A stretch of 64,000 nt of DNA from the NCBI RefSeq assembly GCF_035917455.1, contig NZ_CP109078.1, positions 5,750,001-5,814,000 on the forward strand, in the 5' to 3' direction. Shown here in pieces: positions 1-64,000 of the stretch (position 1 is its first letter; each line of letters starts with the position of its first letter). Origin of the DNA: Micromonospora sp. NBC_01796 (GTDB taxonomy: Bacteria; Actinomycetota; Actinomycetes; Mycobacteriales; Micromonosporaceae). The position numbers were made by a program, and so were the translations under genes. Below the pieces are notes generated by a model, which worked only from the letters and a program-made list of their open reading frames with translations, was not told where the DNA came from and did not search any database.

Positions 1-597
1 CTCGCCCAGCTGACCGTTACCGGCGTCGTCGAGCCCGATTTTCAGGTCCGGACGCGGGCCACCAGTGTCACCTATGGCAACCAGCAGGCGGTCATCGACG
101 AGGTGTTCACCGACGCGCTGACAATGAACGTGCTACTGCTCATCGAGCACTCCGCACTGCGCACGACAGCCGTCGACGCCGCAGCCGACGCCGAGGCGGC
201 GATACGGGCGCTGCGCCTGCTCGCCGAAAACCTGGCCCGCGCGGCAGGCAGCCGGGAGATCGATAGCAGCGAGGCCGAACGGGCGGCCGAACGCGCGTAC
301 GCCCTGCTGGATCGCGCCTTCCGCGACTGGCTGGCCGGACTCAGTCCCGACAGCGACCCAGTGCCCGAGCGTGTCGAGTGGCAGCGTCTGGTGCGTCGGG
401 CCGTTTACAGGCTCGGCCGAGACATGGTCGACGCAGCCGGACCGACGGCCTGGATCGGCCGAACGGGCACCGACCGCAGCGGCAGGCAGGTGCACTACTC
501 GAGATCACAGGCCGAGGTGGCGTTTCACACCGGCCTGGCCAGGGCGCTGCCCATGGCGGCCGGGTCCTCGCACCAAAGGCACGAGGAGGCAGCATGA
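1..597 (+). CDS. casA: Type I-E Cascade large subunit Cas8e/Cse1, C-terminal part
   Basis: Open from the first base of the window, so only the last ~198 residues are present. Cas8e is the large Cascade subunit that recognises the PAM and recruits Cas3. The start reads ...VTYGNQQAVIDEVFTDAL..., which resembles the YGxQQxVxDEV region of actinobacterial Cse1. The rest is helix-rich, as expected of the C-terminal four-helix bundle. Its stop overlaps the start of cse2 by 4 bases (ATGA), indicating translational coupling. The assignment rests on weak family motifs plus the unambiguous operon order cse2-cas7e-cas5e-cas6e. The N-terminus and any cas3 lie outside the window. Confidence 0.85.
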   Translation, partial: LAQLTVTGVVEPDFQVRTRATSVTYGNQQAVIDEVFTDALTMNVLLLIEHSALRTTAVDAAADAEAAIRALRLLAENLARAAGSREIDSSEAERAAERAYALLDRAFRDWLAGLSPDSDPVPERVEWQRLVRRAVYRLGRDMVDAAGPTAWIGRTGTDRSGRQVHYSRSQAEVAFHTGLARALPMAAGSSHQRHEEAA

Positions 598-1265
598 CCG
601 TCCAAGTAGATCCGCCCGCCGAGCCTGCGCCCAAGGCATGGGTCCGGCGTCGCGACGACCTCGGCGAACATGTCGCCAAGAGGATTGGGGCCCTCCAGAC
701 ACGGCTGCTGTGGGATATGCCCCAACCGGAAGCGGTCAGTGCCCTGGCCCGGCTCCGGCGTGGCCTTGGCCGAACTCCGGGCTTCGACTTCACCCTCGAG
801 CGGTACCTGCAGGTGCCGGACCATCTGCTGGGCTATCGGCCGGCCGATGACGCCGAGGCGTCCGACGCGGAACAGGCCGTGCACGACGCGGTCACCCTGT
901 ACGCGCTGCACCAGCAGTCACGCCGCGCGCGGATGCACGTGGAGGGGCGAGGCCTGGGGCGCGCGCTGGGCGACCTCGTCAGGGCCTCCGGCGGGCCGGA
1001 GGGGGTACGTCGCCGGTTCGCGGCGCTCGGCACTGCCAGTACCTACCAGGAGAGCATCCACCACTTGCGAAGCCTGATCACGATGCTGCGCGAGCATCAG
1101 ATCCCACTCGACTACGGCCTGCTTGCCGACGACCTGCAAACACTCCGCCACCCGGACGGTCGATCCACAATTCAGGCGATCTGGGGTCGAGAGTTCTTCC
1201 GCAGCCGACCCAGCAACCGCGCTGATGCCCCCGTTACCGACAGCACCCAGGAGGAGCCGTCATGA
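594..1265 (+). CDS. casB: Type I-E Cascade small subunit Cse2 (Cas11)
   Basis: A 223-residue protein starting at the ATG inside the ATGA overlap with cas8e, with a GAGGAGG ribosome-binding site 6-11 bases upstream. Cse2 dimerises along the belly of Cascade and stabilises the R-loop. Visible features fit the family: a basic, helical protein with a WxRRRDDLGEHVxxRI opening, a central FTLERYLQVPDHLLG segment, and a QSRRARMHVEGRGLGRALG stretch resembling the conserved Cse2 region where the protein meets nucleic acid. It ends in a further ATGA overlap with cas7e. Size and position are normal for actinobacterial type I-E operons. Confidence 0.9.
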   Translation: MTVQVDPPAEPAPKAWVRRRDDLGEHVAKRIGALQTRLLWDMPQPEAVSALARLRRGLGRTPGFDFTLERYLQVPDHLLGYRPADDAEASDAEQAVHDAVTLYALHQQSRRARMHVEGRGLGRALGDLVRASGGPEGVRRRFAALGTASTYQESIHHLRSLITMLREHQIPLDYGLLADDLQTLRHPDGRSTIQAIWGREFFRSRPSNRADAPVTDSTQEEPS

Positions 1266-2386
1266 GCCGCACCATTATCGACGTCTACGCATTGCAGACC
1301 GTGCCCCCAAGCAACCTCAACCGCGACGACACCGGTTCACCGAAAACCGCCGTCTACGGTGGCGTCCGTCGTGCCCGGGTATCCAGCCAGGCGTGGAAGC
1401 GTGCGATTCGCCTGGCCTTCGCCGATCTGCTCGACCGCGCCCGACTCGGCGAGCGATCCAAGCGCGTTGGAGAGTCTCTCGCGGCCCGGATCAGGGTGCT
1501 CGACCCCAGCGTCTCCGCCGAGACTGCGTCCACGCTGGCCGCCGAGGTCTTCGCAGCCAGCGGCCTGGCCAAGGCCGAAAAGAAAAAGGGCGAGACACAC
1601 GACGTCGAGTCCGGCTACCTGCTGTTCCTGAGTCACCAGCAGTTGGATAACCTCGCCGCCGCCGCGCTCGAAGCCTCAGCCGCCGGCACCACCCTAAACA
1701 AGGCCCAGTTCAAAACGCTGGCCAACACCGAACACTCGGTTGACATCGCGATGTTTGGTCGAATGATCGCCGACATGACCGACATCAACGTCGATGCCGC
1801 CTGTCAGGTCTCACACGCCATCAGCGTGCACGCGGTCGACAACGAGTTCGACTACTTCACCGCCGTTGACGACCGCAAAGCCGATGCCGCCGAAACCGGC
1901 GCCGGCATGATCGGCACCATCGAGTTCAACTCGTCCACGCTCTACCGATACGCCAATGTCGACGTCGACGCCTTACATCGCACCCTCGGCGATGCGGACG
2001 CAACCCGTGCTGCGGTCGAGGCGTTCCTCGTCGCCTTCGCACGCAGCATACCGACCGGCAAACAGAACACGTTCGCCCACCGAACACTGCCCGACGCGGT
2101 CCTCGTGCGGCTGCGCGACACCCAACCCATCAACCTGGTCGGAGCGTTCGAGACCCCGATCCGCGAAACCCGCGATGTCGGGAGGGTCGAGCGGGCTGCA
2201 GCCGCGCTCGCCGACTACACCGTGGCCGTCGAGAGTGCTTACGGCGAGCAACCAGTCGCCAGCTGGGTCACCCAAGTCGGGGACAAGACGGCGGCGCTTG
2301 CCCACCTCGGTAAGACGGTCAGCTTCAGCGAACTGGTCACTGAAGCGGGCGAGCAAGTCGCCGTGGCGCTCAGGCAGCCGGCATGA
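1262..2386 (+). CDS. casC: Type I-E Cascade backbone Cas7e (Cse4/CasC)
   Basis: A 374-residue Cas7-family RAMP protein. Six copies form the crRNA-binding backbone of Cascade. The N-terminus MSRTIIDVYALQTVPPSNLN followed by RDDTGSPKTAVYGGVRRARVSSQAWKR is the classic Cas7e signature, and SSQAWKRAIR is nearly invariant in the family. The DIAMFGRM and AISVHAVDNEFDYFTAVDD segments are also typical. Length is normal for the family (about 350-390). It is coupled on both sides by ATGA overlaps, so its stoichiometry is probably set partly by translation. No frameshift or missing motif is visible, so the effector complex looks intact from here on. Confidence 0.97.
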   Translation: MSRTIIDVYALQTVPPSNLNRDDTGSPKTAVYGGVRRARVSSQAWKRAIRLAFADLLDRARLGERSKRVGESLAARIRVLDPSVSAETASTLAAEVFAASGLAKAEKKKGETHDVESGYLLFLSHQQLDNLAAAALEASAAGTTLNKAQFKTLANTEHSVDIAMFGRMIADMTDINVDAACQVSHAISVHAVDNEFDYFTAVDDRKADAAETGAGMIGTIEFNSSTLYRYANVDVDALHRTLGDADATRAAVEAFLVAFARSIPTGKQNTFAHRTLPDAVLVRLRDTQPINLVGAFETPIRETRDVGRVERAAAALADYTVAVESAYGEQPVASWVTQVGDKTAALAHLGKTVSFSELVTEAGEQVAVALRQPA

Positions 2387-3084
2387 GCGTGCTCCTGCTG
2401 CGCCTCGCCGGCCCGATGCAATCGTGGGGCTCATCCAGCCGCTTCTCTCGCCGCAACACCGACGTCGCGCCGACCAAGAGCGGGGTGATCGGGCTGCTCG
2501 CCGCAGCCAGGGGGATCCGACGTACGGAGCCACTCACCGAGCTGCTCGGCCTACAGTTCGGGGTACGGCTCGACCAGCCCGGGCAGATCCTGCGGGACTT
2601 TCACACGGCACGATCCCTCGACGGCCGGCAAAGCGCACCCCTGACCTACCGCTACTACCTGTCCGACGCAGCGTTTCTCGCCGCCGTCAGCGGCGACGAA
2701 AATATGCTATACGGACTGGCCGAGGCACTGCACCGGCCGAAATTCCCGCTCTACCTCGGGCGCCGATCTTGCCCGCCGGCCGGCCCTATCAGTCTTGGCG
2801 TGCACGACGGCACCATCGATGACGCGCTGACCTCGTGGCCGTGGCTCGCCGCAGAGTGGTACCGCCGACGGGCATCCCGGGAAGTGCGTCTGGAAATCAT
2901 TCGAGACGTCCGTCCTGGCGAGCCGGTCACGGAAACCATGCACGACGTGCCGGTGAGTTTCGACCCAGCACACCGGCAACACACCTGGCGATCGGTACTA
3001 CGCAGACACGTCGACGTAACCAACGACGTCGCGGAACGGGCCGGGGTCACCGAGCACGACCCACTGAGCCTGCTGGGAGGCTGA
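2383..3084 (+). CDS. casD: Type I-E Cascade Cas5e (CasD)
   Basis: A 233-residue Cas5-family RAMP protein that caps the 5-prime handle of the crRNA in Cascade. The opening MSVLLLRLAGPMQSWGSSSR and the following FSRRNTDVAPTKSGVIGLLAAA are diagnostic: the LxGPMQSWG motif and the P-T-KSGVxGLLAAA motif occur in almost all Cas5e. A later YLGRRSCPP segment matches the conserved glycine/arginine-rich loop. It starts within the ATGA overlap with cas7e. Cas6e starts only 2 bases after its stop, so all five cas genes are probably one transcript. Confidence 0.96.
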   Translation: MSVLLLRLAGPMQSWGSSSRFSRRNTDVAPTKSGVIGLLAAARGIRRTEPLTELLGLQFGVRLDQPGQILRDFHTARSLDGRQSAPLTYRYYLSDAAFLAAVSGDENMLYGLAEALHRPKFPLYLGRRSCPPAGPISLGVHDGTIDDALTSWPWLAAEWYRRRASREVRLEIIRDVRPGEPVTETMHDVPVSFDPAHRQHTWRSVLRRHVDVTNDVAERAGVTEHDPLSLLGG

Positions 3085-3086
3085 GC

Positions 3087-3752
3087 ATGTTCCTCACCCG
3101 GTTCCAGATCAACCCGGCGCGTCGGGGCGCACGCAAAGTGCTCTCCTCGCCACAGGCGATGCACGCGGCAGTCCGCGCCGCATTCGCCGCCCCGGAGGAC
3201 TACGAACGCGAGGGCACCCGCACACTCTGGCGGCTCGACGCCCCGACCCCAGCGACCGTGCACCTCTACCTCCTCAGCCCTGGCAAACCCGATCTGACCC
3301 ACCTGGTCGAGCAGGCCGGATGGCCCACCACCGAGACCTGGGTGACCCGCGACTACGACAGCCTGCTCAGCTCGCTGGACGCCGGCCAGGACTGGGCCTT
3401 CCGGCTCACCGCAAACCCGAGCCACAACGGACGCAAAACCGCCGACGCCAAGGAGACCCAGCGCTTCGGCTACCTGCGGGAACAGGAACAGGTCGCGTGG
3501 CTGGCCAACCGCGTCGCCCGGCACGGTTTCACTCTGATAACGCAGCGTGACGGCCTCCCGAACCTGCGACTTCACCACCGCCAAACGCAGACCTTCAAAC
3601 GCGGCATGGCACAGGTAACCCTGACCACGGTGACCTACGACGGCATCCTGCAAATCTCCGACGCCAACGCCTTCCGCCAAGCCTTGACCCGGGGGATAGG
3701 GCACGCCAAGGCGTACGGCTGCGGCCTAATCACCCTCGCCAGAGCAGGCTGA
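3087..3752 (+). CDS. casE: Type I-E crRNA endoribonuclease Cas6e (CasE)
   Basis: A 221-residue Cas6e, the enzyme that cuts the repeat hairpin to give mature crRNAs and stays bound to the 3-prime stem-loop. The start is the ATG at 3087, preceded by GGGAGG. Supporting features are the MFLTRFQINP opening, SPQAMHAAVRAAF with a histidine near residue 26 (a position used in catalysis in characterised Cas6e), and the C-terminal glycine-rich RAMP loop GIGHAKAYGCGLITLARAG. In most type I-E operons cas1 and cas2 follow directly. Here nothing resembling them is seen before the first CRISPR repeat about 500 bases downstream. Confidence 0.96.
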   Translation: MFLTRFQINPARRGARKVLSSPQAMHAAVRAAFAAPEDYEREGTRTLWRLDAPTPATVHLYLLSPGKPDLTHLVEQAGWPTTETWVTRDYDSLLSSLDAGQDWAFRLTANPSHNGRKTADAKETQRFGYLREQEQVAWLANRVARHGFTLITQRDGLPNLRLHHRQTQTFKRGMAQVTLTTVTYDGILQISDANAFRQALTRGIGHAKAYGCGLITLARAG

Positions 3753-3956
3753 GTCCGGCCCGACGGACGCGACTTTCCGGCTGCTTCCGCCAACAGCTAT
3801 TTCCGGCGTGGTGAGTAGGTCATGCATCCGCAAGTATGCATCCTGCCGCCGGTATCGCCGGTTCAACAACGTATTTGCCAAGGAGAGGCCGGCGGCGATG
3901 GCCGCGACCACCAGGGCGAGAAGCGCGGTGTGGTCGATGAACCAGCTCCAAGTCAC
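3726..3956 (-). CDS. Possible small single-pass membrane protein
   Basis: A 76-residue reading frame on the strand opposite cas6e, overlapping the last 27 bases of that gene. The N-terminus MTWSWFIDH leads into one clear hydrophobic segment (about residues 10-30, ALLALVVAAIAAGLSLANTLL). A basic charge cluster (NRRYRRQ) and a short polar tail follow, consistent with an Nin-Cout-type anchor. I do not recognise the family. The C-terminal tail over the end of cas6e looks like run-on, so the gene may be a truncated remnant. It occupies the place where cas1-cas2 would normally be. Confidence 0.35.
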   Translation of the reverse strand: MTWSWFIDHTALLALVVAAIAAGLSLANTLLNRRYRRQDAYLRMHDLLTTPEIAVGGSSRKVASVGPDSACSGEGD

Positions 3957-4248
3957 TTGTGCCTCCGATTCCTGCTCGTGCAGCGTTATGTCGACCGTAC
4001 GGATGTCTGTCTAGAGCAGGCTTTCCGTCGCGGAGGCATGGCCTGGCTGCCTGTGGTGCGCGGCTTCTGGTCAGACGGCTCCCCGGAGCCGCCTGAGTCC
4101 CAGGGCGGGTAGCAGCCTGCAGCAGGTCGGCCCGCGGCGACGCCAGCGCGATATTGGCCCTGTCGCTGATCGTGTCCAGGAACACCACACCCTGCGGGTG
4201 CTGCCGCACCTGCCGCATCGGTACGTCTGAGCGTAGGCCATGACCATG
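3957..4248. other. Gap between cas operon and array 1
   Basis: About 290 bases between the small membrane ORF and the first degenerate repeat. I checked both strands for cas1, cas2 or other family motifs and found none. The reading frames here are short and of mixed composition. Confidence 0.5.
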
Positions 4249-5685
4249 GGATCACCCCCGCCGGCGTGGGGAGCACACGTTCGACCGACATTTTCGTACT
4301 GCCACCGGACCACCCCCACAGGCGCGGGCAGCACGTCGCGTCGGGCTTGCTGGTGGTGTGCGTCCGGACCACCCCCACGGGCGTGGGGAGCACGCGGCGA
4401 GCTGCTCCGCCGTCGCGGTGGACATTGGACCACCCCCACGGGCGTGGGGAGCACAAACTCGCGCAAGTCGCAGAATCGGCGGTCAGCGGACCACCCCCAC
4501 GGGCGTGGGGAGCACCGGGCTGGGAGAACCAGCTGCTCGACGAGCGCCGGACTACCCCCCACGGGCGTGGGGAGCATTGCGGGGCCTGACCGATGCACAG
4601 CTCGCGGACCGGACCACCCCACGGGCGTGGGAGCACAAGCCCGGTACAGCGTGGTTCGAGGAGGCTGTCGGACCACCCCACGGGCGTGGGAGCACAAGCC
4701 CGGTACAGCGTGGTTCGAGGAGGCTGTCGGACCACCCCCACGGGCGTGGGGAGCACTCCCTCAGCAGGGCGCTCTCGGAACGCACCTACGGACCACCCCC
4801 ACGGGCGTGGGGAGCACCGCGGAACCGTCACGGTCACGCTGCTCGATGACGGACCACCCCCACGGGCCTGGGGAGCACTAGCTGCGCCGCGATCAGGTAC
4901 CAGTCGGCAACGGACCACCCCACGGGCGTGGGGAGCACGCGACCGGCGGTACGAGCGACACGGGCGTGGGGAGCACGACGCCGAGAAGCGGCTGATGTTC
5001 GAAATCGTCGGACCACCCCCACGGCCGTGGGGAGCACGCGTCGAGGGTCTCGACGAAGTCGTTCTCCCACGGACCACCCCCACGGCCGTGGGGAGCACGC
5101 GTCGAGGGTCTCGACGAAGTCGTTCTCCCACGGACCATTCCCACGGGCGTGGGGAGCACGAAAGGGTCCGGGTCAGGCCGTGTGCGCGCAGCGGACCACC
5201 CCCACGGGCGTGGCCGGACGACGAGGACGACGACGGGCCACCCCCCACGGGCGTGGGGAGCACGAGACCGCGACCGGCGCGGTGAGCGCCAGCGTCGGAC
5301 CACCCGGCACGGGCGTGGGGAACACCCGGAACCCGACTACCTGGACCGTACCCCAGCAGACCACCCCCACGGGCGTGGGGAGCACCCCCCGGCCATTCCG
5401 GGTGTCCGTAGCGAGCGCGGACCACCCCACGGGCGTGGGGAGTACACGAGCAACACGTGACGTACCCCGCAGGCACGCGGACCACCCCCACGGGCGTGGG
5501 GAGCACGAGGAGGAGAGGGAGCTGCCGTACGTGCATCACGGACCACCCCCACGGGCGTGGGGAGCACGAGTCGAGCACCGGGCTCGGAGTAGGGGATCGC
5601 GGACCACCCCCACGGGCGTGGGGAGCACGCGCGATCAGCAAGGTGGCGGCAATGCACGACCAGACCACCCTACGGGCGTGGGGAG
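4249..5685 (-). CRISPR. CRISPR array 1, degenerate, about 25 repeats, no leader
   Basis: About 25 repeat copies (28-base consensus beginning GGACCACCCCCACG and ending GGCGTGGGGAGCAC on the plus strand) with mostly 33-base spacers. Compared with known type I-E repeats, the crRNA sense is the minus strand (GTGCTCCCC... to ...GTGGTCC). Many repeats have decayed: the first, at 4249, reads GGATCACCCCCGCC; copies at 4611 and 4670 are 26 bases; those near 4959 and 5193 are partial; the last, at 5662, is cut short. Two repeat-spacer units are tandemly duplicated (spacers 4637-4669/4696-4728 and 5038-5070/5099-5131), each with its own variant repeat copied too. No copy of the leader found beside arrays 2 and 3 is present at the right end (5686-5931). 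Confidence 0.97.
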
Positions 5686-5931
5686 TCGGGGCCGACGAGG
5701 TGCCCGCTACACCAACCCACCCGAGGACATCGCCGCTGGCTATGTCGATCAGATGTGATCAACACCGATGGCGGCTGGTGAGACGTTTCCTACCGGCATC
5801 TCTAGCTCCGCATCCAGGGGTAGCTACCCCAAGCGCGCGATCGAATCGATTCACAAGCGTACCGAATTCATGCTTGCTAAATCAGAAACGTTGCTGCAAG
5901 CTTGTGTGGAGGTGGCGGAGAGGGGATTGCG

Positions 5932-8049
5932 ATGGGCAACGAGGATGTCGGCGACGCCGAAGTGGGGCACCGCCTCGCGCAGCTGCGAGAGCAGGTAGGA
6001 CTGAAGCAGGCCGAGCTGGCCCGGAAGGTGACTTGGAGCCCGGCCGTCCTATCGCGGGTCGAGACCGGCGACCGCGCCGTGTCCGACGACGAGCTGTCGA
6101 TGCTGCTCGCAGCGATCGGCACCGACGAGGCCACCGAGCTTGCCGCCGTTCTGGCGCGCAACTGGCAGCACCTGCCCCGACCGCCGCTGGACCACCCGGA
6201 CCAGCAGCTACTCTGGCGTGCCGAGGAGATGGTGGCCGGCCTGATCACCGCCGGCTCGGAGGCCGACGCGCACCCCGCGTTTCTTGCCCGCCTCCAGGAG
6301 TACGTCAAGGACGTGGAGCGGCTGGCGCAGCTCCTCCTCCGCCGCGAGCACCAGATCGCGTTCATCGGCAGCATCGGCATCGGCAAGTCGACCGCGATCT
6401 GCCGGTCGACCGGCCTCGAAGTCACGAACGCGCAGGGGCGAACGGTGTCGGTGCTGGAGACGGGCGCCGGCGGGATCACGCTGTGCGAGGTGCGGCTGAG
6501 CCGCGGACCGGGTTACGGCATCAAGGTCGAGCCCCGGCCGCTCGACGAGATCCGCTCCGACGTCGACGACTTCGTCGACCAGATTCGGCAGGGCAAAGCA
6601 CCGGCCGAGGAGGACGACATCACCGCAGCCGTGCCCCGTGAGCTGGAGCGGGCGATCCGCAACATGGCCGGCCTGACGCAGAAGCGTTCGAAGGGACCCG
6701 ATGGCAAATCGGTCCGGACCGACCCGGCGAAGGAACTGGCCGCCGAGTTCCCCGAGCGACGCGACCTCGCAGTAGAGGTGCTGGCGCGCATGAACCTTCA
6801 CCGGCGCGACCGGCGCGACGCGTGGCACACCGCATCGGCCTCGGCGACACCGCTGGAGTGGCTGCGTCAAACGTTCGAGGCGATCAACAACGGCCGGCAT
6901 CCCGAGTTTCCACTGCCGAGCCGCATCGACATCGTCGTCCCCGCTTTGATCGACATCGACGATCTCGACGTCGGGATCATCGACACTCGCGGCATCGACC
7001 AGCCGCCGGCACGGGCAGATCTCGAGACGCTGCTCGAAGATCCGCACACAGTGTCGATCCTCTGCTCGGGTTTCAACGACGCGCCGTCGCAGTCAGTCCA
7101 GCACCTGCTGAAGCGGGCCCGGGACATCGACAACCCGCAGATCGACACCAACGCCGGCCTGCTCATCCTAGCCCGGCCTGACGAGGCGATGGCGGTCAAG
7201 GACGAGACCGGCGTCGGCGTCTCGACCAGCGAGGAAGGGTACGAGCTGAAGGGCGAGCAGGTCAGCACCGCGCTGCTGCCGTACGGCCTCGGCGACGTCC
7301 CCGCACTGTTCTTCAACTCTCGCGAAGACGACGCCGAACAGCTGCGGGACTTCCTGCGTGACCAGGTCCGCCGGACGCGAGCCGAGTTCCGCCACCAGCT
7401 CGACGAGGTGCTCGTCCGAACCCAGTCACTGCTGGACAACGCCGCCCTTGAGCAGGTGCGCGCGGTCCAGCGCGACGCCGGTAAACATATGGCGAGCTGG
7501 ATAAAGCTCCACCCGTCGCCGAAGCCGCTCAGCGGCCACATCCACGACGCGCTGCTCGACGAGATCAGCCGCGCGCATTCGAGCACGGTCAACGCGACGA
7601 TCCGCCGCAACGGCGAGTGGCGTTCCCTGAGCTACTCCCACCAGCTCGGCCACGGCGCTCGGAGGCTCGCCGTCCTCGCCCTGCAAGACTCGGTCACCGA
7701 GTTCACCGGCATGTGCGAGACGCTGTCGGCGTCGATGCCCGATGCGCGCGAGCTGCTCTTCCAGGCGAACCGGCTGATGATCTCGGCCTACGAGGACCTG
7801 CTGCGCAAGATGCAACTCAACGGCCTGAGCTTGTACCGCGACCAGCTCCGGACCGCCGCGCAGTTCTGGATCGACAACGCCAGCGAGTGGGGCCGCGGCT
7901 CCGGTTACGTCAACCGCGTCTTGCAGCGAAACCGGACATGGTTCGAGGAGACGTCCCGGCAGGAGCTCGAACAGCAGCTCGGCGCGTTCCTCGACCGCGA
8001 ATGGCGAGTGCTGCTGCAGCGGGTGGAGGCGATCTTCGAGCAGAGTTGA
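5932..8049 (+). CDS. HTH (XRE-like) plus dynamin-like GTPase fusion protein
   Basis: A 705-residue protein starting at the ATG at 5932 behind GGAGAGGGG. Residues ~12-61 are an XRE/Cro-type helix-turn-helix (LKQAELARKVTWSPAVLSRVE). A P-loop follows (GSIGIGKST, residues 145-153). A G3-like DTRG lies at 351-354 within VGIIDTRGID, and a long helical C-terminal half is rich in charged residues. This layout fits a large dynamin-like or related GTPase fused to a DNA-binding domain. Bacterial dynamin-like GTPases act in membrane remodelling and some in anti-phage responses. The gene stands alone between CRISPR arrays 1 and 2. The nucleotide identity (GTP versus ATP) and function are inferred. A regulator-plus-NTPase role outside defence is possible. 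Confidence 0.75.
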   Translation: MGNEDVGDAEVGHRLAQLREQVGLKQAELARKVTWSPAVLSRVETGDRAVSDDELSMLLAAIGTDEATELAAVLARNWQHLPRPPLDHPDQQLLWRAEEMVAGLITAGSEADAHPAFLARLQEYVKDVERLAQLLLRREHQIAFIGSIGIGKSTAICRSTGLEVTNAQGRTVSVLETGAGGITLCEVRLSRGPGYGIKVEPRPLDEIRSDVDDFVDQIRQGKAPAEEDDITAAVPRELERAIRNMAGLTQKRSKGPDGKSVRTDPAKELAAEFPERRDLAVEVLARMNLHRRDRRDAWHTASASATPLEWLRQTFEAINNGRHPEFPLPSRIDIVVPALIDIDDLDVGIIDTRGIDQPPARADLETLLEDPHTVSILCSGFNDAPSQSVQHLLKRARDIDNPQIDTNAGLLILARPDEAMAVKDETGVGVSTSEEGYELKGEQVSTALLPYGLGDVPALFFNSREDDAEQLRDFLRDQVRRTRAEFRHQLDEVLVRTQSLLDNAALEQVRAVQRDAGKHMASWIKLHPSPKPLSGHIHDALLDEISRAHSSTVNATIRRNGEWRSLSYSHQLGHGARRLAVLALQDSVTEFTGMCETLSASMPDARELLFQANRLMISAYEDLLRKMQLNGLSLYRDQLRTAAQFWIDNASEWGRGSGYVNRVLQRNRTWFEETSRQELEQQLGAFLDREWRVLLQRVEAIFEQS

Positions 8050-8158
8050 AACCCTGCGATCCGGGGATGAGCTTCACGATGCGCCCCGCCCGGTCGCGGA
8101 TGTCGCGCAGATGGCGCTCGTGATTGTTTGGTACTGGCAGACCGGGGATTCCTGCATC

Positions 8159-8192
8159 GTCCACCCGTCGGTGACCCTACCGGCGGGTGGAC
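8159..8192 (+). terminator. Hairpin terminator after the GTPase gene
   Basis: A 13-base stem (GTCCACCCGTCGG pairing with CCGGCGGGTGGAC, one mismatch that would be G-U in RNA) with an 8-base loop, 110 bases after the stop of the GTPase gene. There is no U-run, as is usual for actinobacterial terminators. Confidence 0.55.
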
Positions 8193-8422
8193 GGTCACCG
8201 GCGAGCATGTCAGGGGTCTGAATCAGCAAACATGTCCTCTGACCAGCCTTACCGCTAGGTTTCCGCAAGATCATCATCGCGGGCCAAGTCCTCAGTATGC
8301 AACCTGCGAAGCGGGCTATACCTACACAAGGTCGGCGAGGTGGCGCAGCAGGATATTCGTTTGCTGCTCAGAGAACCCGGTGAACCCGGCCCTGTCCTTG
8401 CCGAAAACCCCATCCGCACAGG

Positions 8423-8710
8423 TCAGGCGGCATGCTGGTACTCGTGGAGGATGCTGCCGAGGCGATCGCGTCTTCGTATGTCGAGGCGGGCCAGTTTGTC
8501 CGGGTCGGTGATCTGTGTGGGCAACGGGCGTAGCGGGCGTGCGTTCGCGATGCCCTGGTGTGGACGGTGTGCGTTGTAGAACTGTTCGAACTCGCGTAGG
8601 GCGTGGAGCAGGTGCCGCTGGTTCCAGATCAACGTCCGGTCCAGTAGTTCGAGGCGGCAGGTCTGGACCCACCGTTCCATGATTGAGTTCATTCTCGGCA
8701 TCTGGATGCC
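8423..8710 (-). pseudogene. Integrase-core transposase, C-terminal remnant
   Basis: On the minus strand this reads MPRMNSIMERWVQTCRLELL, then a stretch ending in EFEQFYNAHRPHQGIANARP and a basic tail. This is the C-terminal third of a widespread actinobacterial DDE integrase-core transposase: the E of the catalytic triad lies in the MERW region, and FYNxHRPHQ is diagnostic. The N-terminal and central catalytic parts are absent upstream, so the copy is dead. Fragments of what looks like the same family occur at 30370-30474 and 34211-34350. It lies in the segment separating CRISPR arrays 1 and 2. The bases between the GTPase terminator and this remnant hold no recognisable gene. Confidence 0.8.
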
Positions 8711-9088
8711 GCTGATCCTTACGACGGCATAACCGTGTGCCGTTCCCGCACCTTCAGCCTGCGCGGCCAACGCCCCGTCATCCTCGTCGCCGCGTACGAC
8801 GGCGTACTCCAGGTCGAAAATCCCGACCCGCTGCGACGGCTCCTCCGCGACGGCATCGGCCAGGCGTAGCCCATGGATGCTGACTGATGACGACCCCAAG
8901 GGCGTGGGGAGCACACCAGCAGGGCGGCGTACCGCTGCGGCATGCGCGATCAGTGACGGCTTCGGCCTGATCAAGAAGGTCCTCGGTGGGTACGTTCGAG
9001 TTGGGCACGTTCACGCGTACCTGACTAGCCACGCCAACCTGTACGCCGACAGCACGTCTCGATCTGTCCCACCGTCACGCCGATGGCC

Positions 9089-12000
9089 GGACCACCCCCC
9101 ACGGGCGTGGGGAGCACAACTACGACGGGTCGGACATCATGACCGACTACGGACCACCCCCACGGGCGTGGGGAGCACTGGACGCGGGCGAGCGCGAGCG
9201 GGGTGCCACCCGGACCACCCCCACGGGCGTGGGGAGCACCGCTCGCCCCACCGACCCGTACCGAGCAGATCCGGACCACTCCCACGGGCGTGGGAAGCAC
9301 TCGATCGCCTCACGGGTGTCACCGACGAGGCCCGGACCACCCCCACGGGCGTGGGGAGCACGGCAGGTCGGACTACGCCGGTATCGAACCGATCGGACCA
9401 CCCCCACGGGCGTGGGGAGCACGGGCGGCTGATCACGTGTCGCCCTGGACGAACGGACCACCCCTACGGGCGTGGGGAGCACCGGATCCACCCCGCCCTG
9501 GGTCCGTGCCGGCGCGGACCACCCCCACGGGCGTGGGGAGCACTCCGCGCAGCAGCCTTTCTGCTCGTGCTGGACCGGACCACCCCCACGGGCGTGGGGA
9601 GCACGGGAGGGGCAGCCTGCCACAGCGGACCACCCCCACGGGCGTGGGGAGCACTGTCGCGCTCGGCCAGCCGGCAGTCCCAGCACCGGACCACCCCCAC
9701 GGGCGTGGGGAGCACGCCCGACCGGACCAGGAGAACGTGCGCGCGATCGGACCACCCCACGGGCGTGGGGAGCACCCTGCGGTTGGTGCGGATGACGGTG
9801 ACCACGCCGGACCACCGCCACGGGCGTGTGGAGCACGCCACCTACCCAACGACTGGACTTTCGAGGATCGGACCACTCCCGGGCGTGGGGAGCACGAGCC
9901 GCTGCCGGGAACCCGGCCGTGAACCGGACCACCCCTACGGGCGTGGGGAGCACGGGGGTGGCGGCGTTCGTGCGGGCGCGAATGGCGGACCACCCCCACG
10001 GGCGTGGGGAGCACCCGGGCCACTCGCGTGGCTTCTTGACCGGCGACGGACCACCCCCACGGGCGTGGGAGCACGCGGCAAGCGATACCGCGCGTTCCTC
10101 GCCGAACGGACCACCCCCACGGGCGTGGGGAGCACGAGGCGAGGTTCCGGTCCCCTCCGTTGGCCTCCGGACCACCCCCACGGGCATGGGGAGCACGCGG
10201 CGAGCTGTTCCGGGGTCGCGTTGGACATCGGACCACCCCCACGGACGTGGGGAGCACGCTGATCCGCCCTGGAATCACTCCTCCACCCACGGACCACCCC
10301 CACGGGCGTGGGGAGCACGAGATCGCGTCGACCGTCGCAGGGACGAACGGCGGACCACCCCCACAGGCGTGGGGAGCACATCGGGGTGCAGCAGACGGCA
10401 CAAGATCACATCGGACCACCCCCACGGGCGTGGGGAGCGCGGCAAGCGCGGCAGCTTCGATCAACTCGACGGCGGACCACCCCCACGGGCGTGGGGAGCA
10501 CTGGCGCAGGACGGCGCCTGGCTGGCCCCGGACCGGACCACCCCCACGGGCGTGGGGAGCACGCGGTCCGGCGGCGTGGCGAGATCAAATCTGCCGGACC
10601 ACCCCCACGGGCGTGGGGAGCACATGCCCTTGTAGCTCAGTGGATAGAGCACCGGCGGACCACCCCCACGGGCGTGGGGAGCACATGCCCTTGTAGCTCA
10701 GTGGATAGAGCACCGGCGGACCACCCCCACGGGCGTGGGGAGCACCGCTCCTGAAGCGGTCGCAGCGGCAGGCCGTACGGACCACCCCCACGGGCGTGGG
10801 GAGCACCAACCCGGAAACGGGGCGCATCGTCCCGTTCAAGGACCACCCCCACGGGCGTGGGGAGCACGGCTCCCCGCGCACGGCCGAGAAGATCAATCAC
10901 GGACCACCCCCACGGGCGTGGGGAGCACTCCGCGCCCGCGTGCTGGTGGACAAGCGCGGCCGGACCACCCCCACGGGCGTGGGGAGCACTTCACCCGGCG
11001 GGCCCGGAGACCGTCCGCCCACGGACCACCCCCACGGGCGTGGGGAGCACGCGTGGGGAATCGCGGATGGCGAACCGTGGTACGGACCACCCCCACGGGC
11101 GTGGGGAGCACGTCATCCCGTTCACTAACACGTTGGGTGCGACCGGACCACCCCCACGGGCGTGGGGAGCACGACCGGTACTACTGCGCGTTCTGGAAGA
11201 AGGGCGGACCACCCCCACGGGCGTGGGGAGCACTCGGCCCAGTCCCGACTCGGCCAGCGGGTTACCGGACCACCCCCACGGGCGTGGGGAGCACTCTCAG
11301 TAGTTCGCCGTGCCGCGCATCGCCGGCGGACCACCCCCACAGGCGTGGGGAGCACCGACCAGCGTCACGTCACGCACCACCGACAGAAGGACCACCCCCA
11401 CGGGCGTGGGGAGCACAACCGGGCCGGGTCGCACAGGATCCCCGTCGGCGGACCACCCCCACGGGCGTGGGGAGCACACAATCAGGATGAACGCCGGCCA
11501 GTCGGGGCGCGGACCACCCCCACGGGCGTGGGGAGCACGAAGCGGGGACACCCAGACGACCGACTTGCGACGGACCACCCCCACGGGCGTGGGGAGCACA
11601 CGCCGCACCGCTCGCGCAACTCGGTCGGCTACGGACCACCCCCACGGGCGTGGGGAGCACTGAGCCGTGGCCGGTCCCGCGACGCTCTGAGACGGACCAC
11701 CCCCACGGGCGTGGGGAGCACAGCTGGGTGATGCGGATGCCGGCTTCGATCATCGGACCACCCCCACGGGCGTGGGGAGCACGCGGTCAACGACCTCGAC
11801 AAAGAGTTGATCACCGGACCACCCCCACGGGCGTGGGGAGCACGCGGGCCAGTGCGCCCGGACTCCCGGTGCTCCTGGACCACCCCCACGGGCGTGGGGA
11901 GCACCAGGTCACCGACGAGATCCAGCGGTCCATGCGCGGACCACCCCCACGGGCGTGGGGAGCACTGATCAAAAACCCCTGGGATCCGTACAGACCCCGG

Positions 12001-14284
12001 ACCACCCCCACGGGCGTGGGGAGCACACGGTGGTCGCAATCGGCACGGCCCTACTCGGCGGACCACCCCCACGGGCGTGGGGAGCACCCCGTTCGGTGTT
12101 GCTGCCCCGGCCCAGAACGCGGACCACCCCCACGGGCGTGGGGAGCACGTCGCCTGCGCCTGCGGTCTGGCCTTCGACGGCGGACCACCCCCACGGGCGT
12201 GGGGAGCACGCGATCAAGCACCCGGCCACCAACTACGTCATCGGACCACCCCCACGGGCGTGGGGAGCACTCTGCCACGCGAATCTCATCTGAGCGGTGC
12301 CGCGGACCACCCCCACGGGCGTGGGGAGCACGGCGTCCGCTGGCCTCCGGGCGTCGGCGAGCGGGGACCACCCCCACGGGCGTGGGGAGCACGCAGTCGG
12401 GACATCAGGGCGGACGCGACGCCCAGGACCACCCCCACGGGCGTGGGGAGCACTCAGCGGCGACGGCACCGCGGTCCTGAGCGTTCGGACCACCCCCACG
12501 GGCGTGGGGAGCACAACGTGATGTCCTGCCGCATGCCGATGATGGACGGACCACCCCCACGGGCGTGGGGAGCACGGACGTCCCGGCGGTTGCCTGGCGC
12601 CACTGCTCGGACCACCCCCACGGGCGTGGGGAGCACAGGTCCAGCCGCTCGGCCTCGGCCCGGCGGAGCGGACCACCCCCACGGGCGTGGGGAGCACTCC
12701 TCATCATCGGCCGGCTCCGGCGGAGTCGGCGGACCACCCCCACGGGCGTGGGGAGCACTACCGGCGCGCGTTGGGCGGCCGCTGATGCCGAGGACCACCC
12801 CCACGGGCGTGGGGAGCACCGAAGCGCCCCTGCCCGTGATGGGTGGGGGCGCGGACCACCCCCACGGGCGTGGGGAGCACGAGGCCGGGGCGACGGTCGC
12901 CGCCTGGTCGGTCGGACCACCCCCACGGGCGTGGGGAGCACACCCGGACGGCCAGTTCGGTCTTGGCGCAGTTCGGACGACCCCCACGGGCGTGGGGAGC
13001 ACCGCACCGTCGACTGCCACACCCGGTGCCCCGGCGGACCACCCCCACGGGCGTGGGGAGCACCCAGGCTGTGCCCACCTCCGTGCCAGCCATGAAGGAC
13101 CACCCCCACGGGCGTGGGGAGCACGAGGCCCAGAACCGGCGGTGGCCGCCCGGCGTCGGACCACCCCCACGGGCGTGGGGAGCACGGCCGAGATCCTCGG
13201 CGCCGAGGTCATCCATGCGGACCACCCCCACGGGCGTGGGGAGCACGCGGCCGGGGTGGTCGCCCGGCGGATCAGCCGCGGACCACCCCCACGGGCGTGG
13301 GGAGCACGGCGGGGCGGAGATCATGTTCTCCGGGACGGTCGGACCACCCCCACGGGCGTGGGGAGCACTGGGCGCCGCCGGGGATCAGCCGCAACTTCGG
13401 CGGACCACCCCCACGGGCGTGGGGAGCACACCTTCTGCTGGCCCTCGGCCGACTCCAACCACGGACCACCCCCACGGGCGTGGGGAGCACCCGGTCACCG
13501 GGCCGAACGTGTTCGCCGACTCCGGACCACCCCCACGGGCGTGGGGAGCACGCCAGGGTCTGGTAGGCGGCGGTGATCAGTTCCGGACCACCCCCACGGG
13601 CGTGGGGAGCACTCCAGGACGTCGATTGGTGCTACGGCCTCGTCCGGACCACCCCCACGGGCGTGGGGAGCACCCAGCTCGCCACCTGACCGGCCGCGCG
13701 GGCTACGGACCACCCCCACGGGCGTGGGGAGCACAGGTGTTCCAGGCGCTGCGCCGCCCTGCCCCACGGACCACCCCCCACGGGCGTGGGGAGCACGCGT
13801 GCTGGGCGCCCGTCGCGTCCCGTCTGGACGGACCACCCCCACGGGCGTGGGGAGCACGCCGACACCGGCCTTCTGCGTGACGCCGCCATCGGACCACCCC
13901 CACGGGCGTGGGGAGCACGTGAGCAGCACCTGGTTGGACACGATGCCGCCCGGACCACCCCCACGGGCGTGGGGAGCACTCACGGCGCCGCTCGAACAGG
14001 TCACGGCACCGCGGACCACCCCCACGGGCGTGGGGAGCACGTCACTGATCGACCGTACGAGTGTCCACACCGCGGACCACCCCCACGGGCGTGGGGAGCA
14101 CCGCGACGGCCGTCATGCAGGCCGTGAAGGTGGCGGACCACCCCCACGGGCGTGGGGAGCACCTACAACCCGTTGGCGAGGGCCGGGGGATACCCGGACC
14201 ACCCCCACGGGCGTGGGGAGCACTGGTCCTCCGCGACGACGGTCACGGTTGGGGGCGGACCACCCCCACGGGCGTGGGGAGCAC
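9089..14284 (-). CRISPR. CRISPR array 2, 86 repeats and 85 spacers
   Basis: I counted 86 repeats of the same 28-base consensus as array 1, from 9089 to the leader-proximal copy at 14257-14284. From 10840 rightwards the spacing is a near-perfect 61 bases (28 + 33). Left of ~10110 there are altered repeats (9749, 9809, 9870, 10048) and short spacers (22 bases at 9605, 30 at 9896), so decay rises with distance from the leader. An extra degenerate copy lies at 8887-8914, followed by 174 bases without clear repeats. crRNA sense is minus, so the newest spacers are on the right. Adjacent units at 10624-10656 and 10685-10717 have the same spacer. Confidence 0.99.
10624..10717 (-). other. Duplicated spacer matching the 5-prime half of a tRNA
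   Basis: Two consecutive spacers (10624-10656 and 10685-10717) are identical. On the plus strand they read AT then GCCCTTG (acceptor arm), TA, GCTC-AGTGGATA-GAGC (D arm), A, CCGGC (start of the anticodon stem). This is exactly the first 31 bases of a canonical tRNA, most like an arginine tRNA. The 3-prime half is absent and CRISPR repeats flank both copies, so this is a captured protospacer, not a tRNA gene. Confidence 0.85.
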
Positions 14285-14530
14285 ACTTCGCGACCTGGGG
14301 TTTTAGGCGGGGTCGTGACAGATCGGGAGTGGGAACACGATGTTGTCGCGCATGTGTCGCCTGCTTCGTCTGTACACCCTGGACCGCCTTCTAGCCGTGA
14401 GACAGCGACCATGAAAGATGATAAGCCGAGCGTCGATCTTCGAGCGGAGGTGTCGATGCGTGGAAGAGGCCACCGGACCACCGACGGGACGGAAAGCACC
14501 CACGCCGTGCGAGTCAGCTTAGCTCCAATC
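14285..14530 (-). promoter_or_regulatory. CRISPR leader A (array 2)
   Basis: This abuts the last repeat of array 2 and is about 90% identical by eye to 16622-16860, which abuts array 3. The conserved landmarks, in plus-strand order, are CTTCGCGA beside the repeat, GGGGTTTTAGGCGGGGTCGT, GTGGGAACACGATGTTGT, and ATGAAAGATGATAAGCCGAG. Read in crRNA sense (minus), the last contains TATCAT, a plausible -10 element, about 130 bases from the first repeat. Homology stops near GAGTCAGCTTA. A conserved A-T-rich stretch next to the repeat is where integration factors would act in type I-E adaptation. The -10 call is inference. Confidence 0.8.
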
Positions 14531-14557
14531 GGCAACGCTGCGGAAATGACGGATAAC

Positions 14558-14627
14558 AGTCAGCTTAATTGCAGGTCGGCGGCAATTCGGATTATGTAGT
14601 TGGAGTTCAACTCGGGCCTCGGACACG
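14558..14627 (+). repeat. 70-bp imperfect direct repeat, left copy
   Basis: About 62 of 70 bases match 42170-42239 in the same orientation. The best-conserved blocks are TAATTGCAGGTCGG and GTTCAACTCGGGCCTCGGACAC. This copy directly abuts the 3-prime end of the serine recombinase gene, where an attachment site of an integrative element would be expected. Confidence 0.7.
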
Positions 14628-16127
14628 TTAACCCCCACGGGTGGTCTTCACGGCCGCTGAGGGTGGCTCGGTGGAGATTTCTTCCGCTCGGCGCTGGTGC
14701 GGGATCGCGGGCGGTCGGTGTATCGCCGCCCGGGTGGGGATCTTGGTGATGGTCAGCGTTCCGCCGATGGCGCAGGTGACGTGGACATCATGTTCGAGTA
14801 GCGCGGCTACGACGGCGTTGGGGTCGCCTGCCGGGATGCCGAGCCACTGGGCAACTTGTTTGATCGCTTTGGCTTCGTGGATGTAGACGTTGCGCGGCCG
14901 GGCCATGCCATCTGCCGCTGCGTTGCGATGGCCGTGGCGGCAGCGGTAGGCGGCGTGCTTGTTGACCCAGTGTGCGTCGAGGATCCGGTCGCATTCCTGG
15001 CAGCGGATCAGTCCGGTGAGCAGGTAGCGTCCGCTTTCGTTGTTGGCCGGTACGGGCTGGGCGTTGGCGTGTTGGGCGGCGACGAAGTCGTGTTCGCTGA
15101 CCAGCGGCGGATGGGCGATGTCCCGGGAGATGACCCACTGTTGCATCAGGTTCCAGCGGCGTACCTCCGATTGACCGAGCAGATCATCGGCGGCGTCGAG
15201 CGGGCCGCGGTCGGTGTGCTGCCGGTTCCAGACTTGCCGGCCGGTGTAGCGAGGGTTGGCCAGGATCGACGCCACCGTGCGCAGGGTCCATCCCGCGCCG
15301 CTGCGGTGCGGGTTGCGGCCGGGGTCAACGCTGGACGGGCATGGGACGTGCCGTTGGTTGAGGTCGCGGGCGATTCCGGCGACGCTGCGCCCAGTGAGGC
15401 GTTGGGCGAACATCCACTGCACGTGCGGCGCGGTGGATGGGTCGGGTTCCAGTCGGTGGGCCACGCGTCCCCACTTGGCGTGGGCCGGGTTCGGGTGCGG
15501 TCCTGCCGCGACGAGGCGGTACCCGTACGGCGGCCGGCCGCCGAGATGACGGCCTTGCTCGATCACCTGGGCGCACATGGCCGCCTTCGCCCGAAACCGT
15601 GAACGCTGGACCTCCCGCATGGAGTGCACGCCGAGCAGGGCCAGTAGTGACAGGTGCAGCTCGGTGCCGGCGTCGACCGGGCCGTTGAGCTCGGGCAGCC
15701 ACAGCTGCACGCCGTACAGTTTGAACAGCGGCGCGAGGTCGCGGAATTGGTTGCCGTAGAAGGCCCGCTCGAACTCTCCCACGACCACCGCGTCGAACCC
15801 TCGGTCGGGGTCGGCCAGGGCCGCCAGCAACCGCGCTGCTTGCGGGCGACGTGGCCAGGGCACCTGCCGGGAGAAACCGACGTCGAAGAAGTCGGCCACG
15901 ATCACGCCCCGCCCGTCGATCACCTCTTCGGCGAAGTCGCGCTGCCACCGCGCCGACGACAGCCGATCCTGGAACTCTCGGGTCGACATCCGCCCGTAGA
16001 AGGCGAACCGTATGCCCACGGGCTCTGGTGCCTGCGGGCGCCGTGTCCGCAGGCGGCCTCGCCGGTCCGGCTGCCGGAGCCACCAGCCGAGCAGGTCAGG
16101 GCCGTCCAACTCCGGCGCGTACTGCAT
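14628..16127 (-). CDS. Large serine recombinase
   Basis: A 499-residue recombinase. I chose the ATG at 16127 because GGGGAGGG lies 5 bases upstream; an ATG 15 bases earlier has no such site. The order is: resolvase catalytic domain with RFAFYGRMST (the serine after the arginine is the nucleophile) and VVVGEFERAFYGNQ; the recombinase domain (GGRPPYGYRL, GWTLRTVASILANPRYTGRQ); a zinc ribbon (RCQECDRILDA...YRCRHGH); and a basic tail. All parts appear intact. Such enzymes integrate or excise phages and elements at att sites. It lies between the two CRISPR leader copies, with a 70-bp direct repeat at its 3-prime end. Two decayed relatives occur at 29137-30210 and 48445-49640. Confidence 0.93.
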   Translation of the reverse strand: MQYAPELDGPDLLGWWLRQPDRRGRLRTRRPQAPEPVGIRFAFYGRMSTREFQDRLSSARWQRDFAEEVIDGRGVIVADFFDVGFSRQVPWPRRPQAARLLAALADPDRGFDAVVVGEFERAFYGNQFRDLAPLFKLYGVQLWLPELNGPVDAGTELHLSLLALLGVHSMREVQRSRFRAKAAMCAQVIEQGRHLGGRPPYGYRLVAAGPHPNPAHAKWGRVAHRLEPDPSTAPHVQWMFAQRLTGRSVAGIARDLNQRHVPCPSSVDPGRNPHRSGAGWTLRTVASILANPRYTGRQVWNRQHTDRGPLDAADDLLGQSEVRRWNLMQQWVISRDIAHPPLVSEHDFVAAQHANAQPVPANNESGRYLLTGLIRCQECDRILDAHWVNKHAAYRCRHGHRNAAADGMARPRNVYIHEAKAIKQVAQWLGIPAGDPNAVVAALLEHDVHVTCAIGGTLTITKIPTRAAIHRPPAIPHQRRAEEISTEPPSAAVKTTRGG

Positions 16128-16316
16128 CAGGACCCTCCCCATGTCGAGGCTTCACTAACAGCCGCAGCCGTCGATATGGATGGACAACGATGCAGCTCTC
16201 CGCAGGACTCGGCCACCTGCACGGTTGTCGGCCTGACCTCCCCGATCACAGGGGGTTGCTGTGCAGGGTGATGCGGGAAGGGCGCGGGGTATCTCCGCCG
16301 CGGCACCGGCTGCCCA

Positions 16317-16463
16317 CTATGCCGTCAGGACCCTGCGTAGGCCGCAGACGGCGACGGAGGCTGGGTTGACGTCCCCGGCGGCGCCCTGCCACAGGTCGTG
16401 CCACTCGGAGTCTGCGGCCATGATCCGGTCGAGGGTCCGCGCCGCCAGTGCCGTCAGGTCATC
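16317..16463 (-). pseudogene. DUF4259-like protein, C-terminal remnant
   Basis: About 48 codons read LTALAARTLDRIMAADSEWH and then LWQGAAGDVNPASVAVCGLR before a stop. This resembles the C-terminus of the small actinobacterial DUF4259 family (LxxLAxxALDRVLADDSELxxLW...). There is no start or N-terminal half. Reading back, the frame runs into the degenerate end repeat of array 3. It may mark old chromosomal sequence at the trailing end of that array. Family call from memory. Confidence 0.5.
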
Positions 16464-16472
16464 GGGCTGATC

Positions 16473-16621
16473 GAACCGGCCCCGCGGGTGTGGGGAGCGC
16501 GGTGCGTACACCGTGCGCAGATTTGCCGACCCGGACCACCCCCACGGGCGTGGGGAGCACGGAAATCCGTCCTGCGCGAGCTGTAGGCCCATCGGACCAC
16601 CCCCACGGGCGTGGGGAGCAC
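16473..16621 (-). CRISPR. CRISPR array 3, two spacers
   Basis: Two canonical repeats (16533-16560 and 16594-16621) and one degenerate terminal copy (16473-16500, ending GTGTGGGGAGCGC) enclose spacers of 32 and 33 bases. Repeat sequence and orientation equal those of array 2. The right-hand repeat abuts leader B. It is either a young array or what was left after spacer loss. Confidence 0.95.
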
Positions 16622-16860
16622 ACTTCGCGATCCGGGGTTTTAGGCGGGGTCGTGACAGATTGGGAGTGGGAACACGATGTTGTGGCGCTTGTGTCGTCTG
16701 CTTCGTCTGTACACCCGGGCCCTCCCTCTTTGCCGTGAGACAGCGACTATGAAAGATGATAAGCCGAGTGTCGATCTTCGAGTGGAGGTGTCGATGCGTG
16801 GAACAGGCCACCGGGCCACCGACGCGATGGGAAGCACCACGCCCTATGAGTCAGCTTATG
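16622..16860 (-). promoter_or_regulatory. CRISPR leader B (array 3)
   Basis: Second copy of the leader, aligned base for base with 14285-14530 with only scattered substitutions. It keeps the CTTCGCGA block beside the repeat, the TTTTAGGCGGGGTCGT block and the GATGATAAGCCGAG block, whose minus-strand reading gives TATCAT. Homology ends at GAGTCAGCTTA, as in leader A. The 278 bases to its right (16861-17138) hold only a weak 57-codon frame. Confidence 0.8.
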
Positions 16861-17138
16861 GAGACCCCTGGACACCCAATCGGCGTCGGCTGATTCCCGG
16901 CCGCAGGGGCCGGGACCGCGTCGGTGGCGTGCTGCCCGGCTTGCGGGAGTTCCGACGCCGTGGTTGCCTGACGGCGACCGGGCGTGGCCCTGCTCGTCAG
17001 CGGTGGTGTCTGGTTCCTGGACCGGCCGGGGGCCGCGCTATACGGCGCTGTCGAGGCCCTGGGTGGTGAGTTGCTGTGCCCGGTCGACAGACCGGGCGAG
17101 GATCGCAACCAGTTCTGGACCGGGCACTCGATGACTTT

Positions 17139-17172
17139 CCGGGCCGCTGGGCGGTGATGCCCAGCGGCCCGG
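17139..17172. terminator. Perfect 14-bp hairpin
   Basis: CCGGGCCGCTGGGC, a 6-base loop (GGTGAT), then GCCCAGCGGCCCGG. It begins 5 bases past the stop of the LamG-protein gene on the minus strand and probably ends that transcript. It would also insulate the CRISPR leader B region. Confidence 0.8.
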
Positions 17173-17177
17173 CGTCT

Positions 17178-20100
17178 TTACTTGTCGTTCATGATTGCTT
17201 CGATTTGTTTGGTGTCGAGGATCGCTCCGGAGTAGATGCGTACGTCGTCGATTGCTCCGGGGAAGTAGCCACCGAGGACGTCGAGGTACTTGTAGCTGCC
17301 GATGTTGATGGGGCCTGTTGCCTGGATAGGTGGACTGCTGATCGTGGCGGCGGCTGCGAGTTTGCCGTCGACGAAGAGGATCATTTGTGAGGTGCCCGGG
17401 TCCCAGGTGGCGCAGAGGTGGGTCCAGGTGTTGACGCTGACGGTGGTGGGGGCTTCGACGGCGCTGTAGCCGCTGTCGCTGAAGGCGGTGACGAATTGCC
17501 ATCGGTTGGTGGGGCTGGTGCGGATCCAGAAGCCGCTGCTTCGGGTGGCTTGTTGGCTGAGTACGGCTCGGTAGGCGAGGCCGGCGACGTTGTCGATTTT
17601 CGCCCAGGCGCAGGCGGTGTAGCCGGTGAGGGTGTCGACGCTTCTGGCGGCGCTGGCGTAGCTGGTGGTGCCGTTGAGGGTGATGGCCTGGCCGTATTTG
17701 CCGGTGGTTCCGGTGGTGGTGCTGTTGAGGATGAGGTTGCGGTTGTTGCCCGAGCTGTCGGTCGTGGCGCCGGTGGGGTTGTCGAATTTCCAATGTCCGG
17801 CGAGCGCTGTGTCGCGGGCGAGTTGGCCGATTTCGGGTGAGGTGAGGGCGAGGTCGTAGACCCGTACGTCGTCGATGTCTCCGGCGACCCAGTCTCCGCT
17901 TGCCTGCCCCGAGGTGGCATTGCCGATCTGGAATGCCCTTGTGGCGTTCCAGGCGGACGGCTGGCTGCTTGATCCGCGCAGTGCGCCGTTGATGTAGAGC
18001 TTGAGCTGGTTCGCGTCGGCGTCGTAGACGCCGACGAGGTGGGTCCAGACTCCGAGGCGCGGTGGAGCGAAGTCACGTGCTGCGTAGTAGTTGACGGATC
18101 CCGTGGTGTCTGCCGACGCGGCGATGATTGTCCATGCGTTCATGGGCTTGTTGTATTGGAGGTAGAAGCCGGATCGATGAGTGCCGGTCTGGCTGATGAA
18201 GGTGCGGTACGCGGTGGTGTTGTCGAGCTTGACCCAGGCGGCCACGGTGTAGCTGCGGCTGGTGTCGATGACCGGCCGTCCGGTGGTGACGTAGTCGTTG
18301 GTTCCGTCGAAGTGGAGTGCCTTGTCACCGATGACGTGTCCGTTGGTGTTCCAGGTCGGGCCGGCGACGGTTGCCGGGTAGTTGCCGTACGCGTCGGCGA
18401 GGGTGGTGCCGCTGCCGTCGTCGAAGCGCCAGTGCGCGGTGCCGGTTCGGGTGGTGGTTGCGGTGGCGTTGCCCTTCTTGGTTACCTGTCCAAACGAGGT
18501 GCCGTTGTGGGGGAACGTCCACAGCTCGCGGTTGCCAGCCTCGCAGCAGTCGACGATGGCGGCGAGGTCGTTGTCGCCGTCGTTGTCGAAGTCGCCGGTG
18601 GTGACCTGGATGGTGCGTCGCCAGTCCCAGCCGTCGACGCTGTCGACATCGCTGTCCCACCACGTCGCCGGGCCGGCGAAGGTCGAGCCGTTTGCCGTCA
18701 GGACCTTGATGGTGGTCTTGGCGCCGTGGTTGTAGAGCGCCACCAGATCGGTGGCGCTGGTGCCGCTGACGTTGATCGCGGTGTATTTGGCCGCGTTTCC
18801 GGTGAAGGTGGTCGGGTCGGTGTCGGTGTCGCTGTCCCACCAGCTGGTGCCGGCGCTGAAGCCGGTCCCATTCGAGGTGTGTACGCGCACGGTGGTGCGG
18901 GCGCCGGTGGTGTCCTGAGCGACGGCTAGATCGGCCTTTCCATCGCCGGTGAAGTCGCCGGCCACGGTTTTGGTGTTGATCCAGGTGTAGGTGCCGGGGC
19001 TCTGGGTGTACCAGGGGGTGCCGGAGGTGGTGAATGCCGCTCCCGTAGAGGGGTACACGTAGGCTCGCCATCCGCCGGCGCGGTCGTCGACGACCGCTGC
19101 GGCGTCGTCGATACCGTCGCCGGTGAAGTCGTCGGCGAAGACCCGTGCATCACCGAGTAGCCATGTGCCGACGTCGATGCTAGCCCAGTCCGTCTGGTAC
19201 TGGTTGGTGTCGGAGCGGAGGTTGAACAGGCGGACATGACCGTCGGGGTCCTGCCGGAACACGGCGATATCGGTGCGGCCGTCGTTGTCGAAGTCTCCGC
19301 CGGCGGTTTGGATCCTGTCGATGGCGTGGCCGCCGTTGACACCACTGTCCCAGGCGATGGTGGCGGGGTGGAAGCCACCACCGGAGGACATCATCGTCCA
19401 GGCCGCGGTGCGCCCGTTGCCCATGTCGAGCACAGTGGCGACGTCTGCCTTGCCGTCCCCATTGATGTCATTGTGCTTGTCGGCGACGGTCGCGGTGCCG
19501 CCGGCTGCGAGGGTGCGGGGGCCGGTTACCTCGAGCCGTTCGTTTCCGGCCTTGTCGACAGCTTTCATCCACAGGTCGGCGATGGCGGTGCCGGGAAAGT
19601 CGGGGTCTCCCCACAGTGTGATCGGGATGGTGGCCTTGCCGGTGGCGTCGGCCGGTGCCCAGAGCTTGACGTTGTCGTCGAAGCCGTAGCGGTAGCCGGC
19701 GATGTCGATGTCGCCGGCGGCTGGGTTGATCGTGACGGTGCCGACGGAGCCGGCGTTGACGTTCTCACTGCCGGCGGGGTAATCGGTTGAGGTGATCGTC
19801 GGCTGTCCGGGGTCATTGCCGTCAACGAGGAAGTAGCACCGCGCCGTGAACGGGCCGAAGGCGCCGCCGGTGTCCTTGGCCCGGGCCTGGTAGTAGTAGA
19901 CCGTCTCGTTGCTGACCACGACGCCGTCCGGGACGGTGGGCCAGGTGACCACACCGCCGGCGGGGATGGTGGCGGACGCGGCCGGTCCGTGGACCAGTAC
20001 GTCGCCGGACGCTCTTCTGATCTCCAGGTAGGCGGTGAGGTTGTTCGCGTCGGCGTCCGACAGCCCGGCGGTAAAGGTGGGATTCTTCATGCTTTCCGAC

Positions 20101-21665
20101 AGCCGGGTCGGATTGGTCGAACTCCCGCAGGGGATCGGCGGGTAAGTGGTCAGCTCGGTGGGGACGGCTGGTGCGGTGTTCCATTCGACGGTGAGTTTGG
20201 CGGTGCCGGGGTGGAATTTCTTCCACTGCTGGTTCGTGCCCTCGTTCGGCGCACGCAGTCCGAAGGTGATCTGGCTGCTGGTGCCAGCGGCAGCAGTCGA
20301 GACGGCGTTGGTGAGCGCGGTGCTCGCGAAACCCATCGGCATGTCCGGCTCGCCGCAGGACGATTCGTTGGCGTGTCCGGAGGCGCTGGCGAGATTGCTT
20401 CGCCACTTGTTGGTGTCGGTGACGGAGTTTTTCCAGGTGACCGCGCCCGAGCGGCTGATGTTGTCGGTGAGGTACAGGTCGACCGGGGTGTTGGTGCTGC
20501 ACTGGTATGAGTGGTCGAGGGTGATGCCGAAGGTGGCACTTGTGATGATCTTGCCGCGGATGTTTCCGATGCCGAACAGGAAGTAGGACCGGTACGTCAC
20601 GCCGCTTGCGGCGCCGACCTTGGCGCCGTCGTCGCGGTCGTAGTTCCAGTACGACTGGGTCGGAAATTCCTTGGCGATGTGGGTCCAGTCCGAGGGCCCG
20701 ATGGGGGTGGAGTTCGGGTCCAGGAAGAGCGGCCAGTTGACCTGCGGGTTGTCGAGGATGTCCCGGTCGGGGATGACCGTTATCGCGGTGGGTGTGAGCA
20801 CCACATCCATCGGGCCCACGAGCCGAGACTGCGGATCACTGTCGATGGGTCCGTTGCCCTCAATCCGCTCGATCCGGCTCAACGTCGGCTCGCTCGGGGT
20901 GTCCCACATCAGCGGCGGGTCGGTGGCGAACACTGCCGCGCCCGCCGAATCTAGGGCGTTGATACCGCCGTCGGTCCGGGTAGACAGTGTCAGACCGTTG
21001 GTCCGGACCCCGAAGGTGATGGTGTGCAGCGCCGGGTTGTCGGCGGCGGTGGGACTCTTGACGACGAGCTGCTCGCGGTAGCCGCCCATCGGCTCTGCGG
21101 TGACTTGCAGGTCCACCTCGGGCAGGACGTTGGGGTAGGTGGCCGTGTTGCCCTGCAGGCTAGGTGCCGGCAGGGGGGTCGGCCAGGTCAGCGACAGGTT
21201 CTTGTCATCCTTGCCGACGGTGAGCAGTGGCCCGCTGCCTCCGCCGGAGATCGTCAGGCTGCCGGGGGTCGCCGTAGGGCTGATGCTGCCGTCAGCGTTC
21301 ATCCGGAGTGTGGCATCGATGTCGACCCAGTCACCGGCCCGCTGGACGTGAATCGGATGGGCGAAGCTCTCGGTCGAAAACGAACCCGAGGGATTCGCGA
21401 GCAGCCGACTGTCCTCGGTCCTGCGTCGCGTTACCTCGACGGGCTGGCCAGCGCGCGCCGCCTCGGCTGAGGCCTCGGCAAGGATCGTGATCTCATCCCG
21501 CATGTCCTCCGTAGAGGCCGTGGCGTCAGGCGCCGCCTCGGCGGGCCCAGGCGGCACCGGACCGGCGACGAGGACGCCGGCAGCCAGGACCAGCGCTGTG
21601 CTGGTGAGGGAGACCCGCCGTCGAAAGTGTGGTGAACCTCTGGACGCGTCTTGGAAAACGAACAC
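17178..21665 (-). CDS. Secreted FG-GAP/VCBS and LamG-domain protein
   Basis: A 1495-residue protein. The reading frame is open further upstream, but GTG at 21665 has GGGGAGG at a good distance and yields a signal peptide (FRRRVSLTSTALVLAAGVLVAG, then A-rich cleavage region). A ~700-residue beta-rich part contains a DNRLRE-like region. Five FG-GAP/VCBS calcium-type repeats start near residue 731 (DINGDGKADVA, GDFDNDGRTDIA, GDFTGDGKADLA and others). Two LamG/concanavalin-like domains follow at ~1075 and ~1292 (AHWRFDDGSGTTLAD, GHWKFDNPTGATTDSS), each ending in DDVRVYD/DDVRIYS. It is exported and probably binds carbohydrate or surfaces. It is divergent from the RHS gene across 154 bases, so the two probably share regulation and perhaps function at the cell surface. 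Confidence 0.88.
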   Translation of the reverse strand: MFVFQDASRGSPHFRRRVSLTSTALVLAAGVLVAGPVPPGPAEAAPDATASTEDMRDEITILAEASAEAARAGQPVEVTRRRTEDSRLLANPSGSFSTESFAHPIHVQRAGDWVDIDATLRMNADGSISPTATPGSLTISGGGSGPLLTVGKDDKNLSLTWPTPLPAPSLQGNTATYPNVLPEVDLQVTAEPMGGYREQLVVKSPTAADNPALHTITFGVRTNGLTLSTRTDGGINALDSAGAAVFATDPPLMWDTPSEPTLSRIERIEGNGPIDSDPQSRLVGPMDVVLTPTAITVIPDRDILDNPQVNWPLFLDPNSTPIGPSDWTHIAKEFPTQSYWNYDRDDGAKVGAASGVTYRSYFLFGIGNIRGKIITSATFGITLDHSYQCSTNTPVDLYLTDNISRSGAVTWKNSVTDTNKWRSNLASASGHANESSCGEPDMPMGFASTALTNAVSTAAAGTSSQITFGLRAPNEGTNQQWKKFHPGTAKLTVEWNTAPAVPTELTTYPPIPCGSSTNPTRLSESMKNPTFTAGLSDADANNLTAYLEIRRASGDVLVHGPAASATIPAGGVVTWPTVPDGVVVSNETVYYYQARAKDTGGAFGPFTARCYFLVDGNDPGQPTITSTDYPAGSENVNAGSVGTVTINPAAGDIDIAGYRYGFDDNVKLWAPADATGKATIPITLWGDPDFPGTAIADLWMKAVDKAGNERLEVTGPRTLAAGGTATVADKHNDINGDGKADVATVLDMGNGRTAAWTMMSSGGGFHPATIAWDSGVNGGHAIDRIQTAGGDFDNDGRTDIAVFRQDPDGHVRLFNLRSDTNQYQTDWASIDVGTWLLGDARVFADDFTGDGIDDAAAVVDDRAGGWRAYVYPSTGAAFTTSGTPWYTQSPGTYTWINTKTVAGDFTGDGKADLAVAQDTTGARTTVRVHTSNGTGFSAGTSWWDSDTDTDPTTFTGNAAKYTAINVSGTSATDLVALYNHGAKTTIKVLTANGSTFAGPATWWDSDVDSVDGWDWRRTIQVTTGDFDNDGDNDLAAIVDCCEAGNRELWTFPHNGTSFGQVTKKGNATATTTRTGTAHWRFDDGSGTTLADAYGNYPATVAGPTWNTNGHVIGDKALHFDGTNDYVTTGRPVIDTSRSYTVAAWVKLDNTTAYRTFISQTGTHRSGFYLQYNKPMNAWTIIAASADTTGSVNYYAARDFAPPRLGVWTHLVGVYDADANQLKLYINGALRGSSSQPSAWNATRAFQIGNATSGQASGDWVAGDIDDVRVYDLALTSPEIGQLARDTALAGHWKFDNPTGATTDSSGNNRNLILNSTTTGTTGKYGQAITLNGTTSYASAARSVDTLTGYTACAWAKIDNVAGLAYRAVLSQQATRSSGFWIRTSPTNRWQFVTAFSDSGYSAVEAPTTVSVNTWTHLCATWDPGTSQMILFVDGKLAAAATISSPPIQATGPINIGSYKYLDVLGGYFPGAIDDVRIYSGAILDTKQIEAIMNDK

Positions 21666-21819
21666 GACGGGGCCTCCCCGTGAAGATCCGAAACTTGGAC
21701 AGCGGATCGTATGGGGCTGGATGCGTACCGTCAAGATCTTGAATGCCTGCTGAAGATCCTCCACGATGATGGCCCGCGACTCCGTCTCGGTCACCCAGCT
21801 CGTCTCCAGTGGAGGATCC

Positions 21820-24800
21820 ATGCCCGTTCGGCTCAGACGCCGGTCTGCCCGCTGGTCGGTCCGCCACTGGTTGCCGGCGCGTCTGCGCCGGGCACAGGTA
21901 CTGGCCGTGATGCTGGCGGCCGCCCTGACGGCGAATGCCTTGATGGTCCCCCCGGCGGTCGCGGCCGAGACGCCTCCGTCGTGGGCGGCGCCGAAGGAAC
22001 CGTCGATCCCGGGCACGAAAATGGGAATGCGACCTTCGACGCCCGACCGCGCCGAACAGTCCGCCGTACGCGGTCCACGCAAGGTCGAATGGCCCGCAGC
22101 CACCGTGGCCGAGGTCGACCTCGCGCCAGCCGCGACCGGCGCTCGCGCGATGCCCTCGGGTCGGGTGCGGGCGGGCGATTCGCCTATCACCCTCGGTGCC
22201 CCGGCCAATCGGGAAACAGGCCTGCGTACCAGCGCCAACGGCCCGAGCCGGGTGGGTGTGCAGGTACTCGACCGTGGCGCGACAGCCAAGGCCAAGGTCG
22301 ACGGCGTCCTTGTACGCCTACGCTCCGCCGATGCCGCGCGTTCGGCCGGCCGCATCTCCGTCCAGGTCGACTACCGCTCGTTCGGGCACGCCTTCGGAGG
22401 CGACTGGGCCGCCCGACTCCACATGGTCGCGCTGCCAGAATGCGCCCTGATCACACCCGACCACGCGGACTGCCAGGGTCGCCCGCTGCCAAGCACCAAC
22501 AACACCAGCAGCGCGACCCTCGCCGCCGACGTTGATCTCACCTCTACCGCACCGGCCCTCCTGGGGATCATGGCCGCCGACTCCGGCGCCTCCGGCTCGT
22601 ACTCGGCCACCCCACTCGCCAGTGCGTCCACATGGTCGCACGGTGGATCATCGGGCGATTTCAACTGGTCATACCCGCTGCGCGTGCCGCCGGGCGTGAA
22701 CGGCCCCACCCCTCAAATCAGCCTGTCGTACTCCTCCGGCTCGGTAGACGGGCGCACCGTATCGACCAACAACCAGCCCTCGTGGCTGGGCGAGGGGTTC
22801 GAATTCTGGCCAGGGCTCGTCGAGCGGAAGTACAAGCCGTGCGCCCTCGACACCGACCAGCAGAACAACCAGTTGCCGAACAACACCACTCGCCCCACCG
22901 GCGACCAGTGCTGGGGCACGAACAACGGCACCATCTCGCTCAACGGCAAGGCAGGCGAACTGGTCCCCGTCGACGCCCAGGGCACCACGTGGCGGATGAA
23001 AAACGATGACGGCACCCGGATCCAGCGGCTGCTCGACACCGGCCGCGGCAACGGCGACGCCGACGGCGAGTACTGGGTAGCGACGACGCCCGACGGCACC
23101 CGCTACTACTTCGGCTACAACCGGCTACCCGGCTACACCGGCGCCTCCGGTCAGGAAACCACCGACTCCGCCTGGACCGTCCCCGTCTACGGCAACCACC
23201 CGAACGAGCCCGGCTACACGACCGGAAACTTCGCCGCATCGGAACGTAACCAGGCATGGCGCTGGAACCTCGACTACGTGGTCGACATCCACGGCAACAC
23301 CATGTCGTACTTCTACGGCACCGAAACCAACCGCTACGCCCGCAACGGCGACGTCAACTCAGCCGCCGCCTACACCCGCGGCGGCTACCTGAAGCGCATC
23401 GACTACGGCCAGCGCGATAACCAGATCTACTCGACCAAGCCGGTCGCCCAGGTCGAATTCGAAGCGCTCGACCGATGCACACCCAACACCGCCTGCGACT
23501 TCGCCCACCCCAACAGCTGGCCGGACACCCCCGTCGACCAGAACTGCTCAGCCGCCCCGTGCAACGGCCACTTCTCGCCGACGTTCTGGACCCAAAAACG
23601 GCTAGCAAAGATCACCACAAAGGTCCGTGAGGGCGCCTCCGCCTTCCGGCTCGTCGACTCCTGGACCCTGTCACACCTGTTCGCCGACCCCGGCGACTTC
23701 ACCCGGGCCGGCCTCTGGCTCGACCGCATCTCACACACCGGCCACGTCGCACCCGCCGGACAGGAGATCACTCTCCCCGACGTCAAGTTCACCGGCGAGC
23801 CGTACAACAACCGGGTTGACGCCGCGACAGCCGACTACGTCGCACCACACAACTGGTGGCGCGTGACCGCGGTCCAGGACGAGAACGGCGGCAAGATCGC
23901 CGTCGTCTACGAAAATCCCGACTGCGTGGCCTCGGGCGGCATGCCGGCCAGCCCGGAAACCAACACCAGGCGCTGCCAACCGGTGCGCTGGTCGCCGGAC
24001 CCGTCCCTGCCCGAGCGACTCGACTGGTTCCACAAGTACGTCGTCCGCTCGGTCAGCCAGTCCGACGAACTGGCCGGCACCGTACCTGTCGAAACCCATT
24101 ACCAATATCTCGACGGCGCGGCCTGGCACTACGACGAGGTCGACGGCCTCACCCCCGCCGAGGAAAAAACGTGGGGACAGTGGCGCGGCTACGGCAGAGT
24201 CAAGACCCGCACCGGTAACCCCACCGACGGACAACTCGTCACCGAGACCCGCTACTTCCGCGGCATGGACGGCGACCGCAACGGCACCGGCGGCCAGAAG
24301 AACGTGTGGGTGGCCGACTCCCGCGGCGCCGGTTTCGAATGGGAAGACCACGAACGACTCGCGGGCACCGTACGAGAAAACATCACCTGGCTCGTCGACG
24401 ACACCACCATGCTGTCCCGGACCATCACCGACCCATGGATCTCCCCAGCCACCGCCACCTCCACCAAGCCTTGGGGAACGACCCGTTCATTCCTGCTCGA
24501 CACCGCCGCGTCGCTGACCCGAGCAGCAGTCGAGGGTGGGTGGCGAGACAGTTCAACGACGAAGACGATCGAAGCTGACGGCACCGTCACCTCGATCAAC
24601 TCCAAACCACAGGCCGGTAAGCCCGAGTTCGACCGATGCACCCGCTACGAGTACGTGTCGAACACCACCGCTCACCTCATCGACCTGCCCAAACGCGTAG
24701 AGACCGTCACCAAGGCCTGCGAGACCCCGCCGAGCCGCCCCGCCGACGTGATCTCCGACGCGCTCAGCTACTACGACGGCATCGAGACACACGGCGCTCA

Positions 24801-27800
24801 GCCCACGGAGGGCCAGGTCACCCGGGTCGACGAGTTCGACGGCTGGAACGCGGCCCAGTCCCACGCGATCTACCGAACCGTCTCCCGGGCCACCTACGAC
24901 GACCTCCACGGCCGGATGACCGCATCCACCGACGCCAAGGGCGGTGTGACCGAGACCGAATACACCCCCGAGTCCGGCGGACCGGTCACGGCGGTGAAGA
25001 CCATCAACCCACTCCTGCACGACACGCAGGCGTTCCTCGATCCCGCCTTCGGGGCCCAGATCGGCTCCGTAGACGCGAACGGACTCCGCACCGACCTCAA
25101 ACTCGACGCCCTCGGCCGGCTGAGCAAGGTCTGGTCGCCGGGCCGCACCATGGGGACGCATAACCCCGACGCCGAGTTCAGCTACCTCATCCGGACCGAC
25201 GGACCAGACGTGATCACCACCAAACGCCTCCAGCCCGACGGCGGATACCAGACCAAATACGAGCTCTACGACGGCCTCGCCCGACTACGACAAACTCAGG
25301 TGCCCGCTCCGGGCGGTGGCCGGGCAATCTCGGACATGATCCACGACTCCCGAGGACTGCTCGTCAAGCGTCGCGGCCCCTACTACAACGCCGCCGCCCC
25401 CGCCTTCGAAGTCATGGCCATCTCCGACGACGCCGTCGCGTCCCAGGTGCGGACCGTCTACGACACCGCGGGTCGCGCGACAAACGAGATCACCATTGCC
25501 AACGGCGCCGAAAGGTGGCGTACCACCACTACCTACACCGGCCTCAACCGGATCGACGTCGATCCACCGGCCGGCGGCACCGCCTCCACCACGATCACCG
25601 ACGCCCGTGGCGCCACCACCACTTTGCGCCAATACAAGGGCCCGTCACCGACCGGGGCGTACGACGAAACCCGATACACCTACACCAACAAGGGTCAACT
25701 CGCCACCGTTACCGACGCGGCCCAGAACGGTGGCAACACCTGGCAGTACTTCTACGACATGCTCGGCCGACTCGACCGCACTGAGGACCCCGACCGCGGC
25801 ACCACCACCATCACCTACACGCCGTACGGGGAAAAGAAGACCGTCACCAACGAGGCAGGCGACACGCTTGCGTACGTCTACGACATCCTCGGACGTACCA
25901 CCTCCCTGCGCGACGACGACGTCACCGGCACGATGCGCGCCGGGTGGGTGTACGACACCATCCACAAGGGCATGCCCACCTCCTCGACCCGGTACGTCGG
26001 CAGCGACCAGTGGACCAACCGGGTCGTCGACTACGACGACACCACCGGCCGCCCCACCGGCAGTGAAGTGGTCGTCCCCGCCAGCGAGGGCAGCCTGGCC
26101 GGCACTTACCGCTTCGACGCGACCTACCTGCCCGACGGCAGTCCGGCCACAGTGAAGATGCCGGCCGCGGGCGGGCTTGCCGAGGAGACCCTGACGTATG
26201 GCTACAACGCCTTCGGCCTGCCGACGACGCTGACCGGTACGACCTCTTCGGGCACTCGGACGTACGTCAACACCAGCACCTACACCTCATTTGCCGAACT
26301 ATCGGTCATCGGCCGCACCACCAATGACGCGAAGTGGGTCAAGCAGGAGTTCTTCTACGAGCCCGGGACCCGCCGCCTACAAGGCGGCCGCATCAGCACC
26401 CGTACCGCCGGCGCCACCGCCTTCCTCAGCAACACCGCCTACAGCTACGACGACGCCGGCAACCTCCAGAAGATCTCCGACACACCGGTCAGCGGCACGG
26501 CCGACCATCAGTGCTTCGACTACGACTACCTCAACCGCCTCACCCAGGCATGGACGCCCGGCAACGGCGACTGCGACGCCACACCCACCACCGCAGCCCT
26601 GGCAGGGCCCGCCACCTACTGGACCTCCTGGACCTTCGACGAGGCTGGCAACCGCACGTCCGAAACCAGCCGGGCGATCAGCGGCACCACCACCTCCACC
26701 TACACGTACCCGAGCCCAGGGCAACCCCAACCACACACCCTCACCCAGGTCCAGACCCAGGGCCCTGCCGGTAACAAGACCGTCAACTACGGGTACGACG
26801 CGCTCGGCAACACCACCACCCGACCCGGTACCGGGACCGGCACCCAGACCTTGACCTGGGATCCCGAAGGTCGCCTGGCAACAATCCAGGAAGGCGCCAC
26901 GACCAGCACCTACGTCTACGGCGCGTCCGGGAACCGGATCAAGCGCAAAGACGGCAACACCACCACCATCTACCTGCCCGGCATGGAACTCACCTCCACC
27001 GGCGGTGTCACCAAGACCGCGATCCGCTACTACACCCACGCCGGACAACCCGTCGCCGTACGCACCAACGACAACAAACTCACCTGGCTCCTCGCCGACC
27101 ACCACGGCACCAACTCCCTAACCGTCGACGAAACAACCCAAGCCATCCAGCGCCGCTACAGCACACCCTTCGGTGGCACCCGAGGCACCCAACCCACCGC
27201 CTGGCCGGACGACAAGGGCTTCGTCGGCGGATCCAAGGACAACAGCGGCCTCACCCACCTCGGGGCCCGCGAATACGACCCACAAACCGGTCGATTCATC
27301 TCCGTTGACCCCATCATCGACCCAGGCGACCCCCAGCAAATGCACGGGTACGCCTACGCGAACAACGCACCCACCACCCTCACCGACCCCGACGGGCTCA
27401 AGCCCGCATGTAGCGCAGACGGGACCGCCGCGAGCGAGGCCGCATGCAACGGCTCGGGCGGCTCCGCACCCACCACCGACACCACCACGGATACGGACAC
27501 CACCACTCCTGCGCAGCTCGATCAGGTGGTCGAGGACGCCAAAGCTGATAAAGAGCGAGCTGAGGCGGTCAAGAAGAAATCCTTCCTCGACATCATCAAG
27601 GAACAGGGCCTCGCTTTTCTCCTCGACTTCTTCGGAATTACCGACATCATCAACTGCTTCACCAAGGGCGACATCGGTGCCTGCGTCAATACCCTGGTCG
27701 GCATGATCCCGTGGGGCAAAGTATTTAAAGCCGGGAAATCGCTCTACAAGGGCATAAAACGCGCCTTCGCATCATACAAATCCTGGCAGAACGCAATTCG

Positions 27801-28752
27801 CCTCGCTGACGACGCCATCGCCCGTGCGGACGAAGCCATCGCCCTTGCCCAACAGAAGGCCACCGAACTCCGCGAGGCACTCGCCAAAATCGAGACCGCC
27901 GCCGGTGAGCTCTGCGAGAACAACAGCTTCGTGTCCGGCACGCGGGTACTCATGGCTGATGGGACCGGCAAACCCATCGAAGAGGTTCGCGTCGGTGACG
28001 AAGTCGCTGCTACCGACCCCGAAACCGGGGACAGTGGTACGCGAACCGTGACCAAAGAAATCGTCGGCGCCGGCGACAAGAGGCTTGTCAAGATCACCGT
28101 AGACACTGACGGTGGGACGGGTGATGCGAGTGCCACCCTCACCGCCACCGACGCCCACCCCATCTGGGTCGCCAACACCACCCGCTGGACCAACGCCGCC
28201 GATTTGCAACCGGGGGACGACGTCCTAACCCCAGATGGCGCTCGTGTCAGAGTCATCGACATCGCCGCCTACGGCGCCCTTGCGACCGTATACAACCTCA
28301 CCGTCGAGGACATCCACACGTACTATGTGGTGGCCGGCAACACGCCGGTCCTTGTTCACAACTGTGGCGGGAACCTGACGGTCCACAAGTGGGCGGCCGA
28401 CGAGCCAGGCGGCGTGCCGCACTTCAGTGTCGAGGTGGTTGCCGACAGCGGCGGGGGGACTCGTCACACGGAATTGCTCGGTGGGACTGGTACACCCGCA
28501 TCGGTAAGAGACTTCAACTCGGTTGGCATGACGTTGGTCGAGTCGAGAACGATTAGGATTTCGAACGCAGCTGCCGCGATTAACTTCCAGCGGAGAGCTG
28601 TAATGACTGGACGGGCCGGATCGTACGACGTCATTACAAACAGTTGCGTAACACACTGTATGAACGTGGCGGCGAAAGGTGGGGTGCAAAGTGCTGGCGT
28701 GCGAGATTTTGCCGCCCATTTCGGTTGGTCCTATAAGGATCTAAGGCGATGA
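21820..28752 (+). CDS. RHS-repeat polymorphic toxin with Hint domain
   Basis: A 2310-residue protein. ATG at 21820 has GGAGG 4 bases upstream and starts an RR-rich signal peptide (VLAVMLAAALTANALMVPPAVA). A SpvB/TcdB-like N-terminal region follows (PPGVNGPTPQISLSYSSG), then many YD repeats and the RHS core end (REYDPQTGRFISVDPIID, GYAYANNAPTTLTDPDG, near residues 1820-1865). A helical pre-toxin stretch leads to a Hint autoprocessing domain (~2034-2183: NSFVSGTRVLMADG, DAHPIWV, EDIHTYYVVAGNTPVLVHNC). The last ~127 residues are the variable toxin part. They contain VPHFSVEVV and ITNSCVTHCMNVAAKGG, a His-then-Asn/Cys order suggesting a permuted papain/NlpC-like fold (inference). The following small gene may encode immunity. 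Confidence 0.92.
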   Translation: MPVRLRRRSARWSVRHWLPARLRRAQVLAVMLAAALTANALMVPPAVAAETPPSWAAPKEPSIPGTKMGMRPSTPDRAEQSAVRGPRKVEWPAATVAEVDLAPAATGARAMPSGRVRAGDSPITLGAPANRETGLRTSANGPSRVGVQVLDRGATAKAKVDGVLVRLRSADAARSAGRISVQVDYRSFGHAFGGDWAARLHMVALPECALITPDHADCQGRPLPSTNNTSSATLAADVDLTSTAPALLGIMAADSGASGSYSATPLASASTWSHGGSSGDFNWSYPLRVPPGVNGPTPQISLSYSSGSVDGRTVSTNNQPSWLGEGFEFWPGLVERKYKPCALDTDQQNNQLPNNTTRPTGDQCWGTNNGTISLNGKAGELVPVDAQGTTWRMKNDDGTRIQRLLDTGRGNGDADGEYWVATTPDGTRYYFGYNRLPGYTGASGQETTDSAWTVPVYGNHPNEPGYTTGNFAASERNQAWRWNLDYVVDIHGNTMSYFYGTETNRYARNGDVNSAAAYTRGGYLKRIDYGQRDNQIYSTKPVAQVEFEALDRCTPNTACDFAHPNSWPDTPVDQNCSAAPCNGHFSPTFWTQKRLAKITTKVREGASAFRLVDSWTLSHLFADPGDFTRAGLWLDRISHTGHVAPAGQEITLPDVKFTGEPYNNRVDAATADYVAPHNWWRVTAVQDENGGKIAVVYENPDCVASGGMPASPETNTRRCQPVRWSPDPSLPERLDWFHKYVVRSVSQSDELAGTVPVETHYQYLDGAAWHYDEVDGLTPAEEKTWGQWRGYGRVKTRTGNPTDGQLVTETRYFRGMDGDRNGTGGQKNVWVADSRGAGFEWEDHERLAGTVRENITWLVDDTTMLSRTITDPWISPATATSTKPWGTTRSFLLDTAASLTRAAVEGGWRDSSTTKTIEADGTVTSINSKPQAGKPEFDRCTRYEYVSNTTAHLIDLPKRVETVTKACETPPSRPADVISDALSYYDGIETHGAQPTEGQVTRVDEFDGWNAAQSHAIYRTVSRATYDDLHGRMTASTDAKGGVTETEYTPESGGPVTAVKTINPLLHDTQAFLDPAFGAQIGSVDANGLRTDLKLDALGRLSKVWSPGRTMGTHNPDAEFSYLIRTDGPDVITTKRLQPDGGYQTKYELYDGLARLRQTQVPAPGGGRAISDMIHDSRGLLVKRRGPYYNAAAPAFEVMAISDDAVASQVRTVYDTAGRATNEITIANGAERWRTTTTYTGLNRIDVDPPAGGTASTTITDARGATTTLRQYKGPSPTGAYDETRYTYTNKGQLATVTDAAQNGGNTWQYFYDMLGRLDRTEDPDRGTTTITYTPYGEKKTVTNEAGDTLAYVYDILGRTTSLRDDDVTGTMRAGWVYDTIHKGMPTSSTRYVGSDQWTNRVVDYDDTTGRPTGSEVVVPASEGSLAGTYRFDATYLPDGSPATVKMPAAGGLAEETLTYGYNAFGLPTTLTGTTSSGTRTYVNTSTYTSFAELSVIGRTTNDAKWVKQEFFYEPGTRRLQGGRISTRTAGATAFLSNTAYSYDDAGNLQKISDTPVSGTADHQCFDYDYLNRLTQAWTPGNGDCDATPTTAALAGPATYWTSWTFDEAGNRTSETSRAISGTTTSTYTYPSPGQPQPHTLTQVQTQGPAGNKTVNYGYDALGNTTTRPGTGTGTQTLTWDPEGRLATIQEGATTSTYVYGASGNRIKRKDGNTTTIYLPGMELTSTGGVTKTAIRYYTHAGQPVAVRTNDNKLTWLLADHHGTNSLTVDETTQAIQRRYSTPFGGTRGTQPTAWPDDKGFVGGSKDNSGLTHLGAREYDPQTGRFISVDPIIDPGDPQQMHGYAYANNAPTTLTDPDGLKPACSADGTAASEAACNGSGGSAPTTDTTTDTDTTTPAQLDQVVEDAKADKERAEAVKKKSFLDIIKEQGLAFLLDFFGITDIINCFTKGDIGACVNTLVGMIPWGKVFKAGKSLYKGIKRAFASYKSWQNAIRLADDAIARADEAIALAQQKATELREALAKIETAAGELCENNSFVSGTRVLMADGTGKPIEEVRVGDEVAATDPETGDSGTRTVTKEIVGAGDKRLVKITVDTDGGTGDASATLTATDAHPIWVANTTRWTNAADLQPGDDVLTPDGARVRVIDIAAYGALATVYNLTVEDIHTYYVVAGNTPVLVHNCGGNLTVHKWAADEPGGVPHFSVEVVADSGGGTRHTELLGGTGTPASVRDFNSVGMTLVESRTIRISNAAAAINFQRRAVMTGRAGSYDVITNSCVTHCMNVAAKGGVQSAGVRDFAAHFGWSYKDLRR

Positions 28753-28776
28753 TTCGCTTGTTTCGGGAGCAATGAG

Positions 28777-29229
28777 ATGAATGAGCGCGGATTGATGGTC
28801 GAAATTCTAGCGAGTCAAGCGGCTGACGAGAAGATCTTGGTCGGTGTAGGGAGGTTTTTGATACAGGGCTCACTGATCAACCTTTGGCTCGGTGGTGAAG
28901 GTTCGGACAAGGCATCCTCGGATGAATTCATTGCCTATGCCGAGTTGCGTGAGTCAAAGTGGATGGAGATCGAGGAAGCTTGGTCTGTCGTTAAGCAGCG
29001 AGAGATAGAGTACGGGCATGAGCTGGTGGCTAATGAAGATAGGTTGAAGCCTCAAGGGCACCGCGAACATCGCCTCATGCGTATGCGAATTGATGAATCG
29101 ACAGGCTATCTCTCCTCCCGGACTCGACTCTCTGAGCTATTCAACGAGTTGATAGGGATGAGCGATGCGCTCACCGCCAGAGCGTCCTGGCTTCCTGAGT
29201 GTGTGTTGTGTGAATCCAAGTTGCGGTAA
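28777..29229 (+). CDS. Candidate immunity protein for the RHS toxin
   Basis: A 150-residue acidic, helix-rich protein with no signal peptide, starting 24 bases after the RHS stop on the same strand. I recognise no family. Position and size fit the immunity partner that polymorphic toxins require, and local GC content is lower than the RHS core, which is typical of exchangeable toxin tip and immunity modules. Its 3-prime end overlaps by ~90 bases the run-on end of a decayed serine recombinase on the other strand, so the last residues (ECVLCESKLR) could have been altered by that insertion. Confidence 0.6.
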   Translation: MNERGLMVEILASQAADEKILVGVGRFLIQGSLINLWLGGEGSDKASSDEFIAYAELRESKWMEIEEAWSVVKQREIEYGHELVANEDRLKPQGHREHRLMRMRIDESTGYLSSRTRLSELFNELIGMSDALTARASWLPECVLCESKLR

Positions 29230-30210
29230 CTGAGATCCGTTGCCTTCGGTTCTCAAAGGTGGTCCTCCTGGAGGTAGAGGATTTTTGGTTTTGGGTGAGT
29301 GTCGGTGGGTGGTGGTGTGTCCGTGGTTGCATCGGTATCCGGGGCGGCAGTGGACGCGATCCTGCACCGTGCCAAAACTCGTCGCACCGGATCGGTGTGG
29401 CCGCATACGCGGCCAACAGAGCGCCTTTGCCGCCGTCGCGATCCTGCCCGACGCGGCCAGGACCCACACCGCCACCAGCAGACTGGCTAGGCTCTGGCCG
29501 GTGAGGCGTTGGGTGAACATCCACCGCACGTGTGCGGCGGTGGCCGGGTCGGGTTCGAGACGCGTAAGTCGGCGACCCCATCGGGCGTGTGCCCGCTTGG
29601 GGTGGGGGCCGGCGTCGGTGAGCCGGTAGCCGTAGGGCGGCCGGCCGCCGAGGTAGCGTCCCTGTTCCCGTGGTTGGGCTCGCATGGCGTTGATGACCCG
29701 GAACCGGGAACGCTGCCCCTCGCGTTTCGACTGGGCGCCGAGCAGCATGATGAGCGCTTGGTGGGTCGGGTCGCGGTGGTCGACGGGCCCGTCCGTTTCG
29801 GGTAGCCACAACTGCACACCGTGCTGTTCGAGCAGTGGTGCCAGGTGTAGCAGTTGGTTGCCGGAGAACGCGCGCTCGTACTCACCGACCACGATCGCGT
29901 CGAACCCGCGATGCGGGTCCTTGAGCGCGGCCAGCAGGGCGGCGGACGTCGGCTGCTCCTGCCGCCAACTACGGCGGCGGGAGCAGCCGACGTCAAAGTA
30001 TTCGGTGACGATCGTCCCGCGAGCGGCGATCAATTCGTTCGCGCAGTCCGGCTGCCACTGCCGGGACGTGACCGGGTCCTGGTACTCGACCGTCGACATC
30101 CGACCGTAGAACGCGAACCGTAGACCACCCCGCCAGCGGGCACGCGGCCGCGTACCCGCCTCCGACTGCTCGCTCAACCGTCGGGTCAACAGAATCCTCG
30201 AGTCCTGCAC
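29137..30210 (-). pseudogene. Serine recombinase, internally deleted
   Basis: Residues 1 to ~240 match the resolvase domain and start of the recombinase domain of the intact copy at 14628-16127 (LRFAFYGRMSTVEYQD, FDAIVVGEYERAFSGNQ, GGRPPYGYRLTDAGPHP). After LTGQSLA near 29490 similarity stops, and only a trace of the zinc ribbon (GYRCNHGH) remains further on before run-on sequence over the immunity gene. The catalytic serine and arginines are present, but the DNA-binding part is deleted, so it is probably inactive. Confidence 0.8.
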
Positions 30211-30369
30211 TCTGGTCGTCCGACATGCACCCCTTCATACCGAAGAATCTTCATAGGTGAGGCGGACGGGCGGCCCGCCTCCACCAGCGGCCTGCACGGT
30301 CGGCAGCGCGTGGTGGCACGAGTCCACGTAGGCGACCAGAAGTACAGCGCCACCACGGGATTCACCGCG

Positions 30370-30474
30370 ACCTTCCAGTAGGACCCGGCGGGTGGCGACT
30401 TTCATGACGAACAGCACGTAGAGGTGCCGTAGGCCGATGGTGTCGAGGTAGAAGAGGTCGGTGGCGAGTAGCCC
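30370..30474 (-). pseudogene. Integrase-core transposase, central remnant
   Basis: About 34 codons read [20 protein letters not shown] followed by [14 protein letters not shown]. This is the segment around the first catalytic aspartate of the actinobacterial integrase-core transposase (typically DFFxVDTIxLxRLYVLFxxExxTRRVH). Flanking sequence is unrelated. It abuts the truncated mutM fragment. Confidence 0.75.
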
Positions 30475-30483
30475 AGCCGCTCG

Positions 30484-30696
30484 GCGTTGCGGGCCGGCGG
30501 CACCAGCTTCGACGTGCTGTACGTCAACGTCAAGGGGGAGAGCGGCTACTTCGACCGTTCGCTGAACGTCTACGGCCGCGAGGGCGAGCCCTGCCACGAG
30601 TGCGGCTCACCGGTTCGGCGCGAGTCGTTCATGAACCGCTCCTCGTACAGCTGCCCGCGCTGCCAGCCCCGCCCCCGCACCGCCGCCGTCGGATGA
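30484..30696 (+). pseudogene. mutM: Formamidopyrimidine-DNA glycosylase, C-terminal remnant
   Basis: About 70 codons contain [20 protein letters not shown] followed by [15 protein letters not shown], then the Fpg zinc finger ([25 protein letters not shown]). This is the conserved C-terminal end of bacterial Fpg/MutM, the 8-oxoguanine glycosylase. The catalytic N-terminus (PELPEVE) and H2TH domain are missing. A transposase fragment ends 10 bases upstream, so mutM was probably cut by that insertion and deletion. The actinomycete presumably has another copy elsewhere. Confidence 0.85.
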
Positions 30697-30738
30697 CGCC
30701 GGTGCGGGGCCGGGACCGGGTGCGGGGTCGAGAACGGG

Positions 30739-31563
30739 TCAGCCGTTCGGGAACGTGGTCGGCCCGCTGACCTGGACGAACCGATCGCCGTTCCAGCGGT
30801 ACCCGCGTTCCTGCCGGGTCTGGTCGCCGTACCGCTGTTCGAGCGTCACCAGCAGGACGCCGCCGTTGACCCGGGCCGAGACGTAGTTCTCCCCCTGTGG
30901 TCCGGCGTAGCCGAGCCCGACCAGGCGGCCGTCCCGCTCGGTGACCACGAGCAACTGCCCCGAACCGTCACTGCTGTCGAGGTCGCTGTTCCGCTCGCAG
31001 TGGAAGTTGATCACCGCGTCCCGGTGCCCGTCCCGGTCGAGATCGCCGAGCGTGAGTGCCCGCTCGCGGACCTTGACCGTGACCGACCCGACCTTCGTCT
31101 CCTCGCCCCGGGTGGTGATCCGGCCGGTGGGGCAGACGGAGCCGGCGCGGTCCGCCGGCAACTGGACGGTGGCCCGTCGCCAGTCGACCTCGCGCAGGTC
31201 GAGCGGGGCCGGTGGGTCACCGGTGCTGCCGCTTCCGGTGGGCGGGACCGACCGGCTCCGTGTGGTCGGCGACGGACCGGTGGTGCCGGGTGTCGCGGCC
31301 GGGGCCAGCGGATCGGACGCGGAGGTGCCGGAACCGTTCTGGGTCAGGACCAGGCCGGTGGCGCCGGTCACCGCGAGCACGGCGGCGGCCAGCGCCACCC
31401 CGGTACGGCGTCGGGCGCGCTGCCGACCGGTGGCCGCGATCCACTCCGCCGGGGGCGGTTCGACCGACTCGTGCGCGCTGTCCCGGTAGGTGGTCAGCAG
31501 CGCGTCGAACCGGGACCCTTGGCCCAGTTGGTCGTCGGAGAACGAGTTTGCCATGATCGTCAC
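30739..31563 (-). CDS. Membrane-anchored partner of the ECF sigma factor
   Basis: A 274-residue protein whose GTG start overlaps the sigma-factor stop (GTGA); an ATG 9 bases later is an alternative. It has a cytoplasmic ~50-residue N-terminus and one membrane segment (VALAAAVLAVTGATGLVL). A Ser/Thr/Pro-rich linker and an extracytoplasmic domain with an FG-GAP-like GDLDRDGHRDAVINFHC motif follow. Topology and coupling to an ECF sigma suggest an anti-sigma factor that senses something outside the cell. No zinc-binding HxxxCxxC motif is seen, so it is not a ZAS-type anti-sigma. Confidence 0.7.
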   Translation of the reverse strand: MTIMANSFSDDQLGQGSRFDALLTTYRDSAHESVEPPPAEWIAATGRQRARRRTGVALAAAVLAVTGATGLVLTQNGSGTSASDPLAPAATPGTTGPSPTTRSRSVPPTGSGSTGDPPAPLDLREVDWRRATVQLPADRAGSVCPTGRITTRGEETKVGSVTVKVRERALTLGDLDRDGHRDAVINFHCERNSDLDSSDGSGQLLVVTERDGRLVGLGYAGPQGENYVSARVNGGVLLVTLEQRYGDQTRQERGYRWNGDRFVQVSGPTTFPNG

Positions 31564-32180
31564 CGCCCCGTCGGGTTGTCGTCTGCGGCTCGGTTCGGCC
31601 GGCTGGCCGAATCCGTCTCGGTCAGGTACGCGGCGAGCTGCGCCCGACCGCGGTGCAGCCAGGAGAGCACCGTGTTCTTCGGTACGCCGAGTTCGGTCGC
31701 GACGCTCGCCACCGGTAGATCGGCCAGGTGGTGCAGGACCACCGCGCGGCGTTGCTGGTCCGGCAGCCGGCGCAGCGCGGCCACCAGGGCCACGTGGTCG
31801 GGGCTTGGTGCTGATGCGACAGTCACCGGCCGCTGCTGGCGGAGCAGCCGGGCGGCCCGGGCGAGCCGACGTAGCCGGCTGGTGGCCAGGTTCCAGGCGA
31901 CCCGGCGGACCCAGGCGAACGGTTCGTCGTACCGGCTGATCGCCGACCAGCGCTGCCAGGCTCGGATGTACGACTCCTGGACCACGTCCTCCGCCTCGGC
32001 CCGGTCACCGAGGTACGCGTGCAACTGCACCGCCAGCCGGCGGTACGTCGCCTCGTAGAAGACCTCGAACCCGTCCCGGCCACCGGACGAGCCGCGTGAG
32101 TTGTCCGGATCGCCACCGAGCGGTGTCCCCCGCGGCGACGACGTGTCGATCGCACCGGCGGGTGCCGGTCGCTGCCCCAT
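31560..32180 (-). CDS. ECF-family RNA polymerase sigma factor
   Basis: A 206-residue ECF sigma. The ATG at 32180 is chosen for its GGGAGGGAGA site. Region 2 (FYEATYRRLAVQLHAYLGDRAEAEDVVQESYIRAWQRW) and region 4 (LPDQQRRAVVLHHLADLPVASVATELGVPKNTVLSWLHRGRAQLAAYL) are complete. This is the SigE/SigK-like group 4 architecture common in actinomycetes. It is translationally coupled to a membrane protein that probably holds it inactive. Target promoters are not predictable from this window. Confidence 0.93.
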   Translation of the reverse strand: MGQRPAPAGAIDTSSPRGTPLGGDPDNSRGSSGGRDGFEVFYEATYRRLAVQLHAYLGDRAEAEDVVQESYIRAWQRWSAISRYDEPFAWVRRVAWNLATSRLRRLARAARLLRQQRPVTVASAPSPDHVALVAALRRLPDQQRRAVVLHHLADLPVASVATELGVPKNTVLSWLHRGRAQLAAYLTETDSASRPNRAADDNPTGR

Positions 32181-32327
32181 CTCGTCTCCCTCCCAGCACC
32201 GCCCCGTGGTGGGGCGGCATGTGATGGTCACGCCGGCCCGGGGGCGTCGATTGCAGCACGCCGGGGTGGTGTCGCCGGCCCGACAGTGACGAGCACGGTC
32301 AGCCCGGTGTGCGCGACGTCAGCGCGG

Positions 32328-32707
32328 TCAGCGCGGTGGCTGGGGGCCGGGGCAGTTCTCCCGCCAGGCGTCCAGTTCCCGGTTCTTGCCGATGACGGCG
32401 AAACCGTAGCCGGCCGCGGTGGCGCAGTGCTCCTCGGACAGGCCCTCGTACTCGACCTGGAACACCGGTTTGCCGGAGTCGACGAACGGCAGCAGCTTGT
32501 CGCACTCGCCCCGGGAGAAGCACTCCTCGTTGACCGCGAAGTCGAACGTCGGCTCCAGCGCGGTCACCTGCGCCAGGTCGTTGGTCAGGCCGGGGGAGAG
32601 TTCGGCGTCACGGGCCAGCGCGGCCAGCCGCCGGTTGAAGACGAGTTGGTCGTCGAAGCTGAGCGGAAATCCGGTGTCGTGCGCGTAACCGTCCATGTGA
32701 GCCGGGA
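32328..32707 (-). pseudogene. GH114 endo-alpha-1,4-polygalactosaminidase, C-terminal remnant
   Basis: The last ~125 codons read HMDGYAHDTGFPLSFDDQLV, then QVTALEPTFDFAVNEECFSR, then FVDSGKPVFQVEYEG. This matches the C-terminal half of the TIM-barrel GH114 family (DGYANDTGFPL, NEQCF, GKPVFxVEYE). The 5-prime part ends exactly at the CTAG target site of the adjoining IS5-type element. Beyond that element lies another transposase remnant, not the missing half, so the truncation predates or accompanied further rearrangement. Confidence 0.8.
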
Positions 32708-32711
32708 CTAG

Positions 32712-33743
32712 GGCGCGTTTTATAAGTCCGGTCGGAGCCACTCTCCGATGGCGGTGATGGTCAGGACGGCCTGGTAGCGGACGGCGAGTTTGTCGTATCG
32801 GGTCGCGACGCCGCGGTGGCGTTTGAGGCGGTTGATGCCGCACTCGACGGCGTGGCGTTGCCGGTAGACGACCGGGTCGAAGCGGGGTGGGCGACCGCCC
32901 TTCGATCCCTTGGCTTTGCGGTGGGCGTCCTGGTCGGCTTTGCTCGGGATGCAGGCCTTGATCCCGCGGGAACGCAGGTGGGCTCGGTTGCTTTTCGAGG
33001 TGTAGGCCTTGTCGGCCAGGACGAGGTCCGGACGGGTCCGGGGATGCCCACCGCCGGGCCGGCCCACCCGGATCTTGCGTAGGACGGGGATGAACTGCGG
33101 GCTGTCGCCGCGTTGACCGGCCGTGAGGATCAGGGCGAGGGGTTTCTGACCTTGTTCACAGGCCAGATGCGTCTTGGTGGTCAGCCCGCCTCGCGACCGC
33201 CCGAGCGCGTGATCGACGGGCTCGTCGTGGATGCCGCCGGGTGGTTCTCTCTGCAGATGCCCGTCCCGGCGGGCACCGGCAGCGTGTTGGTGGGCGCGGC
33301 TGGTCATCGAGTCGATGCTGACGTCCCACTCGATCCGGCCGGCCGCGTCAGCGCTGGCCTGTAGCCCGGCGAGGATCTTCTCCCAGGTGCCGTCGCGCTG
33401 CCAGCGGCGGAACAGGCCGTAGATGGTGGGCCAGGGCGCGTACTCGGCCGGGACGTCACGCCAGGGTGAACCGATCCGGATCCGCCACCGAATCCCGTCG
33501 ATCAGCTGCCTTCTTGTCCACTTCGGCGGACGACCCCGAACCGGCGCAGCGGGTAGCAACGGGGCAAGCGCCGCCCATTGCGCGTCGGTCAGGTCGTGCC
33601 GCCTCGTCACCGCTAGGGTGGCCACGAGGTCTCCGGTGCATGGTGCTTCTTGGTCGTTGTACCAAGTACCGGAGACCTCGTTGTCTATCGATCACCGCCA
33701 CGCCGTGACCTCAACCTGCCCACCGTGCTTTATGAAACGCGCC
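32712..33743 (-). mobile_element. IS5-family insertion sequence, apparently intact
   Basis: Terminal inverted repeats GGCGCGTTTTATAAG (left, 32712) and GGCGCGTTTCATAAAG (right, read inward from 33743) flank one transposase gene. CTAG is present on both sides (32708-32711 and 33744-33747) as a 4-base target duplication, as expected for this family. Length is 1032 bases. Confidence 0.88.
32720..33625 (-). CDS. IS5-family transposase
   Basis: A 301-residue DDE transposase in a single frame. The N-terminal region [14 protein letters not shown]...[20 protein letters not shown] is typical of the family, followed by [20 protein letters not shown]. The catalytic core includes WDVSIDSM (first Asp), [14 protein letters not shown] (second Asp) and [23 protein letters not shown] (Glu in the YREK-like region). 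No frameshift is visible, so the element may be active. Its start lies inside the right inverted-repeat region. Confidence 0.93.
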
Positions 33744-33811
33744 CTAGGAGCCGTTCGGAGTTTGGATCTTGGTGGGGTGGGTGGTGTGCTGGCCGTGGCT
33801 GGTAGAACTCG

Positions 33812-34130
33812 GTGGTGGCGCGTTTCGATGTGACGGATGCCGAGTGGGTGTTGATCGGGCCGTTGTTGCCGGTCGCGGCGACGGGGCCGTTGCCGCGTCG
33901 GGTGCGGGACCAGTTCAACGGGATCCTGTGGCGGTTTCGGACCCACGCTCTACTCCCGGTTCAACCGCTGGGCCAGGGCCGGGGTGTTCCAGGACCTGAT
34001 GAACGCGTTGATCTCCGAGGCCGCGTCGCGTGGGCTGGTCGGGCTGGAACTGATTAGTGTGGACTCCACCGTGGTGAGAGCGCACCACGAGTCACATCGT
34101 GGCAATGACGAAAGCCGAGGGGCGGTAGGG
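33812..34130 (+). pseudogene. Second IS5-type transposase remnant
   Basis: Reads VARFDVTDAEWVLIGPLLPV then PRRVRDQFNGILWRFRT. A deletion and frame change follow, leading into SRFNRWARAGVFQDLMNALI and ELISVDSTVVRAHHES in another frame. These are successive conserved blocks of a different IS5-group transposase, so it is broken by at least one indel and truncated after the first catalytic aspartate. Confidence 0.75.
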
Positions 34131-34210
34131 CACGCGCGGAGCCGTCGGGGGCCTGGGTCGCCGGTGGTTGTCGGGGATGGGGTCCTGCGCGGCGCCGGAC
34201 ACGCTGACCG

Positions 34211-34350
34211 CCCCTTCTCCTTGCCCAGTTGGCGCTGCGGCAGCCTGATCTGATGGCGCAGGGCAAGAATCTCCACATCCTCGTCCCGATTGCTCATCGG
34301 CAGCATCGCGAACGCCTTCGTCGCGCTCAAGTACGCCAGTCGGCGCAGCA
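34211..34350 (-). pseudogene. Integrase-core transposase, N-terminal remnant
   Basis: About 46 codons read LAYLSATKAFAMLPMSNRDE, then DVEILALRHQIRLPQRQLGK. This matches the N-terminal helix block (DxEILALRHQLxVLxRQLGK) of the same actinobacterial integrase-core transposase group as the pieces at 8423 and 30370. Frame changes occur on either side. The following ~260 bases up to the defence operon hold no recognisable gene and presumably its promoter. Confidence 0.7.
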
Positions 34351-34612
34351 CGGCTGCCCACCATGCCGCAGTGATCACCCGGCCGGGTGCAGCGCCAGCA
34401 CCGGTAACCTGGGCCGACCAACCGGTACCCCGGCTTCCACCAGGGCGGATGACGTTTTCGGCAGGGTCAGGGGCAGTCTGACACGTCAGCCGGCCTCTGT
34501 CGGTGAAGCCACGTCGGCGTGCGCCGGTGCGGCGACGGCGGTCCGGGAAACGGCCAGCAAGCATGGCGATACAGCGGATGCTTGACGCCACGGAGTTGGA
34601 CAGGATCGAGCC

Positions 34613-35881
34613 GTGGCTGTCTTCCTGACCGAATTGGACCCGCGCGCGCGTATCAAGGGATCACGGGACGGGCTCGGCGCCCAGCCTGTTTGGTCGGCGA
34701 TGGGACGCCCGCTGATCGGCAATCTGACGACGGTGACCACCGACCTGTCCGCATTCACCACACTGCTGGTCGGTCTGCGGCTTGCCGAGATCGATCCGGG
34801 CGAGGATGACGCGCAGCGGTGGGCGGCGTTCCTGGTGTGGGAGCAAATGGTCGGCTACGTCCGGCACGCCGTGTACGGCGATCGCGGGTTCTTCGGACGC
34901 CAGCGCGTCGCAGCCCGCGCCGAGTCCGCCCGCAGCAACGGCGGAAAGGTGCGTTTGTCGGCCGACCCCGCGTACCAGATCCTGAGTAACCAGAAGACCG
35001 ACGGCCTGCTCGGCAACTACGTCGCGCCGGCGAGAGCGTCCGGGCTCGTCGCCCCTGGCTCGCCGGCCCGTCTCACGCCCGACGCGGCGGCGTTCGTCGA
35101 TGACACCTACCTGCCCCGACTCGCTACGGCGTGGGGACGCGACGCCCAGCACCTCACCCGGGCACTCAAGCAGCAGTCCTACAACTTCGACCTGCGCGAC
35201 AATTCACGGCTCGCGGCTGTGGCGGCCGTGTTCGGCCCGGTCTTGTCGGCGCAGGAGCGGGACTTCTACCGACATCACCTGATCGACGGCGGCTCGCTGG
35301 ACCCGACCGGTGGCCGGCAGGCGCGTCTCGCGTCGCTCATCGAGGTCCGGCCCCGCCCGTCCGCCGGGCCGCTCGGTCCCTACGTCGCCCGGCTCGCCGA
35401 AGACGCCGAGGGCCGGGGTTGGGTGGACGTGTCCGAGCAGTTGCGCCGCATAGCGGCGTGCGAGTCGGTGCTGGCGCCGGCGACGGTGCTGTTCAGCTAC
35501 CTGCTCGGCCGCGACGACGCCCACCTCGACACGGTGGTTGAGGACCTGCGCGCGGTGTGGGGCGACCGGCTGGAATCGGTGCACGAGCGGGCGGCGGCGG
35601 TGCTGCCCGACCGGCAGTGGCGAGACATCGCCGACGGCCTGGCCCAGGGCGACTGGCGGCGGTTGACCCAGGCCCTGGCGCAGCGCAACGCCGCGGTGAT
35701 GCGAGAGCGTGGGGGAGGGCTCGCCTGGCTGGAGGTGACTGACGGCGACCGGCTGCGGGTACGGTTCCGCGACGAACCCGTCGACCTGCCGACCGCGGAC
35801 GGGATACGTGACCTGTGGTGGTACCCGTACTTCCTGCCGTCCCTCATTCGCCTCGTCGCGGCGACGGGAGAGAACGCATGA
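34613..35881 (+). CDS. First gene of a PLD-helicase operon, unknown family
   Basis: A 422-residue protein from GTG at 34613, the first start after an in-frame stop; no strong ribosome-binding site is seen. I do not recognise the family. It is largely helical, with a basic central part (AAFLVWEQMVGYVRHAVYGD; FFGRQRVAARAESARSNGGK) and a C-terminal GDRLRVRFRDEPVDLPTADG. No enzymatic motif is apparent. Its stop overlaps the next gene (ATGA), which in turn overlaps the helicase gene the same way, so the three proteins are probably made in fixed ratio and act together. A substrate-sensing or adaptor role is a guess from context. Confidence 0.7.
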   Translation: MAVFLTELDPRARIKGSRDGLGAQPVWSAMGRPLIGNLTTVTTDLSAFTTLLVGLRLAEIDPGEDDAQRWAAFLVWEQMVGYVRHAVYGDRGFFGRQRVAARAESARSNGGKVRLSADPAYQILSNQKTDGLLGNYVAPARASGLVAPGSPARLTPDAAAFVDDTYLPRLATAWGRDAQHLTRALKQQSYNFDLRDNSRLAAVAAVFGPVLSAQERDFYRHHLIDGGSLDPTGGRQARLASLIEVRPRPSAGPLGPYVARLAEDAEGRGWVDVSEQLRRIAACESVLAPATVLFSYLLGRDDAHLDTVVEDLRAVWGDRLESVHERAAAVLPDRQWRDIADGLAQGDWRRLTQALAQRNAAVMRERGGGLAWLEVTDGDRLRVRFRDEPVDLPTADGIRDLWWYPYFLPSLIRLVAATGENA

Positions 35882-37884
35882 GCGACCAGATCCCGAAGGC
35901 GGTGCTCACCGAGGCGCTGCGAGAGCGGATCGGCGGCCGGCGGACCCTCGCTGCGGTGTTCTGCACCTTCCGCTTCGAGCCAGGCTTCTTCGAACAGGAG
36001 ATCCTGCCCGTCCTGTTCGACCTGCCGTTGCAGCAGGCGCCCGCTGTCCGGCGCCTGCAGCTCGAGGACGCCCTGCGGCCGCTCGCTGGGCAGGTGGCCG
36101 TCTACTACGACCATGGCGCCCTCGTTGTCGGTGACGGCACCGCATGCCTGGATGTGCGTCGAATCCCGGTGCGGCCGACCCGCGGCTACTTCCATCCCAA
36201 GAACGCGTTCATCCTTCTCGAGGACGAGGACACGGGGGAGCGGGCCGTAGTGGCACTGACCGCTTCGGCGAACCTGACCCGGGCGGGCTGGTGGGAGAAC
36301 GTCGAATGCTTCCACCTTGAAGAGATCGCCGAGGGCGGTCGGTCTCGCACATCCACCGACATACGGCGCTTCCTGCGCCGGGTGCGTACCCTGGCCAAGC
36401 ACCACGGCCCGCACGACGCCTCGGACCAGGTGCAAGCCTTTTTGTCCACCGTGCAGCCGATCACCCAGCGGTCGGTCAACCAGGTCCTGCACCCGCACTT
36501 CATCGTCACTGGTAGCCGCAGCGGGATGCCACTGGTGGACCAGCTCGACGACATCGCCGGGCGGCGGCTTCGCGGCGCGAACCTGGAAGTGCTCTCCCCG
36601 TACCTGGACGATGCGGACACCTCGACGCCGCTGGTCGCACTGCTCGACCGGTTCCAGCCGCCACAGTGGCGCATTCTTCTGCCGGAGGAACGCGGCCTGG
36701 CCCGCTGCCGCACCTCTCTCTACGACTGGGTACAGAGGCACGGCGGCCGGTGGGGCCGGCTACCCACCTCCCACACCGCCCGCGGCGGAAAGCAGGCCAG
36801 CGGCGCCGCCGCCGCGCCGCGAGCCGTCCACGCGAAGGTGTACCGCTTCTTCACCGACGACTGGGAGATCACCCTCGTCGGCTCGTTCAACCTGACTAGT
36901 CCCGCTCACCAGGCCGGGGGGAACGTCGAGTCCGGAGTCCTCGTGGAGGTGCCCACACCACGCCGGCCGCGTTTCTGGCTGGAGCCGGTCAACGAGCCCC
37001 CGACCTTCGCGCCGACGTCCGCCTCCGAGGACGACCGTGGCGACTTCGACGCGATACCGCTCGCGGTCCGCTACGACTGGACCAGCGAGACCGCTGACGT
37101 GCTGTGGGACGCCGCCAGCGTCAGCCCGCCGCTGCACGTGCACCAGGCTGTACCCCTGTTCTCCCTGCCACCCCTGAAGCCGGCCACGTGGACCGCGCTG
37201 CCCGCCGACGACGCCCGGAACCTGGCCGAGCGGCTGCGCTCGTCCAGCTTCCTCACCGTCGTCGACGGTGACCGCCGCGCAGTTGTACTCGTCCGCGAGA
37301 CCGGCATGGCCCACCGGCCGTCCCTGCTGCTCGACCTCACCCCGGCGGAGATCCTGCGCTACTGGTCGATGCTCAACCCCGACCAGCGGGCCGCCGCCAT
37401 CGCCGCCCACGGCGCGAGAGTCGACGATTCCGGTACGGAGGCACTGCGCCTACCGGCAGCGAAGACCGTCGACTCGATCTTCGACCGGTTCGCCGGCATG
37501 TTCCACGGCTTCGGCAGCCTCACCCGTACCGTCGAGGAGGCACTCGCCGACGGCCGCGCGGAACACGCCCGCTTTCTCATCTTCGGCGCCAAGTACGACT
37601 CCCTGCCCGTGCTGCTCCAGCGGGTGGTCGACGACAAGGACGGAGACCTCGTGGAGCGCTACCTCACCGTGCTCTGCGCCCACCAGGTCGTCGACCGGAT
37701 CCGCCGGCACTGGCCACAGTTCTGGGCGTCCGACCCGCTCGGGGCGGCGCGCCTGCACACGGCACTCACCACCCGCGCCCAGCTGCGGGAGCAGATCGCC
37801 GTACGCAACGACGCCGACATGGTCGACTTCCTCGACTGGTACGAGAGCCGCTTCCTCGACGACTGCGCAGAGGCGCCGGCATGA
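35878..37884 (+). CDS. Phospholipase D-like nuclease, two HxK motifs
   Basis: A 668-residue protein starting at the ATG at 35878 behind GGGAG. Two PLD half-sites are visible. H106-P-K108 lies in GYFHPKNAFILLED with the following ALTASANLTRAGW. H318-A-K320 lies in AVHAKVYRFF with GSFNLTSPAHQ. The paired xSxNLT segments are typical of PLD-family nucleases such as those in DISARM and some restriction systems. The C-terminal ~300 residues are a separate domain without recognised motifs. It lies between an unknown protein and an SNF2-like helicase, coupled by ATGA overlaps on both sides. A DNA-cleaving role for the complex is inferred. Confidence 0.85.
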   Translation: MSDQIPKAVLTEALRERIGGRRTLAAVFCTFRFEPGFFEQEILPVLFDLPLQQAPAVRRLQLEDALRPLAGQVAVYYDHGALVVGDGTACLDVRRIPVRPTRGYFHPKNAFILLEDEDTGERAVVALTASANLTRAGWWENVECFHLEEIAEGGRSRTSTDIRRFLRRVRTLAKHHGPHDASDQVQAFLSTVQPITQRSVNQVLHPHFIVTGSRSGMPLVDQLDDIAGRRLRGANLEVLSPYLDDADTSTPLVALLDRFQPPQWRILLPEERGLARCRTSLYDWVQRHGGRWGRLPTSHTARGGKQASGAAAAPRAVHAKVYRFFTDDWEITLVGSFNLTSPAHQAGGNVESGVLVEVPTPRRPRFWLEPVNEPPTFAPTSASEDDRGDFDAIPLAVRYDWTSETADVLWDAASVSPPLHVHQAVPLFSLPPLKPATWTALPADDARNLAERLRSSSFLTVVDGDRRAVVLVRETGMAHRPSLLLDLTPAEILRYWSMLNPDQRAAAIAAHGARVDDSGTEALRLPAAKTVDSIFDRFAGMFHGFGSLTRTVEEALADGRAEHARFLIFGAKYDSLPVLLQRVVDDKDGDLVERYLTVLCAHQVVDRIRRHWPQFWASDPLGAARLHTALTTRAQLREQIAVRNDADMVDFLDWYESRFLDDCAEAPA

Positions 37885-40800
37885 GACTGACCATCGACAC
37901 CGCCGCCCGGCTGCTGGACTTCGACCGGCTGATCAGCAACGAACAACGCGCCACCGACCAGCTCGCCGGCGCGGTCGCCGTACACAACATCCTCCACGAG
38001 CACACCGTCGCCTACCTCGCCGACGAAGTGGGCATGGGCAAGACCTACGTCGCCCTCGGGGTCGTGGCGCTGCTGCGCCACTTCCAGCCCGACCTGCGGC
38101 TGCTCGTCATCGCCCCCCGAGCCAACATCCAACACAAGTGGCAGCGGGAACAGAACGTCTTCACCGCGAACAACGTCCGCCTCGACGACCTGCGCGTCCG
38201 CATGCCCGACGGCCTGCCGGCGCGGCCGCTCGTGCACTGCGACAGCCTGATCGAGCTGCTGGAGGAGACCGCCGTCGCCCCGGACCGAGACTTCTTCGTC
38301 CGCCTGCCCAGCTTCAGCCTGCCCCTGCGCCAGGACCCCGCACAGCGCCGACCCTTCCGCGACCGCCTGCGGCGGCAGATTCCATGGCTGCCCGACGAAC
38401 TGGTCGACCTACGCGCCAACGCCGAAGTCGTCAAGGACCGCTTCGCCCAGGCGATCAACGCCGCCCTTCCCCACTTCGACCTCGTCATCGTCGACGAGGC
38501 CCACAACCTCAAACACGGATGGGGACCCCACGCCTCCGCCCGCAACCGGGTCCTCGCCACCGCCCTCGGCCGCCAGCGCGACGACATCGCGGCGAGCCTT
38601 CAGCACGCCTACGGCGCGCGCGCAGGCAAGGTCCTGCTGCTGTCGGCGACCCCCGTCGACGACGACTACCGACAACTCTGGAATCAACTCGACCTCCTCG
38701 GTCGCGGCGGACCGTTCGCCGCCCTACGCGCCGCCGACGCCACCGAAGACCAGAAGCGGGACGTGACGGGACGGTTCCTGATCCGGCGCGTGACCTCCCT
38801 GAAGGTCGCCGGCCAGCAGCTCACCAAGAACCTCTACCGGCGGGAGTGGCGCCAGGGCGGCCTCACCGTCCACGACGAGCCCATCCAGATCACCGACGAC
38901 CGGCAACGGCTCACCGTGGCGCTCGTTCAGAAGAAGGTCAGCGACCTCCTCGGACACGAACGCTTCGGCGCCCGGTTCCAGGTCGGCATGCTCGCCTCCT
39001 TCGAGTCCTTCCTGCAAACCAGCGGCGCCACCGGGCAGCAACCTGACGACCCCACCGACGACGAGCAGACGCCGAACTTCGACGGCGCCGACCAGGCCAC
39101 CGACGTCGCCGAGCGGCAGGGCGCCGACGTGCCCATGCTCGACGAACTCGCCCGCGACCACGCCCGACGGTTCGGACGCGAGCTGCCGCACCCGAAGATG
39201 GACGCGCTCGTTGACGCCCTGTCCTCGTCCTGGCGCGACGGGCACAAGGGCCTCGTCTTCGTCCGCCGCGTCGCATCGGTCGCGGAACTGAAACGCAAAC
39301 TCGACGACGAGTACAACGACTGGCTCATCACCCGACTACGGGGGCGCCTCCATCCCCGCCACCACGGCGCACTCGACACCGCCGTGGCCGACTACCGCGA
39401 CCACCGCTCCCGGCACACCGTCACCGACAACAACCAGCCAGACAACCACGACGAGGACTCCGGCGGAGACGACACCTTCTTCGCCTGGTTCTTCCGCGGC
39501 CGCGGACCCGACACCGTCATCAGCGGCGCACGAATCCAAGAACGCTTTCGCAACCTCGGCAGCCCACTCGGCATCTTCTTCGACGACAACCACGTCATGG
39601 ACATCCTCGACGCCGCCCCCGGCGAGGTGGTGAGCCGCCTCGCGGCCGCACTCGGCGAAGACCCTGAGAAGGCCCATCACCTGATCCGGGAGCACTCCCG
39701 CCATTATTTGTCAGAGGCGAAACAACCGACCAGGGGAGCCCGCTTCGACGCCGCGCAAGCCGCGGCCCTGGAACTGCTCGCCGCGACCACCGGCCCACAG
39801 CGGGCGCGCGCCGAGGTTGCCTGGTGGGAGCTGTATCGGCCGCGGAAGCAGCAGCGGCCTGCCGCAGGCGCAGCCGAAGCGGACCTGCTCGAAACCCGTA
39901 CCTTCTTCACCGAACTCCGCCGTCGTAGCCGGCTGCGCTCCGTGCTCTGGCCGCAGCCCACGGGGGACAACCTCACTGCAGCCTTCCGGGAACAACACCA
40001 ACGCGGCCAATTGCTGTCCGCTGCGTCCCGGCTCGGTCACGCCTTCCTCGACCTCTACACCATCGTCACCGACCACCTGCGCTCACTCAACCCCAGCGAG
40101 GGCATGGAGCCGGGCACCGAACTCATCGCCGCCTGGCTCGACGAACTCGAACGCCAAGCTCACACCACCGCCGGCAACTGGTCGGCGTACGACGAGCTCA
40201 AGAACCTCGCCAGGCACCACGACCTGATCATCGACACGACTCTGCCCGAACTACGCCGCGCCGACCTACGAGAAACGTCGACCCACGTCAGTCGGCTCCT
40301 CACCGCGCAGCAACCGGTCGCCGGCATGTCCGGCCGGGTCAACCGTCGCCTCGTGCAACAGTTCCGCCTCCCCGGCTACCCGCTCGTGCTGATCTGCACC
40401 GACCTGCTCCAAGAAGGCGAGGACCTGCACACCTTCTGCTCCCGCGTCTACCACTATGGCCTCGCATGGACCCCGTCCGCCATCGAACAACGCATCGGAC
40501 GCATCGACCGCATGCGCTCCCAGACCGAACGACGCCTGACCAAACCGTGCGACACCGTGAGCGGAGACGACCTGCTTCAGGTGCACTACCCCCATCTCGC
40601 CGATACCATCGAGCGCCTCCAGGTACGCCGCGTACTTCACCGCGTCAACGACTTCCTGCGACTGATGCACGAGGGCCTCACGACGCCTCCGGCCGGCGAC
40701 GGGCACCTCGACATCGCCTGGGAGGCACTGGCCGACGACGGCATACCCCCAGTGCACACCGAGCCGCTCGTCACGTCCTTCCCCGTCCGCGCCCAACACC

Positions 40801-41687
40801 TCGCCGGCCGCGACCGCCCCCTGGCCGTCAACGAGTCACGCGTACAACAGCACCTCGACCGATTCGCCGCGCTGGCTGACAGCAACCTCCACGGCGTTAC
40901 TGTGGAATGGGAACGCCATCAACCAAGCCGGAACACCCGGCTCGGCACCATGATCCTGAACACCGGCAGCCGGCAGCCCTTCAGCCTGCACCTGAGCCAT
41001 GACAGCGGTCACCTCGTGGTCCGCTGTGTCACCCTTGTCGGCAGCATCGAGCGCGATGAGCAGTGGCGGCAGTTCGGACTACGCAGCGGTACCACCCCGG
41101 CGCGGCTCGGTGTCGTCCGCACCCGCGGCGGCAGCTACGACCTCACCGTCGAAGAGGACGTGCCGCTCACTAGCCGCCGGCACGACCGAGCCCGGGTAAG
41201 CGCCTTGCTGGACCGGGTCGCCGCCCTCGCCGAGGATGCGGAGCGGCAACACCTGCCCGATCGTGACCGGCTCCTGACGGGAATCGGTTCGGGGTTGCGG
41301 GGTGTTCGGCACCGCGCTGAGTGGCGCACGCTCTGCGATGCGGAGGACATGCGCGTCCGACGACACGGTATCGTCGTGCGATTCGCCAAGCAGCGTTCGC
41401 ACACCGTCCAGATACAGGACCTGATTGACGCCTACCTCGTGACCGCCGTCATCGCCCACCACGACGACCTCGCCCACCAGCCTTCGACGGCGCGCAATGC
41501 CTGGTTCCAGAACCGCTACAGCAGCCTCGTGGGCTTCCGGGTGGCAGCAGACGGTCACCTGGTGGCCCAGGGCTGGACCCCGAAGGACGGGCTCACCGCG
41601 AATGCCTTCCAAGCAATCGTCCGCGCGGTGGCCCGTCAGGCCCACCGGTACGAGTTCCGGCTCACTGGCGCCGCAGGCGACTACTGA
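37881..41687 (+). CDS. SNF2-like DEAD/DEAH helicase
   Basis: A 1268-residue superfamily 2 ATPase. It has Walker A (D48-E-V-G-M-G-K-T55), a DEAH box at 205-208 (VIVDEAHNLKHG), motif III (LLLSATPVDDDYRQLWNQLD), and motif VI Q870-R-I-G-R-I-D-R in AIEQRIGRIDRM. Between ~390 and 800 is a large helical insertion with an acidic low-complexity patch (NQPDNHDEDSGGDD). The last ~350 residues form an unknown C-terminal domain. DEVGMGKT plus QRIGRIDR is the pattern of SNF2-type translocases in phage-defence operons. Last gene of the coupled operon; no methyltransferase or DUF1998 gene accompanies it, unlike DISARM. Confidence 0.9.
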   Translation: MRLTIDTAARLLDFDRLISNEQRATDQLAGAVAVHNILHEHTVAYLADEVGMGKTYVALGVVALLRHFQPDLRLLVIAPRANIQHKWQREQNVFTANNVRLDDLRVRMPDGLPARPLVHCDSLIELLEETAVAPDRDFFVRLPSFSLPLRQDPAQRRPFRDRLRRQIPWLPDELVDLRANAEVVKDRFAQAINAALPHFDLVIVDEAHNLKHGWGPHASARNRVLATALGRQRDDIAASLQHAYGARAGKVLLLSATPVDDDYRQLWNQLDLLGRGGPFAALRAADATEDQKRDVTGRFLIRRVTSLKVAGQQLTKNLYRREWRQGGLTVHDEPIQITDDRQRLTVALVQKKVSDLLGHERFGARFQVGMLASFESFLQTSGATGQQPDDPTDDEQTPNFDGADQATDVAERQGADVPMLDELARDHARRFGRELPHPKMDALVDALSSSWRDGHKGLVFVRRVASVAELKRKLDDEYNDWLITRLRGRLHPRHHGALDTAVADYRDHRSRHTVTDNNQPDNHDEDSGGDDTFFAWFFRGRGPDTVISGARIQERFRNLGSPLGIFFDDNHVMDILDAAPGEVVSRLAAALGEDPEKAHHLIREHSRHYLSEAKQPTRGARFDAAQAAALELLAATTGPQRARAEVAWWELYRPRKQQRPAAGAAEADLLETRTFFTELRRRSRLRSVLWPQPTGDNLTAAFREQHQRGQLLSAASRLGHAFLDLYTIVTDHLRSLNPSEGMEPGTELIAAWLDELERQAHTTAGNWSAYDELKNLARHHDLIIDTTLPELRRADLRETSTHVSRLLTAQQPVAGMSGRVNRRLVQQFRLPGYPLVLICTDLLQEGEDLHTFCSRVYHYGLAWTPSAIEQRIGRIDRMRSQTERRLTKPCDTVSGDDLLQVHYPHLADTIERLQVRRVLHRVNDFLRLMHEGLTTPPAGDGHLDIAWEALADDGIPPVHTEPLVTSFPVRAQHLAGRDRPLAVNESRVQQHLDRFAALADSNLHGVTVEWERHQPSRNTRLGTMILNTGSRQPFSLHLSHDSGHLVVRCVTLVGSIERDEQWRQFGLRSGTTPARLGVVRTRGGSYDLTVEEDVPLTSRRHDRARVSALLDRVAALAEDAERQHLPDRDRLLTGIGSGLRGVRHRAEWRTLCDAEDMRVRRHGIVVRFAKQRSHTVQIQDLIDAYLVTAVIAHHDDLAHQPSTARNAWFQNRYSSLVGFRVAADGHLVAQGWTPKDGLTANAFQAIVRAVARQAHRYEFRLTGAAGDY

Positions 41688-42169
41688 TCCGAGGCGGCTA
41701 TGCCTGTTCGCGGCCCATTTGTTCGAACCCCAGCGGGCATATGGCTGGCCGCTGCGGTGAGGGCCAGGTTGTCGAATTGTCTGATCGAGTGGGCGGTGCT
41801 TCACCAGTCGCGTTGCCGGTTGTTACACCAGCCGGGCCTTGGGCTCCGAGCGCTCATCGGGCCGGTTGCCGACTCGAGCCAGGCGGTCCGTCCCGCGTCG
41901 TTGAGGCGCAGCAGCCAGGCTAGGCCGTCCTTGACCGCCTGTCGCCACTGCTGAGCGGGCTGTCCGGCCGTACCGACTCCGGCCGCCACGGCGTCTCGAT
42001 CGACCACACGTCTGCAAGACCGTCTGGCCGGCAGCAGTCAGAAAGCCGCACAACAGTTCGGCTTCCGGATGGCCGCCGAACCGGTCGCAGGATTGGGCAT
42101 GAGCAGCCTGCGAGGGCCAGCCATGCTCAATCCTGCGACATGGACGTCAAGCTGCACGTTCAATCGAGC
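41688..42169. other. No gene recognised after the helicase operon
   Basis: About 480 bases in which all open frames are shadows without family motifs. No clear terminator hairpin or RNA gene is seen. It ends at the right copy of the 70-bp direct repeat. Confidence 0.5.
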
Positions 42170-42239
42170 AATCAGCATAATTGCAGGTCGGTGGCGATTC
42201 TGATTGTGTAGTTGAGGTTCAACTCGGGCCTCGGACACC
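42170..42239 (+). repeat. 70-bp imperfect direct repeat, right copy
   Basis: Matches 14558-14627 at about 62 of 70 positions in the same orientation (TAATTGCAGGTCGG and GTTCAACTCGGGCCTCGGACAC blocks conserved). It lies between the PLD-helicase operon and the AbrB/integrase pair. Confidence 0.7.
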
Positions 42240-42383
42240 AGTTTTGGTGGAGCTTCACCAGGCATGGACCAGATTCGATTCTGTACTGGTATCTGCCCCG
42301 CATACGTGCGATAACAGATGATCCGGGCGTCGGCGGCCTGGGCGCAGTTGGCGTGTTGCGCCGTTTCCGCGGTTGGGCTGGTC

Positions 42384-42869
42384 ATGACACCAACCCGCCG
42401 CTGCGACCGCGAGCGACTCATCGGCGTGCTCATACCGACCCCGCTTCCCGACAGACCGCGCCCCGGTCCGGCGCCGCTGCCGGTGCTGCCCGCACCCCGT
42501 TCGTTGGCGACCGCCGCAGCGGACGAGGTCGTGATCGGTGTGGCGCGTCCGGACCGATCCGGCCGGGTGACCGAACGCGGCCTGCTGGACGCGTTGCGCT
42601 GGCCGGCGGGCCACCGTATCGACATCCGTCCGCACAGCGGAATGCTCGTTGTCGCGTCAGCGCCAGCCGGACAACACGTGGTCGGCAGTCGAGGGGAGCT
42701 GCCGTTACCGGCGAGCGTTCGGCAGATGTGCGCGTTCGTGCCCGGGCAGCCGCTGCTGCTCGCCGCTCTGGTCGCCCACGATCTGTTGGTGATTCATCCA
42801 GCCAGTACCGTCGTGCGGTTGCTGGCTGATCTTCACGCGCAGGTCGTCGGTGGTCGTCGTGGTTGCTGA
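42384..42869 (+). CDS. AbrB/SpoVT-like DNA-binding protein paired with integrase
   Basis: A 161-residue protein starting at the ATG at 42384. Residues ~47-155 contain VIGVARPDRSGRVTERGLLD, GHRIDIRPHSGMLVV and LPLPASVRQMCAFVPGQPLL, ending LLVIHPASTVVRLLADLHAQ. This resembles the AbrB/MazE-type proteins that accompany tyrosine integrases in Streptomyces and Micromonospora, with a first and second swapped-hairpin-like half. It overlaps the integrase start by 20 bases, so the two are probably co-translated and it may regulate or assist recombination. Family call from memory of that gene pair. Confidence 0.65.
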   Translation: MTPTRRCDRERLIGVLIPTPLPDRPRPGPAPLPVLPAPRSLATAAADEVVIGVARPDRSGRVTERGLLDALRWPAGHRIDIRPHSGMLVVASAPAGQHVVGSRGELPLPASVRQMCAFVPGQPLLLAALVAHDLLVIHPASTVVRLLADLHAQVVGGRRGC

Positions 42870-43887
42870 TCCCGCCCGCGTCGCTGCCGCGCGGCAGTTG
42901 CTGGCCCATTTGGGCGTCACCCTCGCCGATCTGCAGGCTGAGCCCGGTCCGGGGCTGCCGACGCTAGCTGAGTATCTGCCCCAGGTTGTCGCTGCGGCCG
43001 GGCCGGGGACCCGCCGTACGTATGGCACGTACTGGAACCGGATGGCCGCCGTCTGGGGCGACCGTCCCTTGGACGCGGTCGCGGCCAGTGACATCGAGGC
43101 CATGCAGCGACAGGCTGCGGCGACTGCCCGGTCGCGGCGTAACAGCCGTAGTGGTCGTCACGCGGGCGAGCTCGTGATCGCCGCTGCGCGCGCCATTTAC
43201 AACCGGGCCATCGCCGACGAGCTCATCGATCCCGCTGCCAGCCCCGCCCACCGAGTGGTCAAACCCCGCCGACTACCAAGCACCCGCCGCGCACTGACCC
43301 CCGACGAACTCGAAGAGATCAACCTTGCCGCTCGCACCAGCGGCAACGACGTCATCCTCGACGCACTGGTGCTGCGTCTGCACACCGAGACCGCCTGCCG
43401 CCGCGGCGGCGCCCTCGGGCTACGGCTGACCGACCTGAACACCGACCGCGGGCTGGTGCGGCTGACCGAGAAGGGCGCCACTCTGCGCTGGCAACCGATC
43501 ACCCTCGACCTGGCCGCCCACCTCGACGAACACGCCCGCATCCGCGGCGCGGTACTGCCCACCGACCAACTGCTTCGCTACCGCAACGGTCGGCCGATCA
43601 CCAGCCGCCGTTACGACCACCTGTGGAAACGCATCGGCGAGCAACTGCCGTGGGTAGCCGCCCAGGGCATCTCTACCCACTGGCTACGCCACACCACCCT
43701 GACCTGGGTCGAGCGCCACTACGGCTACGGCATCGCCCGCGCCTACGCCGGACACACCGACTCCACCGGCCCAGCCACCACCACATACATCAAAGCCGAC
43801 CTACAAGCCGTCGCGGCTGCACTCGCCGCCATGACCGGCCAACCACACCCACTCGCTGCCGCTGTGGACCGCGCCTTCGGGCCGTGA
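42850..43887 (+). CDS. Tyrosine site-specific recombinase/integrase
   Basis: A 345-residue integrase. The N-terminal SAM-like core-binding domain (TLAEYLPQVVAAAGPGTRRT, YWNRMAAVWGDRPLDAV) is followed by the catalytic domain. The first arginine lies in HTETACRRGGALGLRLTDLN, the His-x-x-Arg box is THWLRHTTLTWV, the second histidine is in AYAGHTDS, and the nucleophile tyrosine is in TTTYIKADLQ. The GTG start at 42850 lies inside the AbrB-like gene. All catalytic positions seem present. It could mobilise the adjoining STAND gene or be left from an integrated element; no tRNA gene is seen nearby as an obvious attachment site. Confidence 0.92.
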   Translation: MVVVVADPARVAAARQLLAHLGVTLADLQAEPGPGLPTLAEYLPQVVAAAGPGTRRTYGTYWNRMAAVWGDRPLDAVAASDIEAMQRQAAATARSRRNSRSGRHAGELVIAAARAIYNRAIADELIDPAASPAHRVVKPRRLPSTRRALTPDELEEINLAARTSGNDVILDALVLRLHTETACRRGGALGLRLTDLNTDRGLVRLTEKGATLRWQPITLDLAAHLDEHARIRGAVLPTDQLLRYRNGRPITSRRYDHLWKRIGEQLPWVAAQGISTHWLRHTTLTWVERHYGYGIARAYAGHTDSTGPATTTYIKADLQAVAAALAAMTGQPHPLAAAVDRAFGP

Positions 43888-44170
43888 GGGCCACCCGAAC
43901 GGCCAGCGTCGGCGAGTTGGCGCCTCGGTGGTGGAACAGATCCACTGGCTGGGTTCGTTCTGGGCCGCAAACCCCTCATCGAATCTTGGGGGCTGGGTCA
44001 CCTCTGACGGTCAGCAGCGCTGCTGGCTGCGGGCGGCGAGACCTAGGCGGGCTCCGCGAGGTGTCGATATCGAAGAAGCTTGCGACGATCCGGCCGTGGC
44101 CGGCGGACGGACGAGTCGCGACTGTCGCTAGAGTCCTCAGCGTGTTCGCGAGAGACCTGCCGAGCGTCGC

Positions 44171-47100
44171 GTGACAGCCACCGTCGCAAGGGCCACCGAG
44201 ATCCGCCTCCGGTCGATTCGGTCGCACGAAGGGAGTCAGGCGCGGGCGTGGGAAGAGCTGGCATACCAATTACGACCGCCGGTCGACGAAGGCCACGTCG
44301 AGACGCGCAAGACTCGCGCGCCTGATGCTGGCGTCGAGTGGTACGAGGTCTACGCAGACGGGCACCAGGAGGGCTTCCAGGCGAAGTTCCATGCCACGTT
44401 GTCAGATGCGCTTAGCGGCATGCGTGAGTCTGTTGAAGCGGTCTGCACCAAGCGGCCGAAGCTGACGAAGCTGACCTTCGTCGTTCCCTACGACTTCACG
44501 GACTCTGGTACGGCGAGCACCAAGACAGACCAAGATCGATGGGATGAGGCGGTAGCCCGATGGCGCACCGACTTCCCTCTAGCGAGCCAGATCGAGTTCG
44601 CTACGGTTCGCGCCGGCGACATCATAACCAAGCTGACATTGAAGGAGCATGCCGGCCGCCGCGAGTACTGGTTCGGCGGACTGGAGATCACCGACGAGTG
44701 GTTGATGCACAGGTTCGCCGAGTCAACCCGCGTGGCAGGTGCGCGTTACACACCCGAGGCCGATTCCCCGACCTCCATCAACGACGTCATCGATGGAGTT
44801 ACGTGCGGCCCGACGTTCATCGCCGAACTCCGCGTGCTTACCAAGAATGCCATTGCTGCCGCGAGGCAGGATGTCGGCATTTGGGGTGCTAGCGCCGCAT
44901 TAGCAACAACTTTGATCAACGAACTCGATGAGGTCTACCGAGCGACCCATGGCGCCACCGATAGTGGTGACAACGTCTTACCGGGCATCGCTCCTGATCT
45001 GGCGGGAACCGCAGCACTCACAAGCAAGATTCTCGATCTCGCATACCTCCACTGGGAGAGTTTACCGAGTTATGGGCGGCGAAACCTTGATATAACCATA
45101 TCTGCATTGCAGGCTCTCCGAACCCTCACTACTGGCAGCGCGGCCAAGGCCCTGGCAAGTCGAGCATTCGCACTGGTCGGGCCAGCAGGTCAAGGCAAGA
45201 CACATGCCTTGATGCGCGCGGTCGACGGCTGCTTGGAGCGCGGTGTGCCCGCTATCGCGATTCTCGGCCAGCGACTGAGCGACAAGAATTGGTGGCCAGC
45301 GGCCGCAGAGACGCTCGGCGGTGTGGCCGTTGGCAGTGATGAATTCTTTCAGGCACTCGACTCCTTGGCTGAAGCACGCCAGTGTCGTGCTTTAGTCGTG
45401 ATTGACGCTATCAACGAGTCCCAGTCTCCCAAGCGATGGAGGGACGAACTGCCGGCTATGCTCGCGCATTTCGAGAAGTACCCCCACCTCGCGCTCATCG
45501 TTTCGTTTCGAACGGACTACCGGGACGTGGTGGGGGCACCGGCGTCGCTCCTAAAGGTCCGGCATCCGGGCTTAGCGGGCATGGAATCTGAAGCGCTGGC
45601 GGCGTACTGCAAACTGTTCGGCATCCCGGTTCCATCCAAGGGCCTCTACGAGCCTGCGCTGAGTAGCCCCCTCTTCCTGCGCATGTACTGCGAAGTTATT
45701 GCAGCAGAACCCCATGGCAGTGCGGCGGCGCCTTCACGCTCGGACCTCTTCGAGCGCTACGCCAAGGTCATTGGCAAGCGGGTGGCGAGCAGGCTCGACT
45801 TGTCCCCGGCGAGCACGGCCGTCTCGACCGCACTGACGTACGTTGTAGACCGAATTTTGGCCAACGGTGGGAGCCCTGTTCCTCGTGACCTGATCGAGGA
45901 GGAGGTGGACGCATTCTTCCCTGGACAGACTTGGCCAAACACCCTCTTCCAACAGATGGCGAGCGAAGGTCTGATCGAAATACAACCGACATATGACGGG
46001 ACAGAATCCGTCACACTTTCATTCCAAGCCTACTCCGAGCATCTCCTTGCCAACCGCCTACTGGCGTCAGTCGATGCAGAGGTGAGGTCATGGTTCCGCC
46101 GGCTCCTCCCGCTCCCGCGAAAGGCAAAGAGGCGGCGAGCTCTGGCGAAGCGCATCGCTGACGCGCCATGGTCTTGGCGATCGCTAGCGGTGACGCTCCC
46201 CGAGAGAGAAGGTCGCGAACTGATCGACCTCCTTCCTCTAGAAATGGATGATTTCCGATTGCAGGAGGCTGTACGTGAGAGCTTGACCGACCGTGCAGCC
46301 TCAGCGTTTGGCTTGCGCGCATTGGAACTGCTTCATCAACGTCTCACCGCAGACTCAGACGGTAACGGGAGCGGCGTGGAGACCGTTCTCGCGCTCGCGC
46401 CGCGCGATGGACATCCAGGAAACGCGGATTGGCTTCATGCCCAACTTGTCGGCGTCAGCATGGCTGATAGAGACGCTTCGTGGTCGATCGCTACTTTCCG
46501 GGTCGACCAACACTCCGACGCTTTTCGTCGGCTGACCCGCTGGGTAGAGTGCTTCGCAGGTGCTGCCATCGAGGAGGAGGTGCGGCTTGCGGCAATAACC
46601 CTCATGTGGCTACTCGCGTCGCCCAATAGATTCCTGCGGGATGGTGCTTCGAAGACTTTGGTAACGCTTATGTCGCACCGATTGAAGATAGCCGCGTCTC
46701 TCATTGCCACAGCGCAACAGGTCGATGATCTTTACGTTCAAGAACGAACACTCACCTGCTCATACGGTGCAGTCCTTGTTGCCGGAGACGCTGACCTGGA
46801 GGGTGTTCGCTCGGTGCTCGAAGCAGTCACCTCTTGGGCTCGATCAGGCCTTCCCGTTGACGTCCTAGCGCGAGACTCCGCTCGGGGCATCGCCGCCTGG
46901 TGCTCCGATCGAAATTTACTGCACGCCGATTCCATGTCAGACTTCGCTCCTCCATATGGAGCGCCGCCGCCCGAGGAGCCTCCGACACGCGAAGACCTCA
47001 AGGAAGCCTGTGGTCCGATCAAGGACGCCGAGGGCAACTACACCGCTTGGCGCGCATCGTCGATTCTGCACTCGTGTCTTGACTGGTACGGCGACTTCAA

Positions 47101-48448
47101 CAAATATGTCGTGAAGGGCGACGTGGAGTTCTTCAGTTGGTATCCGCTATCTGGTCCGGCTCCGAGTAAAAAGGATCATAAGGATCCGACTGATGAAGTC
47201 GACGTCAACTGGGCAGGACGGTGGATCGCTAACCGCGCAATCTCTCTCGGCTGGACCGCGGAACGCTTCGAGGCATTCGAGCGCAATCACGACCTCAGGC
47301 GCGGACGGGAGGGGCATAAGGCCGAGCGATTCGGCAAGAAGTACCAATGGATCGCTCACAGGGAGCTGCTTGCCCGGCTCGCAGACAACTTCCACCCGGC
47401 ATACGAGAGGTGGCACAACGGCCAGAACACGTATCAGGGACCGTGGGTCTGGTACGGACGCGACTTCGACCCGACCCTGCCACCTAGCTTCGTCATGGGT
47501 GAGTCCCAGGTTTGCCGCATTGCTCGTGACGCAACAGCAGATTGGGCGACGCTCCGCACGCCGGAGATGGACATCAATGCTACTCCAGACGAATGGGTTG
47601 CAAAGACCGACGACCTGCCCACTGCCGCGTCGATGTTCTCTTGCGCTGACCTGTCTGGTCGCAAATGGGTCGCGATCCAGCGCTACTCGACTTGGGATCG
47701 CGACAACGCGCAGCGAACCGGGATGTCGCGGCGGGAACGTGACCTCTTTTTCCTACAATTCTCGTGGCTCGTTCCGCGGGGTGGAGGAGTCCAGGTCTAC
47801 GAATTCATCAAGCGAGCGGGCCTGTCTGGCCGGCGAATGCCAGAAGCGAGACGTACTCACCACCAGTACCTCGGTGAGGGGGCATTTGCGCCCATCGTCT
47901 CGACCGCCGAGGTCGAGCTAGATGACTACGACACCCCAAGCAAGCTGCGGAACGTCGGTCTCCGACCACGGCCCGCGGCGGAGCAATATCTGTGGGAAGG
48001 CAACACCCTCGACTGCTCCATCGATGAGTCCGTTGACTTCTACGCGCCTACTCCAGAGCTACTCGGTCGCGCTCGATGGGTTGGCCATCAGGCAGCCTGG
48101 TCAGTCGATGGACAAGTGGTGGCTCGATCGATTGAGTTCCCGGACGGTGAGAAAGCACAAGGCGCCCTGTTGGTCGACGAAGAGTGGTTGAAGACGAGGC
48201 TTCGGGACCTCGACGCCGACATGGTGATCGGCACACTGAGCGAACGCCATGCCCTGCCGATGGACGATGACGACTACAGGCGCATGGCCTCCTCCGATGT
48301 CTGGTACGTGGCGCTCGTGACCTCTGATTCGGACAGCCGAGAAGTCGGCCCCCTCCTCAAGGTTCGACGCCAAGTCCGAGACTCGGTTGGATCGGCACAA
48401 GCGGAACAGATCCCTCCGGAGGAGCCGTTCGACCTGGCATCGACCTAA
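44171..48448 (+). CDS. STAND NTPase with nuclease-like N-terminus (Avs-like)
   Basis: A 1425-residue protein from GTG at 44171. The N-terminus (residues ~1-130) has VEWYEVYADGHQEGFQAKF, an ExQAK-type core as in PD-(D/E)xK (Mrr/Cap4-like) nuclease domains. The centre has Walker A G337-P-A-G-Q-G-K-T344 and a STAND-type Walker B at 407-417 (ALVVIDAINES), followed by helical-domain motifs. The long C-terminal half (~600-1425) would be the sensor. This order (nuclease, STAND ATPase, large sensor) is that of Avs anti-phage proteins, which detect phage proteins and cut DNA. It stands alone between an integrase and a decayed serine recombinase. GC is lower than in its neighbours, suggesting acquisition. 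The trigger is unknown. Confidence 0.8.
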   Translation: MTATVARATEIRLRSIRSHEGSQARAWEELAYQLRPPVDEGHVETRKTRAPDAGVEWYEVYADGHQEGFQAKFHATLSDALSGMRESVEAVCTKRPKLTKLTFVVPYDFTDSGTASTKTDQDRWDEAVARWRTDFPLASQIEFATVRAGDIITKLTLKEHAGRREYWFGGLEITDEWLMHRFAESTRVAGARYTPEADSPTSINDVIDGVTCGPTFIAELRVLTKNAIAAARQDVGIWGASAALATTLINELDEVYRATHGATDSGDNVLPGIAPDLAGTAALTSKILDLAYLHWESLPSYGRRNLDITISALQALRTLTTGSAAKALASRAFALVGPAGQGKTHALMRAVDGCLERGVPAIAILGQRLSDKNWWPAAAETLGGVAVGSDEFFQALDSLAEARQCRALVVIDAINESQSPKRWRDELPAMLAHFEKYPHLALIVSFRTDYRDVVGAPASLLKVRHPGLAGMESEALAAYCKLFGIPVPSKGLYEPALSSPLFLRMYCEVIAAEPHGSAAAPSRSDLFERYAKVIGKRVASRLDLSPASTAVSTALTYVVDRILANGGSPVPRDLIEEEVDAFFPGQTWPNTLFQQMASEGLIEIQPTYDGTESVTLSFQAYSEHLLANRLLASVDAEVRSWFRRLLPLPRKAKRRRALAKRIADAPWSWRSLAVTLPEREGRELIDLLPLEMDDFRLQEAVRESLTDRAASAFGLRALELLHQRLTADSDGNGSGVETVLALAPRDGHPGNADWLHAQLVGVSMADRDASWSIATFRVDQHSDAFRRLTRWVECFAGAAIEEEVRLAAITLMWLLASPNRFLRDGASKTLVTLMSHRLKIAASLIATAQQVDDLYVQERTLTCSYGAVLVAGDADLEGVRSVLEAVTSWARSGLPVDVLARDSARGIAAWCSDRNLLHADSMSDFAPPYGAPPPEEPPTREDLKEACGPIKDAEGNYTAWRASSILHSCLDWYGDFNKYVVKGDVEFFSWYPLSGPAPSKKDHKDPTDEVDVNWAGRWIANRAISLGWTAERFEAFERNHDLRRGREGHKAERFGKKYQWIAHRELLARLADNFHPAYERWHNGQNTYQGPWVWYGRDFDPTLPPSFVMGESQVCRIARDATADWATLRTPEMDINATPDEWVAKTDDLPTAASMFSCADLSGRKWVAIQRYSTWDRDNAQRTGMSRRERDLFFLQFSWLVPRGGGVQVYEFIKRAGLSGRRMPEARRTHHQYLGEGAFAPIVSTAEVELDDYDTPSKLRNVGLRPRPAAEQYLWEGNTLDCSIDESVDFYAPTPELLGRARWVGHQAAWSVDGQVVARSIEFPDGEKAQGALLVDEEWLKTRLRDLDADMVIGTLSERHALPMDDDDYRRMASSDVWYVALVTSDSDSREVGPLLKVRRQVRDSVGSAQAEQIPPEEPFDLAST

Positions 48449-49640
48449 TTGGAACTCCGCCCCTTCGGAATCTGGCGCATCACCGGACCCCCGCCACACT
48501 GCCGGACAGTTGCGTTGACGGCCTGCGGGCGCCTACCGTCGACGCATGAACACCTGTTTCCGGCAGGTGTGCTGGGTACGTGTGGCCGAGTCCCCCCTCG
48601 GACACGTACCAATACCCCACGGTGCGCATTGAGATCAATCTCGGTGCGCACCGTTTGTGCGTCCGGATGGTAGATCAGTCGGAGTCCGAGTTGTCGGTAG
48701 ACCTCGGCCTTGTCGGCGGGGTCGGCGTCGCCTAGCACGGTGACCATGTCGCCGAGTGTCTGCACGAGGGACGTGATTTCGTCCCGCGTCATGCGACCGG
48801 AACTGGTGTTCGTTTGTGCTCGTAGGTCGGCTTCGGCGCGGGCGCGGTCGGCCTGGGTCTGGGTGATCCATGCGGTGACCACCGCGGGGTCGGCCCCGGC
48901 GTCGAGGGTGGCCCGGTAGCGCTCGAGCTTGGCGTCACACTCGGCGATGATCGCCTTGGCTGCTGCGGCGAGGGCAGGTGGGTGTTCGGCGGGCTGGGCG
49001 TCGGTGATCGCGGTGATCCTTCGTTCGAGGCGGTGTGGGGTGAAGGCGGAGGCCAGCCAGGTGTCGAGTGCGTCGGTGAGGGCGTCTTCGCGGAGGTAGA
49101 CGTTGCGGGGGTGCTCAATCTGGTTGGCGAGCGCGTACTCCTGGGCGAAACGGCGGCGGTAGTAGGCGGCGCCGTGGTTGTACTGACCTTGCATTCGTCG
49201 GTCGCACGCGGCGCAGTAGGTCTTGCCGCGGAAGATGTATGGGTTTCGGGTGCGGTGCGTGACGTGTTGTCCGCCGGTCCCTCGGCCGCGTCGTTTTAGG
49301 AGGGCCTGAGCCTGTTCGAAGGTGCTGTCGTCGATGAGTGGCTCGTGGATGATCCACTTGTCGGTCGGGTTCCAGCGAAGGACACCTGTGTGGCCCATTG
49401 CCACGTCGTCGACGTCGAGGAGTACTTCGTCGGTTCGCTGGTTGTTCATACCTGCCGACCGGTGTAGCGGGGGGGTTGGTCAGGATGACGCGGACGGTGC
49501 TCTTGGACCAGGCGATGCCGCTTCGGTGCCGGTTACGGGCACGGTCGTGGGCCCGAGGGACAGGGATGCCGGTCAGCGGTGAGCCCTTCGGCGATGGCGA
49601 AGATTCCGCTGCCGGTGAGGGAGTCAGCGCAAGATTGCCA
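48445..49640 (-). pseudogene. Serine recombinase with frameshifts, N-terminus missing
   Basis: The main frame carries the C-terminal parts: VLRWNPTDKWIIHEPLIDDS, the zinc ribbon (FRGKTYCAACDRRMQGQYNH) and a coiled region (AAAAKAIIAECDAKLERYRA). At about 49460 the frame changes in a run of 7 G. The other frame continues upstream with RHRSGIAWSKSTVRVILTNP, where an intact gene would read LTNPRYTGRQ. A third frame supplies GSGIFAIAEGLTADR. The resolvase catalytic domain is absent. This is a different recombinase group from the copies at 14628 and 29137. The 3-prime end overlaps the STAND stop by 4 bases only by run-on. Confidence 0.8.
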
Positions 49641-49913
49641 ATACTCGAGCTGACGAAGTTCCACCGCGCCACTATCGCGGACCAGCATCGGCACCAGGCG
49701 GCGCGATCGGCGCACAGCCGCGCCGGACGACCGGCGGCTGGCCGCGCTCGGGCGACGACACTCGTCCAAGCCGGACTCGACGACCTCGGCCCTCGACCGG
49801 ACCTCGCTGCTCGACCCCAAGGAAGTTCCGTGGCACATCGCCGAGCCGAAGCCGCTGGGGGTGGCGATCGCATCCCCGATCCGGTCGGCCAGCCGGACGC
49901 TACGGTGCACCAC

Positions 49914-50639
49914 ATGGGTTTCGACGTCGGCGTAGGGCTCTTCCTCTGCCATGACGAGGAGGACGAGGCGGTCTGGCCGCGTCAGGAGAAGGAACGGTTC
50001 CTGGACGAGGTCAACGCCTGCCTGCGGCACCACGGACTGCCCGACCATCGAGAGCCCCGATCGATCGCCGAGATCGACCCACCACTGCCCCCGGAGACCG
50101 ACCCATGCTTGTTCGGCGTGTCGATGGGCTCGTACTCCTCGCACTCCCAAAGGGCCGAGCGGTTGGCCTGGTTCGCCCGGTACGTCGCGGTCCGTGGCAC
50201 GGCACCACCCGCGCGATCGTACGAGCCGGAGCTGCACGACGCGTACGACGAGCTGCCCGACCGCCGGTTGACCTTCGACCACCTGCTCGCCACCTGCGGC
50301 GACAGCGTTGTCGTGCTGCCGCGCTCGCTCGACCAGGTGATCTACGACCACTCGTCGGGCGAGTACCGCTGCCTGGTCTCGGCGCACCGGCTGTGGGCCG
50401 AATCGGTGGCGCTCGGGTTCGTGCTGCGCACCGGCGACCCTGACGGGGACGATTCGCCCGTGATCGACCGGACCGCCGGGCTCCCGGTGCGGGATCGATC
50501 GTTCGCCGCCCTTGACGCCCGCGTCCCCGAGGACGCCGACGCCTGGGAGCACTGGCTCGACGAGTCCGACCTCTGCCGTCGACTGCGCCAGACCGCGGCC
50601 GAGGTCCTGCGTACGGGCGCACTCGGCCTCACCGGGTGA
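49914..50639 (+). CDS. Hypothetical cytoplasmic protein
   Basis: A 241-residue acidic protein starting MGFDVGVGLFLCHDEEDEAV at the ATG at 49914. The frame is open further left, but codon use and composition change at this ATG. No signal peptide or membrane segment; no family recognised. It has a patterned middle with SVVVLPRSLDQVIYDHSSGE and a C-terminal helical pair. It is followed by a convergently oriented gene, so it is probably monocistronic. Confidence 0.65.
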   Translation: MGFDVGVGLFLCHDEEDEAVWPRQEKERFLDEVNACLRHHGLPDHREPRSIAEIDPPLPPETDPCLFGVSMGSYSSHSQRAERLAWFARYVAVRGTAPPARSYEPELHDAYDELPDRRLTFDHLLATCGDSVVVLPRSLDQVIYDHSSGEYRCLVSAHRLWAESVALGFVLRTGDPDGDDSPVIDRTAGLPVRDRSFAALDARVPEDADAWEHWLDESDLCRRLRQTAAEVLRTGALGLTG

Positions 50640-50694
50640 GCCTGCCCGACCGCGCTGTACCGGTCGGGCCCACCCACCCCTGGTCAGGGCGAAC

Positions 50695-51375
50695 CTATCG
50701 TGACGAGCCACGCCAGGTGGCGTGGCTCCACATGTAGGTCAACGCCGCCGCGCACTCGGCCTCCACGCGGCGCAGGTCGTCGGGGGTGTGGTGATGACCG
50801 ACGAACCCCAGTTCTTGGTAGACCTTCAGAACCCGATCCGCCTCGGCTCTGAAGCGCGCGATCTCGTTCTCGAACCGCTTCCTGTCCGAATGGAAGACCG
50901 CGGCATACAGCTCACAGTTCAGCCGCTTGGCGCGCAGGGACGCATCCGCGGCACGGGCGATGCTCTCCTCGACCTCCCGCTCGACGCGCTGATGCTCCTG
51001 CGCCACCGCACGCACGGTTCGGTAGTCGGTGACGACGACCGGTACCTGCACGGGGGCGAGAACTTCGGCGATCTTCGACGGCTGGCCTTTCGTCGGGTCG
51101 AGGCGACGGTAGAGACTCGCCGCGAGCTCTGCGGTCCTGAGGGCATCAATACCGCCCACCGCTTCGTAGATCCCGGCGCGGTTGTAGAGCAGCGCCGCCA
51201 GCACCCGGAGGTGATACGGATCGGACCCTTCTTCCTCTTCGAGCAGGCGCACCGTCTCCTCGGCCAGGAGGTTGGTTCGTAGCGCCGTACGTAACCGCCC
51301 CGCCGCCATCGCCCGGTTACTGCGTCGAATCAACCGTTGCAGGCGACGCCTGCGATGCCCCGGGGAACCCCACAC
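50695..51375 (-). CDS. Hypothetical helical-repeat protein
   Basis: About 226 residues if GTG at 51375 is used (GGAGG 8 bases upstream); an ATG at 51393 is the alternative. Helices with TPR-like spacing (LRTALRTNLLAEETVRLLEE, LRVLAALLYNRAGIYEAVGG, LRTAELAASLYRRLD) make up the first half. The second half is a charged coiled-coil (RAVAQEHQRVEREVEESIAR). It resembles regulatory TPR proteins of actinomycetes, but no partner enzyme or HTH is present. Function unknown. Confidence 0.6.
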   Translation of the reverse strand: MWGSPGHRRRRLQRLIRRSNRAMAAGRLRTALRTNLLAEETVRLLEEEEGSDPYHLRVLAALLYNRAGIYEAVGGIDALRTAELAASLYRRLDPTKGQPSKIAEVLAPVQVPVVVTDYRTVRAVAQEHQRVEREVEESIARAADASLRAKRLNCELYAAVFHSDRKRFENEIARFRAEADRVLKVYQELGFVGHHHTPDDLRRVEAECAAALTYMWSHATWRGSSR

Positions 51376-51634
51376 GGTCCGGACCTCCAACATGTCTCGG
51401 CAATCCAGGGATGCGGAACCCCGGAAAGGCCCGATCCGCACCACGGCATCACCGGCTGAGCGTTGTCGATATGTCGACCACCGTACGGCTTGTCGCCAGC
51501 CGCTGCACAGTCCCGATGACTCCCTGGGGTCTTCGGCGGCTTCCGGCGGCCGGGGCAGACTGAGGATCCACGAAGCTGGCTCACCCCTCCGTCGGGGGAG
51601 CCAGGTGATCGGGTCGAGACCTGGAGGTCACGGT

Positions 51635-52372
51635 ATGGGCATCGACTACAGCTTCCAGGTGTACGTACACCGACGTGACGCCGGGCGCCTGCTCGCCGAG
51701 GTCGCCGGGCTCTGTGACCCGGTGGAGAAACGGCGTACGACACTGGTCCTGCCCGACGGCACGTCGGTGGCGTTGCCGGGCACGCACGACTTCGAAGCCG
51801 ACCGTACGGTGGAACTGGCAGACCTGGTCGCCGGCCGCGCCGGGTCGAGTTTCGACCTGTCGCTCTGCTTCCCGCCGGACGGCCCGCTGCTCGGCTACCG
51901 GGACGGTGGGGACCGCCCCGCCGAGGTCACGCGCGCCTGGTCGGACGGTACGACCCGGATCATGGTGGGTTACGTCTACCTGATGGTTTTCGACGGCGGG
52001 TCAGTCCTGCCCGAGCACGGGATGTTCGACTTCACACCGGCCAGCAGTTCGCAGAGTCGGCTGTTCCTGTCGTCCCCGTCGGTCCGGGACGCCTTCGCGA
52101 CGATCGCGGTGTCCGCCTCGGCGCCGCTGTGCCTGCTCGACGTCGGCGAACGGTACAAGATCGTCGTGACGGCGCAGGGTCGGCGCGTCTCCACCGAGGT
52201 CCCCGGGCCGTGCGTGCTCTGGGACGATCGTGCTCCCGGAAACGAGGCGTACCACGAGTTGTCGGCGCGGCTGGCCGGGCAGTCGTCGGAGACGCCGCCG
52301 AGGTGGATCATCGGCCCGAAGCACGAGAACTACCGGCCGGTCCTCGACACTCTCACCCCGACCGCGGGGTGA
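51635..52372 (+). CDS. Hypothetical protein
   Basis: A 245-residue protein from ATG at 51635 with GGAGG 7 bases upstream, a strong start. It opens MGIDYSFQVYVHRRDAGRLL and is beta-rich with short helices and no signal peptide. MGIDYSFxxYV openings occur in several uncharacterised actinobacterial proteins, but I cannot assign a function. It is separated from the preceding gene by a ~260-base divergent spacer. Confidence 0.7.
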   Translation: MGIDYSFQVYVHRRDAGRLLAEVAGLCDPVEKRRTTLVLPDGTSVALPGTHDFEADRTVELADLVAGRAGSSFDLSLCFPPDGPLLGYRDGGDRPAEVTRAWSDGTTRIMVGYVYLMVFDGGSVLPEHGMFDFTPASSSQSRLFLSSPSVRDAFATIAVSASAPLCLLDVGERYKIVVTAQGRRVSTEVPGPCVLWDDRAPGNEAYHELSARLAGQSSETPPRWIIGPKHENYRPVLDTLTPTAG

Positions 52373-52679
52373 CCGCGGGAATGCCGTACTCACGGGCCAC
52401 CGTCGGACCGTGGGCCATCACCGTACCGGTCTCGGTGACCAGCGCGCCGGCAGTAGCAGCCGCAGTACCAGTCCGCCGGGGGTGTTCGGATAGGAGCGAT
52501 AGGGCGGTGCCGGTTCGGTTGGCCCGCTCGGGCGAGGCAACGTTGGCAACGACCGGACTAGCTCAAATAGGTCCGGGACGGCGCGCGGCAGGAACGTCAA
52601 CGACCATGCCAGAGCTCTGATCTCGTGGCGCGCGGTCACTTGCCGTCCGTAGGTCGCCGGCACCCCGCGCGCCACGTAC
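52373..52679. other. No gene recognised
   Basis: A 307-base convergent gap between a hypothetical gene and the AraC-type regulator. No reading frame with recognisable motifs and no strong hairpin stands out. Confidence 0.5.
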
Positions 52680-53552
52680 CTACGCCTCGCCGCGGGCGGC
52701 CTGCGTCCCGCTGCCGGTGTGGCGTTGCTGCCGATATCGTCCCGCGGAGACGCCGTACTCCCGTTTGAAGGCGTTGGCAAAGGCGTACGCCGAGCCGTAC
52801 CCGGTGCGCTGGGCGACGACCGAGAGCGGGACATCGGTCGTCTCCAGCAGGTGCGCCGCCGTGGTCAGCCGCCACCACGTCAGGTACGTCAGCGGCGGCT
52901 GCCCGACCAGGGCGGTGAACCGGCGGGCGAACGCGGCCCGCGACAGGCCCGCGTGCGCGCCCAGCGACTCCACGGTCCAGGGATGTGCGGGGCGTTCGTG
53001 CACGGCCCGCAGTGATCGGCCGACCACCGCGTCGTCGAGAGCGACGCACCAGCCGGTGGCCGATGGCGACGACGCGCGGTCGATCAGGTAGGCGCGGACC
53101 AGGTGGACGAAGAGCACGTCCAGCAGGGCGGGCAGGACCAGATCCGTCCCGTACGCGTCGCCGGCGATCTCGGCGCGTACCAGATCGATCGATGTTTGCA
53201 GGCCGGGGTACCGGTCCGGGTGGGCGGGGAGGCTGACGATCTCCGGAAGGCTCTGGAACATGGGGTGCGGACGTGCGCGGTCCAGCTGGTAGGCCCCGGA
53301 CAGCACGTGCGCGGTGCCGTCCAAGGCGTTCGCGGCGTTCTCCAGGGTGTGCGCGGTGCCGTGCGGGAGCAGCACCGCGTCGCCGGCCACCAGCGTAGAC
53401 CGGGCGACCCGGATGCTCCCCGCGGTGACCACGTAGAACCGGGCACCGTCGAAGAGCTCGACGTCACCCCTCCACGACGGCTCCACCGCGACCAGCGTCA
53501 AGGAGGGCCGGCCCACCCGCATGGCGCTGATCGCGTCGCTGAGAACATCCAT
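52680..53552 (-). CDS. AraC-family transcriptional regulator with cupin sensor
   Basis: A 290-residue regulator; the start is the ATG MDVLSDAISAMRVG at 53552. Residues ~1-170 form an AraC-binding-type cupin (VEPSWRGDVELFDGARFYVV, LVAGDAVLLPHGTAHTL). The C-terminal ~100 residues carry two HTH motifs (WTVESLGAHAGLSRAAFARRF, VPLSVVAQRTGYGSAYAFANAFKREYG). This belongs to the cupin_6/AraC subgroup that usually controls a neighbouring oxidoreductase or hydrolase. The gene directly upstream on the same strand (24-base gap) is an MBL-fold hydrolase, a likely target or operon partner. Confidence 0.92.
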   Translation of the reverse strand: MDVLSDAISAMRVGRPSLTLVAVEPSWRGDVELFDGARFYVVTAGSIRVARSTLVAGDAVLLPHGTAHTLENAANALDGTAHVLSGAYQLDRARPHPMFQSLPEIVSLPAHPDRYPGLQTSIDLVRAEIAGDAYGTDLVLPALLDVLFVHLVRAYLIDRASSPSATGWCVALDDAVVGRSLRAVHERPAHPWTVESLGAHAGLSRAAFARRFTALVGQPPLTYLTWWRLTTAAHLLETTDVPLSVVAQRTGYGSAYAFANAFKREYGVSAGRYRQQRHTGSGTQAARGEA

Positions 53553-53575
53553 GGCCGGATTGTGTCCCACCCGGT

Positions 53576-54478
53576 TCAGCCGACCGGCAGCAGCGTCCGG
53601 TCGGTGATCGAGAAGGCGCCGGTGACACGGAGCGTGCCCGTCCCGCCGAGGTGCGCCGGCAGCACCAAGCTGTTCGTCGCGGCCGCCTGGTGCAGAATCC
53701 GGCGGCGGGTGCGGGACGCCTCGGCCTGGTCCTCGCTCAGGCAGGTATCGTGATCGGGTTCGAGCACCTGGAGCGGGACGTGGATGACGTCGCCGACGAA
53801 CAGGGCCCGGTCGGTGCCGGATACGAGCCGCAGCACGGCCGAACCGGGCGTGTGCCCGGGTGCCAGTTCCAGCACCAGGTCCTCGTCGATGCGGTAACTG
53901 TCGCCCTCCCACAGCACCGTCTGACCGGCCTGGTGAACCGGCAGGACACTGTCGGTGAACGTGGCCCCGGTGTCGCCCGCGGACTGGAACGGGGACTGCG
54001 GGACGTGGCCGTTGGCCGGATTCCAGTAGTCGAACTCGGCACGGCTGATCAGGTATCGCGCGTGGGGGAACATGGGCACCCACTCGCCGTCCACCAGCCG
54101 GGTGTTCCAGCCCACGTGATCGTTGTGGAGGTGGGTGTTGACGACGATGTCGACGTCCTCCGGCCGCACCCCGGCCGCGGCCAGCCGGTCGAGGAAGTCG
54201 CCCTGCCGCATGTGGAAGACGTCGACCGCGCGGTTCTTGTCGTTGCCGAGCCCGGTGTCGACGAGAACAGTACGGCCCGCGCTGCGCAGCACCCAGGTCT
54301 GCACGGTCGCCTGCCACTCGCGCGTCGCGGCGTCGATGAAGTGGGGCGCCAGCCAGGAGGCGTGCTCCTCCCACATCTCATCGGGCACGGAGGGGAACAG
54401 CACATCGACGGTGGAGAAGGCCGTCTGGTCCTCCACAATGCGGAGCACCTGTACGTCGCCGAGAATGATCTTTTGCAT
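53576..54478 (-). CDS. MBL-fold metallo-hydrolase
   Basis: About 300 residues; ATG at 54478 (MQKIILGD) is preferred, with an in-frame GTG 9 bases upstream. Metal-binding motifs: HxHxDH in NTHLHNDHVGW, a later His in APGHTPGSAVLRL, Asp in LFVGDVIHVPL, and a final His in PAHLGG. TWVLRSAGRTVLVDTGLGND is the usual first beta-sandwich. This resembles quorum-quenching lactonase-like and related hydrolases, but the substrate is not determinable. It is likely co-transcribed with the AraC regulator downstream. Confidence 0.88.
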   Translation of the reverse strand: MQKIILGDVQVLRIVEDQTAFSTVDVLFPSVPDEMWEEHASWLAPHFIDAATREWQATVQTWVLRSAGRTVLVDTGLGNDKNRAVDVFHMRQGDFLDRLAAAGVRPEDVDIVVNTHLHNDHVGWNTRLVDGEWVPMFPHARYLISRAEFDYWNPANGHVPQSPFQSAGDTGATFTDSVLPVHQAGQTVLWEGDSYRIDEDLVLELAPGHTPGSAVLRLVSGTDRALFVGDVIHVPLQVLEPDHDTCLSEDQAEASRTRRRILHQAAATNSLVLPAHLGGTGTLRVTGAFSITDRTLLPVG

Positions 54479-54973
54479 GTCTCCCACGCTAGGAGCCCAC
54501 CCCGCGACGGAAAATGCTTCGCCGTCTCCTCCGGTTAATCCAGCGTCTCCTCGCCGGTGGTGGTGCCGCGTTGTCGAGCGCGACGTGGACGTCCCGAACA
54601 GCGGAGGGCGGGTTCACTGAGATGATCTCGTTGCCCTCCTCGGACCATCGGAGGAAGATCCGCTCATCGGCTACTTGTTAACTGGACCCACGACCGCAGC
54701 CCGGCCAGGCTGGGTCGAGGTGACCGGCGGGACAGCTCTCTCATCGGCTGCCCACCGCGGTTTGGTGTGGCTCTCATCTGGCATGCGCCCCGCCGGTCAC
54801 CCTGGCGCGGAGAGGCTCAAGAGGGGACTGCCCAGCTCGAAGTAGCGCTGCCCTCCTCGCCGGTTCAGCCCGCTTTGAACGAGGAGGACGAGCGTGGGAC
54901 GCGTCCAGTCACAGAATGTGCGCCAGAACCACTTTTCGGCATCCGGGGCGGGTCTACGTGTCAGCATGGTGCC
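54479..54973. other. No gene recognised
   Basis: A 495-base divergent interval between the MBL hydrolase and HAD genes. Open frames lack family motifs. It should hold both promoters; I see no confident -10/-35 pair or palindromic operator. Confidence 0.5.
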
Positions 54974-55696
54974 ATGGCGCTGGACTTGGACCGGATTCGC
55001 CTGATCATCTTCGACGTGCTCGGCACGGTTGTCGACGATGCCGGTTGCGCGACCGCCGAGTTCGAGGCGACCATCCGTGAGATCACCGGAAAGACGGGCC
55101 GGGGCGCGGAGTTGGCGACCGGATGGCTGCGCCACTGCGACGAGCGGACCCGCTCGATCGCCGCCGGCAGGGCCGACTGGCTGTCGATGGACGACATCAA
55201 CTACGACGCGCTGGTCCAAGCGGCGGCCGAGCGGCACCTGGACCTCCCGGAACCCGCGTTGCGCAGACTCGCCGGGGTCCAACAGCGGATGATTCCGTGG
55301 CCGGACTCGGTACCCGCGCTGCGGAGCATGTCGCGTCGGTACCCGGTGGTGGCGTTATCGAACGCGTCCCTCGCCACGCTCGCCGAGATGAGCCGGCACG
55401 GCAGCCTGCCCTGGAACTGCGTGCTCTCCGGAGAACTGGTCCACTCCTACAAGCCTGACCCCGCCGTGTACGCGATGGCGTTACGCCTGCTGCGGGCCAC
55501 CCCGGACGAGACGCTGTTCGCCGCCGCGCATCCCTGGGACCTGGGGGCAGCGGCAGCAACGGGGATCCGGACGGCATACATCACCCGCTCAGTAGCCGGC
55601 GGAGCACCCAGCTCCGAATCGTTCACTCTCACCGTTGACGACCTGAACGGACTGGCTGAGCGAATGTCGGCAGAGCCACCGCACCCGGTCCGCTGA
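54974..55696 (+). CDS. HAD-superfamily hydrolase, haloacid dehalogenase-like
   Basis: A 240-residue HAD enzyme from the ATG at 54974 (MALDLDRIRLIIFDVLGTVV). Motif I is FDVLGT (the Asp is the nucleophile), motif II VALSNAS (Ser), and motif III/IV Lys in HSYKPDPAVY with AHPWDLGAAAATG. FDVLGT and the SYKPD-AHPWD pairing fit type II haloacid dehalogenases. The second acidic residue expected after the nucleophile is replaced by L-G-T, as in that subgroup. Substrate unknown. Confidence 0.88.
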   Translation: MALDLDRIRLIIFDVLGTVVDDAGCATAEFEATIREITGKTGRGAELATGWLRHCDERTRSIAAGRADWLSMDDINYDALVQAAAERHLDLPEPALRRLAGVQQRMIPWPDSVPALRSMSRRYPVVALSNASLATLAEMSRHGSLPWNCVLSGELVHSYKPDPAVYAMALRLLRATPDETLFAAAHPWDLGAAAATGIRTAYITRSVAGGAPSSESFTLTVDDLNGLAERMSAEPPHPVR

Positions 55697-55699
55697 CGC

Positions 55700-55975
55700 C
55701 ACCTGCTCGACAAACGTCCGCCGCCGGCACCCGCTGTTGACGCAGGCGAATCGGCGGACCGTCAGCGCGAGCAGCACTTCATGGCCACCCAACCTGACAT
55801 CGGCCAACAGTCGAACATAGCGACCATCCACGGTGGACGACCAAGTGCCGCAAGCGCCGCACGGCATCTGCACCGTTCTGTGTCGCCGCGTCGATCCTGA
55901 CTCGACGCCCCGCACCACCACCGCTTGCAACCGCAACCCCACCAGATGCGGAAGCAACGCCGAGATGATCTCCAC
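55700..55975 (-). pseudogene. ISL3-family transposase, N-terminal remnant
   Basis: Reads ISALLPHLVGLRLQAVVVRG, then MPCGACGTWSSTVDGRYVRL, then LTVRRFACVNSGCRRRTFVE. These are the N-terminal zinc-finger and start of the ISL3-family transposase. The frame then continues into the HAD gene end without the HTH or DDE parts, so it is a fragment. The following ~280 bases to the next gene hold nothing recognisable. Confidence 0.85.
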
Positions 55976-56253
55976 CCGCGCACTCAACCCGAGCCACCGA
56001 CGAACGCGACTCACAAAATGTGTGCCAGAGCCAGTCTTCACGCGTCGTCGACACAAGAGAACCGTGCAAGCTCTGACCAACGCGGCGTGACCGGTGCAGG
56101 CGCCCGAGCGCACGATCGGCGGCAGATCTGGATGCGGATGACGTCGGCCATTGGGCGGTGGTGCTGCCGGCATTGGCGGGATTGTCTCTCTCCTGACGGA
56201 TCACACTTTCGTTCGGCTACTGGGATCAGACGGCCGCGATACGTGCCGGGAGG

Positions 56254-57252
56254 CTATGGCCCGTATGGGTCCCAGTGGGCCGCGTAGCGCAGCAGCGAGC
56301 GGGCCAGGTTCGGGTGGGCTGCCGCCCACCGGGTGTCGAAGAGGAACCACTGGTCGTACCCGAGGAAACTGTCGACGTACCGGGCGACCTGCCCGATGTG
56401 TCGGTCCAGCCGGATCCGCGACTCGGAGGGCGGTTGCGGGAGCAGCAGCCGCCGCATCTCCCGATGGACGGCGTCATGCGCGGGTATGTGATCGATGGCT
56501 GTGGTCGACGGGGCGTATCCGGATAGCCGCGCGTAGCGCTCCAGCGCCGGGCCGATGGTGTTCTCCCCGGGCGCGATGAGGGCCCGCAACAGCCTGGCGT
56601 CACGCGGCCATCGTTGCGCGTCGGGCTCGTCGACGCCGCGCAGGTGGGCGGCGAGGTCCGTCAGGGTCAGGCCGGGGAAGACGATGGCGCCGGCGAGATC
56701 CAGGTTCCGGTCCATGTCAGGCGAGTCCCAGGGCAGGTGGACCGAGAACACGGAGTCGGGCTCGGGTCGGGCCCGCTGGACGGTACGGACCGGTACGTCA
56801 TGGCTGAAGACGGTGTCTGGCGCGGCGGCGCTGGTGGGCAGCGGCCACGTGTCGTGCAGGAGGTACGTGAGCCGGTCGGGTGATGAAGCAGCGGCTTCGT
56901 TGTCGATGAAGTAGTAGGCGAGGTCCACCTCGTCATCGTCGGTACGCACGCGCAAGGCGTGCTCGCCGAGCCGGATGAAGGTGCCCTCGTCGTCTCCCTC
57001 TACCCAGAGGTGTTCGTTGAGCAGCTCGCGCAGTTCGTCGACAGTCTCCGGCCGGGGCAGGTTTCGTTCCCGGGCCTCCTCGAAGATTGAGTTCAGGCCG
57101 TAGACATCGCCGCCCAGCTCTCTCCCGATCCAGTCGTACGCGTCGTCGCGGTCCCAACCGCGGCGGAACCAGTCGAGTGCGGTCGCGTCAGGCACGGTGA
57201 CCACCCGCTTGCCGAACGGCGACTCTTCCCGCCACCGGCACACGAAGTACAT
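56254..57252 (-). CDS. Hypothetical protein
   Basis: A 332-residue acidic protein (MYFVCRWREESPFGKRVVTV). It contains TALDWFRRGWDRDDAYDWIG and a C-terminal WFLFDTRWAAAHPNLARSLL. No signal peptide, membrane segment or known motif. Tryptophan-rich and strongly acidic, it is a soluble protein of unknown role. The first ATG of the frame is used; the ribosome-binding site is weak. Confidence 0.65.
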   Translation of the reverse strand: MYFVCRWREESPFGKRVVTVPDATALDWFRRGWDRDDAYDWIGRELGGDVYGLNSIFEEARERNLPRPETVDELRELLNEHLWVEGDDEGTFIRLGEHALRVRTDDDEVDLAYYFIDNEAAASSPDRLTYLLHDTWPLPTSAAAPDTVFSHDVPVRTVQRARPEPDSVFSVHLPWDSPDMDRNLDLAGAIVFPGLTLTDLAAHLRGVDEPDAQRWPRDARLLRALIAPGENTIGPALERYARLSGYAPSTTAIDHIPAHDAVHREMRRLLLPQPPSESRIRLDRHIGQVARYVDSFLGYDQWFLFDTRWAAAHPNLARSLLRYAAHWDPYGP

Positions 57253-57422
57253 GCGGCTGACTCTAGGCGAGCGGTCTGACGAGAAACCTGCTGTGGCAAA
57301 CGCCCACGCCCGAGCGTGACGGCTCGTCGTCTGCCTGCGCGCACGACCAGCGGCATGAGCGTCCGTCGGTGGTCCATTTCTGCGTCAGGGACCGTGCTGC
57401 GGTTGGTCCCTGGGAGCGGGTG

Positions 57423-57830
57423 TCAGTCGATGACGGCGGTGGCCTCCACCTCGACCAACAGGTCGGGCTCGCCCAGCGCGGAGACACCCAGGAGGGTGAT
57501 CGGTTTGACGGGGTCAATCCCCAGCTTCGCGGCCGCCCTGGTCACGCCTTCGCCGAGCAACGGCATTTTGTCAGGTGACCAGTCGACGATGTAGATGGTC
57601 AACTTCGCCACGTCGTCGAACGAGCCACCGATCTCAGCCAGGGCCGTGCCGATGTTGAGATATGCCTGCTCGACCTGGGCGGCCAGATCTCCGTCGCCGA
57701 CCGGGTTCCCATCGGCATCGCGAGCTACCTGCCCTGCCAGGAATACCAGCCTCGATCCGGTGGCGATCGACAACTGCCGGTACACCTCGGGTTTCGGCAG
57801 GCCGTCAGGGTTGACCAGTTGCACAGCCAT
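57423..57830 (-). CDS. RidA-family (YjgF/YER057c/UK114) protein
   Basis: A 135-residue RidA-like protein. The ATG at 57830 is preferred over an upstream one because AAGGAG lies 6 bases before it. Characteristic segments: ATGSRLVFLAGQVARDADGN, QAYLNIGTALAEIGGSFDDV, VAKLTIYIVDW, and the C-terminal LLGVSALGEPDLLVEVEATA. In canonical RidA the catalytic arginine lies in the position of GEPDLLVEVEATA (usually xxPxxxVEVE); here no Arg is seen just before P, so an imine-deaminase activity is uncertain and it may belong to another RidA subfamily. It is divergent from a TetR regulator. Confidence 0.88.
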   Translation of the reverse strand: MAVQLVNPDGLPKPEVYRQLSIATGSRLVFLAGQVARDADGNPVGDGDLAAQVEQAYLNIGTALAEIGGSFDDVAKLTIYIVDWSPDKMPLLGEGVTRAAAKLGIDPVKPITLLGVSALGEPDLLVEVEATAVID

Positions 57831-57867
57831 GGACCTCTCCTTACTGGACACGAGATCGAGCACCTAA

Positions 57868-57884
57868 ACATATCATCGCTATGT
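57868..57884. promoter_or_regulatory. Palindromic candidate TetR operator
   Basis: ACATA, 7 bases, TATGT between the divergent ridA-like and tetR-like genes, 12 bases before the regulator start. A TetR protein binding here would control both promoters. Confidence 0.5.
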
Positions 57885-57895
57885 ATTGTGGTGCC

Positions 57896-58552
57896 ATGGT
57901 CAGAACGAAAGACCCGGCAGTTCGCACCCTGCTGATCGAGCGGGCCGCACAGATGCTGCGCGCCCGGGAGCCGGTCACCCTGCGCTCGCTCGTCGCGGGT
58001 ACCGGCGCGTCGACCATGGCCGTCTACACCTACTTCGGCGGGATGGACGGCTTGTGGCGGGCAACGCGTCAGGAGGGGTTCATCCGCCTGGCCGCCAAGC
58101 TCGAGGCGGTCCCGCTCTCAGCGGACCCGGTACGGGACCTTGCCGCCCTGGGGGCCGCATACCTATCCAATGCCCTGGCCAACCCCGACCTATACCGAGT
58201 CATGTTCGACGCCGGCTTCGAGTTGGTAGATCCGGCGGCCGCGGACGAAACCCTGCACTGTCTGCTACACGCGATCGGGCGGGCCAAGGAAATCGGACGG
58301 TTTCGCAGCGATGTCGACGCCCTGGCCCTGGCCACCCAAAGCTGGGCCATCGGTCACGGACTGGTGTCCTTGGTGGCCACCGGGCCCCTACCGCGCCAAG
58401 CACTCGACTACGGCGCACCCATGCTCACCGCCCTGTTCGTCGGTTGCGGCGACGACCCAGACAGCTGCCGACGGTCAGTCGAGCTCGGTTGGCGCCCCGA
58501 ACCTCACCACGAAACCACCCCGACCCGCCAGCCTCCACCTGTCAGCACCTGA
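57896..58552 (+). CDS. TetR-family transcriptional regulator
   Basis: A 218-residue regulator; ATG at 57896 (MVRTKDPAVRTLLIERAAQM) chosen, since an in-frame ATG at 57881 would overlap the putative operator. HTH: PVTLRSLVAGTGASTMAVYT then YFGGMDGLW, the usual TetR block. The C-terminal ligand domain contains FDAGFELVDP and ATQSWAIGHGLVSLVATG, as in the TetR_C_33-like group. It probably represses itself and the divergent ridA-like gene through the palindrome at 57868. Confidence 0.9.
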   Translation: MVRTKDPAVRTLLIERAAQMLRAREPVTLRSLVAGTGASTMAVYTYFGGMDGLWRATRQEGFIRLAAKLEAVPLSADPVRDLAALGAAYLSNALANPDLYRVMFDAGFELVDPAAADETLHCLLHAIGRAKEIGRFRSDVDALALATQSWAIGHGLVSLVATGPLPRQALDYGAPMLTALFVGCGDDPDSCRRSVELGWRPEPHHETTPTRQPPPVST

Positions 58553-58601
58553 CATCCGCCTTTCGGCACGTTGAGTTCCCCCCGCTTTGATGGAGCGGTG
58601 G

Positions 58602-59528
58602 TTACCTGCTGCCGGCTGGTGCAGGGGTGGCGATAGGTGGCTCGGCCTGGTCGTTCTGGTGGGTGTGCCAGGCGGTTTCGTACTCGTCGGGGCTGAGGTA
58701 GCCCAGTTCCTTCTGGATGCGGCGGGTGTTGTACCAGGCGTTGATGTAGGCGAAGATCGCGTTCTCGGCCTCGTCGCGGGTCCGCCACGAGGTGCGGTAG
58801 ACGAGTTCGATCTTCAGGGTGGACCAGAAGTTCTCCATCAGGGCGTTGTCGTACGAGTCGCCGACGGAGCCCATCGACGGCAGGATTCCGTTGTCTTGCA
58901 GGCGTTCGGTGAAGCGGAAAGACGTGTAGTTCGGGCCCCTGTCGCTGTGGTGGATCAACTGGCCGTCGCGGACGTCGCGGGACCAGATGCCGTATTCGAG
59001 GGCGGCGAGGATCAGGTCGGTGTCGCAGCGGTCGGAGGTCTTCCACCCGACGATCCGGCGGGAGAACGCGTCGCGGACCGCGGCGAGCCAGAACACGCCC
59101 TCAGCGCAGGGGATGCGGGTGGCGTCGGCGACCCAGAGTCGGTTCGGCCCGGTCGCGGTGAAGTCGCGGTTGACCAGGTCCGGTGCCGGCGTCGCGTTCG
59201 GGTTCTGTCGGGTGGAGCCGCCGTGCCAGCCTCGGCGCAGGAACGCGCCCTGCCAACCCTGGTCGGCCATCAACCGCTCGACCCGCTTGCGGCCCACCCG
59301 GATGCCGTCACGGCGTAGCTGCCGGTGCACCCGGTCCGCGCCGTAGGTGTGCCCGGACGTGGCCCAGATCTCGTGGATGTTGGACAGCAGGCCCAGGTCG
59401 ACCACGTCCCGGTCGCAGGGCTGTTCGGCCTGCTTGACCCAGGCGTAGTAGGTGGATGTGCCGATGTTCAGGACCCGTAGCAGGAGCGCGACCGCGAACT
59501 GGTCACGGTGTTCGTGGATGAACCTCAT
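58602..59528 (-). CDS. IS3-family transposase OrfB
   Basis: A 308-residue DDE integrase-type protein (MRFIHEHRDQFAVALLLRVL). It has an HTH_21 region (DRVHRQLRRDGIRVGRKRVERLM) and the DDE triad: Asp in LWVADATRIPCAEG, Asp in LIHHSDRGPNYTS, Glu in NALMENFWSTLKIEL. Its ATG overlaps the orfA stop (ATGA). In IS3 elements the active transposase is normally an OrfAB frameshift fusion; the overlap here is compatible with that. No internal break is seen, so it may be active. Confidence 0.95.
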   Translation of the reverse strand: MRFIHEHRDQFAVALLLRVLNIGTSTYYAWVKQAEQPCDRDVVDLGLLSNIHEIWATSGHTYGADRVHRQLRRDGIRVGRKRVERLMADQGWQGAFLRRGWHGGSTRQNPNATPAPDLVNRDFTATGPNRLWVADATRIPCAEGVFWLAAVRDAFSRRIVGWKTSDRCDTDLILAALEYGIWSRDVRDGQLIHHSDRGPNYTSFRFTERLQDNGILPSMGSVGDSYDNALMENFWSTLKIELVYRTSWRTRDEAENAIFAYINAWYNTRRIQKELGYLSPDEYETAWHTHQNDQAEPPIATPAPAGSR

Positions 59529-59836
59529 GACCGTCGCCGGGTCGGGTCGAGCTCCGCCGCGAAATACGCGCTCGCCGCCTTCAGGATCTCGTTCGCCCGA
59601 CGTAGCTCCGCGTTCTCCTTCAACAGCCGGCGGTTCTCGGCCAGCATGTCGCTACTGGGCCGGTCGTCCCGCTCGCCCGCGTCGGCCTCGGCCTGACGGA
59701 TCCAGTTCCGCAACGCCTCGTGATGCACGCCAAGCTGCTCGGCCATACGCCGGATGACCGGCTTCGGGTCCGACTCGCGGTACAAACGCACAGCACGCTG
59801 ACGCAGCTCGTCGGGGTACTTCTTCGGTGCTGCCAC
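59525..59836 (-). CDS. IS3-family transposase OrfA
   Basis: A 103-residue protein with the transposase_8 HTH (MAAPKKYPDELRQRAVRLYR, VIRRMAEQLGVHHEALRNWI) and a leucine-zipper-like C-terminus (ENRRLLKENAELRRANEILKAASAYF). This is the DNA-binding subunit that pairs with OrfB. It is complete. Confidence 0.94.
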   Translation of the reverse strand: MAAPKKYPDELRQRAVRLYRESDPKPVIRRMAEQLGVHHEALRNWIRQAEADAGERDDRPSSDMLAENRRLLKENAELRRANEILKAASAYFAAELDPTRRRS

Positions 59837-59904
59837 AGAAACTTCCTCCCCACGGCCATCAGACCATGATCAAGAAGCTCCATGAAAGCGGGGGTGGCTC
59901 AGAA

Positions 59905-60027
59905 CGCGCCAACGCCCAGCTCAAGTACTGGCGCATCCTGCACAAAGTCCGCGTCAGCCCACGCGGGGTCGGTTGACTCGCCAAAGCCATCCACGTGCTG
60001 GAGAACTACGAAGCAACCGCAGAATGA
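59905..60027 (+). pseudogene. Transposase, C-terminal remnant
   Basis: Reads ANAQLKYWRILHKVRVSPRG VG, then an in-frame stop, then LAKAIHVLENYEATAE. The block (ANAxLKxWRIL..., LAKAIHVLxxYE) is the end of an actinobacterial DDE transposase of the IS5 type. An internal stop and the absence of the rest make it dead. The intact IS3 element adjoins its 5-prime side. Confidence 0.7.
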
Positions 60028-60059
60028 AAGATTCATTGTCGGTCCGCGCCAGGGTCACT

Positions 60060-60500
60060 CGCGGGTCGCGGCGCTTCGCGAGAGCGGGATGACAGCTCGG
60101 GCCTGGGAGTCGGCGGCTTGTCGGCGTAGTGCCGCATTTTCCGCGGCCAGCGCGGCGATCACGGTTGCGGCGGCGTCGACCTGATTTTGCAGTTTACGGC
60201 ATCACGGGCCAGCAGAAACCGCCGCGACATCACCACGGTGTACGCGTACGCCCGCATTGTCTTGACGCTGCGCCGGTCCAAGCTCAGCTCTCGAAACCAG
60301 CTACACAGCGGCTCCACCGGCGTCATCGGGTTCGACAACACGATCGGCGTACCCACCGCCGGAGCCCACCTCGCCAACAGGCCAGACAAGTCCACCGCGT
60401 CCAGGCCTGGGATCTCGCCGACTTTGCGCACTTTCTGCACGTCGGTGAAGAACAAGTGCAGGGAACCCCACGATCGACGACCATGCCAATCACTCAACGG
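60060..60500 (-). pseudogene. Fused Tn554-like remnants (integrase N-terminus and TnpC-like end)
   Basis: The minus strand begins with an integrase-like N-terminal region (LLARWAPAVGTPIVLSNPMT, CSWFRELSLDRRSVKTMRAY, YTVVMSRRFLLA), the core-binding part of a tyrosine recombinase. After ~60185 it passes into AATVIAALAAENAALRRQAA, which matches the C-terminus of the intact TnpC-like protein at 62924-63337. A deletion has joined the first and last genes of a transposon with the order recombinase to tnpC. No functional product is expected. Confidence 0.65.
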
Positions 60501-60680
60501 AGCCGGAGTCAGAGAGATACGCGTCGATCGTCAGCTGATACACGTAAGTGTCTCTGGAGAACCGTCCTTCTCCAGACTCGCGATGTCTCATGAGACACAC
60601 TCGCCGCATGCCGCCAGCGGGCCGGCCGCGCGTTCTAGAGCGACGAGGGTGTGCGGCGCCTCGGGGGAATACCGCGTTAT

Positions 60681-61337
60681 CTAGCGGGCCAGGCGCTCCA
60701 GCAGTTCGCCGAGCAGTCCGTGTTCGCCGGGGGTGAGGTCGCCCGGGTCGTTGTCGACCAGCGCACGCAACGTCAATGCGGCGCTTGCCCGGGTCGCGGG
60801 GGCGTCGGCGGAGGGTGTGTGCAGGACTCCGGCCAGCGCGGACTCGCGGACGCGTCCGGACAGCCCGAAATCCGGGTCCGGCTGGCTAATCAGGGTGAGC
60901 GTGATGCCGACGTTGGCGGCGAACACCTGTTCGGCAGCGTCGGCCGCCGGCACCTTGAGCAGGCCCCGGGTTGCTGCGGCGGTGAACCGCTCACGCAGCG
61001 CGGCGTGCGCGGGAGCGGTGACGGCGCAGGGCTTTCCCGGCTCGGCGCGGCCATAAAGCAGCCCGTAGAACGACGGGTGCTCCAGCCCGAACCGCACGTG
61101 CCTGTCCCAGCCCTTGCGCAGGTCGTCCAGCGGGTCGCCCGAGTTCTCGACCACCGTGTACTGGGTGAAGCCGTGGTTCGCCACGGCGTCGATCAGGCCC
61201 TGCTTGCTGCCGAAGTGGTGGTACAGCGTCGGGGCCTGCACCCCGGCGCGGTCGCACACCGCCCTCGTGGACACCGTGCCGCCGGCCTCCAGCAACTCTG
61301 CCCCGGCGAGCAGGAGTCGATCTCGTGCGTTCTGCAT
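60681..61337 (-). CDS. TetR-family transcriptional regulator
   Basis: A 218-residue regulator; ATG at 61337 (MQNARDRLLLAGAELLEAGG) is preferred because upstream codons run through the operator. HTH: TVSTRAVCDRAGVQAPTLYH then HFGSKQGLIDAV. The C-terminal domain has a TetR_C-like fold (HVRFGLEHPSFYGLLYG). A perfect 14-bp palindrome lies between it and the divergent SDR gene, so it probably represses both. Confidence 0.92.
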   Translation of the reverse strand: MQNARDRLLLAGAELLEAGGTVSTRAVCDRAGVQAPTLYHHFGSKQGLIDAVANHGFTQYTVVENSGDPLDDLRKGWDRHVRFGLEHPSFYGLLYGRAEPGKPCAVTAPAHAALRERFTAAATRGLLKVPAADAAEQVFAANVGITLTLISQPDPDFGLSGRVRESALAGVLHTPSADAPATRASAALTLRALVDNDPGDLTPGEHGLLGELLERLAR

Positions 61338-61354
61338 GCTTGCTATAGTAGCGC

Positions 61355-61368
61355 ATGTAGCGCTACAT
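61355..61368. promoter_or_regulatory. Perfect palindrome ATGTAGCGCTACAT
   Basis: A 14-base perfect palindrome midway between divergent tetR-like and SDR genes, with a related half-site (GTAGCGCAT) just left and CTATAG on each side. This is the expected operator for the TetR protein. Confidence 0.75.
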
Positions 61369-61395
61369 TGCTTTCTATAGCGAGAGGAGAAGTCG

Positions 61396-62226
61396 ATGAG
61401 GACTTGGTTCATCACTGGTGGGACGCCCGGAGGTTTCGGCCTGGTCTATGCCGAGGCCGCACTGGCACAGGGAGACCAGGTGGCGGTGACGGCGCGTCGG
61501 CCATCTGAGCTGCAGAAATGGGCTGAACCGCACGGCGACCGTGTGCTGGTTCTCCAGCTCGATGTCACCGATGCCGACCAGGTACGTGCGGCGGTCAAGA
61601 CGGCAGAGGAACGGTTCGGCGGAATCGACGTGCTCGTCAACAGCGCGGGCCGTGGCTGGTACGGCTCGATCGAGGGGGCCCCCGACGAGACGATCCGCCG
61701 CACGTTCGACCTCAACCTGTTCGCCGTCGTCGAGGTGATGCGCGCGGTCCTGCCGGGTATGCGGGCACGCGGCGACGGCTGGATCGTGAACATGTCGTCG
61801 GTGGCTGGCCTCGTCGGCGCACAGGGGTTCGGCTACTACGCGGCGGCGAAATTCGCGATCGAAGGACTCACCGAGACACTGCGCCAGGAAGTCGAGCCGT
61901 TCGGTGTGCGCGTGCTCGCCGTAGAGCCGGGAGCCTTCCGCACCAGTGCCTTCTCCTACTTCCAGAACGAGCCCGTCAACGAGACCGTCGATGCCTACGT
62001 GCCGATGGTCGAGGCAGTCAAGGCGGCGTTCGTGGACGCTAACGGCAAGCAGGCAGGTGACCCTGTTCGTGGCGTGCAAGCCGTGATCAGCGCGATGAAC
62101 GCACCCGTTCCACCGCACCGGATCGTGCTCGGCAACTCCGGCTACGACGTCGTTGTCGCGATGCACGAGAACGCACTCGCCGAGCTGCGCGCGAACGAAA
62201 AGCTTTCACGCAGTGCGGACTTCTGA
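61396..62226 (+). CDS. Short-chain dehydrogenase/reductase
   Basis: A 276-residue classical SDR from ATG at 61396 behind GAGGAG. NAD(P) site: TGGTPGGFG (TGxxxGxG variant) at ~8-16. NSAG follows in VLVNSAGRGW, then the catalytic Ser (NMSSVAGL), Tyr-x-x-x-Lys (YYAAAKFAIEG) and the EPGAFRT segment. Overall it resembles the oxidoreductases annotated SDR family, similar to YusZ-like. Arg after the coenzyme-binding loop (TARRPSEL) suggests NADP. It is divergent from a TetR repressor with a palindromic operator, so probably inducible. Confidence 0.95.
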   Translation: MRTWFITGGTPGGFGLVYAEAALAQGDQVAVTARRPSELQKWAEPHGDRVLVLQLDVTDADQVRAAVKTAEERFGGIDVLVNSAGRGWYGSIEGAPDETIRRTFDLNLFAVVEVMRAVLPGMRARGDGWIVNMSSVAGLVGAQGFGYYAAAKFAIEGLTETLRQEVEPFGVRVLAVEPGAFRTSAFSYFQNEPVNETVDAYVPMVEAVKAAFVDANGKQAGDPVRGVQAVISAMNAPVPPHRIVLGNSGYDVVVAMHENALAELRANEKLSRSADF

Positions 62227-62518
62227 ACCTGTCGCAAAGAGCGGTGTCGGCGACCTGCGCGGGAGTTGACCATGCCGCGACCGTGAGGAGTCTCGCCGGT
62301 GGGATTGAGTCACCACACACAACCGACCCGATGCAGCCTTCATCAGGATGCCTCGCATGCCTGTGCCGACCTGACTGACCTCTGGTCGGTACCTCGAGCC
62401 AATCACCGCGCTGCACGGCCCGTGACGGGCCCCCTCATCGGCATCGTGCCGCTGAGGTGCTGCAAGGACATACCAGCACGCCCTCGCGTCCTGGCACCCG
62501 AGAAACCGGAGAGTAGAA

Positions 62519-62842
62519 ATGAACGACAACACGCTGCCCAACGCCGTCGAGAACTTCATCGCGGCCACCAACGCGCACGACACGAACGCCCTGGCCGCAG
62601 TCTTCGGCGACGGAGCCACCGTGCGCGACGACGGGAAAACCTGGGTCGGCAAGGCCGAGATCCGCGAGTGGATCCAGGGGCATCTGATCACCCCCAAGAT
62701 CGTGCTCACGCCGACCTCGTTCGCCGACGACCGGCTGGTGGCCTCCGGGGACGGCGACTTCCCCGGCGGGCCGCTGTCCTTCTCGTTCGTGTTTGGCATC
62801 AAGGACGACCAGGTCAACGACCTCGCGATCGCCCCCGTCTGA
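62519..62842 (+). CDS. SnoaL/NTF2-like protein
   Basis: A 107-residue protein from ATG at 62519 behind GGAGAG. Its pattern (VENFIAATNAHDTNALAAVF, GDGATVRDDGKTWVGKAEIR, EWIQGHL) is that of NTF2-fold SnoaL-like proteins of the DUF4440/nuclear transport factor 2 group. It may act as a small isomerase or hydrolase or only bind a ligand. It lies 290 bases after the SDR on the same strand and may share its regulation. The gap between them holds no recognised gene. Confidence 0.85.
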   Translation: MNDNTLPNAVENFIAATNAHDTNALAAVFGDGATVRDDGKTWVGKAEIREWIQGHLITPKIVLTPTSFADDRLVASGDGDFPGGPLSFSFVFGIKDDQVNDLAIAPV

Positions 62843-62923
62843 TCCCTCACCGGCTGGGGCGGCCCGAGGGCCGCCCCAGCCCGCGAAGGTTGCGGTGGCC
62901 GGCAGCTGACACCCGGTCAGGGC

Positions 62924-63337
62924 TCAGTGTTCGGTGGGACGCCGTAGCGGGGTGATCGTCCGCGACGCTGTTTCGGTGGCCTGGCGGCGCAGGGCGTCGT
63001 TCTCCGCGGCGAGAGCGGCGATGACGGTGGCCGCGGCGTCGACCTGCTCCTGCAGTTCGTAGCATCGGGCGCGGCTGGCCTTCAAGTCCCACTCGATGCG
63101 GCCGAGGTCGTGGTCGCGGCGCCGCGCGGCGGTCCCGGCCGGGCCGCCGCCGACCTGGGCGTCCCAGGCGGCGAGGATGTCACCGGCACGGTTCATGGTG
63201 GCCCGGCTGACCTGCGCTTCGCGGGAGAGATTGTTTCTGGTCACGCGTCCGTCCGTGTGCTGCGGTGTGCCGGCAAGCAGCCGGTGCATTGCCTCGAGCA
63301 GCCGTCGACGGCTAGCCGCCGAAACGGACGCGGTCAC
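62924..63337 (-). CDS. Tn554 TnpC-like (DUF6262-type) protein
   Basis: A 137-residue protein: N-terminal HTH-like part (VTRNNLSREAQVSRATMNRA) and a C-terminal coiled coil (VDAAATVIAALAAENDALRR). This is the layout of the small accessory protein encoded after the tyrosine recombinases of Tn554-type elements. No recombinase genes precede it here, so it is an orphan of a decayed element. Its C-terminus is copied in the remnant at 60060. DUF number from memory. Confidence 0.7.
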   Translation of the reverse strand: MTASVSAASRRRLLEAMHRLLAGTPQHTDGRVTRNNLSREAQVSRATMNRAGDILAAWDAQVGGGPAGTAARRRDHDLGRIEWDLKASRARCYELQEQVDAAATVIAALAAENDALRRQATETASRTITPLRRPTEH

Positions 63338-63706
63338 GGGGTTGTCCGGTTGAGACGTGTTCGACCTCGCTCAGTTCGGCCTCGATGCGCCGGCGGTGGT
63401 TCGGTGCGAGCGTCCCGGAGCCGAGCAGCCGATGTCGGATCGCCCTCCGACGAGAAGCTGCGGTTGCTCACGAGCTGGTACGCCAGCTCCGCTGAATCCG
63501 ACCGGACATCTGTTCCGGTTCCGCCGATGGGCGAGTAATCGTAGGAGACCTCTCGGATTGCTAGCCATCCTTCCAACCACGGCGCATCCGGCGCTGCGGG
63601 AATGATCGCTGCCTCGGCCGAAATGTTTAGGCACCGCTTCGGCACGAAGGATGCCGGTGGGCGAAGCATTGTCACCCTCCGTCATTATTCCCGACTGGAG
63701 ACGCTC
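63338..63706. other. No gene assigned
   Basis: Between the TnpC-like gene and the aldehyde dehydrogenase. A minus-strand frame contains APWLEGWLAIREVSYDYSPI, which looks protein-like but matches nothing I know and lacks a convincing start; it may be another fragment. Confidence 0.4.
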
Positions 63707-64000
63707 ATGATCGACACGAATGACCTACAACGAATCTTCGCCCGCCTGAGGGCAAACCGGCGGAGCATCCGGCACAGCGGCGCCGAGGAACGCATCGCCC
63801 GCCTCGAACGCCTCCGCACCGAGGTCGCCGACCGGGCCGCCGACATCGGCGAAGCCATCCACGCCGACCTGGGCCGCCCGGCAGACAACCGCGACGAGAT
63901 CGAGACTGTCATGGGCAATCTCGACAAGGTGGCCGTTGAGCTTGCCGACTGGATGAAGCCAGTCCAGGTACCGCAGACCCCGGACCTGCCACCCGCCAAG
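63707..64000 (+). CDS. Aldehyde dehydrogenase family protein, N-terminal part
   Basis: Starts at ATG 63707 (CTGGAG 6 bases upstream) and runs off the window after ~98 codons. The sequence (FARLRANRRSIRHSGAEERI, ARLERLRTEVADRAADIGEA, IHADLGRPADNRDEIETVMG, LADWMKPVQVPQTPDLPPAK) is the N-terminal region of class 3-like fatty-aldehyde dehydrogenases (RKxxLxxLxxxxxxxxxxIxxALxxDxxKPxxE...). The catalytic Cys and Glu lie beyond the edge. Confidence 0.85.
   Translation, partial: MIDTNDLQRIFARLRANRRSIRHSGAEERIARLERLRTEVADRAADIGEAIHADLGRPADNRDEIETVMGNLDKVAVELADWMKPVQVPQTPDLPPAK

Follow-up and report, generated by a model that had tools for sequence, protein, structure and literature searches.

The window, i.e. 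the whole stretch of 64,000 nucleotides of Micromonospora sp. NBC_01796 analysed here, spans positions 5750001-5814000 of one 8.56 Mb contig. Three genes follow each other on its forward strand. Gene A (34613-35881, GTG start, 422 aa) encodes a PDC-M27A-like, probably mostly alpha-helical protein. Gene B (35878-37884, ATG start, 668 aa; an alternative GTG start at 35815 would result in 689 aa) encodes a predicted PLD-family nuclease resembling ZacB and PDC-M27B. Gene C (37881-41687, ATG start, 1268 aa) comprises a putative SNF2/RapA-type SF2 translocase similar to PDC-M27C (residues 1-1141, 37881-41303) fused to a C-terminal domain which is weakly YbjN/TY-chaperone-like (part D, 41313-41687). 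ATGA overlaps connect A and B at 35878-35881 as well as B and C at 37881-37884. The original prediction of three genes joined by two such overlaps is borne out at the stated position, the genes having 422, 668 and 1268 codons.

For six pairs among the window and the related loci L010, L012 and L025, dN/dS amounts to 0.20-0.31 in gene A, 0.28-0.39 in gene B and 0.23-0.30 in gene C; values for part D range from 0.19 to 0.48. A, B, C and D are all under purifying selection. Owing to the low dN/dS we regard A, B and C as more than chance open frames.

Limits of the transferable unit

A blastn search with window positions 31001-46000 returned one match each in L010 (Micromonospora sp. CB01531, NZ_LWLS01000074.1), L012, L025 and L026 and nothing else at E 1e-5. 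The matches cover window positions 34544-41689 (L010, 84% identity), 34602-41673 (L012, 74%), 34611-41673 (L025, 72%) and 34620-41668 (L026, 69%). The shared DNA is 7.1-7.2 kb in length with its start between 34544 and 34620 and its end between 41668 and 41689; the stretch common to the window and L010 (34544-41689, forward strand) represents the whole transferable cassette. The compared flanks of the relatives extend 7.6-10 kb upstream, and downstream they range from as little as 0.8 kb (L010) to 5.2 kb (L026). Within this range homology stops at the operon limits in all four copies. Hence the operon is transferred as one unit made up of A, B, C and D.

The L026 copy is decayed: its A is split between two frames and its C between several. 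In L011 (M. gifhornensis) A alone is kept with an altered end, B and C being absent, and L027 retains just a fragment of A. The order A-B-C is common to eight loci, namely the window, L010, L012, L025, the decayed L026, L037, L013 and L014. L037, the single match in a phage collection, is a distant fecal scaffold (MT835507.1) with A, B and C in order; this unverified scaffold may be bacterial. L013 (Rhodoferax antarcticus) and L014 (Vibrio nigripulchritudo) are plasmid loci found via gene C, and their genes are arranged as hypothetical protein, PLD protein and helicase. The underlying tblastn search of C in plasmids gave 10 records, each with less than 60% identity: these two loci, another V. 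nigripulchritudo plasmid (H3) that gives this match too, and seven others covering 4-15% of the query. No plasmid match was obtained by tblastn with A or with B, and three scans for relatives in viral contigs found none.

Relationship of the encoded proteins to PDC-M27

The PADLOC models of the candidate system PDC-M27 match A, B and C position by position in the same order. The proteins of the two plasmid loci match PDC-M27A/B/C with 5e-172 or better (best model of each) over nearly the whole length.

Gene C contains helicase domains according to Pfam, and PDC-M27C is the best of 29 PADLOC families (5.1e-80, 268 bits), followed by ZacC (2.1e-19) and DrmD (8.3e-18) and a cross-match to DrmA (3.5e-13). 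Judged by the best 25 of the 29 families, gene C is outside M27 closest to the helicases of Azaca, DISARM and Dpd. In hhalign its family aligns with PDC-M27 over 762 columns (E 1e-45), whereas with ZacC just ~60 helicase columns align. The SF2 motifs on which ATP hydrolysis depends are present in the gene C sequence (GxGKT 51-55, DEAH 205-208, ATP 256-258, QEG..LH 844-850 and EQ..GR.DR 869-877). They are invariant in all seven aligned sequences, an alignment that leaves out L026 where C is broken. The helicase part comprises ~1140 residues and is ~270 residues longer than the plasmid forms (869-874 aa). Of the postulated 1268-residue SNF2-like helicase with a large acidic insertion the helicase itself is retained, while the frame divides into the ~1140-residue helicase and the ~125 residues of part D. 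By eye, the acidic stretch looks short in the alignment and lies within a longer insertion separating the two helicase halves.

Gene B exhibits exactly two HxK motifs, H106 and H318. The residues H106/K108/N132/E143 and H318/K320/N338/E351 are invariant in 8/8 aligned sequences, including that of the window and that of the decayed L026. Both PLD half-sites are complete and located within residues 1-360, followed by a further C-terminal part, just as expected for the proposed 668-residue two-HxK PLD nuclease with an extra C-terminal part. Since both half-sites reside in one chain, gene B should form its active site alone. Pfam detects a PLD domain with a score under the cut-off. PADLOC assigns gene B to PDC-M27B with 8.5e-12 (380/635 positions) and to ZacB with 5.9e-24, the latter over the PLD half; in hhalign the gene B family aligns with PDC-M27 over 504 columns (E 7e-14) and with ZacB of Azaca over 306 columns (E 3e-11). 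Because gene B scores better against ZacB than against M27B, the gene set is not cleanly PDC-M27.

Neither Pfam nor NCBIfam yields a match for gene A at E<=1, but PADLOC PDC-M27A matches it with an E-value of 7.5e-9, covering just 151/460 model positions. As originally stated, it thus lacks a recognised family in the first two collections, though not in PADLOC. The M27A model finds one place in the whole genome of the window and none in 14 control genomes. The hhalign comparison of the gene A family with PDC-M27 gives 375 columns, E 2e-4 and a probability of 46% without L037. If the L037 copy is added, 379 columns align with M27A at E 5e-7 and a probability of 92.5%. Reversed controls have E 0.41-0.49, and among 20 column shuffles, made without L037, the lowest E is 0.07. 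These comparisons point to a link of gene A to PDC-M27A which is present but distant, and modest if L037 is omitted. The identity of gene A to the two plasmid forms is 24% and 19%. Structure prediction, intended as a check of the original prediction, was done using AlphaFold2 on gene A with four close sequences. It yields a helical model with a mean pLDDT of 44.9; at this low confidence gene A is probably mostly alpha-helical and we claim no fold. The gene A profile (A1) has no significant match among profiles of solved structures (best E 0.26).

Part D is a separate gene in other copies. In L010, L012 and L025 the helicase frame stops ~125 residues earlier than in the window, and a second frame starting just before the helicase stop encodes D. 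The DNA alignment shows that the window is one base shorter at ~41312 (plus a three-base difference) than these three loci, and owing to the missing base the frames of C and D are joined. The joining may be a natural fusion or an assembly error; since the helicase of L037 has a related C-terminal stretch (E 1e-4, 59/127 positions), a natural origin is plausible. Part D was not found in the plasmid loci L013 and L014. A small frame in L025 (17652-17909) that scored like D duplicates a short piece from the end of D in that same locus; other non-D matches of this search have E 0.95 or more.

YbjN is matched by three of the four D members (best 6.5e-5), the window copy having no match at E<=10, and TY-Chap1 and CesT each receive a single weak match among the members. 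Part D thus appears to resemble YbjN/type III-chaperone proteins weakly. The D profile (A2) gives nothing significant against profiles of solved structures (best E 1.1). In the predicted structure (pLDDT 43.6) strands and helices follow each other in a way that seems compatible with YbjN/TY-chaperone proteins. Foldseek of this model against the PDB returns 737 matches at E<=10, none of them at E<=0.001, and neither a T3SS chaperone nor YbjN is among the best 50 of the 737. The putative likeness is hence a weak one and finds no confirmation in the structure prediction. A YbjN/T3SS-chaperone-like partner also occurs in ARG-centric systems, a type of predicted conflict system sometimes including helicase and nuclease (excerpt of PMC9503650). 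However, their core gene, an ADP-ribosylglycohydrolase, has no match in A, B and C, and we rejected this reading of D for the missing core gene.

The cassette shares with PDC-M27 the three-gene order as well as alignments of A, B and C over most of their length in the profile comparison, and differs from its plasmid forms in the divergence of A, the longer helicase and the presence of D. The HMM searches against defence families thus support PDC-M27 for A, B and C and ZacB for B, whereas DISARM and Dpd score far under their cut-offs. Since the trio matches the catalogued candidate PDC-M27, with plasmid loci included, the idea of a new defence system has to be withdrawn; by its sequence relationships the cassette is a divergent PDC-M27 variant and not a wholly new system. 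In the open-access literature we found neither the name PDC-M27 nor any sign of an experimental test for the trio or PDC-M27. PDCs are referred to as largely unvalidated (excerpt of PMC12988326) and as unpublished candidates of Payne et al. (excerpt of PMC11811056). Excerpts of PMC12458937 and PMC12839542 name no helicase-PLD system with such a gene set.

Distribution and genomic neighbourhood

Profile A1 detects gene A in 5/200 genomes of the bacterial family, in one of them as a remnant of 96 positions. The remaining four carry full-length B directly downstream and are the only four among the 200 with full-length B. Searching for gene B gave 16/200 genomes, 12 of which match over part only and were rejected as carriers of the cassette for this reason. 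A single-protein search for A gave 7/200 genomes; two of them (E 7.1e-4 and 9.7e-4, ~70 residues) were dropped as they are absent with the profile and with tblastn. Beyond the genome of the window no copy was found in 394 genomes of the class (single-protein A) and in 296 and 376 genomes of the phylum (M27A model and A1, respectively), samples that overlap in part. Counting the co-occurrence of the trio, as originally envisaged, hence gives A together with full-length B in 4/200 family genomes and no further copies in the class and phylum samples. The cassette is rare and patchy within the bacterial family, and its diverged form is so far known mainly from Micromonosporaceae.

Outside the shared unit the window contains a tyrosine recombinase gene of the phage-integrase family (42850-43887, forward strand), a gene for Avs2 (44171-48448, forward strand, 1425 aa, PADLOC Avs2 3.8e-256) and a CRISPR-like repeat array. 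The suggested placement among CRISPR, Avs-like and recombinase genes is therefore supported. Five of the nine neighbours scanned besides Avs2 matched nothing in PADLOC. Recombinase and transposase genes adjoin the cassette in the window.

PADLOC matches to defence families are found near the cassette in all five neighbourhoods scanned, a raw count from mostly larger genes chosen for the purpose; of the eight loci the scan covered the window, L010, L012, L025 and L037. L010 is accompanied by JetC2 of Wadjet in two adjacent frames, L012 by a part-match to PD-T7-3 (two of three scanned genes without match), L025 by a GajB-type UvrD helicase and L037 by IetA-like and ZorA/ZorB-like genes. The matches to GajB, a UvrD-type helicase, and to PD-T7-3, covering part of the protein, may be generic.

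Candidate mechanism and alternative explanations

Taken together, we consider it quite likely that the locus is a defence cassette of the PDC-M27 kind directed against phages or mobile DNA. The mechanistic order proposed below is an even call, and the explanation as a whole, cassette type plus mechanism, is favoured with some reserve on the basis of the sequence.

PLD nucleases generally cleave independently of metal ions. In the proposed order C would load on foreign DNA and translocate along it, or would sense abnormal DNA, for instance DNA ends or intermediates of replication, and would then deliver or activate B. B would cut via a single composite H-K/H-K active site with no metal ion. A might bridge or regulate B and C. 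D, if truly peptide-binding and chaperone-like, could keep the complex inactive as long as no trigger protein is bound, such that A and D would act as sensor or adaptor. Pfam searches of the proteins A, B and C gave no methyltransferase family match at E<=1, and a motif search for [DNS]PP[YFW] or PCQ found none in A-D. As no methyltransferase was found in the unit, the cue for telling self from non-self would be DNA structure or a phage factor and not a methyl mark. The earlier notion of a methylation-independent nuclease-translocase system thus persists as a nuclease-translocase operon without methyltransferase motif in the shared unit, though not as a new system.

An abortive, self-directed outcome is possible, if doubtful. 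Here the helicase would sense damaged or replicating DNA and free B on all DNA of the cell, and the infected cell would die. Hachiman (HamAB) offers an analogy only, consisting of a helicase sensor together with a nuclease, which breaks down the DNA of host and phage alike (excerpt of PMC12278908). The division of labour is the same, helicase and nuclease being unfused, and no methyl mark that could shield self DNA was found in the unit. However, the HamA model is absent among the PADLOC matches of A and B at E<=1. In terms of sequence, a Hachiman-like abortive outcome fits equally well as phage-only cutting.

It is improbable that the window type represents a separate four-part system, in which D wired to the SNF2 translocase would license the PLD nuclease on binding of a phage protein. 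If true, this would be a methylation-free discrimination of self and non-self via protein recognition.

SNF2/RapA helicases and PLD enzymes have roles in repair, too. Together with the recombinase and transposase genes adjoining the cassette in the window this would fit a mobile module for DNA repair or element maintenance without any defence function. We consider such a module rather unlikely, since the compared flanks differ in all four copies, so that no single mobile element is the carrier; moreover, the cassette is rare and patchy and its family figures among the candidate defence systems (PADLOC; excerpt of PMC11811056).

A drifted but true member of Azaca is slightly less probable still. 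The A-B-C order and the ZacB-like PLD half of gene B speak in favour of it. On the other hand, the ZacA model finds nothing in the genome of the window, and gene A has no similarity to ZacA of six Azaca loci (hhalign E 0.13, reversed control 0.019; the A gene of L031 was taken from a model match and not from gene calls). The likeness of the helicases is limited to core motifs, as seen from the ~60 columns shared by C and ZacC. Azaca moreover forms an operon of its own in the bacterial family of the window, with ZacA in 14/200 genomes, eight of them at 1e-110 or better. On these grounds Azaca membership was rejected. Azaca is reportedly anti-phage, which is attributed to Millman et al. 2022. 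It is listed with a PLD-like domain, again with reference to Millman et al. 2022 (excerpt of PMC10952713), and with an unknown mechanism (excerpt of PMC12926258).

DISARM likewise has a PLD nuclease and SNF2-type helicase motifs (DrmC and DrmD), and its PLD protein is described as dispensable, with parts that may mix with others (excerpt of PMC9142583). Nevertheless, a stripped or derived DISARM or Dpd, with a DrmC-like PLD protein and a DrmD/DpdE-like helicase using a methyltransferase elsewhere in the genome, is very unlikely, as the equivalogs are matched only partially and far under the cut-off (C to DpdE 5.4e-22, 77.6 of 500 bits; C to DrmD 1.1e-20, 73.6 of 610 bits; B to DrmC 3.7e-6, 26.6 of 133 bits) and no methyltransferase or DrmB was found in the unit, the latter among the PADLOC matches listed for A, B and C (for C the best 25 of 29). 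Membership in DISARM and in Dpd was rejected accordingly, and the distinction from DISARM by the lack of drmB and a methyltransferase, made in the original prediction, is upheld.

As a divergent variant of PDC-M27, the cassette gives this family clear limits, i.e. one transferable unit with defined ends. It adds a fourth part, undetected in both plasmid forms, as well as the link of gene B to Azaca, which suggests that one line of PLD nucleases has come to be associated with different first genes and different helicases. The active-site predictions are simple ones, for a nuclease-helicase system that seemingly works without a methyl mark.

Mobile and defence genes around the cassette

Immediately upstream of the cassette an IS4/5-family transposase is encoded (window 32720-33625), followed by a second transposase-like fragment read by eye at ~33812-34253. 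An Avs2 gene is located at 44171-48448; it is matched by PADLOC with 3.8e-256 and shows no Pfam match at E<=0.001.

CRISPR-like repeats with a period of 61 bases extend over ~4266-14600, where one 20-mer is present 76 times and the repeat stretches are interrupted by other genes. By their sequence, the genes at 1262-3084 presumably resemble Cas7/Cas5 of type I-E. A protein of 2328 aa (21766-28752) contains an SpvB-like stretch and, close to its C terminus, a pretoxin HINT domain; the next ORF encodes 150 aa (28777-29229). The large protein appears to be a polymorphic toxin, against which the small ORF may provide immunity.

Cassette loci in relatives

In the complete copy L025 (15245-17914) an imperfect repeat of the end of part D (the helicase C terminus in the window, a separate gene in L025) is found ~2.6 kb downstream. 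This arrangement perhaps represents an insertion at the 3’ end of the cassette. The HTH protein encoded between the D end and its repeat has a weak dynamin-like match (E 0.0019). An HTH protein of similar length is encoded in the window (5902-8049).

M. gifhornensis (L011) retains gene A, which encodes a probably helical protein, by itself with an altered end (1900-3273), and no trace of nuclease gene B or helicase gene C is found. A DNA methylase gene (N6_N4_Mtase) follows ~6.5 kb downstream. At the CB01531 locus (L010, 2068-6434), two adjacent frames match Wadjet JetC2 at model positions 4-571 and 596-1356, apparently a split gene.

A distant copy on a fecal scaffold

The unverified scaffold MT835507.1 (L037), filed as ‘Bacteriophage sp.’, carries genes A-C together with a WYL regulator, IetA-like ATPases and ZorA/ZorB-like genes. 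The record may represent a defence island from a bacterium and not a phage.
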